Shown: positions 1-48,457 of the stretch, one piece after another
How the letters are laid out: each line of letters begins with the position of its first letter
Numbering within the stretch: the first letter of the stretch is position 1
NCBI RefSeq assembly: GCF_016901035.1
Contig: NZ_JAFEUF010000024.1
Span: 2,058-50,514 of the forward strand
DNA length: 48,457 nucleotides
From: Streptomyces durocortorensis
Lineage (GTDB): Bacteria; Actinomycetota; Actinomycetes; Streptomycetales; Streptomycetaceae
Reading direction: 5' to 3'
The notes under the pieces: generated by a model
The model's database searches: none
What the model was told of the DNA's origin: nothing
Seen by the model: the letters and a program-made list of their open reading frames with translations, nothing else
Program-made: the position numbers and the translations under genes

Positions 1-41
1 GCTCGGGGCGGGGCCGGCGGAGAAACCCCGAAAAGCCGCCG

Positions 42-137
42 CCCCCCCCCCCCCCCCCCAGGGGTTTGAGGCCCCCCCCCGCCCCCCCCGCGGGGGGGGG
101 GGCGCGGGCGGCCGGCCCCCCCCCCCGCCCCCCCCCC
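42..137. repeat. Poly-C/poly-G low-complexity tract
   Basis: There is a run of 18 C at 42-59, runs of 9 and 8 C at 72-80 and 82-89, 11 G at 92-102, 11 C at 116-126 and 10 C at 128-137. No credible coding frame crosses it. Tracts this long are rare even in Streptomyces and are a common place for sequencing or assembly errors, so the exact lengths should not be trusted. The rest of 1-343 has no gene that I can support. Confidence 0.8.
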
Positions 138-256
138 AGGCCGCGGTGTCCCGCGACGAATATGCGGGAGCCGGGGCGCAGTAGAGGACGGGCGGATTCC
201 TGGGCCGGGACGGGGAGTTCGGTCGTCATGGCTCGGATTGTGCCAGCAGAAAAGGA

Positions 257-278
257 CTGCGGTGACGGTTTGCCGCAG
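257..278 (+). promoter_or_regulatory. Hairpin in the gmd leader
   Basis: CTGCGG (257-262) and CCGCAG (273-278) form a perfect 6-bp inverted repeat with a 10-nt loop, about 65 nt upstream of the gmd start. It could be an operator or a leader hairpin. No clear -35/-10 pair is visible around it. A six-base dyad in very GC-rich DNA can arise by chance. Confidence 0.25.
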
Positions 279-343
279 AACGCTCCAATTCCGAAATGTC
301 GGTGAACATCGCCGCCGAGGCGATCAGCAGAGAAGGGGGAATC

Positions 344-1357
344 GTGGCGAAGACCGCGCTCATCACCGGAGTGACCGGCCAGGACGGTTCGTATCTGGCC
401 GAGTTGTTGCTCGACAAGGGATACACGGTGCACGGGCTCATACGCCGTTCCTCAAGCTTCAACACCGAGCGGATCGACCACATATACCAGGGCCCCGAGG
501 AGCCGGAGCGCTCCTTCGTCCTGCATCACGCGGACCTGTCCGACGGTGTGGCCCTGGTGAACCTGCTGCGCGACATCCAGCCCGACGAGGTCTACAACCT
601 GGGCGCGCAGTCGCATGTGCGGGTGTCTTTCGACGCCCCGCTCTACACCGGTGACGTCACCGGGCTCGGCACCGTCCGGCTCCTTGAGGCGGTCCGGGCC
701 AGCGGCATTCAGACCCGGATCTACCAGGCCTCGTCCTCCGAGATGTTCGGCGCCAGCCCGCCCCCGCAGAACGAGAAGACCCCGTTCCACCCGCGCAGCC
801 CGTACAGCGTGGCGAAGGTCTACTCCTACTGGGCGACGGTCAACTACCGCGAGGCGTACGGCATGTTCGCGGTGAACGGGATCCTCTTCAACCATGAGTC
901 GCCGCGCCGGGGCGAGACCTTCGTGACCCGGAAGATCACCCGGGGCGTCGCCCGGATCAAGGCCGGGCTCCAGGACCGGCTGCACCTGGGCAACCTGGAC
1001 GCGGTCCGGGACTGGGGGTACGCGCCGGAGTACGTGGACGCCATGTGGCGCATGCTCCAGTGCGACAACCCCGACGATTTCGTGATCGCCACCGGTGAGG
1101 GCGTCAGCGTCCGGGACTTCCTGGAGTACGCCTTCGAGCACGCGGGTCTCGACTGGCGCGAGCACGTGCGCTACGACCCGAAGTACGAACGCCCCAGCGA
1201 GGTCGACGCGTTGGTCGGTGACGCGTCCAAGGCCGAGGAGCTGCTGGGCTGGAAGCCCGAGGTCAAGTCCCGTGAGCTGGCCCGGATCATGGTCGACGCC
1301 GACATCCGCCGCCTGGACGACCAGCTGTCCGGGGCCGCCGTCCGGGTGGACCGGTGA
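344..1357 (+). CDS. gmd: GDP-mannose 4,6-dehydratase
   Basis: Converts GDP-D-mannose to GDP-4-keto-6-deoxy-D-mannose, the precursor of GDP-fucose, GDP-rhamnose and related deoxysugars, in the cytoplasm. The protein is 337 aa, close to the family's usual 340-370. It opens with an NAD(P)-binding Rossmann segment ([18 protein letters not shown]), has the substrate-site SSSEMFG motif, the catalytic YSVAK (Tyr-x3-Lys), and the [17 protein letters not shown] signature of Gmd. I chose the GTG at 344 because AGAAGGGGGA sits just upstream and the conserved N-terminus begins there; an in-frame ATG at 296 would add 16 unlike residues. No reductase or epimerase that would finish the deoxysugar is in the window. 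It heads the glycan locus and probably supplies a sugar for the polymer built by the genes that follow. Confident about family; the end sugar is unknown. Confidence 0.95.
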
Positions 1358-1713
1358 ACGGGCGCCTCCTGGGCGTGCGACGCTCCCCCGGCGGCCGGGG
1401 CGGTCCGCTCCGCCGCCGCTCCGCCGTCCCCTTACCGGACCGGTCCGACCGTGCGACCGCCGACGCCCGCACCGGGCCGGCGGCCACCCATGACTCCCGG
1501 CCGGCGCTCGCCGCGCCCGGGACGATCACCGGCGCCACCGCCGATCTCCACCGACCGCTCGGTGGAGCTCAACGCGCCGGCCACGGGCGGGGCCCCGGCC
1601 CCGCCTACCCACTCGCCCCGGCCGGCGGCGGGACACTCCGTCCCCGCCGCCGGTCGGGCGAGGCAGCATCCGCGGCCTTTCGGCCGCAGCTCGAATCTCA
1701 CCTTCGGAGCTGA
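1358..1713. other. 356-bp intergenic region after gmd
   Basis: No gene is supported here. The stretch contains a strong hairpin (listed separately). A second stem with a TTTC loop (GCGGCC 1672-1677, GGCCGC 1682-1687) lies just upstream of the next gene, and a short dyad AGCTC/GAGCT (1688-1692, 1707-1711) has a right arm that overlaps the putative ribosome binding site. No convincing -35/-10 promoter was found. Long antisense open frames cross it, but they are by-products of GC-rich codon use. Confidence 0.5.
1546..1567 (+). terminator. Probable gmd terminator hairpin
   Basis: CTCCACCGA (1546-1554) and TCGGTGGAG (1559-1567) are perfect 9-bp arms around a CCGC loop, about 190 nt after the gmd stop. 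There is no T-tract, which is usual for Streptomyces terminators. If it works, the secreted LamG gene needs its own promoter. Confidence 0.5.
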
Positions 1714-1716
1714 ATG

Positions 1717-3972
1717 ATGAACGGAAGTACGGGGCGCAGAAGCGGAGGTCGCGGCCGTGTGCGGGCCGCCTCCGCCGCTCTCGGCCTGCTGGCCGGAGTC
1801 CTGACCGCGACCACGGTCGGGGCCTCCGGGGCAACGGCGCTGACACCACCGGTCGCCCTCACCGCGGACGACCTCACCACCTGGCAGACCAACGGCATCG
1901 TCTGGTCGATGGCCGCCGGCGACGGCGTCGTCTACGCGGGCGGCACCTTCTCCACCCTGCGGCCCCCCACCGCAACCCCCGGCACGAACGAACAGCCCGC
2001 GGTGAACTTCGCCGCCTTCGACGCGGCGACCGGGGCGCCCACCGACTGCTCGCTGTCCTTCACCATCTCCTCGGGAACCGCGACGGTCCGGTCCCTCGCC
2101 CTCTCCCCGGACGGCGAAACCCTGTACGCGGGCGGCCAGTTCGGGGCGGTCAACGGTGTCGGCGTGAGCAACATCGCGGCGATCGACACCGAGAGCTGCA
2201 CGGTCCGCACCTCCTTCAAGATCGGGGTGTCGGCGAGCGTGCGGGGACTCGCCGTCACCGATGACACGGTCTATCTGGCGGGCGACTTCACCACGGTCGG
2301 CGGGCAGACCAGGAGCCACTTCGCCGCCGTCACGACCGGAGCCTCCCTGCTGCCCTTCACGGCCAACGCCGACGAGGTCGCACGGGCCGTAGAGGTGACT
2401 CCGGACGGACAGAACGTGCTGCTCGGCGGGGACTTCTTCCGGATCAACGGCACGAACACCCACGCCCTGGCGGTGGTCAACGCCACCACCGGGCAACTCA
2501 CCAAGTCCTACCCGGGGTTCATCCACAACAACTCCACGGTCCAGGACATCACCACCGACGCCACCGGCTTCTACACGGGCAACGAGGGCACCGGCGGCGG
2601 GGTGTTCGACGGGCGCATCGCGCTGAACCTGAACAACTTCGAGCAGCGCTGGCGGGACACCTGCCTCGGCGCGACCCAGTCCGTGCTGGTGCACTCCGGG
2701 GTGCTGTACAGCGGCAGCCACGCCCACGACTGCGCCAGCATGGGCGCGTTCCCCGACCAGCCGCGCAAGCACCTGCTGGCCCAGGCGGTCGACGACCCGA
2801 AGCTGCTGCCCTGGTTCCCGGACACCAACGACGGGATCGGGGAGCCGGTCGGGCCGCGTGTGATGGCCCAGACGAGCAGCGGCGGGCGCCACTACATGTG
2901 GGTGGGCGGCGAGTTCACCACCGTCAACACCAAGCCGCAGCAGGGTCTGACCCGGTTCGCGGACGGCCCGGACACGGGCGCGCCCTGGGTGCCCAACATC
3001 AGCCTCTCCACGCTGACGCCCGGGCAGATCGACGTGAACTGGCAGACCAGCTTCGACACCGACGACGGTGAGCTGACCTACCGGATCTACAAGGACGGCT
3101 CCAACACCCCGATCCACACGACGACCGGCTACTCGGTCTTCTGGGACCGGCCGCAGCTGACCTGGACGGACACCGACGTCGCCCCGGGCGAGACCCACTC
3201 GTACCGGATCACCGCGAGCGACGGCACCAACACCAGTGCCAAGTCCCCGGCCCAGTCGGCCACCGTGGCGAGCGCGACGGAGGCGTACCCGGCGCGGGTC
3301 AGGTCCGACGGGGCGAGCCTCTACTGGCGCTGGGACGAGGGCACCTCCACCTTCGCCCACGACAGCAGCGGCAATCTGAACAACGGCTTCATGCGCAACG
3401 GCCCCGCCTACCGGCAGACCCCGGCGGCGGTCGCCGGGCCCTCGACGGCCATCGGGTTCAACGGCACCGACGAGTACGCGTACAGCAACCGGCAGCACGC
3501 CCAGCCGGCCCGGTTCACCATCGAGACCTGGATCAAGACCACCACCACCCGGGGCGGGAAGATCGTCGGCTTCGGCAATCTGACCCAGCAGAACAGCACC
3601 CGCCACGACAAGCACATCTACATGCGCAACGACGGGCGCCTCGTGTTCGGCGTCCAGAGCGGCGGGGCCCGTACCGTCGCCACCTCGGGGTCGTACAACG
3701 ACGGCCAGTGGCACCACGTCGTCGCCACCCAGGGCCCGCTGGGTCAGGGCATGTCCCTGTACGTCGACGGGCAGCTGCGCGCGTCGAACATCCTGGTCTC
3801 CGGCAACGAGAGCCAGCCGGGGTACTGGCGGGTCGGCGGGGACAACCTGGCCGGCTGGCCGAACCGCCCGACCAGCAACTTCTTCGCCGGGCAGATCGAT
3901 GAGACCGCCATCTACCCGACCGCGCTGAGCGCTTCCACGATCAGTGCGCACTACGCCCTGAGGAACGGCTGA
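1717..3972 (+). CDS. Secreted beta-propeller/FN3/LamG-domain protein
   Basis: A protein of about 751 aa with a Sec-type signal peptide: a basic Arg/Gly-rich start, then the hydrophobic run AASAALGLLAGVLTATTVGA. Roughly residues 35-420 hold repeats of the form GG-x-F-x(3-5)-G, such as YAGGQFGAVNGV, LAGDFTTVGG and WVGGEFTTVN, as in delta-60/DUF5122-like beta-propellers. Residues about 430-520 look like a fibronectin type III domain ending in SYRITASDGTN. Residues about 530-750 are a LamG/concanavalin-like lectin fold with RFTIETWIK and GQWHHVVATQ segments. Such domains bind carbohydrate or protein outside the cell; I infer a role in holding or processing the polysaccharide made by the neighbours. 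There are two adjacent ATGs (1714 and 1717); CGGAG at 1705-1709 is better spaced for 1717. It is followed after 3 bp by the lipoprotein gene. No catalytic motif was recognised. Confidence 0.85.
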   Translation: MNGSTGRRSGGRGRVRAASAALGLLAGVLTATTVGASGATALTPPVALTADDLTTWQTNGIVWSMAAGDGVVYAGGTFSTLRPPTATPGTNEQPAVNFAAFDAATGAPTDCSLSFTISSGTATVRSLALSPDGETLYAGGQFGAVNGVGVSNIAAIDTESCTVRTSFKIGVSASVRGLAVTDDTVYLAGDFTTVGGQTRSHFAAVTTGASLLPFTANADEVARAVEVTPDGQNVLLGGDFFRINGTNTHALAVVNATTGQLTKSYPGFIHNNSTVQDITTDATGFYTGNEGTGGGVFDGRIALNLNNFEQRWRDTCLGATQSVLVHSGVLYSGSHAHDCASMGAFPDQPRKHLLAQAVDDPKLLPWFPDTNDGIGEPVGPRVMAQTSSGGRHYMWVGGEFTTVNTKPQQGLTRFADGPDTGAPWVPNISLSTLTPGQIDVNWQTSFDTDDGELTYRIYKDGSNTPIHTTTGYSVFWDRPQLTWTDTDVAPGETHSYRITASDGTNTSAKSPAQSATVASATEAYPARVRSDGASLYWRWDEGTSTFAHDSSGNLNNGFMRNGPAYRQTPAAVAGPSTAIGFNGTDEYAYSNRQHAQPARFTIETWIKTTTTRGGKIVGFGNLTQQNSTRHDKHIYMRNDGRLVFGVQSGGARTVATSGSYNDGQWHHVVATQGPLGQGMSLYVDGQLRASNILVSGNESQPGYWRVGGDNLAGWPNRPTSNFFAGQIDETAIYPTALSASTISAHYALRNG

Positions 3973-3975
3973 GCG

Positions 3976-4692
3976 ATGAGAAACCCGTTCCTGGCCTGCG
4001 CCGCCGTCGTCCTGACGGCGGCGGCGCTGGCCGCCTGCGGCTCGTCCGCGGACGGGAGAGACCCCGAGGCCCCCCCCGCCCCCCCCCCCCCGGCCCCCGG
4101 CCCGTCCGCCACCACGGCCACCGAGCCCGCCACACCGCCCACCGAGGAACCCGCGGCCACCGGGCAGTCCGCTCCGGCCGCCACGGCCGAGGGCCCGAAG
4201 ACGCCCGCCGACAAGATCACCCCGGCCATGGGGACGTTCACGAAGAAGCAGAAGGAGTACCTGAAGGACCGGGTGCCGAAGGGGATGGACCCGGCGGCCG
4301 TGCTCCAGACCGGTCAGGAGACCTGCGACAAGCTGCGCTACCTCGTCAAGGCCGACCGGGACACCGCGGTCGGCGCGATCGTGACGGGCGAGATCCCCGA
4401 CGCGAAGGACGCGGTCGCCGGGCTCTGCACCCAGCACCAGGCCCTGGTCGACGAGGCGGCGTACGGCTACCCGGACGGCAAGCACGCCGGGAAGAAGCTC
4501 CGGCCGGGCGTGTACCGCTCGGCCTCGCCCACCACGGACTGCTCCTGGCAGATCGAGGGGGCGGGCGGCAAGGAGCTGGCCTCCGGCGCCTCCGACACCG
4601 GGAAGTCCCGGAAGATCACCATCCCCGTTTCCGCCCGCACGTTCACGTCCACAGGCTGCTACGCCTGGCTGCCCGAAGGAGCCGCGGGATGA
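3976..4692 (+). CDS. Secreted lipoprotein, hypothetical
   Basis: A 238-aa protein with a lipoprotein signal: MRNPF, a hydrophobic stretch, then the lipobox LAAC with the lipidated Cys at residue 21. A Pro/Ala/Thr-rich linker follows (about 28-65, including a run of prolines), as expected for reaching through the cell wall. The folded part (about 70-238) contains helices around KKQKEYLKDRVPKG, then a C-terminal beta-rich segment starting LRPGVYRSASPTTDCSWQ that resembles the ends of other actinobacterial lipoproteins of unknown role. Its start lies 3 bp after the LamG gene stop, and its stop overlaps the next ATG (ATGA), so it is very likely cotranscribed with the glycan genes. I do not recognise a named family; a surface accessory role is inference. 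Confidence 0.8.
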   Translation: MRNPFLACAAVVLTAAALAACGSSADGRDPEAPPAPPPPAPGPSATTATEPATPPTEEPAATGQSAPAATAEGPKTPADKITPAMGTFTKKQKEYLKDRVPKGMDPAAVLQTGQETCDKLRYLVKADRDTAVGAIVTGEIPDAKDAVAGLCTQHQALVDEAAYGYPDGKHAGKKLRPGVYRSASPTTDCSWQIEGAGGKELASGASDTGKSRKITIPVSARTFTSTGCYAWLPEGAAG

Positions 4693-5528
4693 CCGCAGGT
4701 ACGCCGAAACTCCCGATAGCCGTGGCGATCCCCACGAAGAACGAGGGGCTGAACATCGCGGAGGCGGTGAAATCGGTGCTCGGCCACTTCGAGGCCGTCG
4801 TGGTGGTGGACTCCCACAGCACCGACGACACCGCGAAGATCGCCGAGGAGTGCGGGGCCGAGGTGGTCACGTACACATGGGACGGCGGCCACCCGCGCAA
4901 GAAGCAGTGGTGCCTGGAGAACGTCCGCACCGACCTGGACTGGATCCTGCTCCTGGACGGCGACGAGCGGCTCAGCCCCGGGCTGCTGGCCGAGCTGCGG
5001 GAGACCTTCCGGAACCCGGAGGCGCCGAAGCCCGCCGCGTACGACATCCCGCTCGGCTACTGGTTCTCCGGGAAGCGGCTGAGGCACGGATACACCATCC
5101 GCAAGCGGTCGTTGACCGACCGGACCCGCTGCCACTACCCGGAGGTCGGGGACCTGGACGCGCCGGGGATCGGGGAGGTGGAGGGCCACTACCAGCCGGT
5201 CGCGGCGAGCGTGGGCACACTCAGCCACCCCATCGAGCACCAGGACCTCGACCCGGTCACCGCCTGGTTCGAGCGGCACAACCGCTACTCCGACTGGGAG
5301 GCGTGGCTGGAGCACCACCCCCGGGTGAAGGAGCAGGTGCGCCAGGTCAAGTCACGTCAGGGGCAGTTGTTCCACAAGGCGCCGTTCAAGCCGGTGGTGT
5401 CCTTCGCCTACATGTATCTCTACAAGCGGGGATTCCTGGACGGCCGGGCGGGCCTGGACTTCGCGCTGGCGATGAGCTTCTACCGCTGGCAGATCGCCCT
5501 CAAGTCCCGCGAAAAGCCCATACGTTGA
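4689..5528 (+). CDS. Glycosyltransferase family 2
   Basis: A 279-aa cytoplasmic GT-A fold enzyme. It starts with the GT2 signature (AIPTKNEGLNIAEAVKSV) and has VVVVDSHSTDDT and the metal-binding DGDERL (D-x-D). It resembles the WaaE/KdtX branch, which transfers a hexose to a glycan core; the WEAWL and YKRGFLDGRAG segments in the C-terminal third are typical of that branch. The ATG overlaps the lipoprotein stop by 4 bp. It ends 12 bp from the convergent GT4 gene, with a strong hairpin between the two. The donor and acceptor cannot be read from sequence. Confidence 0.9.
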   Translation: MTAGTPKLPIAVAIPTKNEGLNIAEAVKSVLGHFEAVVVVDSHSTDDTAKIAEECGAEVVTYTWDGGHPRKKQWCLENVRTDLDWILLLDGDERLSPGLLAELRETFRNPEAPKPAAYDIPLGYWFSGKRLRHGYTIRKRSLTDRTRCHYPEVGDLDAPGIGEVEGHYQPVAASVGTLSHPIEHQDLDPVTAWFERHNRYSDWEAWLEHHPRVKEQVRQVKSRQGQLFHKAPFKPVVSFAYMYLYKRGFLDGRAGLDFALAMSFYRWQIALKSREKPIR

Positions 5529-5540
5529 CGAGTCGGCCGC

Positions 5541-6704
5541 TCACCCTCGCCTCCGGCGGACCACGTCCTCGTAGGTCCGCCGGAGGGTGGCGGTGACGGC
5601 CTCGATGGTGAACTGCTCGTTCACCAGCTCCCAGGCGGCCTTGCCGGCCTGCTCGGCGGCCTCCGGCTCCAGCAGTTCCAGGATCGCATCGGCGACCTTG
5701 CGGGCGTTGGCCGCGTCCTCGCCGACCCGGCTGTCGATGACCCGGCCCGAGCCGGCCTCCGCCACATCGGGGGCCTGCCCGCAGGTGCGGGTGATGACGA
5801 CCGGCGTGCCGACCGACATCGCCTCCAGCACCGAGACCGGGAACGGCTCCTCGATGGCGGGCAGCACATACACGTCGGCCTCGCGGTCGGCGGCCAGAAC
5901 CTCGTCGTGCTCCAGCGGGCCGACATGGTCGAGGGATTCGGCCACCCCGAGCTGCCGGGCGAGCCCGAGGGTTTCGGCCAGTGCGCCGGTGTCAGGACCG
6001 GCCAGCACGAAGCGGGCGTCCGGGTGGCGGGCGAGGACGTGCGGCATCGCGGCGACGAAGTCCTCGGGCCGCTTGCGCTCCTGAATCCGGGCCAGATACA
6101 GCACGGTGGGCGGGCGGCCGGGCTCACGGGCGGGCTTGCGCTCCTGCGGGCGGACCCCGTTGACCAGCCGTACGGTGCGGGTGAGCGGGACGGGTGCGGC
6201 GACGGCGTTCACGTCGACGCGTTCCATCTCGGTGAGGTGCAGGACGGCGTCCGCCTCGCGCAGCACCTTGCGGACCCCGAGAAGGTCGGTGAGCTGGGCG
6301 ACCTTCTTCTCGGTGGGGTCGATCATGCCGTGGGTCTGGACGACCAGGGGCGTACGGGTCGCGAGTGCGAGGAGCGCGGCGGGCAGGGTCACCAGGTCCC
6401 GCATCAGATGGACGTGGACGAGGTCGGCGCCGCGCATCATGCGGCGGGCGGTGTTGAGCAGCTTGGCGGAGGTGATGCCGCTGACCTCGAACATCGGGAG
6501 GAGGTGCCGGGCCTGGAAGAGATGGACCGGAACTCCCTCCACGTGGCGGGGCAGTTCACCGCCGGCGAAGCCGTCACCGAGGGCCATGACCCGTGCGTCG
6601 TCGCCGTGCGCCCGCTGGACCTTGGAGAGGTTGAACGCCACCCGGGTCGGACCGCCGAAGGCGTGGTCCGGGGTGTGGAGCGTGACAACGTGCAGGATTT
6701 TCAC
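5541..6704 (-). CDS. Glycosyltransferase family 4
   Basis: A 387-aa GT-B enzyme. The N-terminal domain begins VKILHVVTLHTPDHAFGG, with the glycine-rich acceptor-side loop. The C-terminal donor domain has VLYLARIQERKRPEDF and the retaining-GT4 E-x7-E motif in EEPFPVSVLEAMSVGTPVV. I set the start at the GTG at 6704 because GAGGGGAA lies about 7 nt upstream and homology begins there; the in-frame ATG at 6737 adds 11 unlike residues. It is divergent from the polymerase-like gene, with 108 bp between them, and convergent with the GT2 gene. It probably adds a sugar to the lipid-linked repeat unit. Sugar specificity is unknown. Confidence 0.9.
   Translation of the reverse strand: MKILHVVTLHTPDHAFGGPTRVAFNLSKVQRAHGDDARVMALGDGFAGGELPRHVEGVPVHLFQARHLLPMFEVSGITSAKLLNTARRMMRGADLVHVHLMRDLVTLPAALLALATRTPLVVQTHGMIDPTEKKVAQLTDLLGVRKVLREADAVLHLTEMERVDVNAVAAPVPLTRTVRLVNGVRPQERKPAREPGRPPTVLYLARIQERKRPEDFVAAMPHVLARHPDARFVLAGPDTGALAETLGLARQLGVAESLDHVGPLEHDEVLAADREADVYVLPAIEEPFPVSVLEAMSVGTPVVITRTCGQAPDVAEAGSGRVIDSRVGEDAANARKVADAILELLEPEAAEQAGKAAWELVNEQFTIEAVTATLRRTYEDVVRRRRG
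5550..5586. terminator. Bidirectional terminator hairpin inside the GT4 3' end
   Basis: Perfect 13-bp arms CCTCCGGCGGACC (5550-5562) and GGTCCGCCGGAGG (5574-5586) enclose an 11-nt loop. The hairpin lies within the last codons of the minus-strand GT4 gene and just past the stop of the plus-strand GT2 gene, so one element could end both transcripts. Confidence 0.6.
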
Positions 6705-6812
6705 CAGAGTTCCCCTCGACCATGGCCATGTATTCACAGCCTAGCCATCGGCCCCCCTCAAGTGGGCTGATTCGTTAGAGTGTTCAGCGGTTCACTGATC
6801 CCGGGGGGGCGC
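6705..6812. promoter_or_regulatory. Divergent promoter region, GT4 and polymerase genes
   Basis: This 108-bp gap separates divergent genes and is less GC-rich than its surroundings. On the minus strand TAGGCT (6743-6738) matches a Streptomyces -10 about 34 nt before the GT4 start. On the plus strand TAGAGT (6776-6781) is a -10 candidate about 31 nt before the polymerase start. Neither has a good -35 at normal spacing. Confidence 0.35.
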
Positions 6813-8318
6813 ATGACGTCGGTGCACACATCGGCGCGCACGCCGCCCCGGGGGCCCGCGTCCGGCGCGCCCGAGCGGCCGATCGTCTGGTCGATGCTGT
6901 CGCGGGCCGTGTCCGTGCCGCTCATCCTGGGCCTGGTCTGCTTCCTGCCCGCGGTGATCGCCGCCCAGCCCGGTACCGGGGTGCGGGACACCGCGTACTG
7001 GCTCCAGCTGGTGCTGACCTGCTACGCGGGGGCCCGGCTGGCGACGATGATCCTCTCCACCCGGCGGCGGCTGCTCCAGGGCGTCTTCTGGATGTTCGTG
7101 TACATCGCGATGGGCGTGGCGCCGTTCGCCCAGGTGGTGATCGGGCAGACGCCGACGCCGATGGTGGGGCCGCGCCAGGACCTGGTCACGGCCATCGCGA
7201 TGGTCCTGGTGGGGTGTGCCGCCTACGACCTGGGGGCGCTGCTGGCCTCGCGGCGTCCGCTGCGCCGCCGTACGCCCTCCGCGCGGGCCTCGGGCGGCGG
7301 GCCCGCCGTCGCTCATCCGGTGCGGCTGCGGCTGCTGGTGCTGGTGGCGTTCGCGGCGAGCGCGTTCTACGTGCTGAAGCTGGGCGGGCCCGCGGTCTTC
7401 TTCTCCAGCCGTCAGGAGATCAACGAGACGGTCGCGGCGAGCGGGGTCGTCGCGGAAGGGTCGAATGTCGGCTCGGCGTTCGTCAAGGGCTTCGGCCAGG
7501 TCCCGGCGCTGCTGGCACTGCTCTTCTACACCCGCCGGCTGGCGACCTCCTACCGGGCCCGGCGCAGACCGTCGACGGTGCTGGTGTGGGTGGCGCTGGC
7601 GGGACTGAACCTTCTGGTGAACAACCCCATCTCCAATGCCCGTTACTGGTTCCTGACGGTGGTCGTGGCGTTCGTGTTCGCCGCGTTCCCGAGCAGTGCG
7701 GCGGTTTACCGGACGGTGCTGACGACGGGCGTGGTGGGGGCGCTGGTGCTGTTCCCGTACGCGGACAAGTTCCGGTACGAGGAGGGGGGCCAGCGGGCCG
7801 TGCAGTCGGCCTCGGTCTTCGATCCGCTGGTGACCAAGGACTACGACCAGATGGTGATGTTCGCCAACACCATCTCGTGGGTCGACACCCGGGGCCACAC
7901 CTACGGCCGCCAGCTGTCGGGCTCCGCGCTGTTCTTCGTGCCGCGCGCGGTGTGGAGCGGGAAGCCGGAGGACACCGGGGTCCGGGTCGGGCAGTGGATG
8001 GGGCTGCGGATGACCAACCTCTCGGCCCCGCTGTGGACCGAGTTCTGGGTCGATCTCGGTGCGAGCGGCATGATGGGCGGCCTCGCGCTGATCGGCTACG
8101 CGTCGGCCCGCACCGACCGCCGCTACGCCCTGGCGGTCACCCGGGCGGGGCCCGGCCCCGGGAGCGTGCTGGCCATCGCCGCGCCTCTCATCGCCGGATA
8201 CACCTTCATCCTGCTGCGCGGCCCGCTCCTCCAGGCGGCGGGGAAGCTGGCGATCGCCGCGCTGTGTCTGCTGGCGATCGCCACGTTCAGGGAGCGGCGG
8301 AAAGAGCGTCGGCGCTGA
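6813..8318 (+). CDS. O-antigen-polymerase-like multispanning membrane protein
   Basis: A 501-aa integral membrane protein with about ten or more hydrophobic segments, for example VPLILGLVCFLPAVIAA, LVLVAFAASAFYVLKLG, YWFLTVVVAFVFAAF and VVGALVLFPYA. A large loop after mid-protein (about 330-400, with QMVMFANTISWV and FFVPRAVWSGKPEDTG) matches the extracytoplasmic loop layout of Wzy polymerases and related OPS ligases. Its place next to glycosyltransferases, a flippase and a chain-length regulator supports a Wzy role: joining lipid-linked repeat units on the outer face of the membrane. I chose the ATG at 6813, just after a G-rich run; an ATG at 6780 would add 11 residues. Wzy sequences diverge strongly, so the function rests mainly on context. 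Confidence 0.75.
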   Translation: MTSVHTSARTPPRGPASGAPERPIVWSMLSRAVSVPLILGLVCFLPAVIAAQPGTGVRDTAYWLQLVLTCYAGARLATMILSTRRRLLQGVFWMFVYIAMGVAPFAQVVIGQTPTPMVGPRQDLVTAIAMVLVGCAAYDLGALLASRRPLRRRTPSARASGGGPAVAHPVRLRLLVLVAFAASAFYVLKLGGPAVFFSSRQEINETVAASGVVAEGSNVGSAFVKGFGQVPALLALLFYTRRLATSYRARRRPSTVLVWVALAGLNLLVNNPISNARYWFLTVVVAFVFAAFPSSAAVYRTVLTTGVVGALVLFPYADKFRYEEGGQRAVQSASVFDPLVTKDYDQMVMFANTISWVDTRGHTYGRQLSGSALFFVPRAVWSGKPEDTGVRVGQWMGLRMTNLSAPLWTEFWVDLGASGMMGGLALIGYASARTDRRYALAVTRAGPGPGSVLAIAAPLIAGYTFILLRGPLLQAAGKLAIAALCLLAIATFRERRKERRR

Positions 8319-8474
8319 GCGCGTCGCCCTGCCCGCGACCGGGCCCGGACCTCGATGCGTATCCAGGTGCCGCCCGCAGCCCGAGCAAACCATCTTGACC
8401 CGTGTGAACAGGCGTTTTCCGGGCAACGGCGATCATGGCGGATGCTCCGTCGCAGGTGACCCAGGAGAATCGTC

Positions 8475-9266
8475 GTGACGTACACCGAAGACTGTGCAGC
8501 CCAACTGCGGGGCGATCTCGAAGCCGCTATCGGCGGCTACATGGTGGCCGTGGCCGGAACTCTGCTCGACGAGGAGGTTCCGGTGGCCTCCATCTCGGCG
8601 TACGGAGACTTCGACGATCCGAGCCAGGACGACTTCGCGGGGGATGTCGAAGGGAGCGTCGAGTTCGCGGACGCCTTCAGGAGAAGACTTCTCGGGGACG
8701 GCGGAGACGCGGGTCTGCTCTGGTGCGGCGTCTCCGGATGGTGCTTCTTCCACATACCGGAGGGTTCGGGCCGGTCCCTGCTGGAGACCGCCCGCTGGAT
8801 GGGGGGCGGACTGACACCCGAGCCCAGGCGCGTCGCGGTTTTCCTTTCGGAGGCGCGGCTGGACGCCCGCAACGCGGGGAGCGGCGAGCGGCCCTTCTAC
8901 CGCGCTCCCCGCAGCGAGCCTGACGCCCTCCTCATGCGGCTCAGGGCCTTCGGCACGTCGGGGGAGTGCACGGAGCCGTGGTCCGGGAACAGCCGGTTCA
9001 TCTCTTTGCGGAGCTCCGCCACCCAGCGGCGTGCGGTGGGGGCCCTCACCGCGGCCGGCCAGGAGATCGTCGACGTGGCACTGCACATCGGCGAGCTGAG
9101 GGCCCTGACGGAACTCCTGGAGTACGTGGAGGGGGACACCCCGCACGCCGAGTTGCGTGAGCTTGCCCGCCGCCTGGCCCGTGACCTGGCCCTGCGCGCA
9201 CGTGACGGGGTCGAAAGCGTCGACGAGCACCGGGAAGCGTTCGACTACGCGGTGGAGCGGCGCTGA
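8475..9266 (+). CDS. Hypothetical protein, possibly DUF6292-like
   Basis: A 263-aa soluble protein starting at a GTG, with CAGGAGA about 7 nt upstream. The N-terminal half has LEAAIGGYMVAVAGTLL, then LLWCGVSGWCFFHIPE, a helix-then-strand pattern that recalls the actinobacterial DUF6292 domain; this is only a weak resemblance by eye. The rest is charged and helical, including LRELARRLARDLALRARDG near the C-terminus. There is no signal peptide or membrane segment. It sits between the polymerase gene and the convergent flippase gene but has none of the features of a glycan enzyme, so it may be an unrelated insertion in the locus. No function can be given. Confidence 0.7.
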   Translation: MTYTEDCAAQLRGDLEAAIGGYMVAVAGTLLDEEVPVASISAYGDFDDPSQDDFAGDVEGSVEFADAFRRRLLGDGGDAGLLWCGVSGWCFFHIPEGSGRSLLETARWMGGGLTPEPRRVAVFLSEARLDARNAGSGERPFYRAPRSEPDALLMRLRAFGTSGECTEPWSGNSRFISLRSSATQRRAVGALTAAGQEIVDVALHIGELRALTELLEYVEGDTPHAELRELARRLARDLALRARDGVESVDEHREAFDYAVERR

Positions 9267-9370
9267 TGGGGGGCCTCTTTCCCTGCCCCCTCCCGGCGGG
9301 CCGGCCACGCTCGCCCGGATCACCGGGTCGCGGACCAGCGACTGTTCCGGGATGAGGCGCGGCCTCCGCT

Positions 9371-10621
9371 TCAGGCCCGACCGCCGACCGTGTCCTCGGC
9401 TACCGCCACGGTCCGGTCGGGCGCCACGGTACGCCGGCGGAGCCGGGCCACCCTGATCCAGGTGGCGGCGGCCTTGCAGAGCGACCCCAGGAACAGCCCC
9501 CAGGCGGCGCCCGGGACGCCCCCGACGACGTAACCGCCCGCGAGGAACGCCACGGCGGTGAGCGAGAAGACGACCTGGATGGCGAGCGTGGTGCGCGGGT
9601 CGAGCATGCGCAGGGCAAGCAGCCCGCAGGTGCCGACGGCCATCGCCGCGTACTGGCTGCCCGTCGCGGGGAGCAGGTCGACGGCCACCGGCCAGGTGTC
9701 GCCGAGGAGTTGGCGACCGGCGGAGTCCGGCAGCAGGGCGAGCACGGTGGCCCAGAGGGCGGCGATCCCCGCGAGGACGGCGGCGAGGGCGGCGGTGGCC
9801 CGGATCCGGTGGCGCTCGTCGGTGATGCGGCCGAGCATCGGGGGGCCGAAGGACGTGGCGGAGGTGTAGAGCACGTTGAGCGGCCCGAACAGGGTGGTCG
9901 CCCCGCGCAGTGCGCCGACCAGGAGGGGGTTGCCGACCGCGCCGAGGCCGAGGACGGACAGCTGGCCGGTCGCGTTGCCCACGCCGAACTCGACGGTGAA
10001 GCGCTGCCCGAGGTGGCCGCGCCGCAGCAGCGGGCGCAGCCGCAGCGGGGATCCGGCGGTGGCGCGGTGGAGGAGCGCGGCGGACAGCAGGAGGGCGGGC
10101 AGGGCGGAGAGCCCCCAGACGGCGATGAGGCGCGCCGGGGACGCCCCGTAGTCCTGTACGGAGAGCGCCCCGAGCACGCAGCCGAGCCGCAGCAGATCGC
10201 CGGTCAGGGCGAGATGGGGCTGTTGGAGGGTGGCGAAGGCGTACCGTACGGCGTCCTGTCCCAGCACCACGGGCAGGACGAGGCCGAGCATCAGCAGGGC
10301 GCGGGCGGTGTCGCCGGGGACGAGGACGCAGACGGCCGCGAGCAGCGCCCCGATGACGGCGGAGGCGAGGACGGTGAAGGCGACCGCGGACCGGCAGGCG
10401 CCCCGGGTCTCCTCCCCCGCGCCGCGCTTGAGGACCAGCGGTTGCCCGGTGTACGCGCCCGAGACGCCGAGGAGCACGGTGAAGACCAGGTAGACCGCGG
10501 AGAAGCGGGCGAAGTCGGCGAGGGTGGAGAGCCGGGCGGCGGCCACCAGCACGAGGATGTTGGTGAGCGCCGCCACGCCCTGGTCCGCGACCGAGCAGAG
10601 GACGGCGGTACGGGCTCTCAC
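9371..10621 (-). CDS. Polysaccharide flippase, Wzx/MATE-like
   Basis: A 416-aa membrane protein with about 12 hydrophobic segments, such as ALTNILVLVAAARLSTLADFA, VFTVLLGVSGAYTGQPLVL and LGLVLPVVLGQDAVRY, the layout of Wzx-type exporters that move lipid-linked repeat units across the membrane. The GTG at 10621 overlaps the stop of the chain-length gene (GTGA, 10618-10621), which fixes the start and points to translational coupling. The same reading frame is open far upstream only because of an apparent frameshift in the preceding gene, so I do not read the two as one fusion protein. It is the last gene of a three-gene minus-strand operon and converges on the 8475-9266 gene. Confidence 0.85.
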   Translation of the reverse strand: MRARTAVLCSVADQGVAALTNILVLVAAARLSTLADFARFSAVYLVFTVLLGVSGAYTGQPLVLKRGAGEETRGACRSAVAFTVLASAVIGALLAAVCVLVPGDTARALLMLGLVLPVVLGQDAVRYAFATLQQPHLALTGDLLRLGCVLGALSVQDYGASPARLIAVWGLSALPALLLSAALLHRATAGSPLRLRPLLRRGHLGQRFTVEFGVGNATGQLSVLGLGAVGNPLLVGALRGATTLFGPLNVLYTSATSFGPPMLGRITDERHRIRATAALAAVLAGIAALWATVLALLPDSAGRQLLGDTWPVAVDLLPATGSQYAAMAVGTCGLLALRMLDPRTTLAIQVVFSLTAVAFLAGGYVVGGVPGAAWGLFLGSLCKAAATWIRVARLRRRTVAPDRTVAVAEDTVGGRA

Positions 10622-12283
10622 CGGCGGGCGGCCGGCAGGGTGAAGGAGCGCAGGCCGAGGGTCTCGGTGGGATCGCCGGTGGTCTCGGGGGTGTCCGGCT
10701 CGGCGGTGGGGGCGGGCCGGCTTCGCCCGTCGCTCCGCGCGGCGCAGCCGCCCCCGGCCCGGGTGGAGCAGGGCGCCGAGGACGGAGCCGCCGGAGGCGC
10801 CGATGATCTCACGGATGCGTTCCAGGTCGCTGCGGTGCACCTCGCGCGGATCGCAGACGATCATGACGCCGTCCACCCGGTCGACCAGCGCGACCGCGTC
10901 CGCGTAGGACAGGACGGGCGGGGCGAGGACGATGACGACGTTGCCGCTGCGGTCGGCCTCGGCGACGATGCGGCCGACGGACGGGGAGGTCAGGGCGCGC
11001 GGGACGTTGTCGACGGTGGTCCCGGGGATCAGGGCGAAGGCCCCGGAGCCGGGCACGTCCACATTGGTGCGGCCGCCGCCGCCCGGCCAGCTGCCGTCGC
11101 CCTCCTCGGCGGCCCAGCGCGGCGGGCGCACCTCGTGGCCGGCGGAGCCCAGGTCGCGGGCGAGGGAGGGAGTGCGCAGGTCGGCCTCGACGAGCAGGAC
11201 GTCCCGGCCCATCTCGGCGAAGGCGGCGGCCAGGTTGGCGGCAGCGGCGGCGGCTGCCGTGCTGTCGCCGCGCGGGGCGGTGACCAGCAGGCGGCGGCTC
11301 TCGGCGAACGACGGGTCGTAGGCGAGCCGGAAGGCGACCGCGCGGTACTCCTCGGCCAGCCGGGAGCTGCCCCGGCCGATGGCGAGCAGGCTGCCGGCGG
11401 CGGCGCGTTCCCGGGGCAGGGTGCCGAGCAGGGGTGCGCCGAGCGAGCGGACCAGCTCGCGGTCGGAGCGTACGGCGGGGTCGAAGACGAGGCGCACCCA
11501 GGAGAGCAGCAGCCCCAGCGCGAGGCCGACGACACCGCCGAGCCCGAGGAGCAGGGGCAGTCCCGGGCCGGTGGGCGAGGCCGGGGCGACGGGCTTCTTG
11601 TTGAGGTAGCCGGGGGTGGTGTCCAGGGCCCCCAGCTCGGAGATCTTCCGGCTCAGCTCGGAGATGGAGACGATGATGTTGGCGCGGGCGCTGGTGACGT
11701 CGTCGGCCGCGCCGGTGCCGGACTGCTCCTCCAGCTGGTCGCGTTTCTCCTCCAGCGGCTTCAGCTGGGCGCGGTAGCCGCCCGCCATGTTCTCGATGCT
11801 CTCCTCGGTGCGCGCCTTGCGGTGGGCCAGATAGGCCTCGGCGAGGGCTTCGGCGCGGGCGCGGGACTGCTCGGGGGTGGCGCCGGTGTAGGAGAACCGC
11901 AGGGTGAGGGTGTTGGGCGGGTTGGTGACCTGGAGCCCGGCGAGGAGCTTGCGGGCGGTGACGTCGTCGCCCTCCTTGAGGAGGGTGCCCGCGGCCAGGG
12001 TGCCCACGGTGTCGCTGATGGCGGTCTGGCGTTCGGAGCCGATGTTGATGCCCTTGTCGGCGGTGGATCCGGCGGCGAAGGGGTCGGAGATCGCGGAGCG
12101 GACGAGTACCTCTCCGGTGGCGGTGTAGGTGTCCTCGCCGCCGAGTGCGAGGTAGCCGCCGCCGAGCAGGCCGATGACGACGCCGACGGCCAGCAGTGAG
12201 CGGTAGCGCAGGAGTTGGCGGAACTGGTCGCGCAGGAGCGCCGGCTCGTCGTGGTCGTCCGGGGCGCGGTGCTGTGGCGTCAT
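10618..12283 (-). CDS. Wzz chain-length regulator with degenerate BY-kinase domain; apparent frameshift
   Basis: A polysaccharide co-polymerase. An N-terminal transmembrane helix (LLAVGVVIGLLGGGYLAL) is followed by a coiled-coil-rich outer loop and a second helix (PLLLGLGGVVGLALGLLLSW). A cytoplasmic domain resembling bacterial tyrosine kinases comes next: LLVTAPRGDSTAAAA in the Walker A place without the normal Gly-Lys-Ser/Thr, a Walker A'-like LLVEADLRTPSL, and a hydrophobic VVIVLAPPVL strand. The loss of the Lys suggests a pseudokinase. The start ATG at 12283 overlaps the GT4 stop (ATGA). From about 10,710-10,760 onward the GC3-rich coding frame shifts by one base and ends at TGA 10618-10620, exactly overlapping the flippase GTG. 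A one-base excess in the G5 run at 10708-10712 or the C5 run at 10751-10755 would explain this. Without the shift the product is about 554 aa. Confidence 0.8.
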
Positions 12284-13542
12284 CGGCGGGGGCTCCCTTG
12301 TGCGTCCGGCAGGACCTCGGCGAGCAGGTCGTCGAAGCGGGCGAGGCCCGCCTCGCGGCTCAGGTGGCGGGCCACGTAGCGCGGCCCCTCCGCGCCGAGC
12401 GCGTCGGCGGCGGCCGGGTCGGCGGCGAGCTTGCGCACGGCCTCCAGCAGCGTGGCCGGGTCCTCGGGGGCGACGAGGACGCCGGCCCCGGAGCGGCGGA
12501 CCTCGTCGGCGGTGCCGCCCTCGTCGGCGACGGAGGCGATCACGGGGCGTCCCGAGGTGAAGTAGGAGGTGAGCTTGGAGGGGACGCTCATGTCGAGGAC
12601 GGAGGCGCGCTGGGTGACCGCGAGGACGTCGGCGGCGGCGAGCACGTCGGTGAACTCCTCGGCCGCCGCGGGCTCCAGGAACTCCACGTTGGCCAGTCCT
12701 TCGGCGCGGGCGCGCAGGGCGTCGCGCTGGTTGCCGTCGCCCATCAGGACGACGCGGACGTCGGGGGCGAGGCGGGCGGTGTCGACGAGCACCTCCAGCC
12801 CCTGCTTGAGGCCCATGTTGCCGGAGTGCAGGAGAACCGGGGCGCCCTCGGGCCAGCCGAGCCGGGCCCGGGTCGCGGCCCGGTCCGCGGTGGGCCCTTG
12901 CACATGGGTCCAGTTGGGGACGAGGCGGATGCGGCCGGGGTCGACGCCGAGGGCCCGGACACCGGGGACGAAGCTCTCGTGGATGACGCCGACGAGGGCG
13001 GCCCCGCGCAGCGCGTACCGTTCGGCGGCCGCGGCGACGGCGGCGGCCCTGCCGCCGCCCCGGATGCCGCTCTGCGCTGCGGCGGCGCCCATCAGGTCCT
13101 GGACGACGGGGAGATAGGGGACGCGGTGGCGTCGGGCGAGGCGCGCTCCGATGACTCCGCCGGCGAGGCTGGGCATCTGGGAGATCACGACGTCGGGACG
13201 CCCGGGCGGCGGCGCGAGCAGCCCGGTGGCGAGAATGCTGGCCTCGAACGCGGCACGCTTCAGAGCTGTCTGACGGGGTGGCACATAGTGCCGACGTCGG
13301 TGTACGCCGACGCCGCCGCGTATCTCCACCGTCCGCCACACGCCCCGGTAGCCCTCCTCCAGTCTCCAGGAGGGATAGTGCGGCATGCCGGTGAGCACCC
13401 GGACGCGGGCGCCGGACGCGGCCCAGTGCTCGGCCAGTTGGGTGGCGTACGGGCCTATGCCCGTCAGCTCCGGCGCGTAGTTGGTCGAAACCACCAGAAG
13501 TCGGCGGCCCCGCATCGGACCGGGCCTTGCAGCATCGGACAT
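12280..13542 (-). CDS. Glycosyltransferase family 4, WcaI-like
   Basis: A 420-aa GT-B enzyme. It begins LLVVSTNYAPELTGIGPYAT and contains VLTGMPHYPSWRLEEGYRG, the N-terminal pattern of the WcaI group of colanic-acid fucosyltransferases. The donor domain has VLLHSGNMGLKQGLEVLVD and SVPSKLTSYFTSGRPVIAS, where this group carries PSK-x3-Y in place of a normal E-x7-E. I chose the ATG at 13542; another at 13515 just before RGRRLLVV is possible, and the open frame further upstream to 13638 has no homology. It is the first gene of the GT4-Wzz-flippase operon. A deoxysugar donor would fit the Gmd at the start of the locus, but that is inference. Confidence 0.88.
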   Translation of the reverse strand: MSDAARPGPMRGRRLLVVSTNYAPELTGIGPYATQLAEHWAASGARVRVLTGMPHYPSWRLEEGYRGVWRTVEIRGGVGVHRRRHYVPPRQTALKRAAFEASILATGLLAPPPGRPDVVISQMPSLAGGVIGARLARRHRVPYLPVVQDLMGAAAAQSGIRGGGRAAAVAAAAERYALRGAALVGVIHESFVPGVRALGVDPGRIRLVPNWTHVQGPTADRAATRARLGWPEGAPVLLHSGNMGLKQGLEVLVDTARLAPDVRVVLMGDGNQRDALRARAEGLANVEFLEPAAAEEFTDVLAAADVLAVTQRASVLDMSVPSKLTSYFTSGRPVIASVADEGGTADEVRRSGAGVLVAPEDPATLLEAVRKLAADPAAADALGAEGPRYVARHLSREAGLARFDDLLAEVLPDAQGSPRR

Positions 13543-13694
13543 CGGACGATCGCCTTCCCCCCACGACAGCCGCTGTCCCCACCGAGGAACAGCCCCCGTC
13601 GAGCTTATCCGTTCACGGCTTGCACAAGTGTTCTTCACAGTAAGGTCGTTGGCACATCACCGGATCACGTTTCACCGTGGGGGGAGAGATACGG
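13543..13694. promoter_or_regulatory. Divergent promoter region, GT4 operon and TagD-like gene
   Basis: This 152-bp gap lies between divergent starts. On the plus strand TTGCAC (13620-13625) and TAAGGT (13641-13646) form a -35/-10 candidate with a short 15-bp spacer, about 50 nt before the nucleotidyltransferase start. A C-rich segment near 13557-13596 separates it from the GT4 start. Confidence 0.35.
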
Positions 13695-14144
13695 ATGGTG
13701 CAGCACAGGGTGGGTTACGCACCCGGGGTGTACGACCTGTTCCACGTCGGACACCTCAACATCCTGCGACACGCCCGCAGTCAGTGCGACTACCTGGTCG
13801 CGGGGGTCGTGTCGGACGAGATGGCGGCCCTGGCCAAGGGCCATACGCCGGTGATCCCGCTCCGCGAACGGCTGGAGATCGTCCGCAGCGTGCGCTTCGT
13901 GGACGCCGCGTTCGTGGAGACCGTGCCGGACAAGGTCGAGACCTGGCAGCAGGTCCGGTTCGACGTGATCTTCAAGGGCGACGACTGGCGGGGCACGGAG
14001 AAGGGGGTGAAGCTGGAGCGCGACTTCGCCGAAGTGGGCGTGGAGGTCGTCTACTTCCCGTACACCGTGCACACGTCCAGCACCCAGTTGCGCCGGGCGC
14101 TGGACGTGCTGGTCAGCCGGCCCGGAGCGCTTTCAGCTCCCTGA
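13695..14144 (+). CDS. TagD-like cytidylyltransferase
   Basis: A 149-aa single-domain nucleotidyltransferase of the glycerol-3-phosphate/ethanolamine-phosphate cytidylyltransferase group, which joins CTP to a phospho-alcohol and releases pyrophosphate. It has GVYDLFHVGHLNILRHAR with the HxGH nucleotide-binding motif, VIFKGDDWRGTEKG matching the MGDDW region of TagD, and TSSTQLRRAL matching the C-terminal signature. It is slightly longer than TagD (about 130 aa). The ATG at 13695 has GGGGAGAGA about 7 nt upstream, better than the GTG at 13677. Its 3' end overlaps the convergent CDP-alcohol transferase by 32 bp. A CDP-activated alcohol is exactly what that neighbour would need. The alcohol itself is not known. 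Confidence 0.85.
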   Translation: MVQHRVGYAPGVYDLFHVGHLNILRHARSQCDYLVAGVVSDEMAALAKGHTPVIPLRERLEIVRSVRFVDAAFVETVPDKVETWQQVRFDVIFKGDDWRGTEKGVKLERDFAEVGVEVVYFPYTVHTSSTQLRRALDVLVSRPGALSAP

Positions 14145-14850
14145 ACCACTTGGCGAGGAAGGCCGCCAGGAACAGCGTGTGCACGACCGCGAGCACGGCG
14201 TACCCGGCGCGGAAGGCCCCGGGTGCGCCGAGCAGCAGGAACACCAGGCAGAACACCCCGTAGTCGGCGGGCAGCAGGGCCACGGCCCGTACCCGGGAGG
14301 CGGGCGCGTCCTGGGCCGCCGCCCAGGACGGCCCCCGCGCACTCACCGCCGCCTTGCCGAGGTGTTCGCGCAGCAGCCCCGCGCAGAAGGTCACCACGGC
14401 GGCCAGCTGAAAGCCCAGCGGCAGCAGCAGCCAGGCGTCCGAGGGAAGTTCACCGAAGCGGTAGAAGGAGATCAGGACCGCGGTGTGGACGAGCAGCAGT
14501 TTCCCGCAGTCCACGACGTGGTCCAGCCACTCCCCGTCCGGCCCGCCCCGGCCGGTGAGCCGGGCGAGCTGCCCGTCCGCGGAGTCGAGGGCGAAACCGA
14601 CCGCGAGGGCCGCGTAGACCAGGACGGCGAGCGTCCAGGACGGCTCGACGAGCGCGACCGCGGCCAGCGCGCCGTACGTGAACAGCCCGCTGGACAGTGT
14701 GACTTGGTTGGGCGTCATGGCCGCCCGGTAGGCCCCGGCCGCGAGCACGCGCCCGGCGGGCCGGTTCACGTACCGCGAGTAGAGCGAGACGCCCTTGGCG
14801 CTCTTCTGTGCGCCGCGCAATTCGCGCAGCACCGTGCCCGTGCTTCCCAT
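14113..14850 (-). CDS. CDP-alcohol phosphatidyltransferase family protein
   Basis: A 245-aa membrane enzyme with the complete CDP-alcohol phosphotransferase signature D-x2-D-G-x2-A-R-x8-G-x3-D-x3-D, beginning at DSADGQLAR and ending at DHVVD. It has about six hydrophobic segments, including LAVLVYAALAVGFAL, LLLPLGFQLAAVVTFC and VFCLVFLLLGAPGAF. It moves a phospho-alcohol or phosphatidyl group between a CDP carrier and an acceptor at the membrane. I chose the ATG at 14850, preceded by TGGGGGGCGT. The pairing with a TagD-like enzyme suggests the two act in one pathway, perhaps to make a phospholipid or a phospho-alcohol-modified glycan anchor. Which substrate it uses cannot be told from sequence. 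Confidence 0.9.
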   Translation of the reverse strand: MGSTGTVLRELRGAQKSAKGVSLYSRYVNRPAGRVLAAGAYRAAMTPNQVTLSSGLFTYGALAAVALVEPSWTLAVLVYAALAVGFALDSADGQLARLTGRGGPDGEWLDHVVDCGKLLLVHTAVLISFYRFGELPSDAWLLLPLGFQLAAVVTFCAGLLREHLGKAAVSARGPSWAAAQDAPASRVRAVALLPADYGVFCLVFLLLGAPGAFRAGYAVLAVVHTLFLAAFLAKWFRELKALRAG

Positions 14851-14922
14851 ACGCCCCCCAGCGTCCGGCATTGCCCGCATCATGGCACGCGGGCACCGGC
14901 CCCGTGGCGTCTTTGGATCTCC

Positions 14923-14937
14923 TTACCTCGGGGGTAA
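14923..14937. promoter_or_regulatory. TTACC-N5-GGTAA palindrome
   Basis: Perfect 5-bp arms flank TCGGG in the gap between the divergent CDP-alcohol transferase (start 14850) and SnoaL-like (start 15014) genes. It lies roughly midway, so it could serve either gene as a repressor site. No matching regulator gene is next to it. Confidence 0.4.
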
Positions 14938-15013
14938 TCGACGCCGTCGAAGCCCCGGGCCAAGGTGGGTGCACCGCCCCGGATCGCCGGGGCGACGACG
15001 GAGAGGGCTCACC

Positions 15014-15382
15014 ATGACCGCGTACGACGAGATCGTGTCGCGCTATTTCGCCGCCTGGAACAGCACCGGGGACGAGGAGCGGGCGAAGGCGGTGGCCGCC
15101 GCGTTCACGGACGACGCCCGCTATACCGACCCGCTGGCCGACGTGCGCGGGCACGAGGGGCTCGCCGCCCTGATCGGCGGCGTGCAGGGACAGTTCCCCG
15201 GCTTCCGGTTCACGCTCACCGGCACGCCGGACGGGCACCACGACCTGGTCCGGTTCTCCTGGGAGCTGGTCTCCTCGGCGGACGGTTCCGCCCCGGTGGC
15301 CGGGTTCGACGTGGCCCGGCTGGCCGAGGACGGCCGGATCAGCTCGGTGAGCGGATTCCTGGACCGCGTACCGTCGGCATGA
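15014..15382 (+). CDS. SnoaL-like / NTF2-fold protein
   Basis: A 122-aa protein of the SnoaL/nuclear-transport-factor-2 fold. Recognisable parts are YDEIVSRYFAAWNSTGDEER, AAAFTDDARYTDPLADVRG, LIGGVQGQFPGFRFTLTG and a closing GFLDRVPSA. Members include polyketide cyclases, epoxide hydrolases and many small uncharacterised enzymes with a conical hydrophobic pocket. The ATG at 15014 follows GGAGAGGG. It ends 18 bp from the convergent mrpG. Nothing nearby fixes a substrate. Confidence 0.85.
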   Translation: MTAYDEIVSRYFAAWNSTGDEERAKAVAAAFTDDARYTDPLADVRGHEGLAALIGGVQGQFPGFRFTLTGTPDGHHDLVRFSWELVSSADGSAPVAGFDVARLAEDGRISSVSGFLDRVPSA

Positions 15383-15400
15383 ACCCGCCCCGCACCAAGG

Positions 15401-15754
15401 TCACTTCCCGTCGGTGAGCTGCTCGTCGAGCTCGTCGAAGAGCAGCTCGCTGTGGTCGACCTGTCCGGTGCGGTAGGCGGAGCGGGCCACCAGATGCGAG
15501 GCGACCGGTCCGGTGAGCATCTGGAAGAAGGCGATGAGGGCGAGGGTGGCGAGTTCCATGCCGCCGCGCAACCGCAGCGCCACCCCGGCCAGCACCAGGA
15601 TCATGCCGAGGGTCTGCGGTTTGGTGGCGGCATGGCTGCGGGAGAGGACGTCGGGCAGCCGGAGCATGCCGATCACCCCGAGCAGACAGGTCGCGGCGCC
15701 GATCAGGAGCAGGACGGCGCCGGCCGTGTCGACGATCTGGAGCCAGAGGCTCAT
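15401..15754 (-). CDS. mrpG: Mrp antiporter subunit G
   Basis: A 117-aa small membrane subunit with three hydrophobic helices: AGAVLLLIGAATCLLGVIGM, LGMILVLAGVALRL and LATLALIAFFQMLTGPVASHLVARSAY. It matches the MrpG/MnhG/PhaG family of the multisubunit cation/proton antiporter, including the GMLRLPDVLSRSHAATK segment conserved in the family. The acidic C-terminal tail (SELLFDELDEQL) is somewhat long. The ATG overlaps the mrpF stop (ATGA). It is the last gene of the operon. Confidence 0.95.
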   Translation of the reverse strand: MSLWLQIVDTAGAVLLLIGAATCLLGVIGMLRLPDVLSRSHAATKPQTLGMILVLAGVALRLRGGMELATLALIAFFQMLTGPVASHLVARSAYRTGQVDHSELLFDELDEQLTDGK

Positions 15755-16089
15755 CGCGGGCCCTCCTGGGCGTCGTCGGAGTGCGGAGGGGGGTCGTCCG
15801 GTGTGCGGGGCCGGTCGCGTACGGCGATGAAGCGGGCGATGCCCACCGAGCCGGTGAAGCCGAGGAACGCCAGCACCAACATGATCGGGAAGTAGAACGG
15901 GTCTCGGGCGAAGGCGGACTTGGCGGCGAGCCCGGCGATGATCAGGGCGGCGCAGACGTCCAGCGAGATCGCCCGGTCCAGCATGGAGGGGCCGCGCCAG
16001 ATGCGGGCCAGCAGCAGGGCCCCGGCGATGAGGATGAGGATGACGGCGCAGGTCAGCAGAGCCCGGTCGACCTGTTCGGGTGCGGTCAT
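15751..16089 (-). CDS. mrpF: Mrp antiporter subunit F
   Basis: A 112-aa membrane protein with three helices (LTCAVILILIAGALLLARI, VCAALIIAGLAAKSAFA, ILVLAFLGFTGSVGIARFI-like region) and the family's GPSMLDRAISLD motif. It is an accessory subunit of the Mrp complex. The start ATG at 16089 overlaps the mrpE stop, and its own stop overlaps the mrpG start. The same reading frame stays open well upstream through mrpE and into mrpD, but that is a shadow of those genes. The C-terminal tail after RFIAVRD is Pro/Asp-rich and not conserved. Confidence 0.94.
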   Translation of the reverse strand: MTAPEQVDRALLTCAVILILIAGALLLARIWRGPSMLDRAISLDVCAALIIAGLAAKSAFARDPFYFPIMLVLAFLGFTGSVGIARFIAVRDRPRTPDDPPPHSDDAQEGPR

Positions 16090-16712
16090 GGTGCGGGCCT
16101 CCCGGCGGCGAGCTGGGGCGGTGGCGGGGGTTCGGCGACCCGGGCGATCTCGTCCCGGGTGCCGAAGGCCCGTACGGTCAGTTCTTCCACGCGCCACACC
16201 TGACGCCGGGCGGCTTCGAGCTCCTCGGGCCGGTCGGCGTCCAGGACGTGGACGAAGACGGTGGCGGTGGCCCGGCGCACCTCGATGATGGAGCCGCCGG
16301 GGACGTTGGAGACGGCGACGGCGGTGGCGGCGAGCATCAGGTCGCTGCGGCAGCGCAGGGGGACGCCGATGACGGCGGCCCGGTGCGGCAGGCCGAACAG
16401 GGTCTGGCGGGTGACCTTCACGGCCGAGGTGTACATGTCGTAGAAGAGGTAGCCGGCCAGGCACACGATGCCCCAGGGGTGGAGTCGCAGCCCGAGGTCG
16501 ACCCGGGGCAGCGGGAAGGCGAGGCAGACGACGACCGAGACGACCAGGCCGGTGAGGACGTTGGCCCAGGTGAGGGTGGACCAGAGCAGCACCCAGATGA
16601 CGGTGAGCCAGATGATCAGCGGTAGGTCCAGCACCCGCCGGCGGCGGCCGAACTCGAAGCTCAGCGGCGGCAGATCGGCGTTGCGGAAGGAGAAGCCCAG
16701 CACGCGTTTCAC
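16086..16712 (-). CDS. mrpE: Mrp antiporter subunit E
   Basis: A 208-aa subunit beginning at a GTG that overlaps the mrpD stop (GTGA). It has hydrophobic helices (LPLIIWLTVIWVLLWSTLTW, VLTGLVVSVVVCLAFPLP, GIVCLAGYLFYDMYTSAVKV) followed by a soluble C-terminal domain containing TAVAVSNVPGGSIIEV and VFVHVLDADRPEELEA, as in MnhE/PhaE. It helps assemble the antiporter in the cytoplasmic membrane. The last 15 residues or so (PPPPPQLAAGRPAP) are low complexity. Confidence 0.94.
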   Translation of the reverse strand: MKRVLGFSFRNADLPPLSFEFGRRRRVLDLPLIIWLTVIWVLLWSTLTWANVLTGLVVSVVVCLAFPLPRVDLGLRLHPWGIVCLAGYLFYDMYTSAVKVTRQTLFGLPHRAAVIGVPLRCRSDLMLAATAVAVSNVPGGSIIEVRRATATVFVHVLDADRPEELEAARRQVWRVEELTVRAFGTRDEIARVAEPPPPPQLAAGRPAP

Positions 16713-18361
16713 CGGCCCAGCACCTCCTGGATGTAGGGGGCGCGCTGGAGGAGTTCGGCGGCCGTGCGGTCGGTGTAGGAGGTGAGCGGGTCGGCGAAGA
16801 CGGTGAAGGCGAGGCCGATCGCGATGGTGGCGGCGGTGGCCGCGACCATGGGGTGGGGCAGTCGGCTGGTGGTGGTGACGGCCCGTCCGTGCAGGGTCGC
16901 TGCGACGGCCTGGCCGGCGGGCGGGGGCGTGGTACCGATGCCCTCGTCACCGGTGCCGAACACCCCGTCCGGGCCGGGGTCGCTGTCGTCGTCGCTGTCG
17001 TCGCCAGACTCCAGGACCGTACCGGTGGCGGCCTGCCCGGGCGGGGCCGCGCGCCAGAAGGCGAGGTTCCAGACCTTGGCGACGACGTACAGCGTGAGCA
17101 GGCTGGTGGCCGCCGATCCGGCGACCAGGACCCAGGCCCAGCCGCCGCCGTCGGCGACGCCGGCGCGCATCAGCCCGAGCTTGCCGATGAAGCCGGAGAG
17201 CGGGGGGATCCCGGCGAGGTTCATCGCGGGGACGAAGAAGAGCAGGGCGAGCATCGGGGCGGCCCGGGCGAGGCCGCCGAGCCGGGTCAGCTCCGTTGTG
17301 CCGCCCCGGCGTTCGATGAGCCCGGCGACGAGGAACAGCGTCGTCTGGACGGTGATGTGGTGGGCGACGTACACGATGGCCCCGCCGTACGCCTCGCGGG
17401 TGGCGAGGCCGATCCCGAAGACCATGTAGCCGATGTGGCTGATCAGGGTGAAGGAGAGCAGCCGCTTGAGGTCGGTCTGGGCGACCGCGCCGAGGATGCC
17501 GATGACCATCGACGCCAGCGCGATGGCCATCAGGAGGTCGCCGATGCGGTTGCCGGGGAAGAGCAGGGTCTCGGTGCGCAGCATGCAGTAGACGCCGACC
17601 TTGGTGAGCAGTCCGGCGAAGACGGCGGTCACGGGGGCCGGGGCGGTCGGGTAGGAGTCGGGGAGCCAGGCGGCGAGCGGGAAGACGGCGGCCTTGATGG
17701 CGAAGACGGTGAGCAGCAGCGCCTGGATCAGGGTCTGTACGCCGATGGGGAGTTCGGCGAGCCGCACGGCGAGCTGGCCGAAGTTCGCGGTGCCGGTGGC
17801 CGCGTACGTCATGGCGATGGCGGTGAGGAAGAGCATCGAGGAGAACAGCGAGATGATCACGTAGGTGGAGCCCGCCCGCATGCGGGGTCCGGTGCCGCCG
17901 AGGGTGAGCAGGACGAAGCTGGCGACGAGCATGATCTCGAAGCCGACGTAGAGGTTGACGAGGTCGCCCGCGAGGAAGGTGCAGGAGACTCCGGCGACGA
18001 GGATCAGATAGGCGGGGTGGAAGACGGCGAGCGGGGTCTCCTTGTCCCGGTCGGTCATGCCCTGGCCGAGGGAGTAGACGAGCACGCAGAGGGTGACGGC
18101 CGAGGAGACCGTGAGCATCAGCCCGGACAGCCGGTCGGCGACCAGGGTGATGCCGAGCGGCGGGGCGAAGTCGCCGAGGTGGACGGAGAGCGGGCCCTGC
18201 CGGTCGGCGGCGACCATGAGGATCGCCGACAGCGCGGTGACGGCGGTGAGCACGGCGACGCTGATGAAGCGCTGGAAGCGCCCCAGACGGGTGCCGAAGG
18301 CGAGGCTGAGGCCGGTGGCGCAGAGCGGCAGCAGCACCGGCAGCGGGACGAGCGCGTTCAT
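16709..18361 (-). CDS. mrpD: Mrp antiporter subunit D
   Basis: A 550-aa proton-channel-type subunit homologous to MrpD and to NuoL/M/N of complex I, with about 14 transmembrane helices. Conserved elements include the loop LPDSYPTAPAPVTAVFAGLLTKVGVYCMLR (shown in parts: LPDSYPTAPAPV and LTKVGVYCMLR), SHIGYMVFGIGL and GIPPLSGFIGKLGL. Odd feature: an acidic, Gly/Pro-rich insert near residues 445-480 (ESGDDSDDDSDPGPDG) lies before the last helices and looks like an extra-membrane loop. The ATG overlaps the mrpC stop. With MrpA it carries out Na+ or other monovalent cation exchange for H+. Confidence 0.95.
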   Translation of the reverse strand: MNALVPLPVLLPLCATGLSLAFGTRLGRFQRFISVAVLTAVTALSAILMVAADRQGPLSVHLGDFAPPLGITLVADRLSGLMLTVSSAVTLCVLVYSLGQGMTDRDKETPLAVFHPAYLILVAGVSCTFLAGDLVNLYVGFEIMLVASFVLLTLGGTGPRMRAGSTYVIISLFSSMLFLTAIAMTYAATGTANFGQLAVRLAELPIGVQTLIQALLLTVFAIKAAVFPLAAWLPDSYPTAPAPVTAVFAGLLTKVGVYCMLRTETLLFPGNRIGDLLMAIALASMVIGILGAVAQTDLKRLLSFTLISHIGYMVFGIGLATREAYGGAIVYVAHHITVQTTLFLVAGLIERRGGTTELTRLGGLARAAPMLALLFFVPAMNLAGIPPLSGFIGKLGLMRAGVADGGGWAWVLVAGSAATSLLTLYVVAKVWNLAFWRAAPPGQAATGTVLESGDDSDDDSDPGPDGVFGTGDEGIGTTPPPAGQAVAATLHGRAVTTTSRLPHPMVAATAATIAIGLAFTVFADPLTSYTDRTAAELLQRAPYIQEVLGR

Positions 18362-18975
18362 CCGTCGGCTCCTCGGTCACGGGGGTAGCGGTCGTCCGCC
18401 TTGGCGTCGCCGTCGCGGGCGTAGTCCTCGGGGTCCGCGCCTAGCACGTCGTTCCAGAGGTTTCCGGAGGCGTCGCGGCCGCGGGCCTGGCGGGCCCGGT
18501 CGGCGCGGAGCCGGTCGCGGAGCCGGCGGCGCTCCTCGCGGTAGCGTTCGCGCTCCTCGGCGGTGGGTTCGGCACCGGACCGGAACTGCTCGCGCAACTC
18601 GGCGCGTTCGCCGAGGACTTCGGCGCGCAGCACGATGCGCCGGTCCTCCAGGTCGTCGTGGACCTCGTCGGTGCCGGTGATCTGGTGGCTGCGGTAGGCC
18701 ATGGCCAGCAGGAACGCGGTGGTGGCCAGGGTGATGACGATGGCGGTCAGCGCGATGGCCTGGGGCAGCGGGTCGGTGACCCGGCTCAGGGACACCCCGT
18801 ACAGCAGGGGTGCGGCGCCGGCCCGCCCGGTCGAGGAGAGGACCAGCAGGTTGATGCCGTTGCCGAGGATGACGGCGCCGAGCAGGATGCGGGTCAGCGG
18901 GCGGGTGAGCATGAGGATGCCGCCGACGGCGCAGAGCACGACGGCGGTGGCGATGAGCGAGGCGCTGACGATCAC
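18358..18975 (-). CDS. mrpC: Mrp antiporter subunit C with extended charged tail
   Basis: A 205-aa protein related to NuoK/MnhC. Three helices occupy roughly residues 1-112: ATAVVLCAVGGILMLTR, ILLGAVILGNGINLLVL and QAIALTAIVITLATTAFLL. The family is usually about 110-180 aa; here a hydrophilic C-terminal tail of some 90 residues, rich in Arg and Glu (REQFRSGAEPTAEERERYRE), follows and probably faces the cytoplasm. The GTG at 18975 overlaps the mrpA stop (GTGA), and its stop overlaps mrpD. The same frame is open to 20667 as a shadow of mrpA. Confidence 0.92.
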   Translation of the reverse strand: MIVSASLIATAVVLCAVGGILMLTRPLTRILLGAVILGNGINLLVLSSTGRAGAAPLLYGVSLSRVTDPLPQAIALTAIVITLATTAFLLAMAYRSHQITGTDEVHDDLEDRRIVLRAEVLGERAELREQFRSGAEPTAEERERYREERRRLRDRLRADRARQARGRDASGNLWNDVLGADPEDYARDGDAKADDRYPRDRGADG

Positions 18976-21875
18976 CGCAGGGGCCCTCCCGCCTCGGGTC
19001 CGCCTTCGGGGGTGAGGACACCCGCCGCGCGTTCGATCTGCCGGTCGACCTTGGCGCCGAGGGCCCGCACGATGTCCAGGACGACGCCGAGGACCAGCAG
19101 GTAGACGCCGAAGTCGAAGAGGACCGAGGTGCTCAAGTGGTACTTGCCGAAGACCGGCAGGTGTCCGTAGTAGGTGAAGGCGTGCAGGACGGTGCCTTCC
19201 AGGAGTCCGATGAGGCCCACCCCGGTGGAGATGAACAGGCCGAGGCCGGTGAAGAGTCCGGGTTGCAGGGGGGCCGCCTCGGCGAGTTCGAAGCGGCCGC
19301 CGGCGAGGTAGCGGGTGATCAGCGCGACCCCGGCGACGAGTCCGGCGACGAACCCGCCGCCGGGCAGGGACTCGGCGCAGAACAGCAGGTAGACCGAGAG
19401 CACCAGGATCGGGTGGAACAGCAGCCGGGCGACCACTTCGAAGACGATCGAGCGGTGTTCGGGGGCGAGGGTGGCTCCGGCGGCCAGCCAGCTGCGTTCG
19501 GGGGCCACGTCGTCGCCCTGCGGCAGCCGGGAGGAGTGGTGGGCGGAGAGCGACCAGGCGGTACGGCCCTGCAACTCCTCCTGGGCCATGGAGCCCTCGC
19601 TGCGGCGGTGCAGGTAGATGAGGCTGGTGACGCCGATCGCGGCGGCGGCGAGGACGGCGGACTCCCCCATCGTGTCCCAGGCACGCAGGTCGACGAGGAT
19701 GGTCGCCACGACGTCCTTGAGCCCGTGGTCGGCGACTTCCTGGACCATGGCGGTGCCGGCCGGTTCGGCGGTGCGCGCGGCGGCGGCGACCCACATCCCG
19801 ACGCCGACGGTGGCGGCCGCCGCGAGCGCCACGGGGATGCGGGCGGCCCGTCGCCAGGTGCTCACGGTCTCCTGGAAGTGGACGGGCATGCGGCGCAGCA
19901 CCAGGACGAAGACGATCATCGCGACGGTCTCGACGCAGAACTGGGTGAGCGCCAGGTCGGGCGCCCCCTGGACGACGAAGAGCAAGGCAGTGCCGTAGCC
20001 GGTGAGGCCTGCCAGGACGACGGCCTTCATGCGCCGCCGTACCGTCAGGCAGAGCAGGGCGGCGGCACAGGTCAGGGCGGCGACGGCACCCTGGAGCGGG
20101 TTGTCCCAGAGCCGGGGGCGCACGGCCCCGTTCCAGGGGGTGTCGACCATGAGGACGGCGAGCTGTCCGCCGAGCATGACGAGCAGCGTGGTGGCGAGGT
20201 AGACGGAGAGGGAACCGCGCTGGATGAAGCCGGTGACCTGGAGGGCGAGACGTTCCTGCCCGAGCAGCAGATGGCCGAAGACGCTGTCGGCGGTGGGCCA
20301 GGCGATGCGCCGGGAGAGCCGGGTGACCTGGGTCCGGCCGAGGAAGAGCACGGTGCCCGCGACCCAGGCGACGGCCGACAGGAGCAGCGCGAGACCGAAT
20401 CCGTGCCAGAGGGCGAGGTGGTACGGGTCCGGCTCGGCCGGGAACAGGTCGGCGTACGCGTTCGGCAGCCGGTCGGTCCAGCTGACGGCCGGGCCGAGGA
20501 CCAGGCCGAGCACGGCGAGCAGGGCGGGCGGGGCGAGGAAGGCCGGGCCCACCCGGTGGACGGGGGTGTCGGGGACGCCGGGCTTGCGGAGGAACGCGCC
20601 CCAGAAGAACCGCAGGGTGTACGCGGTCGTCAGCGCGGAGCCCGCGACCACGGCGACCAGCGCCCACCGGTCGGCGGTGGATCCCTGGATCAGCGCCGCG
20701 AACGCGGCCTCCTTCGCGGCGAAGCCGAGCAGCGGCGGCAGGGCGGCCATGGAGGCGGCGGACAGCGCCGCGACCCCGGCGACGTACGGCAGGGAACGCC
20801 CGACCCCGGAGAGTTTCCGCAGGTCACGGGTGCCGGCCGCATGGTCGACGATCCCGGTGACGAGGAACAGCGGGGCCTTGAAGAGGGCATGGGCGAGGAT
20901 CATGGCGAAGGCGGCGAGCGCGGCGTCGTGGTTGCCGGTCCCGGCGAGCAGGGTGAGGAAGCCGAGCTGGCTGACGGTCCCGTAGGCGAGAACGAGCTTG
21001 AGGTCGTTCAGGCGCAGCGCCCGCCAGCCTCCGAGCAGCATGGTCGCGCCGCCGAGGACGAGGACGACGGGTTTCCAGACGGGGACGTCGGCGAAGGCGG
21101 GGGCGAGCCGGGCGACCAGGTAGACCCCGGCCTTGACCATCGCGGCGGCGTGCAGATAGGCGCTGACGGGGGTCGGGGCGGCCATGGCGTTCGGCAGCCA
21201 CATGGAGAACGGCCAGATCGCCGACTTCGACAGGGCCCCGCACAGCACGAGGACGACGGCGATGGACATGGCGAGCGTCGTCTCGGGCGGGTCGGCGACG
21301 ATCGCGGAGATCCGGTAGGTGCCCGCGGCCTGACCGATGATCAGGAAGCCGACGAGCATGGCGAGGCCGCCGAGCGTGGTGACGACGAGGGCCTGGAGGG
21401 CGGAGCGGCGGCTGTGCCGGTGTTCGCTGCCGTGGCCGATCAGCAGGTAGGAGAAGACCGTGGTCAGCTCCCAGAACACATAGAGCGTGATCAGGTCGTC
21501 GGCGAGGACGAGGGCGAGCATCGCGCCGGCGAAGGCGAGGAGGTTCCCGGCGAAGCGGCCGAGCTGCGGGGTGTCGTCGGTGAAGTAGGAGGCGCAGTAG
21601 AGCAGGACGAGCGCCCCGACCCCGGCGGCGAGCAGCACCATCAGCTCGGCGAGCGCGTCCAGCCGCAGATCGAGGGTGACGCCGTAGTCCGGGATCCACT
21701 CCCAGGTCCAGGTGTCCGCGCCGCCGGACGCGGCGGTGTTCCAGCGGGTGAAGGCCCAGACGGTGGCCGCCGCCGGGGGCAGCGCCAGCACGACGAAGGC
21801 CCGCCGGCCGAGCCGGTGCACCAGCGGGCCCGCGCAGGCCGCCAGCGCGAAGTGGGCGACGATGAGCGCGATCAC
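18972..21875 (-). CDS. mrpA: Mrp antiporter subunit A fused to subunit B
   Basis: A 967-aa protein, longer than the roughly 800 aa of Bacillus MrpA. The N-terminal about 800 residues have the MrpA/NuoL pattern (YLLIGHGSEHRHSRRSALQ, SAIWPFSMWLPNAMAAPTPV, AYLHAAAMVKAGVYLVARL, KAPLFLVTGIVDHAAGTRDL), then the MrpA-specific helices around QGAPDLALTQFCVETVAMI. The C-terminal about 150 residues (FEVVARLLFHPILVLSVYLL, LPGGGFVAGLVAGVALITRY) match MrpB, so no separate mrpB is needed. The GTG at 21875 is the first start of the operon. The complex exchanges Na+ for H+ and supports pH and salt tolerance. Confidence 0.95.
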   Translation of the reverse strand: MIALIVAHFALAACAGPLVHRLGRRAFVVLALPPAAATVWAFTRWNTAASGGADTWTWEWIPDYGVTLDLRLDALAELMVLLAAGVGALVLLYCASYFTDDTPQLGRFAGNLLAFAGAMLALVLADDLITLYVFWELTTVFSYLLIGHGSEHRHSRRSALQALVVTTLGGLAMLVGFLIIGQAAGTYRISAIVADPPETTLAMSIAVVLVLCGALSKSAIWPFSMWLPNAMAAPTPVSAYLHAAAMVKAGVYLVARLAPAFADVPVWKPVVLVLGGATMLLGGWRALRLNDLKLVLAYGTVSQLGFLTLLAGTGNHDAALAAFAMILAHALFKAPLFLVTGIVDHAAGTRDLRKLSGVGRSLPYVAGVAALSAASMAALPPLLGFAAKEAAFAALIQGSTADRWALVAVVAGSALTTAYTLRFFWGAFLRKPGVPDTPVHRVGPAFLAPPALLAVLGLVLGPAVSWTDRLPNAYADLFPAEPDPYHLALWHGFGLALLLSAVAWVAGTVLFLGRTQVTRLSRRIAWPTADSVFGHLLLGQERLALQVTGFIQRGSLSVYLATTLLVMLGGQLAVLMVDTPWNGAVRPRLWDNPLQGAVAALTCAAALLCLTVRRRMKAVVLAGLTGYGTALLFVVQGAPDLALTQFCVETVAMIVFVLVLRRMPVHFQETVSTWRRAARIPVALAAAATVGVGMWVAAAARTAEPAGTAMVQEVADHGLKDVVATILVDLRAWDTMGESAVLAAAAIGVTSLIYLHRRSEGSMAQEELQGRTAWSLSAHHSSRLPQGDDVAPERSWLAAGATLAPEHRSIVFEVVARLLFHPILVLSVYLLFCAESLPGGGFVAGLVAGVALITRYLAGGRFELAEAAPLQPGLFTGLGLFISTGVGLIGLLEGTVLHAFTYYGHLPVFGKYHLSTSVLFDFGVYLLVLGVVLDIVRALGAKVDRQIERAAGVLTPEGGPEAGGPLR

Positions 21876-21960
21876 AGCGGGGTGTCCGGTTCGGGCGGCG
21901 GGGCATCCGGAATAAAGGGCACTAAATACAGATATATCCCCCAGAGTGATTCACCCGTCC
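21876..21960 (-). promoter_or_regulatory. mrp operon promoter region
   Basis: Just upstream of mrpA the DNA becomes AT-rich for about 50 bp (roughly 21908-21952), unlike everything around it. It contains the 8-bp palindrome GATATATC (21932-21939 region) and TATTT/TAGTG elements usable as a -10 on the minus strand. No clear -35 was identified. PadR-type repressors often use GATATATC-like sites, but none is encoded nearby. Confidence 0.4.
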
Positions 21961-22016
21961 GGCGCGCCGCGCACCTCCCGGCCCGCTGCGGTTCGGGGCC
22001 TCGGGGTCCGGCCGTC

Positions 22017-22448
22017 TCAGCCGTGTCCGGCGCAGGGCCCGCTGTGGTCGCAGTACGGAGTGTTGCCGGTGGCGCCGCAGCCGCAGAGCATCACCCGGGT
22101 CTCGTGGCGGGGCCCGTACGGGGTGGCGACCTCCAGGTCCCCGCGCACGTGCAGTACGCCGTCGGCGTGGAGCGACACATGGGTGGGGACGTCGGGGACC
22201 TCGTCGGGCATGCCGTCGGTGCGGTGGTACTGGAGGGCGCCGCTCGGGCAGCGGTGGATCTCGGCGGCGACCTCCTCGGCGGGGGCGTTGTCGGGCTGGA
22301 CCCAGGGACGGCGGCCGACGTCGAAGACGGTGGGAAGGCCCCGCACGCATTCGGCGGCGTGCAGGCAGCGGCCCGCGTCGAAGCCGACGACGATGCCCTC
22401 GCCGTCGTAGGACTTGGCGGCGGGGCGCGGGGGCGGCTGGCTGGTCAC
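22017..22448 (-). CDS. Ferredoxin-like (Fer4_19/YjdI) plus CDGSH-type Fe-S protein
   Basis: A 143-aa soluble protein with two Fe-S modules. The first (about residues 14-75) has Cys28, Cys34 and Cys67 in CLHAAEC and RCPSGAL, as in the YjdI-type divergent 4Fe-4S/mono-cluster ferredoxins. The second (about 85-143) is a CDGSH-like domain with Cys122, Cys124 and Cys133 in LCGCGATGNTPYCDHSG. Canonical CDGSH proteins use Cys3His with the His four residues after the third Cys; here that place is Gly137, and a His sits at 135 instead. The GTG at 22448 follows GGGAGA. It is likely an electron carrier or cluster-transfer protein. It is on the same strand as ridA but about 85 bp away. Confidence 0.8.
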   Translation of the reverse strand: MTSQPPPRPAAKSYDGEGIVVGFDAGRCLHAAECVRGLPTVFDVGRRPWVQPDNAPAEEVAAEIHRCPSGALQYHRTDGMPDEVPDVPTHVSLHADGVLHVRGDLEVATPYGPRHETRVMLCGCGATGNTPYCDHSGPCAGHG

Positions 22449-22495
22449 CGCTGGCTCTCCCGGGTCGGCTCGGCATCCGGACCCTTTCAGCCTCG

Positions 22496-22531
22496 CCCCG
22501 GCGCCCCGCAGCCGCTACTCGGGAGCCGGGG
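22496..22531 (-). terminator. Possible terminator after ridA
   Basis: CCCCGGC (22496-22502) and GCCGGGG (22525-22531) are perfect 7-bp arms with a long 22-nt loop, lying directly after the ridA stop and before the Fe-S gene on the same strand. The loop is long, so this is weak. Confidence 0.3.
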
Positions 22532-22533
22532 TC

Positions 22534-22935
22534 TCACGGGAGGACCGCGACCCCGTCGATCTCGACCATCGCCTGCTCGTCCCAGAGCCGGGCGACCCCG
22601 ATGACGGCCATCGCCGGGTAGTCGCGCCCCGCGAGCGTGCGCCAGATCCGCCCCAGCTCGGGGGCGTGGGAGCGGTAGTCGGCGACGTCGGTGGCGTAGA
22701 CGGTGACCCGGGCGAGGTCGGCGGGGGCGCCGCCGGCCGCGTGGAGAGCGGTGAGCAGATTGCCCAGCGCCAGGGCGAACTGCTCGGGCAGGGTGGCCCC
22801 GACGACCTTGCCGTCCGGGTCGAGCGCGGTCTGCCCGGCGAGGAAGACCAGGTGCCCGCCGGTGGCGACGACCGCGTGGCTGAAGCCGGTGGGCGGGGAG
22901 AGTTCGGACGGGTTGATCCGGTGGGACGGGCTCAT
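22534..22935 (-). CDS. RidA/YjgF (L-PSP) family deaminase
   Basis: A 133-aa member of the RidA family, which hydrolyses reactive enamines and imines to ketones and ammonia. Recognisable parts are LVFLAGQTALDPDGKVVG, QFALALGNLLTALHAAGGAPADLARVTVY (in pieces), and AVIGVARLWDEQAMVEIDGVAVL. The usual Arg after the GV segment (IGVARL) that binds carboxylate is present. The ATG at 22935 overlaps the acyl-CoA dehydrogenase stop (ATGA), so the two are coupled. In the Azoarcus 2-aminobenzoate clusters a homologous protein, then called a putative translation inhibitor, is also encoded. Here it probably removes the amino group of a ring-reduced enamine intermediate; that step is inference. Confidence 0.9.
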   Translation of the reverse strand: MSPSHRINPSELSPPTGFSHAVVATGGHLVFLAGQTALDPDGKVVGATLPEQFALALGNLLTALHAAGGAPADLARVTVYATDVADYRSHAPELGRIWRTLAGRDYPAMAVIGVARLWDEQAMVEIDGVAVLP

Positions 22936-24098
22936 GCGGGCGGCTCCTGGGTGAGGCCCACGGGATCCACGTGCTCGTGGGCGGCGGCGTTCGCGTACAG
23001 CTCCTTGGCGATGATCGTGCGCTGCACCTCGCTCGCGCCCTCGTAGATGCGCGGCGCGCGGACCTCGCGGTAGAGGTGTTCGAGCAGATGGCCCCGGCGC
23101 AGGGCGCGGGCGCCGTGCAGCTGGACGGCGGCGTCGACGACGTACTGCGCGGTCTCGGTGGCGTACAGCTTGGCCATCGCCGCGCGGCGCGGCACCCCGC
23201 TCTCCCCCGCGTCGTACGCCGCTGCCGCCGCGTACACCAGCAGGCGGGCGGCCTCGGTGCGGGTGGCCATCTCCGCGACCTGGTGCGAGACGGCCTGGAG
23301 GTCGCTCAGCGGGCCGCCGAACGCGGTGCGCTGGGCGGTGTGGTCCAGGGTCGCGTCGAGGGCGGCGCGGGCCATGCCCACGGCGAAGGCGCCGACGCTG
23401 GGCCGGAAGAGGTTGAGGGTGTTCATCGCGACCCGGAAGCCCCGGTCGGGTTCGCCGAGTACGTCGTCGACGGTGACCGGTACGCCGTCGAACTCCAGGG
23501 TGCCGATGGGGTGCGGGGAGAGCATGTCGAGGGCGGAGCCGGTGAGTCCGGGGCGGTCGGACGGGACCAGGAACGCGGTGATGCCCCGGGAGCCCGCACC
23601 GGGGGTCGTCCGGGCGAAGACCACGGCGAAGTCGGCCTCGGGGGCGTTGGAGATCCAGCACTTCTCGCCGGTGAGCGCCCAGCCGTCCCGGGTGTGCTCG
23701 GCGGCCAGGCTCAGGGCCGCCGCGTAGGAGCCCGCCCCCGGCTCGCTCAGCGCGAACGCGGCGACGGCCCGCCCGGCCCGGACCTCGGGGAGCCAGCGAT
23801 CACGGTGGGCGGGGGTGCCCGCCTGGACGATCGGGGTGGTGCCGAGGCCCTGGAGGGCGAGCGCCGTCTCGGCCTCCGTGCAGCCCCGGGCCAGCGACTC
23901 CCGCAGCAGGCACAGGTCCAGCGCGCCGGAGCCCAGCATCCGGCCGAGGAGGCCCAGCTCGCCGAGGGCGGCCAGCAGCGGACGGTTGACCCGCCCGGGC
24001 TCCCCCTTCGCCGCGAGCGGGCGCAGCTCCCGTTCGGCGAGGGTGCGCAGCTCCTCGCACCAGGCGGTCTGTTCCGGTTCGAGGGAGAATGCCGTCAT
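22932..24098 (-). CDS. Acyl-CoA dehydrogenase
   Basis: A 388-aa FAD flavoprotein of the acyl-CoA dehydrogenase family, which makes a 2,3-double bond in an acyl-CoA. Seen: AFALSEPGAGSYAAALS in the FAD/substrate region, WALTGEKCWISNAPEADF, and the C-terminal IYEGASEVQRTIIAKELY, the position of the Glu-containing motif in many members. I chose the ATG at 24098, with AGAGGCG upstream; the frame is open to 24152 without homology. It overlaps ridA by 4 bp and is divergent from the aryl-CoA ligase. In this setting it would act on a non-aromatic alicyclic CoA intermediate of 2-aminobenzoate breakdown. Straight-chain fatty acid use cannot be excluded. Confidence 0.92.
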   Translation of the reverse strand: MTAFSLEPEQTAWCEELRTLAERELRPLAAKGEPGRVNRPLLAALGELGLLGRMLGSGALDLCLLRESLARGCTEAETALALQGLGTTPIVQAGTPAHRDRWLPEVRAGRAVAAFALSEPGAGSYAAALSLAAEHTRDGWALTGEKCWISNAPEADFAVVFARTTPGAGSRGITAFLVPSDRPGLTGSALDMLSPHPIGTLEFDGVPVTVDDVLGEPDRGFRVAMNTLNLFRPSVGAFAVGMARAALDATLDHTAQRTAFGGPLSDLQAVSHQVAEMATRTEAARLLVYAAAAAYDAGESGVPRRAAMAKLYATETAQYVVDAAVQLHGARALRRGHLLEHLYREVRAPRIYEGASEVQRTIIAKELYANAAAHEHVDPVGLTQEPPA

Positions 24099-24193
24099 GG
24101 CGGCGCCTCTCTTGTCGCGTCGTGTCGCGTGCCCCGTCGCGTCGGGTGGCATCTCGTCGCATCGCTTCGCACGCCATGGCTTATCGCGGACCG

Positions 24194-24221
24194 TTGACTA
24201 CCGTCACCCAAACGATACGCT
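24194..24221 (+). promoter_or_regulatory. Promoter candidate for the aryl-CoA ligase operon
   Basis: TTGACT (24194-24199) and TACGCT (24216-24221) with a 16-bp spacer fit a primary-sigma promoter, placing transcription start about 20 nt before the ATG at 24249. The spacer contains CCGTCAC, the same 7-mer as one half of the palindrome before the enoyl-CoA hydratase gene, so it may be the regulator's site. Confidence 0.5.
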
Positions 24222-24248
24222 CCAGAGGCGACAAGGGGGCGATCCTTC

Positions 24249-25973
24249 ATGGAGCCGAATTCCTCGCCGAACACGCCCACAGCCGCCGCCGACGCGTCCG
24301 TACGCGTCCCCGGCGCGCCTCACGAGCCGACCAGGCACGCCACCGGCGCCCACACCGACACCTTCGCGCGCGACCATCTCCCGCCGCCGGAACAGTGGCC
24401 GGAACTCCTCTTGGACGATCCGGCGCCGCGTTACCCCGACCGGCTGAACTGCGGACACGAGCTGCTGGACCGCACGGTCGAGGAGTACGGCGCCGACCGT
24501 CCCGCGCTGCGCTCCGGCGACGGGAGCGTCTGGAGCTACGGCGAGCTGCGGGAGACCGTGGACCGCATCGCCCATGTGCTGACGGACGACTTGGGCGTGG
24601 TGCCGGGCAACCGGGTGCTGCTGCGCGGTCCGACCACGCCCTGGCTGGCCGCCTGCTGGCTCGCCGTCATGAAGGCGGGCGCGGTCGCCGTCACCGTACT
24701 GGCGCAGGCGCGCGCCACGGAACTGGCCACCATCTGCTCGCTTGCGCGGATCAGCCACGCCCTGTGCGACGCCCGGTCCATGACGGATCTGGCGGAAGCG
24801 GACGTGGACGGGCTGCGGATCACCCTGTTCGGCGGGGACGGGCCCGAGGACCTCACCCGGCTGGCGGAGCGCAGGTCCGGTCCGTTCCGGACGGTGGACA
24901 CGGCCGCCGACGAGGTCGCGCTCATCGCGTTCACCTCGGGAACCACCGGGCGCCCCAAGGGCTGTATGCACCTGCACCGGGACCTCCTGGCCATAGCCGA
25001 CACCTTCTCCCGCCATGTGCTGCGCCCCTCGGCCGACGACGTGTTCGCGGGCAGCCCGCCGCTGGGCTTCACGTTCGGCCTGGGCGGGCTGCTGGTCTTC
25101 CCGCTGCGGGCCGGGGCCTCGACGCTGCTGCTGGAGCAGGCGGGTCCGCAGCACCTGCTGCCCGCACTGGTGAAGCACCGGGTGTCGGTGCTGTTCACCG
25201 CGCCCACGGCCTACCGCACGATGCTCGGGCAGTTGGACGGCCACGACCTGTCGGCGCTGCGGCGCTGCGTGTCGGCCGGGGAGAACCTCCCCGAGGCGAC
25301 CTGGCGGGCCTGGCGCGAGGCGACGGGGCTGCGCATCATCAACGGCATCGGGGCCACCGAACTGCTGCACATCTTCATCTCGGCCGCGGACGACGCGATC
25401 CGGCCGGGCATGACGGGGCTGCCGGTGCCGGGCTGGCAGGCCCGGGTGGTGGACGAGCACGGCGACGAGCTGCCGGACGGCGAGCCGGGCCTGCTCGCCG
25501 TGCGCGGCCCGGTCGGCTGCCGCTACCTCGCCGACCCCCGGCAGACGGAGTACGTCAGGCACGGCTGGAACATGACCGGCGACGCCTTCGTCCGCGAACC
25601 GGACGGCTACTTCCGTTACGTGGCCCGCGCCGACGACATGATCATCTCCTCCGGGTACAACATCGCGGGCCCCGAGGTGGAGGACGCCCTGCTGCGCCAT
25701 CCGGAGGTCGCGGAGGCGGCCGTGGTGGGCCGGGCGGACGAGCTGCGCGGCGAGATCGTGGTGGCGCACGTGGTGCTGACCGAGGGGTCGGAGCAGACGC
25801 CCGACTCGCTGCGCGCCCATATGAAGGCCAACCTGGCCCCGCACAAGTGCCCGCGCCTCTTCGTCTTCGAGGAGTCCCTGCCGCGTACGGCGACCGGCAA
25901 GCTCCAGCGGTTCCTGCTCCGGGAAGACGTCCGAAATGACCTCCGGGAGGACCTCCGGAAAGACAGAGCCTAG
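24249..25973 (+). CDS. 2-aminobenzoate-CoA ligase (AMP-forming)
   Basis: A 574-aa acyl-adenylate-forming enzyme. Motifs: the phosphate loop FTSGTTGRPKGCMHLHRD, GIGATELLHIF in the A5 region, YVRHGWNMTGDAF, YVARADDMIISSGYNIAG at the hinge, and the catalytic Lys near the end in LPRTATGKLQR. The LHIF after GATE and the HRD after the P-loop fit the benzoate/2-aminobenzoate-CoA ligase branch rather than acetyl- or long-chain-acyl ligases. It activates an aromatic acid with ATP and CoA, the first step of this pathway. The start at 24249 has AAGGGGGCG 8 nt upstream. A PaaX-type regulator follows after 9 bp and is probably cotranscribed. The substrate is inferred from the monooxygenase/reductase partner; salicylate is the main alternative. 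Confidence 0.85.
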   Translation: MEPNSSPNTPTAAADASVRVPGAPHEPTRHATGAHTDTFARDHLPPPEQWPELLLDDPAPRYPDRLNCGHELLDRTVEEYGADRPALRSGDGSVWSYGELRETVDRIAHVLTDDLGVVPGNRVLLRGPTTPWLAACWLAVMKAGAVAVTVLAQARATELATICSLARISHALCDARSMTDLAEADVDGLRITLFGGDGPEDLTRLAERRSGPFRTVDTAADEVALIAFTSGTTGRPKGCMHLHRDLLAIADTFSRHVLRPSADDVFAGSPPLGFTFGLGGLLVFPLRAGASTLLLEQAGPQHLLPALVKHRVSVLFTAPTAYRTMLGQLDGHDLSALRRCVSAGENLPEATWRAWREATGLRIINGIGATELLHIFISAADDAIRPGMTGLPVPGWQARVVDEHGDELPDGEPGLLAVRGPVGCRYLADPRQTEYVRHGWNMTGDAFVREPDGYFRYVARADDMIISSGYNIAGPEVEDALLRHPEVAEAAVVGRADELRGEIVVAHVVLTEGSEQTPDSLRAHMKANLAPHKCPRLFVFEESLPRTATGKLQRFLLREDVRNDLREDLRKDRA

Positions 25974-25982
25974 AGTGATCAC

Positions 25983-26801
25983 GTGGCCGAGTTGCGCACC
26001 CCCCGTTCCCTGATCATCACGCTCTACGGCGCGTACGGCCGTCCGGCGGACGGCTCGCCGTTCGCGGTGTCGGAGCTGATCCGCCTGCTGCACGCCGTGG
26101 GCGTCGACGCCCCGTCCGTACGCTCCTGCGTCTCGCGGCTGAAGCGGCGCGGGCTGCTGGTGGCCGCCCGGGCCGGGGACGGCTCGGCGGGGTACGCACT
26201 GTCGCCCGACGCCCGGCAGCTGCTGGACGACGGGGACCGGCGGATCTACCGGCACCCCGCGCCGAGCCTCGCCGACGGCTGGGTGCTCGCGGTGTTCTCG
26301 GTACCCGAGGCGGAGCGCAGCAAGCGTCATGTGCTGCGCTCCCGGCTGGCCCGCCTCGGCTTCGGCACGGCGGCCCCCGGGGTGTGGATCGCGCCGGCCG
26401 GGCTGTACGAGGAGACCCGGCACACCCTTCAGCGGCTCGAACTCGCCCCGTACGTCGACCTGTTCCGCGGCGAGCACCTCGGCTTCGCCGCCACCCGCGA
26501 GGCGGTGGCCCGCTGGTGGGACCTGGACACGGTGGCGCGGCTGCACCACGACTTCCTGGAGCTGCACGAGCCGGTGCTGCGGGACTGGGAGGCGTCCGGA
26601 GCCGACGGCCCGCCCCGCCCGCAGACCGCCTACCGGGACTATCTGCTGGCGCTGGACTCGTGGCGGCAACTCCCCTACGCGGACCCGGGACTTCCCGCGG
26701 AGCTGCTGCCCGCGGACTGGCCGGGCGGCCGGTCGGCGGAGGTGTTCGGTCGGCTGCACGAGCGGCTGCGGGACTCCGGGGAGCTCTTCGTACGGGAGTG
26801 A
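25983..26801 (+). CDS. PaaX family transcriptional regulator
   Basis: A 272-aa regulator related to PaaX, the phenylacetyl-CoA-responsive repressor. The N-terminal winged helix has RSLIITLYGAYGR, a recognition helix region APSVRSCVSRLKRRGLL, then the mid-domain DGWVLAVFSVPEAERSKRHVLRSRLARLGFGTAAPGVW (given in part) typical of PaaX, and a C-terminal YRDYLLALDSWRQLPYADPGLP segment. It starts at a GTG 9 bp after the ligase gene. By analogy it would sense an aryl-CoA made by the ligase and control this cluster. It differs from Azoarcus, where the 2-aminobenzoate clusters carry a MarR-type regulator. Confidence 0.9.
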   Translation: MAELRTPRSLIITLYGAYGRPADGSPFAVSELIRLLHAVGVDAPSVRSCVSRLKRRGLLVAARAGDGSAGYALSPDARQLLDDGDRRIYRHPAPSLADGWVLAVFSVPEAERSKRHVLRSRLARLGFGTAAPGVWIAPAGLYEETRHTLQRLELAPYVDLFRGEHLGFAATREAVARWWDLDTVARLHHDFLELHEPVLRDWEASGADGPPRPQTAYRDYLLALDSWRQLPYADPGLPAELLPADWPGGRSAEVFGRLHERLRDSGELFVRE

Positions 26802-26840
26802 GGCAGCCCGGCACGCAGAAGGGACGGACACGTCGGGTTG

Positions 26841-27419
26841 TCAGACGCGGCCCAGCTCGGCAGCGCCGAAGGAGACGTCGAACCGGTCGCACCAGATGCT
26901 GATGCTCGTGAAGGCCGCCGGGTCGAGGCCCGCGGGCAGCCGGTAGTTGTGGGATCCCTTGTTGCCCTTCAGCCTGCCGAGGCTCTCGTGGCGACCGTCG
27001 TCGAAGACGAACCAGCCCGCCCGCCCCTCCTTCACCGGTGCGTCGGTCAGCCAGACCCTGAGATCCGGGCCGTTGCTGGTGTCGAGGTCCTCCAGCCGCA
27101 CGATGTGCGAGCCGTCGGCGAGCCGCAGCAGCTTCACGGTGCCGGACGTGGCGTGCTCGTGACTGATGAGGTTGCCGGAGGCCACCGTCACCGGCGCCGC
27201 CCGGTCGGGGCCGGGAGCCTGTTGCGGCGTCGCCGCCCGGCTCGCGGAGGTGTCGGCGGACTCCGCGGCCGTCGCCTCGGGCAGGGCCTCCCGCACGGTC
27301 TCGTCCTGCCACAGCTTCCAGGGCTGGAACCAGCAGAGCCCCACGCCCACCAGCACCACGGCCACTGCCAGGGCCCCCGCCACCATCGGCCGCGTCAGAG
27401 TTCCGCGCACCCGTCCCAT
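26841..27419 (-). CDS. DM13-domain membrane-anchored protein
   Basis: A 192-aa protein with a short basic start, one N-terminal helix (MVAGALAVAVVLVGVGLCWF), a Thr/Ala/Pro-rich linker, and a C-terminal DM13 domain (about 85-190). That domain begins GNLISHEHATSGTVKLL and ends with SISIWCDRFDVSFGAAEL, including the single conserved Cys and the LKGNKGSHNYRLP block. DM13 domains are proposed to carry electrons or bind a redox cofactor outside the cell. The ATG at 27419 is preceded by GGAGGAACC. It is convergent with paaX and breaks up the catabolic cluster; no link to the aromatic pathway is visible. Confidence 0.88.
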   Translation of the reverse strand: MGRVRGTLTRPMVAGALAVAVVLVGVGLCWFQPWKLWQDETVREALPEATAAESADTSASRAATPQQAPGPDRAAPVTVASGNLISHEHATSGTVKLLRLADGSHIVRLEDLDTSNGPDLRVWLTDAPVKEGRAGWFVFDDGRHESLGRLKGNKGSHNYRLPAGLDPAAFTSISIWCDRFDVSFGAAELGRV

Positions 27420-27613
27420 TCCGGTTCCTCCACTACATCGGCTCGCCGGATACACTCCCTCCGGTCCGGAGCACCATCCAATCCGACCGACCCCACCCGC
27501 GGCGACCGCTCCCGGATGACGAGAGTCTTACGGCATCACCGCCGCCGGACGCCGGGGAGCGGGTTCTTCGTGCGCGGGACAGCGCTCTGGGCGCGGGGGA
27601 TACGGAGGGACAC

Positions 27614-28069
27614 ATGACTGCGGAGTCCGTGACGCCGCAGCCCGTGACGCCCGAGCTGCTGTGGCTCGTCGCCGCCAACGTGGTGCGGTGGCGGCGGTAC
27701 GGGGACGGCGGGCAGAAGTTGCGGCCGGGGACGAAGTCGTACCGGGGCGGGGCGAAGGTGTACGTCGTCGACACCTACCCGGGCATGGGGCATGAGCAGG
27801 TGACCACCATCGGGCGGGCCCGCACCGGCCGTTGGATCACCGTCGACACGGGCTCGCGCCATCTGCACACCTTCCGGGCCAAGCAGGTGTTCGCGCCGGC
27901 CGTGCTGCGGCGGGCCGACTCGATCGCGGTGCGCCCGCAGACCCGGGAGGAGGCCCAGGAGCTGGCCGCGCTGCTGGAGCGGCTCGCCGCCACGTACCGC
28001 GAGACCCACCACGGCGCACCCCACCCCACGCCGTGCCTCTGCCACACGTGTCTGGTCACCCCAGGGTGA
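27614..28069 (+). CDS. Hypothetical conserved protein
   Basis: A 151-aa soluble protein that I do not assign to a named family. Features: a beta-like segment VVRWRRYGDGGQKLRPGTKS then GGAKVYVVDTYPGMGHEQ, a WITVDTGSRHLHTFRAKQVF block, a helix QTREEAQELAALLERLAA, and a Cys-containing C-terminus PCLCHTC that could bind a metal. There is no signal peptide or membrane helix. GGAGGGACAC precedes the ATG. Its last 14 bp overlap the 3' end of the convergent monooxygenase/reductase gene. Confidence 0.75.
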   Translation: MTAESVTPQPVTPELLWLVAANVVRWRRYGDGGQKLRPGTKSYRGGAKVYVVDTYPGMGHEQVTTIGRARTGRWITVDTGSRHLHTFRAKQVFAPAVLRRADSIAVRPQTREEAQELAALLERLAATYRETHHGAPHPTPCLCHTCLVTPG

Positions 28070-30347
28070 GCCGGGGTTTCGGGGCGTCCGTACGGCCGGT
28101 GGGCGGGGTGCGGCTGCCCGCGTCGTACGGGAGGGGCCAGGGCGCGCCCGGTCCGGTGTAGCCCTGTTCGGCCGCCGCGTGGAGGGTCCAGTGCGGGTCG
28201 TACAGGTGGGGGCGGGCCAGGGCGCAGAGGTCGGCGCGGCCCGCGAGGAGAAGGGAGTTGACGTCGTCCCAGGAGGAGATCGCGCCGACCGCGATGACGG
28301 GGACGTCCACGGAGTTGCGGATCCGGTCGGCGTACGGGGTCTGGTACGAGCGGCCGTATTCGGGGCGCTCCTCGGGCACGACCTGGCCGGTCGAGACGTC
28401 GACGGCGTCGGCCCCGTGCTCGGCGAAGGCGCGGGCGATCGTGACGGCGTCCTCGGCGTCGGTGCCGCCATCGGCCCAGTCGGTTGCGGAGATCCGCACG
28501 GTCATCGGCCGTTCCTCCGGCCATACTTCGCGCACGGCGTCGAAGACTTCGAGGGGGAAGCGGAGGCGGCCCTGCAGGGTTCCGCCGTAGGCGTCGGTGC
28601 GACGGTTGGTGAGCGGGGAGAGGAAGCCGGAGAGCAAGTAGCCGTGGGCACAGTGCAGTTCGAGGAGGTCGAAGCCGCTGCTCGCGGCGCGCCGGGCGGC
28701 CGCCACGAACTGCTCGCGCACGGCGTCGAGTCCGGCCCGGTCCAGCTCGGCGGGGACCTGACTGACGCCGGGGGCGTACGGGAGCGGGGAGGCAGCTGCC
28801 AGGGGCCAGTTGCCGCTGTCCAGGGGCTGGTCGATGCCCTCCCACATGAGCTTGGTGGAGCCCTTGCGGCCGGAGTGGCCGAGCTGGACGCCGATGGCAG
28901 CGCCGGGGGCGGAGGTGTGGACGAAGTCGGTGATCCGCCGCCAGGCCGCCGCCTGTTCGTCGTTCCACAGGCCCGTGCAGCCGGGGGTGATGCGGCCCTC
29001 GGGGCTGACGCAGACCATCTCGGTCATGGTGAGTCCGGCGCCGCCGAGCGCGCGGGCCCCGAGGTGGACGAGGTGGAAGTCGCCGGGGAGCCCGTCGGTG
29101 GCGGAGTACATGTCCATCGGGGAGACGACGACGCGGTTGCGCAGCTCCAGGCCGCGCAGCCGGAACGGGGTGAACATCGGCGGGGTGCCGGGCGGGCAGC
29201 CGAACTCCTCCTCGACGGCGGCGGTGAACGAGGCGTCGCGCAGCCGGAGGTTGTCGTGGGTGACCCGGCGGCTGCGGGTGAGCAGGTTGAACGCGAAGCG
29301 CCGGGGCGGCTGGTCGACGTAGTGGGCCAGCTCCTCGAACCAGCGCAGACTGGCCGCGGCCGCCCGCTGGGTCGAGGCGACGACCGGGCGGCGCTCGGCC
29401 TCGTACGCCGTCAACGCGGACGGCAGGTCGGGCTGTTCCTCGACACAGGCGGCGAGCGCGAGGGCGTCCTCGACGGCGAGCTTGGTGCCGGAGCCGATGG
29501 AGAAGTGGGCGGTGTGGGCCGCGTCACCGATGAGCACGGTGTTGCCGTGGGACCAGCGGGAGTTGGTGACCGTACGGAAGGCGAGCCAGGAGGACCGGTT
29601 GCCGCGCAGGGGGCGGCCGTCCAGGGCCTCGGTGAAGAACTTGGCGCAACGGGCGGTGGATTCGGCCGGGTCACAGGTGTCGAGCCCCGCGGCGCGCCAC
29701 ACCTCCTCGCGCATCTCGACGATGACGGTGGAGGCGTCGGCGGCGTACGGGTAGCCGTGCAACTGCATGACGCCGTAGGGCGTTTCGGCGACCTCGAAGC
29801 GGAAGGCGTCGAGCGCGAAGTCGGCGGCGAGCCAGATGTAGCGGTTGCGGTGTTCGGTGACGCTCGGGCCGAAGGCGTCGGCGTGCGCGGCGCGGGTGGC
29901 GCTGTGCACCCCGTCGGCGGCGATGACCAGGTCGTGGTGGGCGGCCAGCTCGGCGGCGGGCGGGGCCGGGGTGCGGAAGCGGAGGTCGACGCCGAGGGCG
30001 GCGCAGCGCTCGTGCAGGATCTCCAGGAGTCGGCGGCGGCCGAGGGCGGCGAAGCCGTGTCCGCCGGAGGTGTGGGTGCGGCCGCGGTGGGCGATGTCGA
30101 TGGTGTCCCAGCGGACGAATTCGCGGCCGAGGGCGCGGTACACCTCGGGGTCGGCGTGTTCGATGCCGCCGAGGGTCTCGTCGGAGAGGACGACGCCGAA
30201 GCCGAAGGTGTCGTCGGGGGCGTTGCGCTCGAAGACGGTGACCTCGCGGTCGGGGTCGAGGCGCTTGAGGAGCGCCGCGGCGTAGAGCCCGCCGGGGCCG
30301 CCGCCGATGACCGCGATGCGCCGCACGGCTGTGCTCTCGCGGGTCAT
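28056..30347 (-). CDS. 2-aminobenzoyl-CoA monooxygenase/reductase (flavoprotein fusion)
   Basis: A 763-aa two-domain flavoenzyme. Residues about 1-385 are an FAD aromatic hydroxylase: IAVIGGGPGGLYAAALLKR (GxGxxG), and VLIGDAAHTAHFSIGSGTKL (GD motif). Residues about 395-763 are an old yellow enzyme: PMFTPFRLRGLELRNRVVV, IGVQLGHSGRKGS, and LHCAHGYLLSGFLSPLTNRR with the His-x2-His-like substrate site. This fusion is the known architecture of 2-aminobenzoyl-CoA monooxygenase/reductase (about 87 kDa in Azoarcus), which hydroxylates and reduces the ring of 2-aminobenzoyl-CoA; database entries often call it salicylyl-CoA 5-hydroxylase/oxidoreductase. The ATG at 30347 lies 2 bp after the enoyl-CoA hydratase stop. 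It overlaps the convergent hypothetical gene by 14 bp. Confidence 0.92.
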   Translation of the reverse strand: MTRESTAVRRIAVIGGGPGGLYAAALLKRLDPDREVTVFERNAPDDTFGFGVVLSDETLGGIEHADPEVYRALGREFVRWDTIDIAHRGRTHTSGGHGFAALGRRRLLEILHERCAALGVDLRFRTPAPPAAELAAHHDLVIAADGVHSATRAAHADAFGPSVTEHRNRYIWLAADFALDAFRFEVAETPYGVMQLHGYPYAADASTVIVEMREEVWRAAGLDTCDPAESTARCAKFFTEALDGRPLRGNRSSWLAFRTVTNSRWSHGNTVLIGDAAHTAHFSIGSGTKLAVEDALALAACVEEQPDLPSALTAYEAERRPVVASTQRAAAASLRWFEELAHYVDQPPRRFAFNLLTRSRRVTHDNLRLRDASFTAAVEEEFGCPPGTPPMFTPFRLRGLELRNRVVVSPMDMYSATDGLPGDFHLVHLGARALGGAGLTMTEMVCVSPEGRITPGCTGLWNDEQAAAWRRITDFVHTSAPGAAIGVQLGHSGRKGSTKLMWEGIDQPLDSGNWPLAAASPLPYAPGVSQVPAELDRAGLDAVREQFVAAARRAASSGFDLLELHCAHGYLLSGFLSPLTNRRTDAYGGTLQGRLRFPLEVFDAVREVWPEERPMTVRISATDWADGGTDAEDAVTIARAFAEHGADAVDVSTGQVVPEERPEYGRSYQTPYADRIRNSVDVPVIAVGAISSWDDVNSLLLAGRADLCALARPHLYDPHWTLHAAAEQGYTGPGAPWPLPYDAGSRTPPTGRTDAPKPRLTLG

Positions 30348-30349
30348 GG

Positions 30350-31177
30350 CTACCGCCCCTGCCACTTCGGGGGCCGCTTCTCGGTGAAGGCGGCGTGGAA
30401 CTCGGCGTAGTCCTCGCCGTGCATCAGGAGGGCCTGGGTGTTGGCGTCGAGCTCGACGGAGGCGGCCAGCGGCATGTCCAGCTCGGCGGTGAGCAAGGCC
30501 TTGGTCTGGGCGAGGGCGAGGGCGGGTCCGTCGGCGAGGCGGCGGGCCAGCTCGGCGGCGCGCTCGTCGGCCTTCCCCTCCTCGGTCAGCTCGCTGATCA
30601 GGCCGATCCGCTCCGCCTCGGGGGCGCGGACGGCGTCGCCGAGCATCAGGAGCCGGGTGGCGTGGCCGAGGCCGACGACCCGGGGCAGCAGATAGGCCGC
30701 GCCCATGTCGCCGCCGGAGAGGCCGACCCGGGTGAAGAGGAAGGCGAAGCGGGCCGCGGGGTCGGCGATCCGGAAGTCGGCTGCGAGGGCCAGCACGGCT
30801 CCGGCGCCCGCCGCGACGCCGTGGACGGCGGCGACGACGGGGAAAGGGCACTCCCGCAGGGCCCGGACGACCTGTCCGGTCATCCGGTTGAAGTCGAGGA
30901 GCTGCGCGGTGTCCATGGCCAGGGTGGCACCGATGATCTCGTCGACGTCGCCGCCGGAGCAGAAGCCGCGCCCCTCCCCGGCGAGGACGAGGGCGCGGAC
31001 GGAGCGTTCGCGGGAGAGCTCGGCGAGGAGGTCGCGCAGATCGGCATAGGCGCCGAAGGTGAGCGCGTTGAGTTTCTCGGGGCGGGAGAATGTGACGGTT
31101 GCCACACCGCCGTCCCGGGTCAGCCGGAGATGACGCCATTCCTCGGTGCTCGGGGCCGAGCTGGGAAACGGGCTCAT
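30350..31177 (-). CDS. Enoyl-CoA hydratase/isomerase family protein
   Basis: A 275-aa crotonase-fold enzyme. It has VTFSRPEKLNALTFGAY, GRGFCSGGDVDEIIG for the first oxyanion-hole strand, and AAVHGVAAGAGAVLALAADFRIA with the second. The usual catalytic Glu positions near LPRVVG and the FTRVGLSGGDMGAAYLLPR segment agree with hydratase-like members, but the exact reaction is not fixed. AGGGGATC precedes the ATG. It is the first gene of the two-gene minus-strand operon with the monooxygenase/reductase, so it most likely adds water to, or opens, the ring-reduced CoA intermediate. The third beta-oxidation-type enzyme, a 3-hydroxyacyl-CoA dehydrogenase, is not found in the window. Confidence 0.88.
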   Translation of the reverse strand: MSPFPSSAPSTEEWRHLRLTRDGGVATVTFSRPEKLNALTFGAYADLRDLLAELSRERSVRALVLAGEGRGFCSGGDVDEIIGATLAMDTAQLLDFNRMTGQVVRALRECPFPVVAAVHGVAAGAGAVLALAADFRIADPAARFAFLFTRVGLSGGDMGAAYLLPRVVGLGHATRLLMLGDAVRAPEAERIGLISELTEEGKADERAAELARRLADGPALALAQTKALLTAELDMPLAASVELDANTQALLMHGEDYAEFHAAFTEKRPPKWQGR

Positions 31178-31253
31178 GGAGGGATCCCCTTCAGCGATCG
31201 GGCTGGTGCCGGCCGTGCGCGGGTCGCGTTCCGCCTCGAAGTTATCACTCCTG

Positions 31254-31269
31254 CGTGACTGCCGTCACG
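31254..31269 (-). promoter_or_regulatory. Operator-like palindrome before the enoyl-CoA hydratase operon
   Basis: CGTGAC (31254-31259) and GTCACG (31264-31269) form a perfect 6-bp dyad with a 4-bp spacer, about 80 nt upstream of the hydratase start. On the minus strand GTGACG overlaps the -35 place and GATAAC (about 31241-31246) can serve as the -10, with a spacer of about 16 bp. A protein bound to the dyad would block the promoter. The CCGTCAC half-site also occurs in the ligase promoter. Confidence 0.45.
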
Positions 31270-31465
31270 AGGTCGCAATACCGCATCCATGAGACTGTTG
31301 TGGCGAAAGTCCCCTTTGCTCCGGCCGACCGCCTCTATGGCTGGGCCGGAGCGGTTCGTAAGGTTGAAACCGGGAAGTCCCGACACGCGAACACGAGAAG
31401 ACGTGAACCCGAGAAGTCGAGACCTCCCGCTTCGAGGAACAACCGCTCCCGAACGGAACCCTGCC

Positions 31466-31915
31466 GTGCCGCCCGATGTCCCCGTCCCCGCCTCCTGGCG
31501 CATCGCCCTGCCGCACTCCACCGCGGCCGTGCCGATCGCCCGCGCTCTCATCCGTACGGCGCTGTCGGACATCGACGCCCCGGCCGACAGCGACACCGCC
31601 GAACTGCTGACCGCCGAACTGGTGGCCAACGCGGTCGAGCACACGCTGGGCGGTGAGCCCATCGAGCTGGTCGTGGAGCTGCTGCCGACCGGCTGCCAGG
31701 TCGAGGTGCACGACCGCGACCCCGCTCCGCCGGGCGACCTGTCCCGGCCGCAGCCGGGCTGTGAGGTCGATCCCTGGCAGGAGCACGGCCGCGGCCTGCT
31801 GCTCATCCGGACCCTCAGCTCCGCGTGCGGTCACCGCACCACGGAGCACGGCAAGGCCGTCTGGTTCACGCTTCCGGCGATACCGGCCCAGCCGGGTCCG
31901 TCCCCGGGGAGCTGA
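31466..31915 (+). CDS. Anti-sigma-type ATP-binding protein (HATPase_c_2)
   Basis: A small GHKL ATPase of the Streptomyces regulator type, related to SpoIIAB/RsbW. The N-box is ELLTAELVANAVEHTLG, the metal/adenine region VEVHDRDPAPP, and the G2 box HGRGLLLIRTLSSACG. I set the start at the GTG 31466 (149 aa, preceded by GGAAC). The frame is open to an ATG at 31289, but those 59 codons are full of codons rare in Streptomyces (TTG, AGA, CGA, CTT, TCT) and carry no homology. It may bind a sigma factor or anti-anti-sigma protein, or act as a stand-alone sensor partner; no partner gene is adjacent. The gap 31178-31465 otherwise holds only the hydratase promoter. Confidence 0.8.
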   Translation: MPPDVPVPASWRIALPHSTAAVPIARALIRTALSDIDAPADSDTAELLTAELVANAVEHTLGGEPIELVVELLPTGCQVEVHDRDPAPPGDLSRPQPGCEVDPWQEHGRGLLLIRTLSSACGHRTTEHGKAVWFTLPAIPAQPGPSPGS

Positions 31916-33353
31916 CCAGCCGGGAGCGCTTGCGCCCGTAACCGGCGTACAGCAGGGAGCCGACGGCCAGGAAGACCGCGAACTGGACCCAGGTCGTCCA
32001 GCCGGTCCCGTACATCAGATACAGGCAGAAGGCGACGCCCAGCAGCGGGCTGACCGGGTAGAGCGGCACCCGGAAGGTCCGCTTCAGCTCGGGATTGCGG
32101 CGTCGGAGCACCACCACCGCGACATTGACGGCGACCATCGTGGCGAGCGTGCCGATGGTCGTCAGGTTCACGACGACGTCGAGCGAGACGAAAGCGGCCG
32201 GGACCGCGAAGACGCTGGCGACGATCCAGGTGTTGGCGACCGGGGTGTGGGTCTTGGGCGAGACCCGTTCGAAGACGCGCGGAATCAGTCCGTCACGGGA
32301 CATCGACATCAGGATGCGGGTCTGCCCGTACATCACGGCGAGCACCACCGAGGCGATGGCGACGACCGCGCCGAAGGCGATGATGCCGCCGCCGACCGAG
32401 GAGTCGGTGACCTCGTTGACGGCGATCGAGAGAGCGGCGCTCTTGTTCGCGACGGCGTCCGAGCCGATCGCGCCGATGGCCGAGAGCGCCACCGCGCAGT
32501 AGAGCAGGGTGACGACGCCGATGCAGATCAGGATGGCGATCGGGATGTTCCGCCGGGGGTTCTTGACCTCTTCGCCGGCGGTGGTGATGGCGTCGAAGCC
32601 GATGTAGGAGAAGAACGCGAGCGACGCGCCCGCCGTGATCCCGCCGAGCCCGTGGGTGGCGAACGGCATGAGGTTGTCGTCCCGGAACGCGCTGAACGCC
32701 ACGGCGCAGAACGCGACGAGGATGCCGATCTTGAGGACCGCCATCGCGGCGGTGGCGGTGGCGCTCTCCCGGACACCGCGCACCAGCAGGGTGGCGGCCA
32801 TGGCGATCACGACGACGGCGGGCAGGTTGACCACACCGCCGTCACCGGGCCCGGAGGACAGGGCGGCGGGCAGTTCCCAGCCGAACAGGCTGTTCAGCAG
32901 CTCGTTGACGTACTGGCTCCAGCCCACCGCGACGGCGGAGACCGAGACGCCGTACTCCAGCAGCAGGCACCAGCCGACGAGGAAGGCGGTGCGCTCGCCG
33001 AGCGCCGCGTACGCGAAGGAGTACGAGCTTCCGGAGACCGGGATGGCGCTGCCCAGCTCCGCGAAGGACAGGGCGGTGAAGATGCAGGTGATCGCCGCGA
33101 GGACGAACGAGATCACGACGGCCGGGCCGGCCTCGGCGACGCTGTCGGAGAGCCCGACGAAGATGCCGGTGCCGACGATCGCGCCGACCCCGAAGCAGAC
33201 GAGCTGGAAGAGGCCCATCGTGCGCTTGAGGCCGTGGCCCTCCAGGTCGCCGCCGGATTCGGCGATGAGCTGGTCGGGGCTCTTGCGGCGCAGGTCCCGC
33301 TGGGGGAGGCCGGGGGGCTTCGGGGTGCCGGATCGCGGCAGACCGGTGCTCAT
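31866..33353 (-). CDS. APC-family amino acid permease
   Basis: A 495-aa transporter with 12 or so helices, beginning LFQLVCFGVGAIVGTGIFVG, the glycine-rich first-helix signature of the APC superfamily. It also has SGSSYSFAYAALGERTAFLVG and ASLAFFSYIGFDAITTAGEE. This subgroup (cationic amino acid transporter type) carries arginine, lysine or ornithine in several organisms. Next to ornithine carbamoyltransferase and arginine deiminase it may import arginine or exchange it for ornithine, but no specificity residue proves that. I chose the ATG at 33353; ATG 33368 is also possible. Its 3' end overlaps the convergent ATPase gene by 50 bp. Confidence 0.88.
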   Translation of the reverse strand: MSTGLPRSGTPKPPGLPQRDLRRKSPDQLIAESGGDLEGHGLKRTMGLFQLVCFGVGAIVGTGIFVGLSDSVAEAGPAVVISFVLAAITCIFTALSFAELGSAIPVSGSSYSFAYAALGERTAFLVGWCLLLEYGVSVSAVAVGWSQYVNELLNSLFGWELPAALSSGPGDGGVVNLPAVVVIAMAATLLVRGVRESATATAAMAVLKIGILVAFCAVAFSAFRDDNLMPFATHGLGGITAGASLAFFSYIGFDAITTAGEEVKNPRRNIPIAILICIGVVTLLYCAVALSAIGAIGSDAVANKSAALSIAVNEVTDSSVGGGIIAFGAVVAIASVVLAVMYGQTRILMSMSRDGLIPRVFERVSPKTHTPVANTWIVASVFAVPAAFVSLDVVVNLTTIGTLATMVAVNVAVVVLRRRNPELKRTFRVPLYPVSPLLGVAFCLYLMYGTGWTTWVQFAVFLAVGSLLYAGYGRKRSRLVSSPGTDPAGPVSPEA

Positions 33354-33485
33354 GCGGGACGTTCTCATCTCTGGTGGTGCAGTGGGGGGACGGCCCGTGC
33401 GCGGCGGCACAGGTATGGGGTTCGACCCTGCGGGGGTCTCCCCGGGTCCGAACCCCACCAAGAGCCGACATCGTAGCCACGACCG

Positions 33486-33519
33486 CGCATGTTAACCCAA
33501 TCGGGTGTATGAGCATGCG
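33486..33519 (-). promoter_or_regulatory. Dyad in the permease-OTC gap
   Basis: CGCATG (33486-33491) and CATGCG (33514-33519) flank a nested ACCC/GGGT dyad, within a locally AT-richer patch of the 241-bp gap upstream of the permease. It could be an operator for the permease, perhaps an arginine-repressor-type site, although it does not clearly match the known ARG-box. Confidence 0.3.
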
Positions 33520-33594
33520 AACCCCTGCCCCGTATGCGTACCGGATCCTCACCGGGTGTCCGTGTGGGCGTGCGGGCGTCCGTGCGGGCCGGGG

Positions 33595-34599
33595 CTACTT
33601 CCCGGCCAGCGTCGCCACCAGCACGGCCTTGATCGTGTGCATCCGGTTCTCCGCCTGGTCGAAGACGACGGAGTGCGGCGACTCGAAGACCTCGTCGCTG
33701 ACCTCCAGCTCGGTCAGCCCGTACCGGGCGTGGATGTCCCGGCCGACCTGGGTGCCGAGGTCGTGGAAGGCCGGAAGGCAGTGCAGGAACTTCACGTCCG
33801 GGTTGCCGGTGGCCCGCAGGACGTCCATGGTCACGGCGTAGGGCCCGAGAGCGGCGATGCGCTCGGCCCACACCTCCTTGGGCTCCCCCATGGAGACCCA
33901 GACGTCGGTGGCGACGAAGTCGGCGCCCCGCACGCCCTCGGCCACGTCGCCGGTGAGGGTGATCGTCGCGCCGCTGACCTCGGCGAGCTTCCGGGCCCGC
34001 GCCACGACGGCCTCGTCCGGCCGGTACGCCTCGGGGGCGACGATCCTGACGTCCAGACCGAGCAGGGCGCCGGTGATCAGGTAGGAGTTGCCCATGTTGA
34101 AGCGGGCGTCGCCGAGGTAGGCGAAGGCCGCCCCGGCGAGGCCGCCGGCGCGGCACTCGGTCATGGTGAGGACGTCGGCCAGCATCTGGGTGGGGTGCCA
34201 GTCGTCGGTGAGCCCGTTGAAGACCGGCACCCCGCCGTACGCGGCCAGCTCCTCGACGGCCTGCTGGCTGTCGCCCCGGTACTCGATCCCGTCGAACATC
34301 CGGCCCAGCACCCGGGCGGTGTCCCGCACCGACTCCTTGTGACCCATCTGGGAGCCCGCGGGGTCGAGGTAGGTGGTGAAGGCGCCCTGGTCGGCGGCGG
34401 CGACCTCGAACGCGCAGCGCGTACGGGTCGAGGTCTTCTCGAAGATCAGCGCGATGTTCTTCCCGCGCAGCCGCTGGACCTCGGCCCCGGCCTTCTTGGC
34501 CGCCTTGAGCTCGGCGGCCAGCGCGACCAGGCCGAGGAACTCCTCGGAGGTGAAGTCCAGCTCCTTGAGGAAGTGGCGGCCGGTGAGGTCTATGGCCAT
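33595..34599 (-). CDS. argF: Ornithine carbamoyltransferase
   Basis: A 334-aa carbamoyltransferase with all main motifs: STRTRCAFE (carbamoyl-phosphate binding), DDWHPTQ, and [10 protein letters not shown] with the active-site Cys. The N-terminus ([17 protein letters not shown]) and the length agree with ornithine carbamoyltransferases, including catabolic ArcB forms. In the ADI pathway it works in reverse, making ornithine and carbamoyl phosphate from citrulline. The ATG at 34599 follows AGGAGCAG. It is 114 bp downstream of arcA on the same strand. Whether it is catabolic or biosynthetic cannot be decided from sequence, but the neighbour favours catabolic. Confidence 0.95.
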
Positions 34600-34656
34600 G
34601 ATGACTGCTCCTGGGTCTGGCGGGGATCGGCGCACTGCGCGCGGCAGAGCTGGAAG

Positions 34657-34683
34657 TCTATACGATCGACCGCATCTCTATAC
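34657..34683 (-). promoter_or_regulatory. 20-bp-spaced TCTATAC direct repeats between arcA and argF
   Basis: TCTATAC occurs at 34657-34663 and again at 34677-34683, exactly 20 bp apart, in an AT-richer island of the arcA-argF gap. On the minus strand each reads GTATAGA, which could be a -10 (TATAGA) or one of two sites on the same face of the helix. This suggests argF has its own regulated promoter. Confidence 0.45.
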
Positions 34684-34713
34684 AGGGCCGGGGGCTCCCG
34701 ATCAGCCGGCCTG

Positions 34714-35949
34714 TCATGCGACGGGATCCCGCTCCACCGGGCAGCTCATACAGCGCGGCCCGCCCCGCCCCCGGCCCAGCTCGCTGCCCCGGATCTCGAT
34801 CACCTCGATGCCCTGCTTGCGCAGATAGGTGTTGGTCGTCGCGTTCCGCTCGTACGCGACGACGACGCCGGGCTCGACCGCGAGCACGTTGCAGCCGTCG
34901 TCCCACTGCTCGCGCTCGGCCGCGTGCACGTCCTGGGTGGCGGTGAGCACCCGGATGGAGTCGAGGCCGAGGGCGGCGGCGATGGCACGGTGCATGTGCT
35001 CGGGCGGATGGTCGGTGACCTTCAGTTCGCGGGGGCCGCTGCCGGGCTCGATGGTGTACGAGCGGAGCATGCCCAGACCGGCGTACTGGGTGAAGGTGTC
35101 GCCGTCGACCATCGTCATCACCGTGTCCAGGTGCATGAACGCGCGGGCCTTGGGCATGTCGAGCGCAACGATCGTGCGCGCCGAACCGGCGTCGAAGAGG
35201 CCCCGGGCCAGCATCTCCACCGCCTGCGGCGTGGTGCGCTCGCTCATGCCGATCAGGACCGCCCCCTGCCCGATGACCAGGACGTCACCGCCCTCGATGG
35301 TGGAGGGGTAGTCGTCCTGCCCCTCCGACCAGTGGTGGAAGACGCCCGCCTCCGGGCCGGTGAAGAGCGGATGGTGCCGGTAGATGGCCTCGAAGTGGAC
35401 GGTCTCGCGCTGCCGGGCGGGCCAGCGCATCGCGTTGATGGAGACCCCGTCGTAGATCCAGGCCGAGGTGTCCCGGGTGAAGAGGTGGTTGGGCAGCGGG
35501 CCGAGGACGAAGTCGTCCAGGTCCATCACGTGGAAGCGGACGGAGGTCGGCTCGCTGTGCCGCGCCAGGAACTCCCGCTTGGTCATGCCGCCGACCAGTG
35601 CTTCCGCGAGCTCCTGGGAGGACAACTCCTCGAAGGCGGCCCGCAGATGCTCGGTGGCGAGCGGCCCGTACTCCTTCTCGTCGAAGACCCGGTCGAGCAC
35701 GAGGCGCCGGGCGACCGGGATGTCGAGGGACTCGCGCAGGAGGTCGCCGAAGAGGTGGACGGCGACCCCCCGGTCGCGCAGGACGTCGGCGAATCCGTCG
35801 TGCTCCTCCCGGGCGCGGCGCACCCACAGGACGTCGTCGAACAGGAGCGCGTCCTTGTTCCTGGGGGTGAGCCGCTTCAGCTCCAGATCGGGGCGGTGGA
35901 GTATGACGCGGCGCAGCCGCCCGGCTTCGGAGTCGACATGGAATCCCAT
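34714..35949 (-). CDS. arcA: Arginine deiminase
   Basis: A 411-aa guanidino-group-modifying enzyme that turns arginine into citrulline and ammonia. Motifs: the N-terminal [49 protein letters not shown] with the active-site His/Asp, [12 protein letters not shown], and the nucleophilic Cys region near the end ([13 protein letters not shown]). The length fits the usual about 410. The ATG at 35949 follows GGATGGAGA; an ATG/GTG further up to 35982 adds a non-conserved start. Unusually there are two Cys in RCMSCP; the first is the expected nucleophile. No arcC (carbamate kinase) is within the window, so energy recovery from carbamoyl phosphate would need a distant gene. Confidence 0.96.
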
Positions 35950-36037
35950 GTCTCCATCCTCACCGCGCGGAGCGCCGTTCACCCGGCGAATCGCCTACCG
36001 GTTGGACCCGGCCAGGATCCACCGGACGCCCCCTGGC

Positions 36038-38623
36038 TCAGAGCCGGGGGTCCACCGGCTCCGACTCCAGGGCCAGGACGGCGAACACCGCCTCGTGGAC
36101 CCGCCACAGCGGCTCGCCCTCCGCCAGCCGGTCCAGCGCCTCCAGGCCGAGTGCGTACTCCCGCAGCGCGAGCGAGCGCTTGTGGCCGAGGAACCGGGAG
36201 CGCAGGCGCTCCAGATTCTCCGGGCGGGTGTACTCGGGGCCGTAGATGATGCGGAGATACTCCCGGCCGCGCACCTTGATGCCGGGCTGGACGAGGCGGC
36301 CCTTGGCGTCCCGGACAAGGGCACCGAGAGGCTTGACGACCATGCCCTCGCCGCCGCGCCCGGTCATCTCCAGCCACCAGTCGACGCCCGCGCGGACCGA
36401 TGCCTCGTCGCCGGTGTCGACGACGAGCCGGCGGGTGACCTGGAGCAGCCCGGTCGGGTCGTGCTCGACCAGCCGGTCGAGCCAGGCGAGCTGCTCGTCG
36501 TGCGGGACGGCGGCAAGGGAGCGGCCCTGGACGGCGAGGATCTGGAACGGGGCGAGCCGCACCCCTTCCAGGCCCTCGGTGGGCCAGCAGTAGCGCCGGT
36601 ACGCCTCGGTGAACGCCGCGGCGTCCTGCGCACGGGCCCGCTGGTGCCCGGCGAGGCCCGCCGCCTCGACCCCCCGGGCGGCCGCCTGCTCCAGGGCGGC
36701 GACGGCCGGCGGGAAGACCGCGCCGGACGCGGCGCCGACGGCGGCGTACTGCGACCGCAGCAGCCCGCCGGCCTTCAGCGACCACGGCATCAGCTCGGCG
36801 TCCAGGAGCACCCAGTCGGTGTCCCACTCCGCCCAGAGCCCGGCGGCGGTGACGGCGCTGCGGAGCCGGGCCAGGATCTCCTCGGTCATGGCCGGGTCGT
36901 CCAGGAAGGGGCGGCCGGTGCGGGTGTACAGCGCGCCGGTGGGGCCCGCCGTGCCGAACCGCGCGGTCGCCGCGTCCGCGTCCCTGCAGACCAGGGCGAC
37001 GGCCCGGGAGCCCATGTGCTTCTCCTCGCAGACGACTCGCTCGACGCCGTCCGCCGCGTACTGCGCGAACGCCTCGGCCGGGTGCTCCAGGAAGCCGTCC
37101 TCGCGGGAGGTGGCGGTGGGGGCCATGGTGGGCGGCAGGTAGGCGAGGAGCTGCGGGTCGACGGCGAACCGGCTCATGACTTCGAGCGCGGCGGCGGCGT
37201 TCTCCTCGCGCACGGCGACGCGCCCCGTGTGCCGGGTCTCCACGACCCGGCGGCCCTGGACGTCGGCGATGTCCAGCGGCCGGCCCTCCCGGCCTCCCGG
37301 CGCCTCGGTCACCAGCGGCTTGACCGGCTCGTACCAGACCTTCTCGGCGGGTACGTCGACGAGTTCGCGCTCCGGCCAGCGCAGCGCGGTCATCTTCCCG
37401 CCGAAGACGGCGCCGGTGTCCAGGCAGATGGTGTTGTTGATCCAGGAGGTGGTGGGGACGGGGGTGTGGCCGTAGACCACGGTGGCGCGGCCCCGGTACT
37501 CCTCGGCCCACGGGTAGCGCACGGGCAGGCCGAACTCGTCGGTCTCCCCTGTCGTGTCCCCGTACAGCGCGTGCGAGCGGACCCGGCCGGAGGTCCGGCC
37601 GTGGTACTTCTCGGGCAGCCCCGCGTGACAGACCACCAGCTTGCCCTCGTCCAGGACGTAGTGGCTGACGAGGGAGTCGATGAACTCCCGCACCTGGCCC
37701 CGGAACTCGGGGTGCTCGGCGTCCTCGCGCTCCAGCTGCTCGACGGTCTCGGCGAGCCCGTGGGTGAGCTGGACCTTGCGGCCCGCGAGATAGCGGCCGA
37801 GCTTGTTCTCGTGGTTGCCGGGGACGCACAGGGCGTGGCCCGACGCCACCATGGACATCACGCGGCGGAGCACACCGGGGCTGTCGGGGCCCCGGTCGAC
37901 GAGGTCGCCGACGAACACGGCGGTGCGCCCGTCGGGGTGGGCGCCGTCCACGTAACCGAGCGTGCCGAGCAGGGTCTCCAGTTCGGAGCTGCAGCCGTGG
38001 ATGTCGCCGATGATGTCGAACGGCCCGGTGAGGTGGCGCAGGTCGTTGTAGCGGCGCTCCAGGACCACTTCGGCGCGCTCGGCCTCCTCCTCGGTGCGCA
38101 GGACGTGCACCTTGCGGAAGCCCTCGCGCTCCAGGCCGCGCAGCGAGCGCCGCAGCTCGCGGCGGTGCCGCTGGATGACGTGGCGGGGCATGGAGGCGCG
38201 GTCCGGGCGGGCGGCGTTGCGGGCGGCGCAGACCTCCTCGGGGAGGTCGAGGACGATGGCGATGGGCAGGACATCGTGCTTCCTGGCCAACTGGACGAGC
38301 TGCTTGCGGCTCTCGGGCTGGACGCTGGTGGCGTCGACGACGGTGAGCCGCCCGGCCTCCAGGCGCTTGCCCGCGATGTAGTGCAGCACGTCGAAGGCGT
38401 CGCGGCTGGCGCTCTGGTCGTTCTCGTCGTCGGCGACCAGGCCCCGGCAGACGTCCGAGGAGATGATCTCGGTCGGCTTGAAGTGCTTGCGGGCGAAGGT
38501 GGACTTGCCCGATCCGCTGGCGCCGATCAGGACGACGAGGGAGAGGTCGGTCACCGGCAGGGTGCGTGCGGGGGTCGGGGCGGCAGCGGTCTCCGCGCCG
38601 GTGGAGCTGTGGTCGCTGTTCAT
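36038..38623 (-). CDS. pnkp: Bacterial polynucleotide kinase-phosphatase-ligase
   Basis: An 861-aa three-domain RNA repair enzyme. Residues about 28-190 are a 5'-OH kinase with P-loop GASGSGKST (34-42). Residues about 200-440 are a metallophosphoesterase 2',3'-phosphatase: GDIHG (206-210), GDLVDRG (239-245), GNHE (269-272) and a later YGHTP. Residues about 480-861 are an adenylyltransferase (ligase-like) domain with motif I EKHMGSRA, Lys535 being the AMP acceptor, and later GEGMVVKP. This is the known layout of Pnkp, which with Hen1 repairs RNA cut by ribotoxins. The ATG at 38623 overlaps the hen1 stop (ATGA). The length is close to that of Clostridium thermocellum Pnkp. Confidence 0.95.
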   Translation of the reverse strand: MNSDHSSTGAETAAAPTPARTLPVTDLSLVVLIGASGSGKSTFARKHFKPTEIISSDVCRGLVADDENDQSASRDAFDVLHYIAGKRLEAGRLTVVDATSVQPESRKQLVQLARKHDVLPIAIVLDLPEEVCAARNAARPDRASMPRHVIQRHRRELRRSLRGLEREGFRKVHVLRTEEEAERAEVVLERRYNDLRHLTGPFDIIGDIHGCSSELETLLGTLGYVDGAHPDGRTAVFVGDLVDRGPDSPGVLRRVMSMVASGHALCVPGNHENKLGRYLAGRKVQLTHGLAETVEQLEREDAEHPEFRGQVREFIDSLVSHYVLDEGKLVVCHAGLPEKYHGRTSGRVRSHALYGDTTGETDEFGLPVRYPWAEEYRGRATVVYGHTPVPTTSWINNTICLDTGAVFGGKMTALRWPERELVDVPAEKVWYEPVKPLVTEAPGGREGRPLDIADVQGRRVVETRHTGRVAVREENAAAALEVMSRFAVDPQLLAYLPPTMAPTATSREDGFLEHPAEAFAQYAADGVERVVCEEKHMGSRAVALVCRDADAATARFGTAGPTGALYTRTGRPFLDDPAMTEEILARLRSAVTAAGLWAEWDTDWVLLDAELMPWSLKAGGLLRSQYAAVGAASGAVFPPAVAALEQAAARGVEAAGLAGHQRARAQDAAAFTEAYRRYCWPTEGLEGVRLAPFQILAVQGRSLAAVPHDEQLAWLDRLVEHDPTGLLQVTRRLVVDTGDEASVRAGVDWWLEMTGRGGEGMVVKPLGALVRDAKGRLVQPGIKVRGREYLRIIYGPEYTRPENLERLRSRFLGHKRSLALREYALGLEALDRLAEGEPLWRVHEAVFAVLALESEPVDPRL

Positions 38624-40101
38624 GCGGCTTCCGCCTCCTTCGTCTTCTCGGTGCTCGCGCTGTTCTCCGTGCCCCGGGTGAACACGGCCATCTGGGTCGG
38701 CGGCCCCACCTCCGGGTCGTCCGGCCCGACCGGCACGTACCGGACGGTGTATCCGTGCCGTTCGGCGACCTGCCCGGCCCACTCCCGGAATTCGGCCCGG
38801 GTCCACTCGAAGCGGTGGTCCCCGTGCCGGGCGTGCCCGGCCGGGAGGGTCTCCCAGCGGACGTTGTACTCGACGTTCGGCGTGGTCACGACCACCGTCC
38901 CGGGGCGTGCGGCGCCGAACACCGCGTACTCCAGGGCGGGCAGCCGGGGCAGGTCCAGGTGCTCGACGACCTCGCTGAGCACGGCTGCGTCGTACCCCGT
39001 CAGCCGCTTGTCGGTGTAGGTCAGCGAACCCTGCCGCAGGGTGACCCGGTCGGCCTGGCGCTCCCCCATCCGGTCCAGCTTCAGCCGCCGCGAGGCGATG
39101 GTGAGGGCGCGCATCGAGACGTCGACGCCCACGATCTCGGTGAAGCGGACGTCCTTGAGGAGCGCCTGCACCAACTGGCCCTGCCCGCATCCGAGGTCGA
39201 GCACCCGGGTCGCCCCGGCGGCGCGCAGCGCGTCGAGGATCGCGGTGCGCCGGTGTTCGGCGAGCGGGACCGGCTTCTCCTCGGTGTCGGTGCTCTCGTC
39301 CACCGCGTTGTCGACACTGTCCACGTCGAGGTCGTCCGACTCGGCGAGCCGGACCAGCTCCAGGGCCTGGTCGGCCTGGCGCGTGAGCCCCCAGCGGTGG
39401 GACAGATAGCGCCGGGTGATCAGCGGCCGCTCGGGGTGGTCGGCCAGCCAGCCCTCCCCGGCCCGCAGCAGCTTGTCCACCTCGTCGGGCGCGACCCAGT
39501 AGTGTTTCGCGTCATCGAGCACCGGCAGCAGGACGTAGAGCTGCCGCAGCGCGTCGGCGAGCCGCAACTCGCCCTCCAGCACCAGCCGTACGTAGCGCGA
39601 GTCGCCCCACGCGGGGAACTGCTCGTCCAGCGGTACGGCCGTGGCCTCGACCCGCTCCCAGCCGAGCGGCGCGAACAGCTTGTGCACCAGCTCGACACCG
39701 CCCCGGGCGGGCAGGGCGGGCACCTCGATCCGCAGCGGCAGCGGGCTCTCGGCCCGCTCGGGCATGGCCCGGCAGACCCCGCCGAGCGCGGACTTGAACA
39801 CGGCGGCGAGGGCGACCGACAACAGCGAGGACGCCGCGTAGGGGCGGTCGTTGACGTACTGCGCGAGCGCCGCGTCGGGCGCGCCTCCCCGGCCCTTGCC
39901 CTTGCCGCGCCGCACCAGCGCCACCGGATCCACCTCCAGGAGGAGTGCGGCCGTGCAGCGCTCGGCGGGCGCCTCGGGGTAGAAGACGTGCGCGGAGCCG
40001 TGCGAGGTGGAGAACGCCTGCGCCTTGTCGGGGTGCTTGTGCAGCAGGAAGCCCAGATCAGTGGCGGGACGCTCTTGGGTGCCGGTCGTACCGATCGTCA
40101 T
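38620..40101 (-). CDS. hen1: Bacterial Hen1, 3'-terminal RNA ribose 2'-O-methyltransferase
   Basis: A 493-aa protein in two halves. Residues about 1-250 are the Hen1 N-terminal domain, starting LGFLLHKHPDKAQAF and including DRPYAASSLLSVAL, which activates Pnkp ligation. Residues about 275-470 are a SAM methyltransferase: VLDLGCGQGQLV (motif I), SEVVEHLDLPRLPA with the Glu-x2-Glu-His metal site, TTPNVEYNV, and GDHRFEW with a further His ligand. It methylates the 2'-OH of the repaired junction so it resists cleavage again. The ATG at 40101 has GGACAGG upstream; a GTG at 40107 is also possible. It is coupled to pnkp by a 4-bp overlap. Confidence 0.95.
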   Translation of the reverse strand: MTIGTTGTQERPATDLGFLLHKHPDKAQAFSTSHGSAHVFYPEAPAERCTAALLLEVDPVALVRRGKGKGRGGAPDAALAQYVNDRPYAASSLLSVALAAVFKSALGGVCRAMPERAESPLPLRIEVPALPARGGVELVHKLFAPLGWERVEATAVPLDEQFPAWGDSRYVRLVLEGELRLADALRQLYVLLPVLDDAKHYWVAPDEVDKLLRAGEGWLADHPERPLITRRYLSHRWGLTRQADQALELVRLAESDDLDVDSVDNAVDESTDTEEKPVPLAEHRRTAILDALRAAGATRVLDLGCGQGQLVQALLKDVRFTEIVGVDVSMRALTIASRRLKLDRMGERQADRVTLRQGSLTYTDKRLTGYDAAVLSEVVEHLDLPRLPALEYAVFGAARPGTVVVTTPNVEYNVRWETLPAGHARHGDHRFEWTRAEFREWAGQVAERHGYTVRYVPVGPDDPEVGPPTQMAVFTRGTENSASTEKTKEAEAA

Positions 40102-40166
40102 GAACACCTGTCCGAGTATGGTCGTCGCCCCCTGCCCCCACCAGGCATTTTCGCCCCGCCTGTCTA

Positions 40167-41153
40167 CTACTCCTCCAGCCTCTCCGGCTCTTCCCGTTCC
40201 CCCGGCTCTTCCTGTTCTCCCGGCTCCTCCGACACCTCCAGTCGACCGGCCAGCTCGGCTATGAGGTCAGGTCCCACCCGGCAGCAGCCACCGACGAGCC
40301 GGGCCCCGGCCCGCGTCCAGGCCCGCACCCTGCCCGGGTCGAAGGTGCTGCGCCCGGTCCACCCCCGCGCCCCGGCGTCCCAGCCCTCGCCGCTGTTCGG
40401 ATAGACCACGGCGGGCCTGCCCGTGGCCGCCACCGCCTGCTCGACGGCCTCCTGCGCGTCCTCCGGATCGCAGCAGTTGACCCCGACCGCGACGACGGAC
40501 TCCCGCCCGGCCGCCACCGCGAACGCCTCCTCCAACGGCTGGCCGGCCCGGGTCCGGCCACCGGCCACGCTGTACGAGAGCCAGTACGGCAGTCCGGTCT
40601 CCTCGGCCACCCGGACCAGGGCCTCGGCCTCGTCCAGGTCCGGCACGGTCTCCAGCGCCAGGGCGTCGGGCCCGGCCGCCGCGAGTGCCGCCACCCGGGG
40701 GCGGTGGAAACGCTCCAACACCCGGACGCTCAGCCCGTAACGTCCCCGGTACTCGCTGCCGTCCGCGAGCATCGCCCCGTACGGTCCGACCGAGGCGGCG
40801 ACCCAGGTCTCCCGCCCGGGGCCGGCCCGGCACGCCGCATCGGCGGCGCCCCGGGCCAGCTCCACGCTGCGGGCGAGCAGGGTCTCGGTCCCGGCCCGGT
40901 CGAACCCGTACCGCCCGAACCCCTCGAACGTCGCCTGATAGCCGGCCGTGATGAGCACCCGCGCCCCGGCCCGGAGGTAGGCAAGGTGGGCGGCCTCGAT
41001 CTGTTCCGGCGCGTCGGCCAGCAGCCGGGCCGACCACAACGCGTCGGACAGGTCGCAGCCCTGCGCCTCCAGCTGGTTGGAGAGCCCGCCGTCCAGCAGG
41101 ACGGGCCCGGCGTCCAGCGCGTCGGCGAGCGTGCCTCCGGTCCTCACGGCCAC
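40167..41153 (-). CDS. mmuM: Homocysteine S-methyltransferase
   Basis: A 328-aa enzyme that methylates homocysteine, using S-methylmethionine or SAM, to form methionine. Motifs: LLDGGLSNQLEAQGCDL at the N-terminus, VAASVGPYGAMLADGSEYRG, VGVNCCDPEDA (first zinc Cys), and VGGCCRVGPD (the Cys pair). GAGGAGG precedes the GTG at 41153. The last about 20 residues are an acidic tail made of repeats of EEPGE/EEPER type, an oddity of this copy. A pentanucleotide repeat lies 28-62 nt upstream of the start. It lies between hen1 and the LLM oxidoreductase, all on one strand. Confidence 0.93.
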   Translation of the reverse strand: MAVRTGGTLADALDAGPVLLDGGLSNQLEAQGCDLSDALWSARLLADAPEQIEAAHLAYLRAGARVLITAGYQATFEGFGRYGFDRAGTETLLARSVELARGAADAACRAGPGRETWVAASVGPYGAMLADGSEYRGRYGLSVRVLERFHRPRVAALAAAGPDALALETVPDLDEAEALVRVAEETGLPYWLSYSVAGGRTRAGQPLEEAFAVAAGRESVVAVGVNCCDPEDAQEAVEQAVAATGRPAVVYPNSGEGWDAGARGWTGRSTFDPGRVRAWTRAGARLVGGCCRVGPDLIAELAGRLEVSEEPGEQEEPGEREEPERLEE

Positions 41154-41180
41154 CTCCGCCTCCTCGGGTCAGGTCGGACA

Positions 41181-41215
41181 GGTCAGGTCAGGTCAGGTCA
41201 GGTCAGGTCAGGTCA
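41181..41215. repeat. (GGTCA)7 pentanucleotide repeat
   Basis: Seven perfect tandem copies of GGTCA, with an imperfect extra pair just before (41167-41176). It covers the last codons and the stop of the LLM gene (the unit read on the minus strand, TGACC, supplies the TGA) and is 28 nt upstream of the mmuM start. Such repeats change length by slippage, so it could alter the mmuM leader. Confidence 0.9.
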
Positions 41216-42131
41216 GTTGGGACTGGATCTGCGAGGAGATCAGTTCCAGATGGTCCAGGTCGTCCAGGTCGAGGATCTGGAGGTAGACCCTCGACGAGCC
41301 GATCGCCCCGTAGCGGCCGATCTTGTCGACCACCTCGGCGGGCGAGCCAGCTAGCCCGTTCGCCTTGAGCTCCTCCACATCCCGGCCAATGGCCGCCGCG
41401 CGCCGGGCGACCTCGGCGTCGTCCTTGCCCGTGCAGACGATCAGCGCGTTGGAGTACACGAGGTCGTCCGGCGAGCGCCCGTGCGCCTGTGCGGCGGCCC
41501 GGACCCGGCCGAACTGCTTCTCGCTGTCCTCCAGCGAGGCGAACGGGATGTTGAACTCGTCCGCGTACTGCGCGGCGAGGCGCGGGGTGCGCGTCGCCCC
41601 GTGGCCGCCGATCAGGACGGGCACCTTGGCCTGGGCAGGCTTGGGCAGCGCGGGCGAGTCGGTGAGCTGGTAGTAGGTGCCGTCATAGCTGAAGGTCTTG
41701 CCGACCTCCGTCGCCCACAGACCGGTGACGATCGCGAGCTGCTCCTCCAGGCGGCCGAACTTCTCCTTCGGGAACGGGATGCCGTAGGCCTTGTGCTCCT
41801 CCTCGAACCAACCTGCCCCCAGGCCCAGTTCGACCCGGCCGCCGGACATCTGGTCGACCTGGGCCACCTGGATGGCCAGCACTCCCGGAAGCCGGAACGT
41901 GCCGGCGGTCATCAGCGTGCCGAGCCGGATCCGCCGGGTCTCGCGCGCCAGTCCGGCCAGGGTGATCCAGGCGTCCGTCGGCCCGGGCAGACCGTCGCCG
42001 GAACCCATGCGGAGATAGTGGTCGGAGCGGTAGAAGGCGTCGAAGCCCAGGTCCTCGGTGGCCTTGGCGACGGTGAGCAAGGTGTCGTAGTCGGCCCCCT
42101 GCTGGGGCTCGGTGAAGATGCGAAGATCCAT
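41208..42131 (-). CDS. LLM-class (F420-dependent) oxidoreductase
   Basis: A 307-aa luciferase-like TIM-barrel oxidoreductase. The start is MDLRIFTEPQQGADYDTL, preceded by GGATGGAGG, followed by GFDAFYRSDHYLRMG, ETRRIRLGTLMTAGTFRLPG, GGRVELGLGAGWFEEEHKAYG and VPVLIGGHGATRTPRLA. In actinomycetes this subgroup uses coenzyme F420 rather than FMN. The last residues are encoded by the pentanucleotide repeat. Its physiological substrate is not known; the family includes mycolic-acid and antibiotic pathway enzymes. Confidence 0.9.
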   Translation of the reverse strand: MDLRIFTEPQQGADYDTLLTVAKATEDLGFDAFYRSDHYLRMGSGDGLPGPTDAWITLAGLARETRRIRLGTLMTAGTFRLPGVLAIQVAQVDQMSGGRVELGLGAGWFEEEHKAYGIPFPKEKFGRLEEQLAIVTGLWATEVGKTFSYDGTYYQLTDSPALPKPAQAKVPVLIGGHGATRTPRLAAQYADEFNIPFASLEDSEKQFGRVRAAAQAHGRSPDDLVYSNALIVCTGKDDAEVARRAAAIGRDVEELKANGLAGSPAEVVDKIGRYGAIGSSRVYLQILDLDDLDHLELISSQIQSQLT

Positions 42132-42220
42132 GCCTCCATCCTGCCCCTCCGGCCCCCGGTCCTCCTCACCATCCCGGCCGGTCTCCCCCGCTTCTCCCCC
42201 CTCGGACCTGTCGTCTCCGC

Positions 42221-42721
42221 TCAAGGCCCCGCCGCCGAGGGTGCGGGGCCGCGTATGCCTCCGTACGGGCCGTCGCGCTCCCTCTCCCGCTCCGCCAACC
42301 GTCTCAGCATCCCGTGCACGCGGTCCAGCGACTCGTCCGCCGCGTCCATGGCCTCGATGCACTGCCAGTACATCCCGTCCTCCCCCGTGTCGCAGGCCAC
42401 CCCGACCAGCGCGATCCCGGCCTCGCCCAGCAGCAGCGCGAGCCCGGCCAGGGTCGGGCGCACATCGGCGATCCCGGACAACTGGGCCGCCCTGGCCCCG
42501 CCGGAGAGCACTGCCGGGTGGTCCAGCGCCGCACATCCGGCGCCGATCTCCCCGAGCGCCCGCGCCTCGCTCCGTAATTCCACCGGCCCGCACAGCGCCA
42601 GCCGACTGCCGACCGCCCGGGCGAGCGCCTGCGCCTGCCAGGCCTCTGCCATGACATCCGGCGCGCCCCGGCTGCCCGCCAGAGCCCGCCGCCCCGCCTC
42701 GATGAGTCGCTCCGCTTCCAT
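42221..42721 (-). CDS. DUF6099-like protein
   Basis: A 166-aa helical protein matching what I recall of the Streptomyces DUF6099 family: MEAERLIEAGRRALAGS, then VMAEAWQAQALARAVGSRLA and LAGLALLLGEAGIALVGVACD, and a final helix MLRRLAERERERD. There is no signal or membrane anchor. No function is known. It has its own upstream region with a dyad. The family match is from memory of its pattern, so treat it as tentative. Confidence 0.7.
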   Translation of the reverse strand: MEAERLIEAGRRALAGSRGAPDVMAEAWQAQALARAVGSRLALCGPVELRSEARALGEIGAGCAALDHPAVLSGGARAAQLSGIADVRPTLAGLALLLGEAGIALVGVACDTGEDGMYWQCIEAMDAADESLDRVHGMLRRLAERERERDGPYGGIRGPAPSAAGP

Positions 42722-42752
42722 CTATCTCCCCCGTCCGTACGAAAACCCGCTC

Positions 42753-42778
42753 ACCTCATTCATTACCCACAGTGAGGT
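42753..42778 (-). promoter_or_regulatory. Dyad upstream of the DUF6099-like gene
   Basis: ACCTCA (42753-42758) and TGAGGT (42773-42778) are perfect 6-bp arms 14 bp apart, in the AT-richer gap between the pyrophosphohydrolase stop and the DUF6099-like start, about 32 nt before that start. TAATGA between the arms could be a -10 on the minus strand. Confidence 0.4.
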
Positions 42779-42845
42779 AGACAGCACCGTAAGGCCAGAG
42801 GAAATCGGAAATCTGTGGACAGGAAGTCGAATGTGGATATCTCGA

Positions 42846-43205
42846 TCACTCCGAAGAGTGACGATCGTGGGGTTCGGGAGCGCTCGGCAGGGGGAAGCGC
42901 TTCTCGTTCCGCTCCAACTTGGCCGCCAGCGCCGCCGTCGGGTCGATGCCCAACGCCTCGCAGAACTGCAGGAGATAGGCGAGCACGTCCGCCACCTCGT
43001 CGGCGACCCGGTGGGCGGATTCGGGGTTCGCCATGATCCCGGCCGACTGTTCGGGCGTCAGCCACTGGAAGATCTCCAGGAGTTCGGAGGCCTCGACGCT
43101 GAGCGCGGCCGCCAGGTTCTTCGGGGTGTGGTACTGCCCCCAGTCCCGTGCCGCCGCGAACGCGGCCAGCCGGCGCTGGAGTTCTGCCACATCGATGTCT
43201 GTCAC
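42846..43205 (-). CDS. MazG-like nucleotide pyrophosphohydrolase
   Basis: A 119-aa all-alpha NTP pyrophosphatase. Diagnostic parts are ELQRRLAAFAAARDWGQYHTPKNLAAALSVEASELLEIFQWL (given in pieces: TPKNLAAALSVEASELLE) with the metal-binding E-x2-E, and EVADVLAYLLQFCEALGID with E-x2-D. It resembles DCTPP1/iMazG enzymes that remove damaged or modified dNTPs. I chose the GTG at 43205; the frame extends to 43271 without homology. It is downstream of sflB on the same strand. Confidence 0.9.
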   Translation of the reverse strand: MTDIDVAELQRRLAAFAAARDWGQYHTPKNLAAALSVEASELLEIFQWLTPEQSAGIMANPESAHRVADEVADVLAYLLQFCEALGIDPTAALAAKLERNEKRFPLPSAPEPHDRHSSE

Positions 43206-43340
43206 GGCCCCAGGTCTATCACCGGCCACCGACAGTGCCTTCCCGCACGGACTCCCGCACGGCTCCCGCACACCGTGGGCTCCTGGCGGAGGCCGGGGCA
43301 GCGGTCCGAAACCGGCTGCCGCCGCCCCGTCTGCCGCTTC

Positions 43341-43745
43341 CTACGACTGGGCGAGGCCCGCGGGCGTGACTCCCTCGACCTCCATGCCGACCGGCGCGAG
43401 CAGGAAGACATTGCGGTCGACGCGGTGCATGCCGCTGCCGAGGCCGAAGACGACACCACTGCTGAAGTCGAGGATCCGCTTCGCCACGTCCGTTTCCGCC
43501 GCCGTCAGGTCGAGCAGCACCGGAACCTGGGCGACGAGATACTCGGCGACCTCGCGGGCGTCCGCGAAGACCTGCACCCGCAGCACGACGAGGCGGCGCT
43601 GTTCGGCGGCGCGCTCGTCCGGGACGGTGCGGTGGTCGATCCGGGACGGCCACTCGTCGCGGCCGCGCAGGGGTACGACCTGCGCGAGCCCCTCCCACTG
43701 TTCGTCGGTGGCGTCGTATCTGTCATACCTGTCGTACCTGCTCAC
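43341..43745 (-). CDS. sflB: SepF-like cell division protein SflB
   Basis: A 134-aa SepF/YlmF-family protein. The SepF core is LRVQVFADAREVAEYLV, then VPVLLDLTAAETDVAKRILDFSSGVVFGL and VDRNVFLLAPVGMEVEG (in parts), the fold that in SepF forms dimers and binds FtsZ. It lacks the long N-terminal linker of SepF and starts with a RYDRYDRYD repeat, as in the short SepF-like proteins of Streptomyces. From memory, the S. coelicolor SflB gene SCO5967 lies near its ADI genes, as here, which supports SflB over SflA. The GTG at 43745 overlaps a tiny upstream ORF stop (GTGA). Confidence 0.8.
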   Translation of the reverse strand: MSRYDRYDRYDATDEQWEGLAQVVPLRGRDEWPSRIDHRTVPDERAAEQRRLVVLRVQVFADAREVAEYLVAQVPVLLDLTAAETDVAKRILDFSSGVVFGLGSGMHRVDRNVFLLAPVGMEVEGVTPAGLAQS

Positions 43746-43897
43746 CGGTTCACCCCGTCGTCGAGCCGGTCGGACGGGCACCGGCTGCACTCACTGTTCA
43801 TCGGGCAATCCTCCACTCCCTCACCCGTTCGGCGTACCAGCGACACGGCGAAGTCCGCCTCCGTGTCGCATCCGATACCCGGCGGGCACCGGTTCAT
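43742..43897 (-). CDS. Cys-rich micro-ORF coupled to sflB
   Basis: A 51-aa ORF ending with a TGA that overlaps the sflB GTG (GTGA, 43742-43745). It has five Cys (residues 4, 10, 31, 37, 40) in CPPGIGC and CPMNSECSRC spacings that could bind a metal, and the third codon positions are mostly G/C. An in-frame ATG at 43801 gives a 19-codon version and has a strong GGAGG 8 nt upstream, so this shorter form may be the real one. No family is recognised. It could be a translated coupling leader or a small protein. Confidence 0.4.
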   Translation of the reverse strand: MNRCPPGIGCDTEADFAVSLVRRTGEGVEDCPMNSECSRCPSDRLDDGVNR

Positions 43898-43911
43898 GAC
43901 GGCCGGACCGG

Positions 43912-44709
43912 TCAGACCGTGATGACCTGGACCCCCGCCTCGCCGAACCGGTCCCTCGCCTCCGCCCCGATGTGGGAGTCGGTGACCAGGACGTCGACGA
44001 GGCCCAGGTCGCAGACCCGGGCGAAGGCCCGCTTGCCGATCTTCGAGGAGTCGGCCGCCACCACCACCCGCTGGGCCCGTTCCGCGAGCAGCCGGTTGAC
44101 GCTCGCCTCGCCCTCGTGGTGGACGTACGCGCCGCGTTCGATGTCGATGGCGTTCACCCCGAGAACGGCGACGTCCAGCGTGATCTCGTTCATCACGCCC
44201 ACGGCGAGCGGACCCGTCAGTTCGTACGACTGGGGCCGCGCGACCCCGCCCGTCACGACCATCTTGATCTGCGGCCGGATCGCCAGCTCGCTCGCGATGT
44301 TGAGGGCGTTGGTCACCACGGTCAGCGTCGGTTGCCCTCCCGCCACCGCCGTCTCGCCGACGATGTCCGGGCGCATCGCGAGCGCCCTGGCCACTTCGGT
44401 CACCGTCGTCCCGCCGGTCAGGCCGACCACCTCGCCGACAGCGACGAGGCCGGACACCGCGCGGCCGATGGCCTGCTTCTCCGGCGCGTGCCGGCCCGTC
44501 TTGTAGCGGAGCGCCAGTTCGTAGGAGACGCCGTGCGCGACCGCGCCGCCCCTGGTGCGGGTGAGCAGGTGCTGTTCGGCCAGTTGGTCCAGGTCGCGGC
44601 GGATCGTGGCGGCCGAGACGTCGAGCGTCGTCGCCGCCTCCTCGACGTCCACCCTGCCGTGCTTGCCGACCAGTTCCAGCAGCGCGTCCCACCGGGCGTC
44701 CCTGGACAA
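43912..44709 (-). CDS. DeoR family transcriptional regulator
   Basis: A 265-aa DeoR/GlpR-type repressor. The N-terminal winged helix has RVDVEEAATTLDVSAATIRRDLDQL and RTRGGAVAHG. The C-terminal sugar-phosphate sensor has EVVGLTGGTTVTEVARALA, LTVVTNALNIASELA, VVTGGVARPQSYELTGPLA and VVVAADSSKIGKRAFARV. I chose the TTG at 44709, directly after a strong GAGGAGA; a GTG at 44739 is the alternative. It is divergent from a SIS-domain isomerase, an arrangement typical of AgaR-type regulation of an amino-sugar gene, so it likely represses that gene and itself. Confidence 0.9.
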   Translation of the reverse strand: MSRDARWDALLELVGKHGRVDVEEAATTLDVSAATIRRDLDQLAEQHLLTRTRGGAVAHGVSYELALRYKTGRHAPEKQAIGRAVSGLVAVGEVVGLTGGTTVTEVARALAMRPDIVGETAVAGGQPTLTVVTNALNIASELAIRPQIKMVVTGGVARPQSYELTGPLAVGVMNEITLDVAVLGVNAIDIERGAYVHHEGEASVNRLLAERAQRVVVAADSSKIGKRAFARVCDLGLVDVLVTDSHIGAEARDRFGEAGVQVITV

Positions 44710-44847
44710 GAGCGTCTCCTCACCGTCAGGCGCGGGCACCGCGTTTCGCGGGAACGCGGTCGCCGGTGGCCGGACCGCCGCAAGCGTCGCACAGGGCCCG
44801 CCGGGAGCCCTTCACCCACCTGCACCTTGCTTGTTTTTGCTCGATAA

Positions 44848-44876
44848 CTGCATGTAACGTGCAGAATCCTACATGC
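44848..44876. promoter_or_regulatory. Nested palindromes between the DeoR and SIS genes
   Basis: A 17-bp near-perfect palindrome, CTGCATGTAACGTGCAG (44848-44864, one mismatched pair), overlaps a second dyad GCATGTA (44850-44856)/TACATGC (44870-44876) with 7-bp perfect arms. Just upstream TTGTTTTTGCTCG (44831-44843) is AT-rich. These are good candidates for DeoR operators or the divergent promoter. Confidence 0.5.
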
Positions 44877-44907
44877 GGGTGGAGCGGCCTCGATCAGCCC
44901 GGCTCGG

Positions 44908-44961
44908 CCCCGTTCCCGTGGTCCACCCCGTTGCCGTGGTCCCCCTCGTTCCCGTGGAGTG
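44908..44961 (+). repeat. Three 18-bp direct repeats in the SIS gene leader
   Basis: Imperfect copies at 44908-44925, 44926-44943 and 44944-44961 share CGTTCCCGTGG, end 5 nt before the GTG at 44967, and the last copy carries the GTGGAG that serves as ribosome binding site. Read in the frame of the gene they give repeated FPWS, but I consider them untranslated. Confidence 0.75.
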
Positions 44962-44966
44962 CAGAC

Positions 44967-45866
44967 GTGTCGTATGCCGAGACCGAGACAGCCAGTCAGC
45001 CCGCATGCTGGCGGCGCGCCGCCGCCCTGGCCGGTGGCCCCGAGGCCGCCGTCCTGCCCGTCGCGGGCGAGCGGATCGCGGTCGTCGGCTGCGGCACCTC
45101 CTTCTACATGGCGCAGGCCTACGCCGGGCTCCGCGAGGGTTCCGGCCAGGGCGAGTCTGACGCCTTCGCCGCCTCGGAGTTCCCCTCCGGGCGCGGCTAC
45201 GACCGGGTCGTCGCGCTGACCCGCTCGGGCACCACGACCGAGGTGCTGGAGCTGCTGACCCGGCTGCGCGGCACCACGCGCACGGTGGCCGTCACGGCGG
45301 ATCCGGATACTCCGGTCAGGGCGGTGGCCGACGATCTCGTCGTCCTGGACTTCGCCGACGAACGGTCCGTCGTCCAGACCCGCTTCGCCACGACCGCCCT
45401 CACCCTGCTGCGGGCCCACCTCGGCCTGCACACGGACCAGGTGGTCGCGGACGCGGAGACCGCTCTCGCCGAGCCGCTGCCCGGCGGGCTGCTGGACAGC
45501 ACCCAGTTCTCGTTCCTCGGCCGGGGGTGGACGGTCGGCTTGGCCCACGAGGCGGCGCTGAAGATGAAGGAGGCGTCGCTGTCCTGGACGGAGTCGTATC
45601 CGGCGATGGAGTACCGCCACGGGCCCATCAGCATCTCCACCACGGGCACCACGACCTGGATGTTCGGCGGGGCTCCCGAGGGTCTGCCGGAGCAGGTGCG
45701 CGCGACGGGCGCCCAGTGGGTGAACGGCTCCCTCGACCCGCTGGCCGATCTCGTACGCGTACAGCGCCTCGCACTCACCCGTGCGGCCGCGCGGGGGCTC
45801 GACCCGGATCTGCCGCGGCACCTGAGCCGCTCGGTGGTTCTCGACGGGGCCCGGGACAAGGCCTGA
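44967..45866 (+). CDS. SIS-domain sugar isomerase/deaminase
   Basis: A 299-aa protein with SIS folds, like AgaS and the isomerase half of GlmS. It has IAVVGCGTSFYMAQAYAGL and VALTRSGTTTEVLELL in the first domain, then FLGRGWTVGLAHEAALKMKEAS and YRHGPISISTTG in the second. It probably aldo-keto isomerises, or deaminates, a phosphorylated amino sugar. The GTG at 44967 is supported by GTGGAG upstream. It is divergent from the DeoR gene and 14 bp upstream of the DedA gene. Confidence 0.88.
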   Translation: MSYAETETASQPACWRRAAALAGGPEAAVLPVAGERIAVVGCGTSFYMAQAYAGLREGSGQGESDAFAASEFPSGRGYDRVVALTRSGTTTEVLELLTRLRGTTRTVAVTADPDTPVRAVADDLVVLDFADERSVVQTRFATTALTLLRAHLGLHTDQVVADAETALAEPLPGGLLDSTQFSFLGRGWTVGLAHEAALKMKEASLSWTESYPAMEYRHGPISISTTGTTTWMFGGAPEGLPEQVRATGAQWVNGSLDPLADLVRVQRLALTRAAARGLDPDLPRHLSRSVVLDGARDKA

Positions 45867-45880
45867 GAGACCATGGAGGC

Positions 45881-46573
45881 ATGCACCTGACCCTGTCGGC
45901 AGCCCGGGAAGCCCAGCAGTTGTCGGCCGCCTCCGAGCCGCAGGGGGGCATCGCCGGCTGGGCCGCCGGGCTGGTCGAGACGTTCGGCGGGCCGGGCGCG
46001 GGTGCGGCCATCGCCCTGGAGAACGTGTTCCCGCCGCTGCCCAGCGAGGTCATCCTGCCGCTGACCGGGTTCGCCGCCTCGCAGGGCGTGCTCAGCATCG
46101 CCTCGGCACTGTTCTGGACGACGCTCGGCTCGGTCGTGGGGGCGGGGGTCCTGTACGGGATCGGGGCCGTGTTCGGCCGGGAGCGGATGCACGCGTGGTG
46201 GGCGAAGCTGCCGCTGGTCAAGGCCTCCGACCTGGAGCGGACGGAGGCGTGGTTCGCCCGGCACGGCACCAAGGCGGTTCTGCTGGGCCGGATGGTGCCG
46301 GTGTTCCGGAGCCTGATCTCGGTGCCCGCGGGTGTGGAGCGCATGCCGCTGCCGGTGTTCGTGGCGCTGACGGCGGCGGGCAGCCTGGCGTGGAACACCG
46401 TGCTGGTGATGGCCGGATACTGGCTCGGCGACCAGTGGAACGTCGTCGGGGCGTACGTCGGTGTCGTGTCCAAGGTCGTGGCCGCGCTGGCCGTCGTCGC
46501 CTTGGCCGTCTACGTCACGATGCGCATCCGGGGCCGTAGGCGCGAGGAGCCCCGCCGGCGCGAAGAACCCTGA
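45881..46573 (+). CDS. DedA/SNARE-associated family membrane protein
   Basis: A 230-aa membrane protein of the DedA/VTT superfamily, linked to membrane potential, lipid scrambling and envelope stress. It has IALENVFPPLPSEVILPLTGF near the N-terminus, a GAGVLYGIGAVFGRERM segment, HGTKAVLLGRMVPVFRSLISVPAG with the conserved Arg and re-entrant loop, and AGYWLGDQWNVVGAYVG. The ATG at 45881 follows ATGGAGGC. The C-terminal tail is basic and Glu-rich (RRREEPRRREEP). It is 14 bp after the SIS gene, so the two may share a transcript. Confidence 0.9.
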   Translation: MHLTLSAAREAQQLSAASEPQGGIAGWAAGLVETFGGPGAGAAIALENVFPPLPSEVILPLTGFAASQGVLSIASALFWTTLGSVVGAGVLYGIGAVFGRERMHAWWAKLPLVKASDLERTEAWFARHGTKAVLLGRMVPVFRSLISVPAGVERMPLPVFVALTAAGSLAWNTVLVMAGYWLGDQWNVVGAYVGVVSKVVAALAVVALAVYVTMRIRGRRREEPRRREEP

Positions 46574-46668
46574 CAGCCCGGGGAACCCTGCCGACGCGGG
46601 GCAGCGCGGCACGGCACGGCCGGACGCGCCGCCCGAACAGCCTGAACCGCCCGAGCCGACCGGTCGGA

Positions 46669-46695
46669 CGAGACACCCCTCCCGGGGGTGTCTCG
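46669..46695. terminator. Bidirectional terminator between dedA and the next gene
   Basis: CGAGACACCCC (46669-46679) and GGGGTGTCTCG (46685-46695) are perfect 11-bp arms with a 5-nt loop, in the 133-bp gap between convergent genes ending at 46573 and 46707. No T-tract is present. Confidence 0.75.
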
Positions 46696-46706
46696 CGCAC
46701 GACTGC

Positions 46707-47285
46707 TCAGGACTCCTCGAAGTAGGCGTCCAGGACCTTGTCCAGCTCGGCCGGCCACCCCTTGAGCTCGCTGCGGCTCTCCGCCTCGACCTCGGCGTTG
46801 AACCAGCGGCGGGTCGACAGGTGGACGGTCACCGTGAACCTGCGGCCGAAGCGGGCGGGGGTGGTCTCCACCGCACCGATCTCGTCCCAGCCGAACTCGG
46901 CCTCCTGGTCGTCCAGCCGGAAGCGGACGCCTTCCCGGGCCACCCGGATCGAACCGCGCCGGTCGCTGACCTCGAAGACGGGGCCCTCCCCGGCCTCGGC
47001 ATCGGCATCGGCACCCGACTCGGTGCCGTCCTCGGCCGTCGCGGCCTCGTCCACCGCTTCCGGTTCCGGGTCGGCGTCGCCCTCCTCAGCCGCCGGTTCG
47101 CGCGCGTCGTCGCGGATCTCCTCCGCCTCCGGACCGGCATCCGACCCCGGACCGACCTCCGACTCCGCTTCCGGTTCGGGCTTCCGGGTACCGACGGGCG
47201 CCGCCAGTCCGGGCAGGGGGATGAACGCCGGGTCGGTGCCTGCGGCGAACTCGGGCTTCTTGTTCGAATCTATGCTCTGCTCCAC
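46707..47285 (-). CDS. Hypothetical protein with acidic region and PH-like C-terminus
   Basis: A 192-aa protein. Residues about 1-100 are low-complexity and acidic (Glu, Asp, Ala, Pro rich). The C-terminal about 90 residues, from VFEVSDRRGSIRVAREGVRF through WDEIGAVETTPARFGRRFTVTV to WPAELDKVLDAYFEES, show a beta-sandwich plus final helix pattern like PH-like domains of actinobacteria. There is no membrane helix or signal peptide. No function is known. It is downstream of the siderophore permease gene on the same strand. Confidence 0.75.
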   Translation of the reverse strand: MEQSIDSNKKPEFAAGTDPAFIPLPGLAAPVGTRKPEPEAESEVGPGSDAGPEAEEIRDDAREPAAEEGDADPEPEAVDEAATAEDGTESGADADAEAGEGPVFEVSDRRGSIRVAREGVRFRLDDQEAEFGWDEIGAVETTPARFGRRFTVTVHLSTRRWFNAEVEAESRSELKGWPAELDKVLDAYFEES

Positions 47286-47400
47286 GGCGGGCAGTATGGT
47301 CGACGAACCTGTACGTGACCAGTCGCCACCGCTCCGGCGCGGCCCCGGGCATCGAGCCGGCCGCGGAGCGCCCCGCCTGGCCGCCCCGCCTGACCACCCC

Positions 47401-48456
47401 TCAGAGCACGCCCTTGCGCCACTCCCGTACCAACAGGTAGCCGAGGTACGCGCCGCCGATCGCCATGGTGTAGATCCCGACCGGCAGATCGTCGAAGAGC
47501 GCCAGTTGCTGCGAGCAGAGGTCCGCGAGCACCAGCAGCAGGCCGCCGGTCAGGCCGGAGAGCAGCAGGTGCGGACCGGAGCCGCGAGTGAGGCGCTTGG
47601 CGATCTGGGGCGCGGTCAGGGCGATGAAGGCGATCGGTCCGGAGACGCTGACGGCGGCGGCGGACAGGGCGATGGCCAGGACCACGGCCAGCGTCTTGGC
47701 CTTCTTCGGCTCGGATCCGAGCCCCTCGGCGATGTCGTCGCCCATCTCGCCGATGTCGAGCCGCCGGGAGATCAGCGCGGTCAGCGGGGCGGCGGCGAGC
47801 AGGACCAGCCACACGGTGGTGGCGTCGGTCCAGGAGCGGGCCGTCAGGCTGCCGTTGACGTAGGCGGTGAGAACGGAGGCCTTGTCGCGTTCCAGGGCGT
47901 AGACGACGTACTGGGTGACGGCCGCACCCATCGCGGCGACCCCGATGCCGGCGATGACGAGCCGGGCGGGGTTGCGGAAGCCGGTGCCGGTGGAGACGTA
48001 CACGAGGGCCATCGCGAGGATCGCGCCGATGAGCGCGCCGACGGGTACGGGGACCGTGTCGGGGAACATCAGCGCGCAGAACGCGGCGCCCGCGCCCGCT
48101 CCGGCGGAGAGCCCGATGACGTCCGGGCTGCCCAGCGGGTTGCGAGTGACGGACTGGAACAGCGCGCCGGACAGGCCGAGCGCCGCGCCGACGCCGATGG
48201 CGACGGTGAGGCGGGGGCCGCGCAGCCGGTTGAAGACGAACCGGTCCTTGCCCTCGGCGTCCCCGACGAGCGCGGCGGGCAGGTCGGCGAGGTCGATGCC
48301 GAGGCGTCCCCAGGCCAGCGTCGCGACGGCGGCCGCGAGGAGCAGGACGAAGAGCCCGACGCCCGCGAGGACGGAGGCCCGGCGCACGGGTATCGCCACG
48401 GCGCTGCCAACGGTCAGATAGCCGCGAGGGGCCTTGCGGGCGGGGGCGGTCCGGGC
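47401..48456 (-). CDS. FecCD-family iron-siderophore ABC permease (5' end outside window)
   Basis: A BtuC/FecD-type permease with about ten helices: FVLLLAAAVATLAWGRLG, then the FecCD core LRGPRLTVAIGVGAALGLSGALFQSVTRNPLGSPDVIGLSAG (in parts) and FIALTAPQIAKRLT near the end. It moves ferric siderophores through the membrane with an ATPase partner. A GTG at 48399 gives 332 aa, but the frame stays open to the window edge and its upstream residues (KAPRGYLTVGSAVAIPVRR) look like the usual N-terminus of these permeases, so I take the gene as truncated by the window. Partner genes are probably just outside. Confidence 0.9.
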   Translation of the reverse strand, partial: ARTAPARKAPRGYLTVGSAVAIPVRRASVLAGVGLFVLLLAAAVATLAWGRLGIDLADLPAALVGDAEGKDRFVFNRLRGPRLTVAIGVGAALGLSGALFQSVTRNPLGSPDVIGLSAGAGAGAAFCALMFPDTVPVPVGALIGAILAMALVYVSTGTGFRNPARLVIAGIGVAAMGAAVTQYVVYALERDKASVLTAYVNGSLTARSWTDATTVWLVLLAAAPLTALISRRLDIGEMGDDIAEGLGSEPKKAKTLAVVLAIALSAAAVSVSGPIAFIALTAPQIAKRLTRGSGPHLLLSGLTGGLLLVLADLCSQQLALFDDLPVGIYTMAIGGAYLGYLLVREWRKGVL

Positions 48457-48457
48457 G

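Follow-up and report, generated by a model that had tools for sequence, protein, structure and literature searches.

What does a Rid-family protein do in a gene cluster predicted to degrade 2-aminobenzoate (anthranilate), when the catalytic Arg of the RidA family is missing from it? The question is raised by a 48,457 bp stretch of Streptomyces durocortorensis DNA (the window), in which the genes of a ligase (LIG), a monooxygenase/reductase (ACMR), an enoyl-CoA hydratase family protein (ECH), an acyl-CoA dehydrogenase (ACAD), a Rid protein and a PaaX regulator were all confirmed within positions 22534-31177 (Table 1).

Table 1. Features of the cluster in the window.
Feature	Position	Strand	Remarks
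Rid-family protein, 133 aa, proposed enamine-CoA deaminase	22534..22935	-	Met109 = RidA Arg105 position; Glu125 = Glu120 position
Acyl-CoA dehydrogenase (ACAD)	22932..24098	-	4-nt overlap with rid
12-bp dyad TGAC-N4-GTCA, putative PaaX operator	24195..24206	.	Between divergent ACAD>Rid and LIG>PaaX
Benzoate/anthranilate-type CoA ligase	24249..25973	+	tblastn 53% identical to Arthrobacter pAL1 cluster ligase
PaaX-type transcriptional regulator	25983..26801	+	PaaX Pfam domains
2-Aminobenzoyl-CoA monooxygenase/reductase (ACMR)	28056..30353	-	FAD monooxygenase fused to old-yellow-enzyme (OYE) domain; NF006101
Crotonase-fold protein (ECH)	30350..31177	-	NF006107 (PRK08258)
Dyad TGAC-N4-GTCA, second exact copy	31256..31267	.	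Upstream of ECH>ACMR

The cluster and its relatives

The genes form three units, ECH>ACMR, ACAD>Rid and LIG>PaaX; the start codon of ACMR is GTG at 30353 or ATG at 30347, and the structure of a close relative of the crotonase-fold protein has been solved (PDB 3g64). ACMR (1222.5 bits) and ECH (397.7 bits) pass the cut-offs of NF006101 (1078) and NF006107 (330), the ACAD carries the Pfam acyl-CoA dehydrogenase domains above cut-off, and the ligase, a benzoate-CoA-ligase-like AMP ligase, scores 333.8 bits with TIGR02262, under its cut-off of 375.25. The OYE residues Y416, H567, H570 and Y572 of the window ACMR are all intact. The sequence-only reading had assigned the cluster to the 2-aminobenzoyl-CoA pathway, and the full gene set and an ACMR over its cut-off with intact OYE residues support this; gene order and three Pfam models, PF07848, PF20803 and PF08223 (the N-terminal, central and C-terminal PaaX domains, all above cut-off), likewise agree with its three units and PaaX-type regulator. 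With the phenylacetate PaaX equivalog TIGR02277 the regulator scores 152.2 bits, under the cut-off of 264.55. Judged by their scarcity, two further genes of the interval are probably bystanders: a DM13 gene (26841-27455) with no match at E 1e-8 across 123 loci, and the gene at 27614-28069 with a match at this level in two of the 123.

The aerobic 2-aminobenzoyl-CoA pathway of Azoarcus evansii, which Schuhle et al. are said to have described in 2001, reportedly includes a ligase, an ACMR, an enoyl-CoA hydratase, an acyl-CoA dehydrogenase and a RidA-like protein. The window resembles it in all five, and differs in its three units, its PaaX-type regulator and the absence of a 3-hydroxyacyl-CoA dehydrogenase from the cluster. 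That absence had been remarked on before and holds for the cluster, but a search outside it found 10 PF00725 matches in the genome, and the notion of a "missing" enzyme was rejected; the Ensifer-cluster SDR likewise has 36 genomic matches at E 1e-15, of which the best is 44% identical. Because PF03301 (tryptophan dioxygenase) has no match in the genome, a tryptophan-dioxygenase route is unlikely to be the local source of anthranilate. Tryptophan dioxygenase, kynureninase or cyclase/formamidase-like genes are found within 13 of 123 ACMR loci.

That an actinobacterial version of the pathway exists under a PaaX-type regulator, as the sequence-only reading proposed, is real but not new, since this arrangement is already known from plasmid pAL1 of Arthrobacter sp. 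Rue61a (PMC3534580). That report shows ligase activity for the cluster genes, growth of the strain on anthranilate and none on salicylate (its Table 2), and, in anthranilate-grown cells, anthraniloyl-CoA and, exclusively there, the CoA esters of two acids, C7H7NO3 and C7H8O4; the second ester, assigned by formula only, may in the authors' reading be cyclohexanedione-carboxyl-CoA, and hydrolysis of the enamine is described as also chemically possible without an enzyme (PMC3534580). The pAL1 locus (L039) is like the window in its ligase and ACMR (53% and 62% identical by tblastn), its Met-type Rid, its PaaX-type regulators, and its dyads, with an exact TGAC-N4-GTCA preceding one of the regulator genes and a site with one mismatch next to rid. 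It differs in having FAH, cupin and acyl-CoA thioesterase genes in place of ECH and ACAD.

The Rid protein and its association with ACMR

The Rid protein scores 67.5 bits with PF01042 (cut-off 27.3), and its structural model (pLDDT 94.1) gives TM values of 0.81-0.87 to the listed Rid chains. The name RidA, given to it at first, does not hold in the canonical sense, because Met109 stands at the position of Arg105, the hallmark of RidA and Rid1-3 (imine deaminases). Among 132 distinct pathway-type Rids residue 109 is Met in 118, Thr in 4, Ile in 4, Val in 3, Leu in 3 and Arg in none, and Glu125 is kept in every one. A FastTree phylogeny sets 32 pathway-type Rid sequences (the window Rid entered twice) apart, with support 0.969, from 6 paralogs encoded in the same genome. 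The missing Arg is not unique to the anthranilate pathway Rid, since that genome has further Arg-less Rids. In the literature considered the Arg is catalytic in the RidA family, the R104A variant of RutC being inactive (PMC8113886), and the same sources report no Arg-less Rid with deaminase activity: Rid4-7 members assayed so far are inactive, and Rid4-7 are termed mysterious, without measured deaminase activity, for want of Arg105 (PMC8113886, PMC4433059). We found no publication that assigns a pathway-type Rid a tested role, though most subscription literature lay outside this search and prior work may exist.

Across 246 genomes of the window's phylum, Actinomycetota, ACMR (E ≤ 1e-145) occurs in 33 and the pathway-type Rid (E ≤ 1e-30, a cut chosen afterwards within a gap from 1.5e-34 to 1.5e-27) in 34, with both in 33 and the two on one contig in 24 of these 33; two rows of the Rid profile derive from genomes inside this sample, and three genomes that lack a full ACMR have weaker Rid matches (1e-22 to 1e-27). 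Our samples are not independent, as some contigs are present twice. Among 87 well-covered loci (ACMR with at least 7 kb to its left and at least 6.5 kb to its right) a Rid gene accompanies ACMR in 77: in 54 of 56 ECH+ACAD-type loci, in all 17 of the FAH/cupin/thioesterase type, which are without the ECH+ACAD pair, in 6 of 8 of other types, and in none of the 6 gentisate-dioxygenase-type loci. The four non-dioxygenase loci without Rid (L046, L076, L161 and L186) have a strong Rid match just beyond the stretch or at another position in their record or genome.

The six loci with a gentisate-type dioxygenase, mostly from Streptomyces or relatives, lack Rid and have altered active sites in the reductase domains of their ACMRs. 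The key OYE residues Y28, H164, H167 and Y169 (YqjM numbering) are all present in every one of the 113 other ACMRs; among the six Rid-less ACMRs Y28 is found in 2, H164 in 1, H167 in 6 and Y169 in 0. This small subtype may serve as a natural negative control for the role of Rid.

Translational coupling of Rid to ACAD had previously been the chief argument for its role. The ATGA overlap is present, and an in-frame ATG or GTG allows a 4-nt overlap in 40 of 45 loci in which ACAD and Rid are adjacent on one strand, but the arrangement is lineage-specific, for in other lineages Rid lies between ECH and ACMR, divergent from an FAH operon, or, in proteobacteria, towards the end of the operon; coupling was dropped as the main argument. 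The comparative evidence given here, which is far stronger, nonetheless supports the same proposal, that Rid belongs to the pathway and acts once the ring has been reduced, and the occurrence of Rid with the pathway in many bacteria suggests that it removes nitrogen from a CoA-bound ring intermediate.

The regulator and the promoter dyad

Each of the three units has a conserved 12-bp dyad at its promoter. The count of two exact copies of TGAC-N4-GTCA in the window was reached in 7 of 100 shuffles, and when one mismatch was allowed in a longer dyad pattern 12 sites were found in the window against 12.8 expected, which is chance; near-matches in the Arthrobacter locus, 15 against 11.4 expected, are chance as well. 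The evidence for the dyad from the window by itself is thus weak, and the case for it is made by its conservation over 49 loci. This dyad, the missing catalytic Arg and the Rid-less subtype with its altered reductase site are observations beyond those of the sequence-only reading.

A proposed role for Rid and its alternatives

We consider it likely that 2-aminobenzoate is broken down by the cluster in the form of CoA thioesters, with Rid deaminating a ring enamine-CoA and PaaX repressing through the dyad. The ligase would form 2-aminobenzoyl-CoA from 2-aminobenzoate; following the ACMR chemistry given in the literature, Rid would convert the ACMR product, the enamine 2-amino-5-oxocyclohexenecarboxyl-CoA, to 2,5-dioxocyclohexanecarboxyl-CoA and ammonia. 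The dione ester has a formula already reported from Arthrobacter. The ring product would next pass to the crotonase-fold protein and the acyl-CoA dehydrogenase, and generic 3-hydroxyacyl-CoA dehydrogenases encoded outside the cluster may complete the pathway. PaaX would repress the three units and probably be released by an aromatic acyl-CoA. But how could a Rid without its Arg act on an enamine? The Arg of RidA holds the substrate carboxylate, according to the literature; here the carboxyl would be a thioester, and we propose that for this reason Met, or sometimes Ile, Leu, Val or Thr, has taken the place of Arg, with Glu retained. We lean towards regarding pathway-type Rids as a separate class of acyl-CoA enamine deaminases that lost the carboxylate-binding Arg because a thioester masks the carboxyl.

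The literature offers partial parallels. RutC, a 3-aminoacrylate deaminase, shares the Rid fold and speeds hydrolysis of a pathway-intermediate enamine, but needs Arg104, where the window Rid has Met and a thioester as its proposed substrate (PMC8113886). Among the nicotine-degradation proteins of strain S33, one of the Rid6 type is likewise predicted to remove a catabolic enamine intermediate, in another pathway (PMC7688666). Comparative genomics also ties COG0251 enamine deaminases, predicted in the betaproteobacterial BoxR and CatM/BenM regulons, to aromatic catabolism, though these are benzoate regulons, and the portion of that report considered deals with neither the Arg site nor the 2-aminobenzoyl-CoA route (PMC6449761).

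Rid might instead be an accessory, with deamination spontaneous or performed by another cluster enzyme and Rid guarding enzymes from reactive by-products or being non-catalytic. The want of measured activity in Arg-less Rids (PMC8113886, PMC4433059) and the reported non-enzymatic hydrolytic deamination (PMC3534580) would fit this, but the near-perfect co-occurrence of Rid with ACMR, its persistence where the ECH+ACAD pair is missing and its absence from loci with an altered reductase site make it a rather unlikely explanation. Action of Rid at a later step, such as on an imine arising once the overlapping acyl-CoA dehydrogenase has acted, appears very improbable, since the 4-nt overlap available to most adjacent ACAD-Rid pairs must be set against the presence of Rid in every well-covered FAH/cupin/thioesterase locus.

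We give equally little credence to degradation of salicylate via salicylyl-CoA, which the ACMR score and the NCBIfam name of NF006101, "bifunctional salicylyl-CoA 5-hydroxylase/oxidoreductase", would suggest. Rid would find no nitrogen to remove; gentisate 1,2-dioxygenase is absent among the 8 scanned window proteins and present in the 6 Rid-less loci; Arthrobacter, with a ligase, ACMR and Rid of the same kind, grows on anthranilate and not salicylate (PMC3534580); and kynurenine-type genes accompany some ACMR loci (above). The pathway-type Rid clade suggests that the name "salicylyl-CoA 5-hydroxylase" may mislead for those ACMR-family members that a Rid gene accompanies (77 of 87 well-covered loci).

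If deamination of the ring enamine-CoA by Rid is true, Rid would account for the loss of nitrogen in the aerobic 2-aminobenzoyl-CoA pathway, the Arg105 rule for deaminase activity would apply to free acids only, and further Rids without the Arg could deaminate enamines that have no free carboxylate. The Arg105 rule becomes directly testable because this Arg-less clade offers a natural negative control besides a named pathway and a named candidate substrate.

Gene cluster and its relation to the known pathway

We compared 123 loci of the 2-aminobenzoyl-CoA monooxygenase/reductase (ACMR, an FAD monooxygenase fused to an old-yellow-enzyme (OYE) domain), namely 12 plasmid stretches (drawn from 40 listed of 252 matching records), 31 genome stretches chosen from matches and 80 contigs (the best 80 of 529, leaning to close relatives); they are not independent, since some contigs occur twice (e.g., L081 and L130, both on 154675-base contigs). 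In the window, six catabolic or regulatory genes at 22534-31177 are arranged as three units. Family scans bear out the gene names given by the sequence-only reading. Its three-unit layout with a PaaX-type regulator is present, and the dehydrogenase and Rid genes share an ATGA overlap.

Cluster genes and the two genes between the units, in window coordinates
Unit	Gene	Coordinates	Strand
ECH>ACMR	enoyl-CoA hydratase family protein, crotonase fold (ECH)	30350-31177	minus
ECH>ACMR	ACMR	28056-30353	minus
LIG>PaaX	CoA ligase (LIG)	24249-25973	plus
LIG>PaaX	PaaX-type regulator (PaaX)	25983-26801	plus
ACAD>Rid	acyl-CoA dehydrogenase (ACAD)	22932-24098	minus
ACAD>Rid	Rid	22534-22935	minus
between units	DM13 protein with hydrophobic N-terminal stretch	26841-27455	minus
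between units	gene without recognised function	27614-28069	

The last two genes do not travel with the cluster: at E 1e-8 the DM13 protein has a match in 0 of the 123 loci and is not conserved with the cluster, and the other gene has one in L071 and L112 only (2/123). Relatives among the best 80 of 529 contigs, Streptomyces included, share the window's gene order, with ACMR identity of up to 86%. On the minus strand immediately 3' of rid (22017-22448) is a gene for a small protein that carries two iron-sulphur domains, Fer4_19 and CDGSH. Also nearby on this strand lie an ornithine carbamoyltransferase gene adjoining one for arginine deiminase (33595-35982; an amino-acid permease-like gene at 31866-33461 neighbours this pair), and an RNA-repair pair (36038-40107), Pnkp (TIGR04075, 1391.3 bits) and the Hen1 methyltransferase (TIGR04074, 676.5 bits), both above cut-off.

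An actinobacterial version of the pathway with PaaX-type control is not new because, according to PMC3534580, Arthrobacter sp. Rue61a breaks anthranilate down as CoA thioesters (exclusively so, its authors conclude), expression of two of its ligase genes in E. coli produced anthranilate-CoA ligase activity, and control of quinaldine degradation involves two PaaX-related regulators. The cluster represents an established pathway whose Rid protein is unusual.

A shared dyad and the PaaX-type regulator

The dyad TGAC-N4-GTCA, first picked as the top word shared by the ACAD/LIG intergenic region (24195) and the region before ECH (31256) and then counted across loci, has only these two exact copies in the window. 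Of the 49 loci with ACAD, LIG, ECH and PaaX, 45 have the dyad in the divergent region, 48 have it ahead of ECH and 44 at both places, and 7 more copies occur across 960,924 bases. In a ranking of 2304 dyads with 4-bp arms and a spacing of 0-8, it comes first, occupying both regions at 43/49 loci (region limits differ slightly from those behind 44/49), and the runner-up does so at 2. The Arthrobacter plasmid pAL1 has an exact copy ahead of a PaaX-type gene and, between the rid and FAH genes, one with a single mismatch; near-matches on pAL1 are overall no more frequent than chance. In the 2013 work of Niewerth and colleagues, MeqR2, one Arthrobacter PaaX-related regulator, is reported to recognise the motif TGACG-NN-CGTCA and to have anthraniloyl-CoA as an effector. 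We infer that the dyad is a putative PaaX binding site.

A Rid protein without the usual arginine

In HMMER alignments Met109 of the window Rid aligns with the Arg of solved Rid proteins (PAM versus PAR). PMC4433059, PMC5619798 and PMC8113886 state that Rid deaminase activity requires, and is predicted by, Arg at the RidA site, and that for the Rid4-7 proteins, none of which has it, no deaminase activity has been measured. A profile gathered 134 strong matches (at least 110 bits, a cut chosen after the scores were seen), 132 of them distinct, from ACMR loci; three weaker ones, L149 (partial, PAM), L059 (truncated) and L158 (a paralog), were excluded. Position 109 of these 132 pathway-type Rids is M in 118, T in 4, I in 4, V in 3, L in 3 and R in none, and position 125 (Glu120 of RidA) is E in all 132. 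The predicted structure, built from 26 sequences, reaches a mean pLDDT of 94.1, and its TM scores against Rid chains are 0.81-0.87.

The window genome has nine PF01042 matches, and six of the eight others were placed in a FastTree tree of 38 sequences (two are absent from it), where 32 pathway-type Rids, the window Rid counted twice, separate from these paralogs with support 0.969. In the tree alignment the Met109 column holds Arg in paralog L002, Ala in L001 (Arg one column on, with a gap nearby), and W, G, S and A in L003, L004, L007 and L008, respectively; Rids lacking Arg at this site therefore also occur outside the pathway.

Presence and absence of Rid with ACMR

Among 246 genomes of the phylum, the ACMR family (E 1e-145) occurs in 33 and pathway-type Rid (E 1e-30; the profile includes two rows from G000 and G013, themselves among the 246) in 34, including 33/33 ACMR genomes; both are on one contig in 24 of these and on different contigs in 9. 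The sole Rid-only genome at these cut-offs, G217, is 83% complete. Weaker Rid matches (1e-22 to 1e-27) occur in G191, G223 and G266; in two of these ACMR gives no match at 1e-60, and in the third the match covers the OYE part only.

For 87 of the 123 loci at least 7 kb to the left and 6.5 kb to the right of ACMR were covered. Rid is present in 54/56 such loci of the ECH+ACAD type, 17/17 of the FAH/cupin/thioesterase type, 0/6 of the gentisate-dioxygenase type and 6/8 others; 19 of the 36 loci reaching contig or stretch ends have it and 17 do not. For each of the four well-covered non-dioxygenase loci without it (L046, L076, L161 and L186), the record or genome contains a strong match, which for L046 and L076 lies immediately beyond the stretch examined. 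The location of rid is not fixed. In Streptomyces it follows ACAD, in another family of the order it sits between ECH and ACMR, in Arthrobacter and Rhodococcus it diverges from the FAH gene, and in proteobacterial operons it is one of the last genes. NCBIfam NF006101, which the window ACMR matches, is named for salicylyl-CoA, yet 77/87 well-covered loci have a Rid gene; the name recurs in plasmid records among the matches listed.

All six Rid-less dioxygenase loci (L077, L078, L162, L164, L170 and L184) carry a gentisate/5-aminosalicylate-dioxygenase-like and a nitrilase-like gene, and five an FAH gene; L170 also has an Amdase-domain gene and L162 a cyclase/formamidase-like one, and their dioxygenases score 322.1 and 320.7 bits, respectively, to TIGR02272, below its 442.1 cut-off. 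Among ACMRs of at least 650 residues (4/123 loci excluded by length), the OYE site of these six is altered, with Y28 kept in 2/6, H164 in 1/6, H167 in 6/6 and Y169 in 0/6, and all four are kept in 113/113 others. Positions follow YqjM numbering. At the Cys26 position neither group is uniform (D 91, A 16, C 6 of 113; A 5, G 1 of 6). Neither L184 nor L162 has a strong Rid in its genome (the best match is 4e-21 for L184, and L162 has none); the genomes of L077, L078, L164 and L170 have one elsewhere, each beside ACAD and ligase genes. We read the Rid-less loci as ones where, judging from these residues, ring reduction would not occur, no enamine would form and no Rid would be needed; this ACMR subtype, with 2-aminobenzoate and salicylate as candidate substrates, possibly serves a distinct aromatic-ring pathway.

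In the proposed mechanism, the steps as far as the enamine would follow the ACMR chemistry cited in PMC3534580, and Rid would yield 2,5-dioxocyclohexanecarboxyl-CoA (acid formula C7H8O4). That study describes a CoA ester of this acid formula exclusively in anthranilate-grown Arthrobacter, a candidate for the Rid product by its formula. The steps after Rid we infer. The 3-hydroxyacyl-CoA dehydrogenase reported as missing is so for the cluster; the rest of the genome has many genes of the hydroxyacyl-CoA-dehydrogenase type. Judged by crotonase motifs, the crotonase-fold protein seemingly lacks both hydratase glutamates and seemingly resembles the PaaG isomerase site; its close solved relative, PDB 3g64, is titled putative enoyl-CoA hydratase. 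The comparative case that the Arg-less Rid would perform the deamination step is strong.
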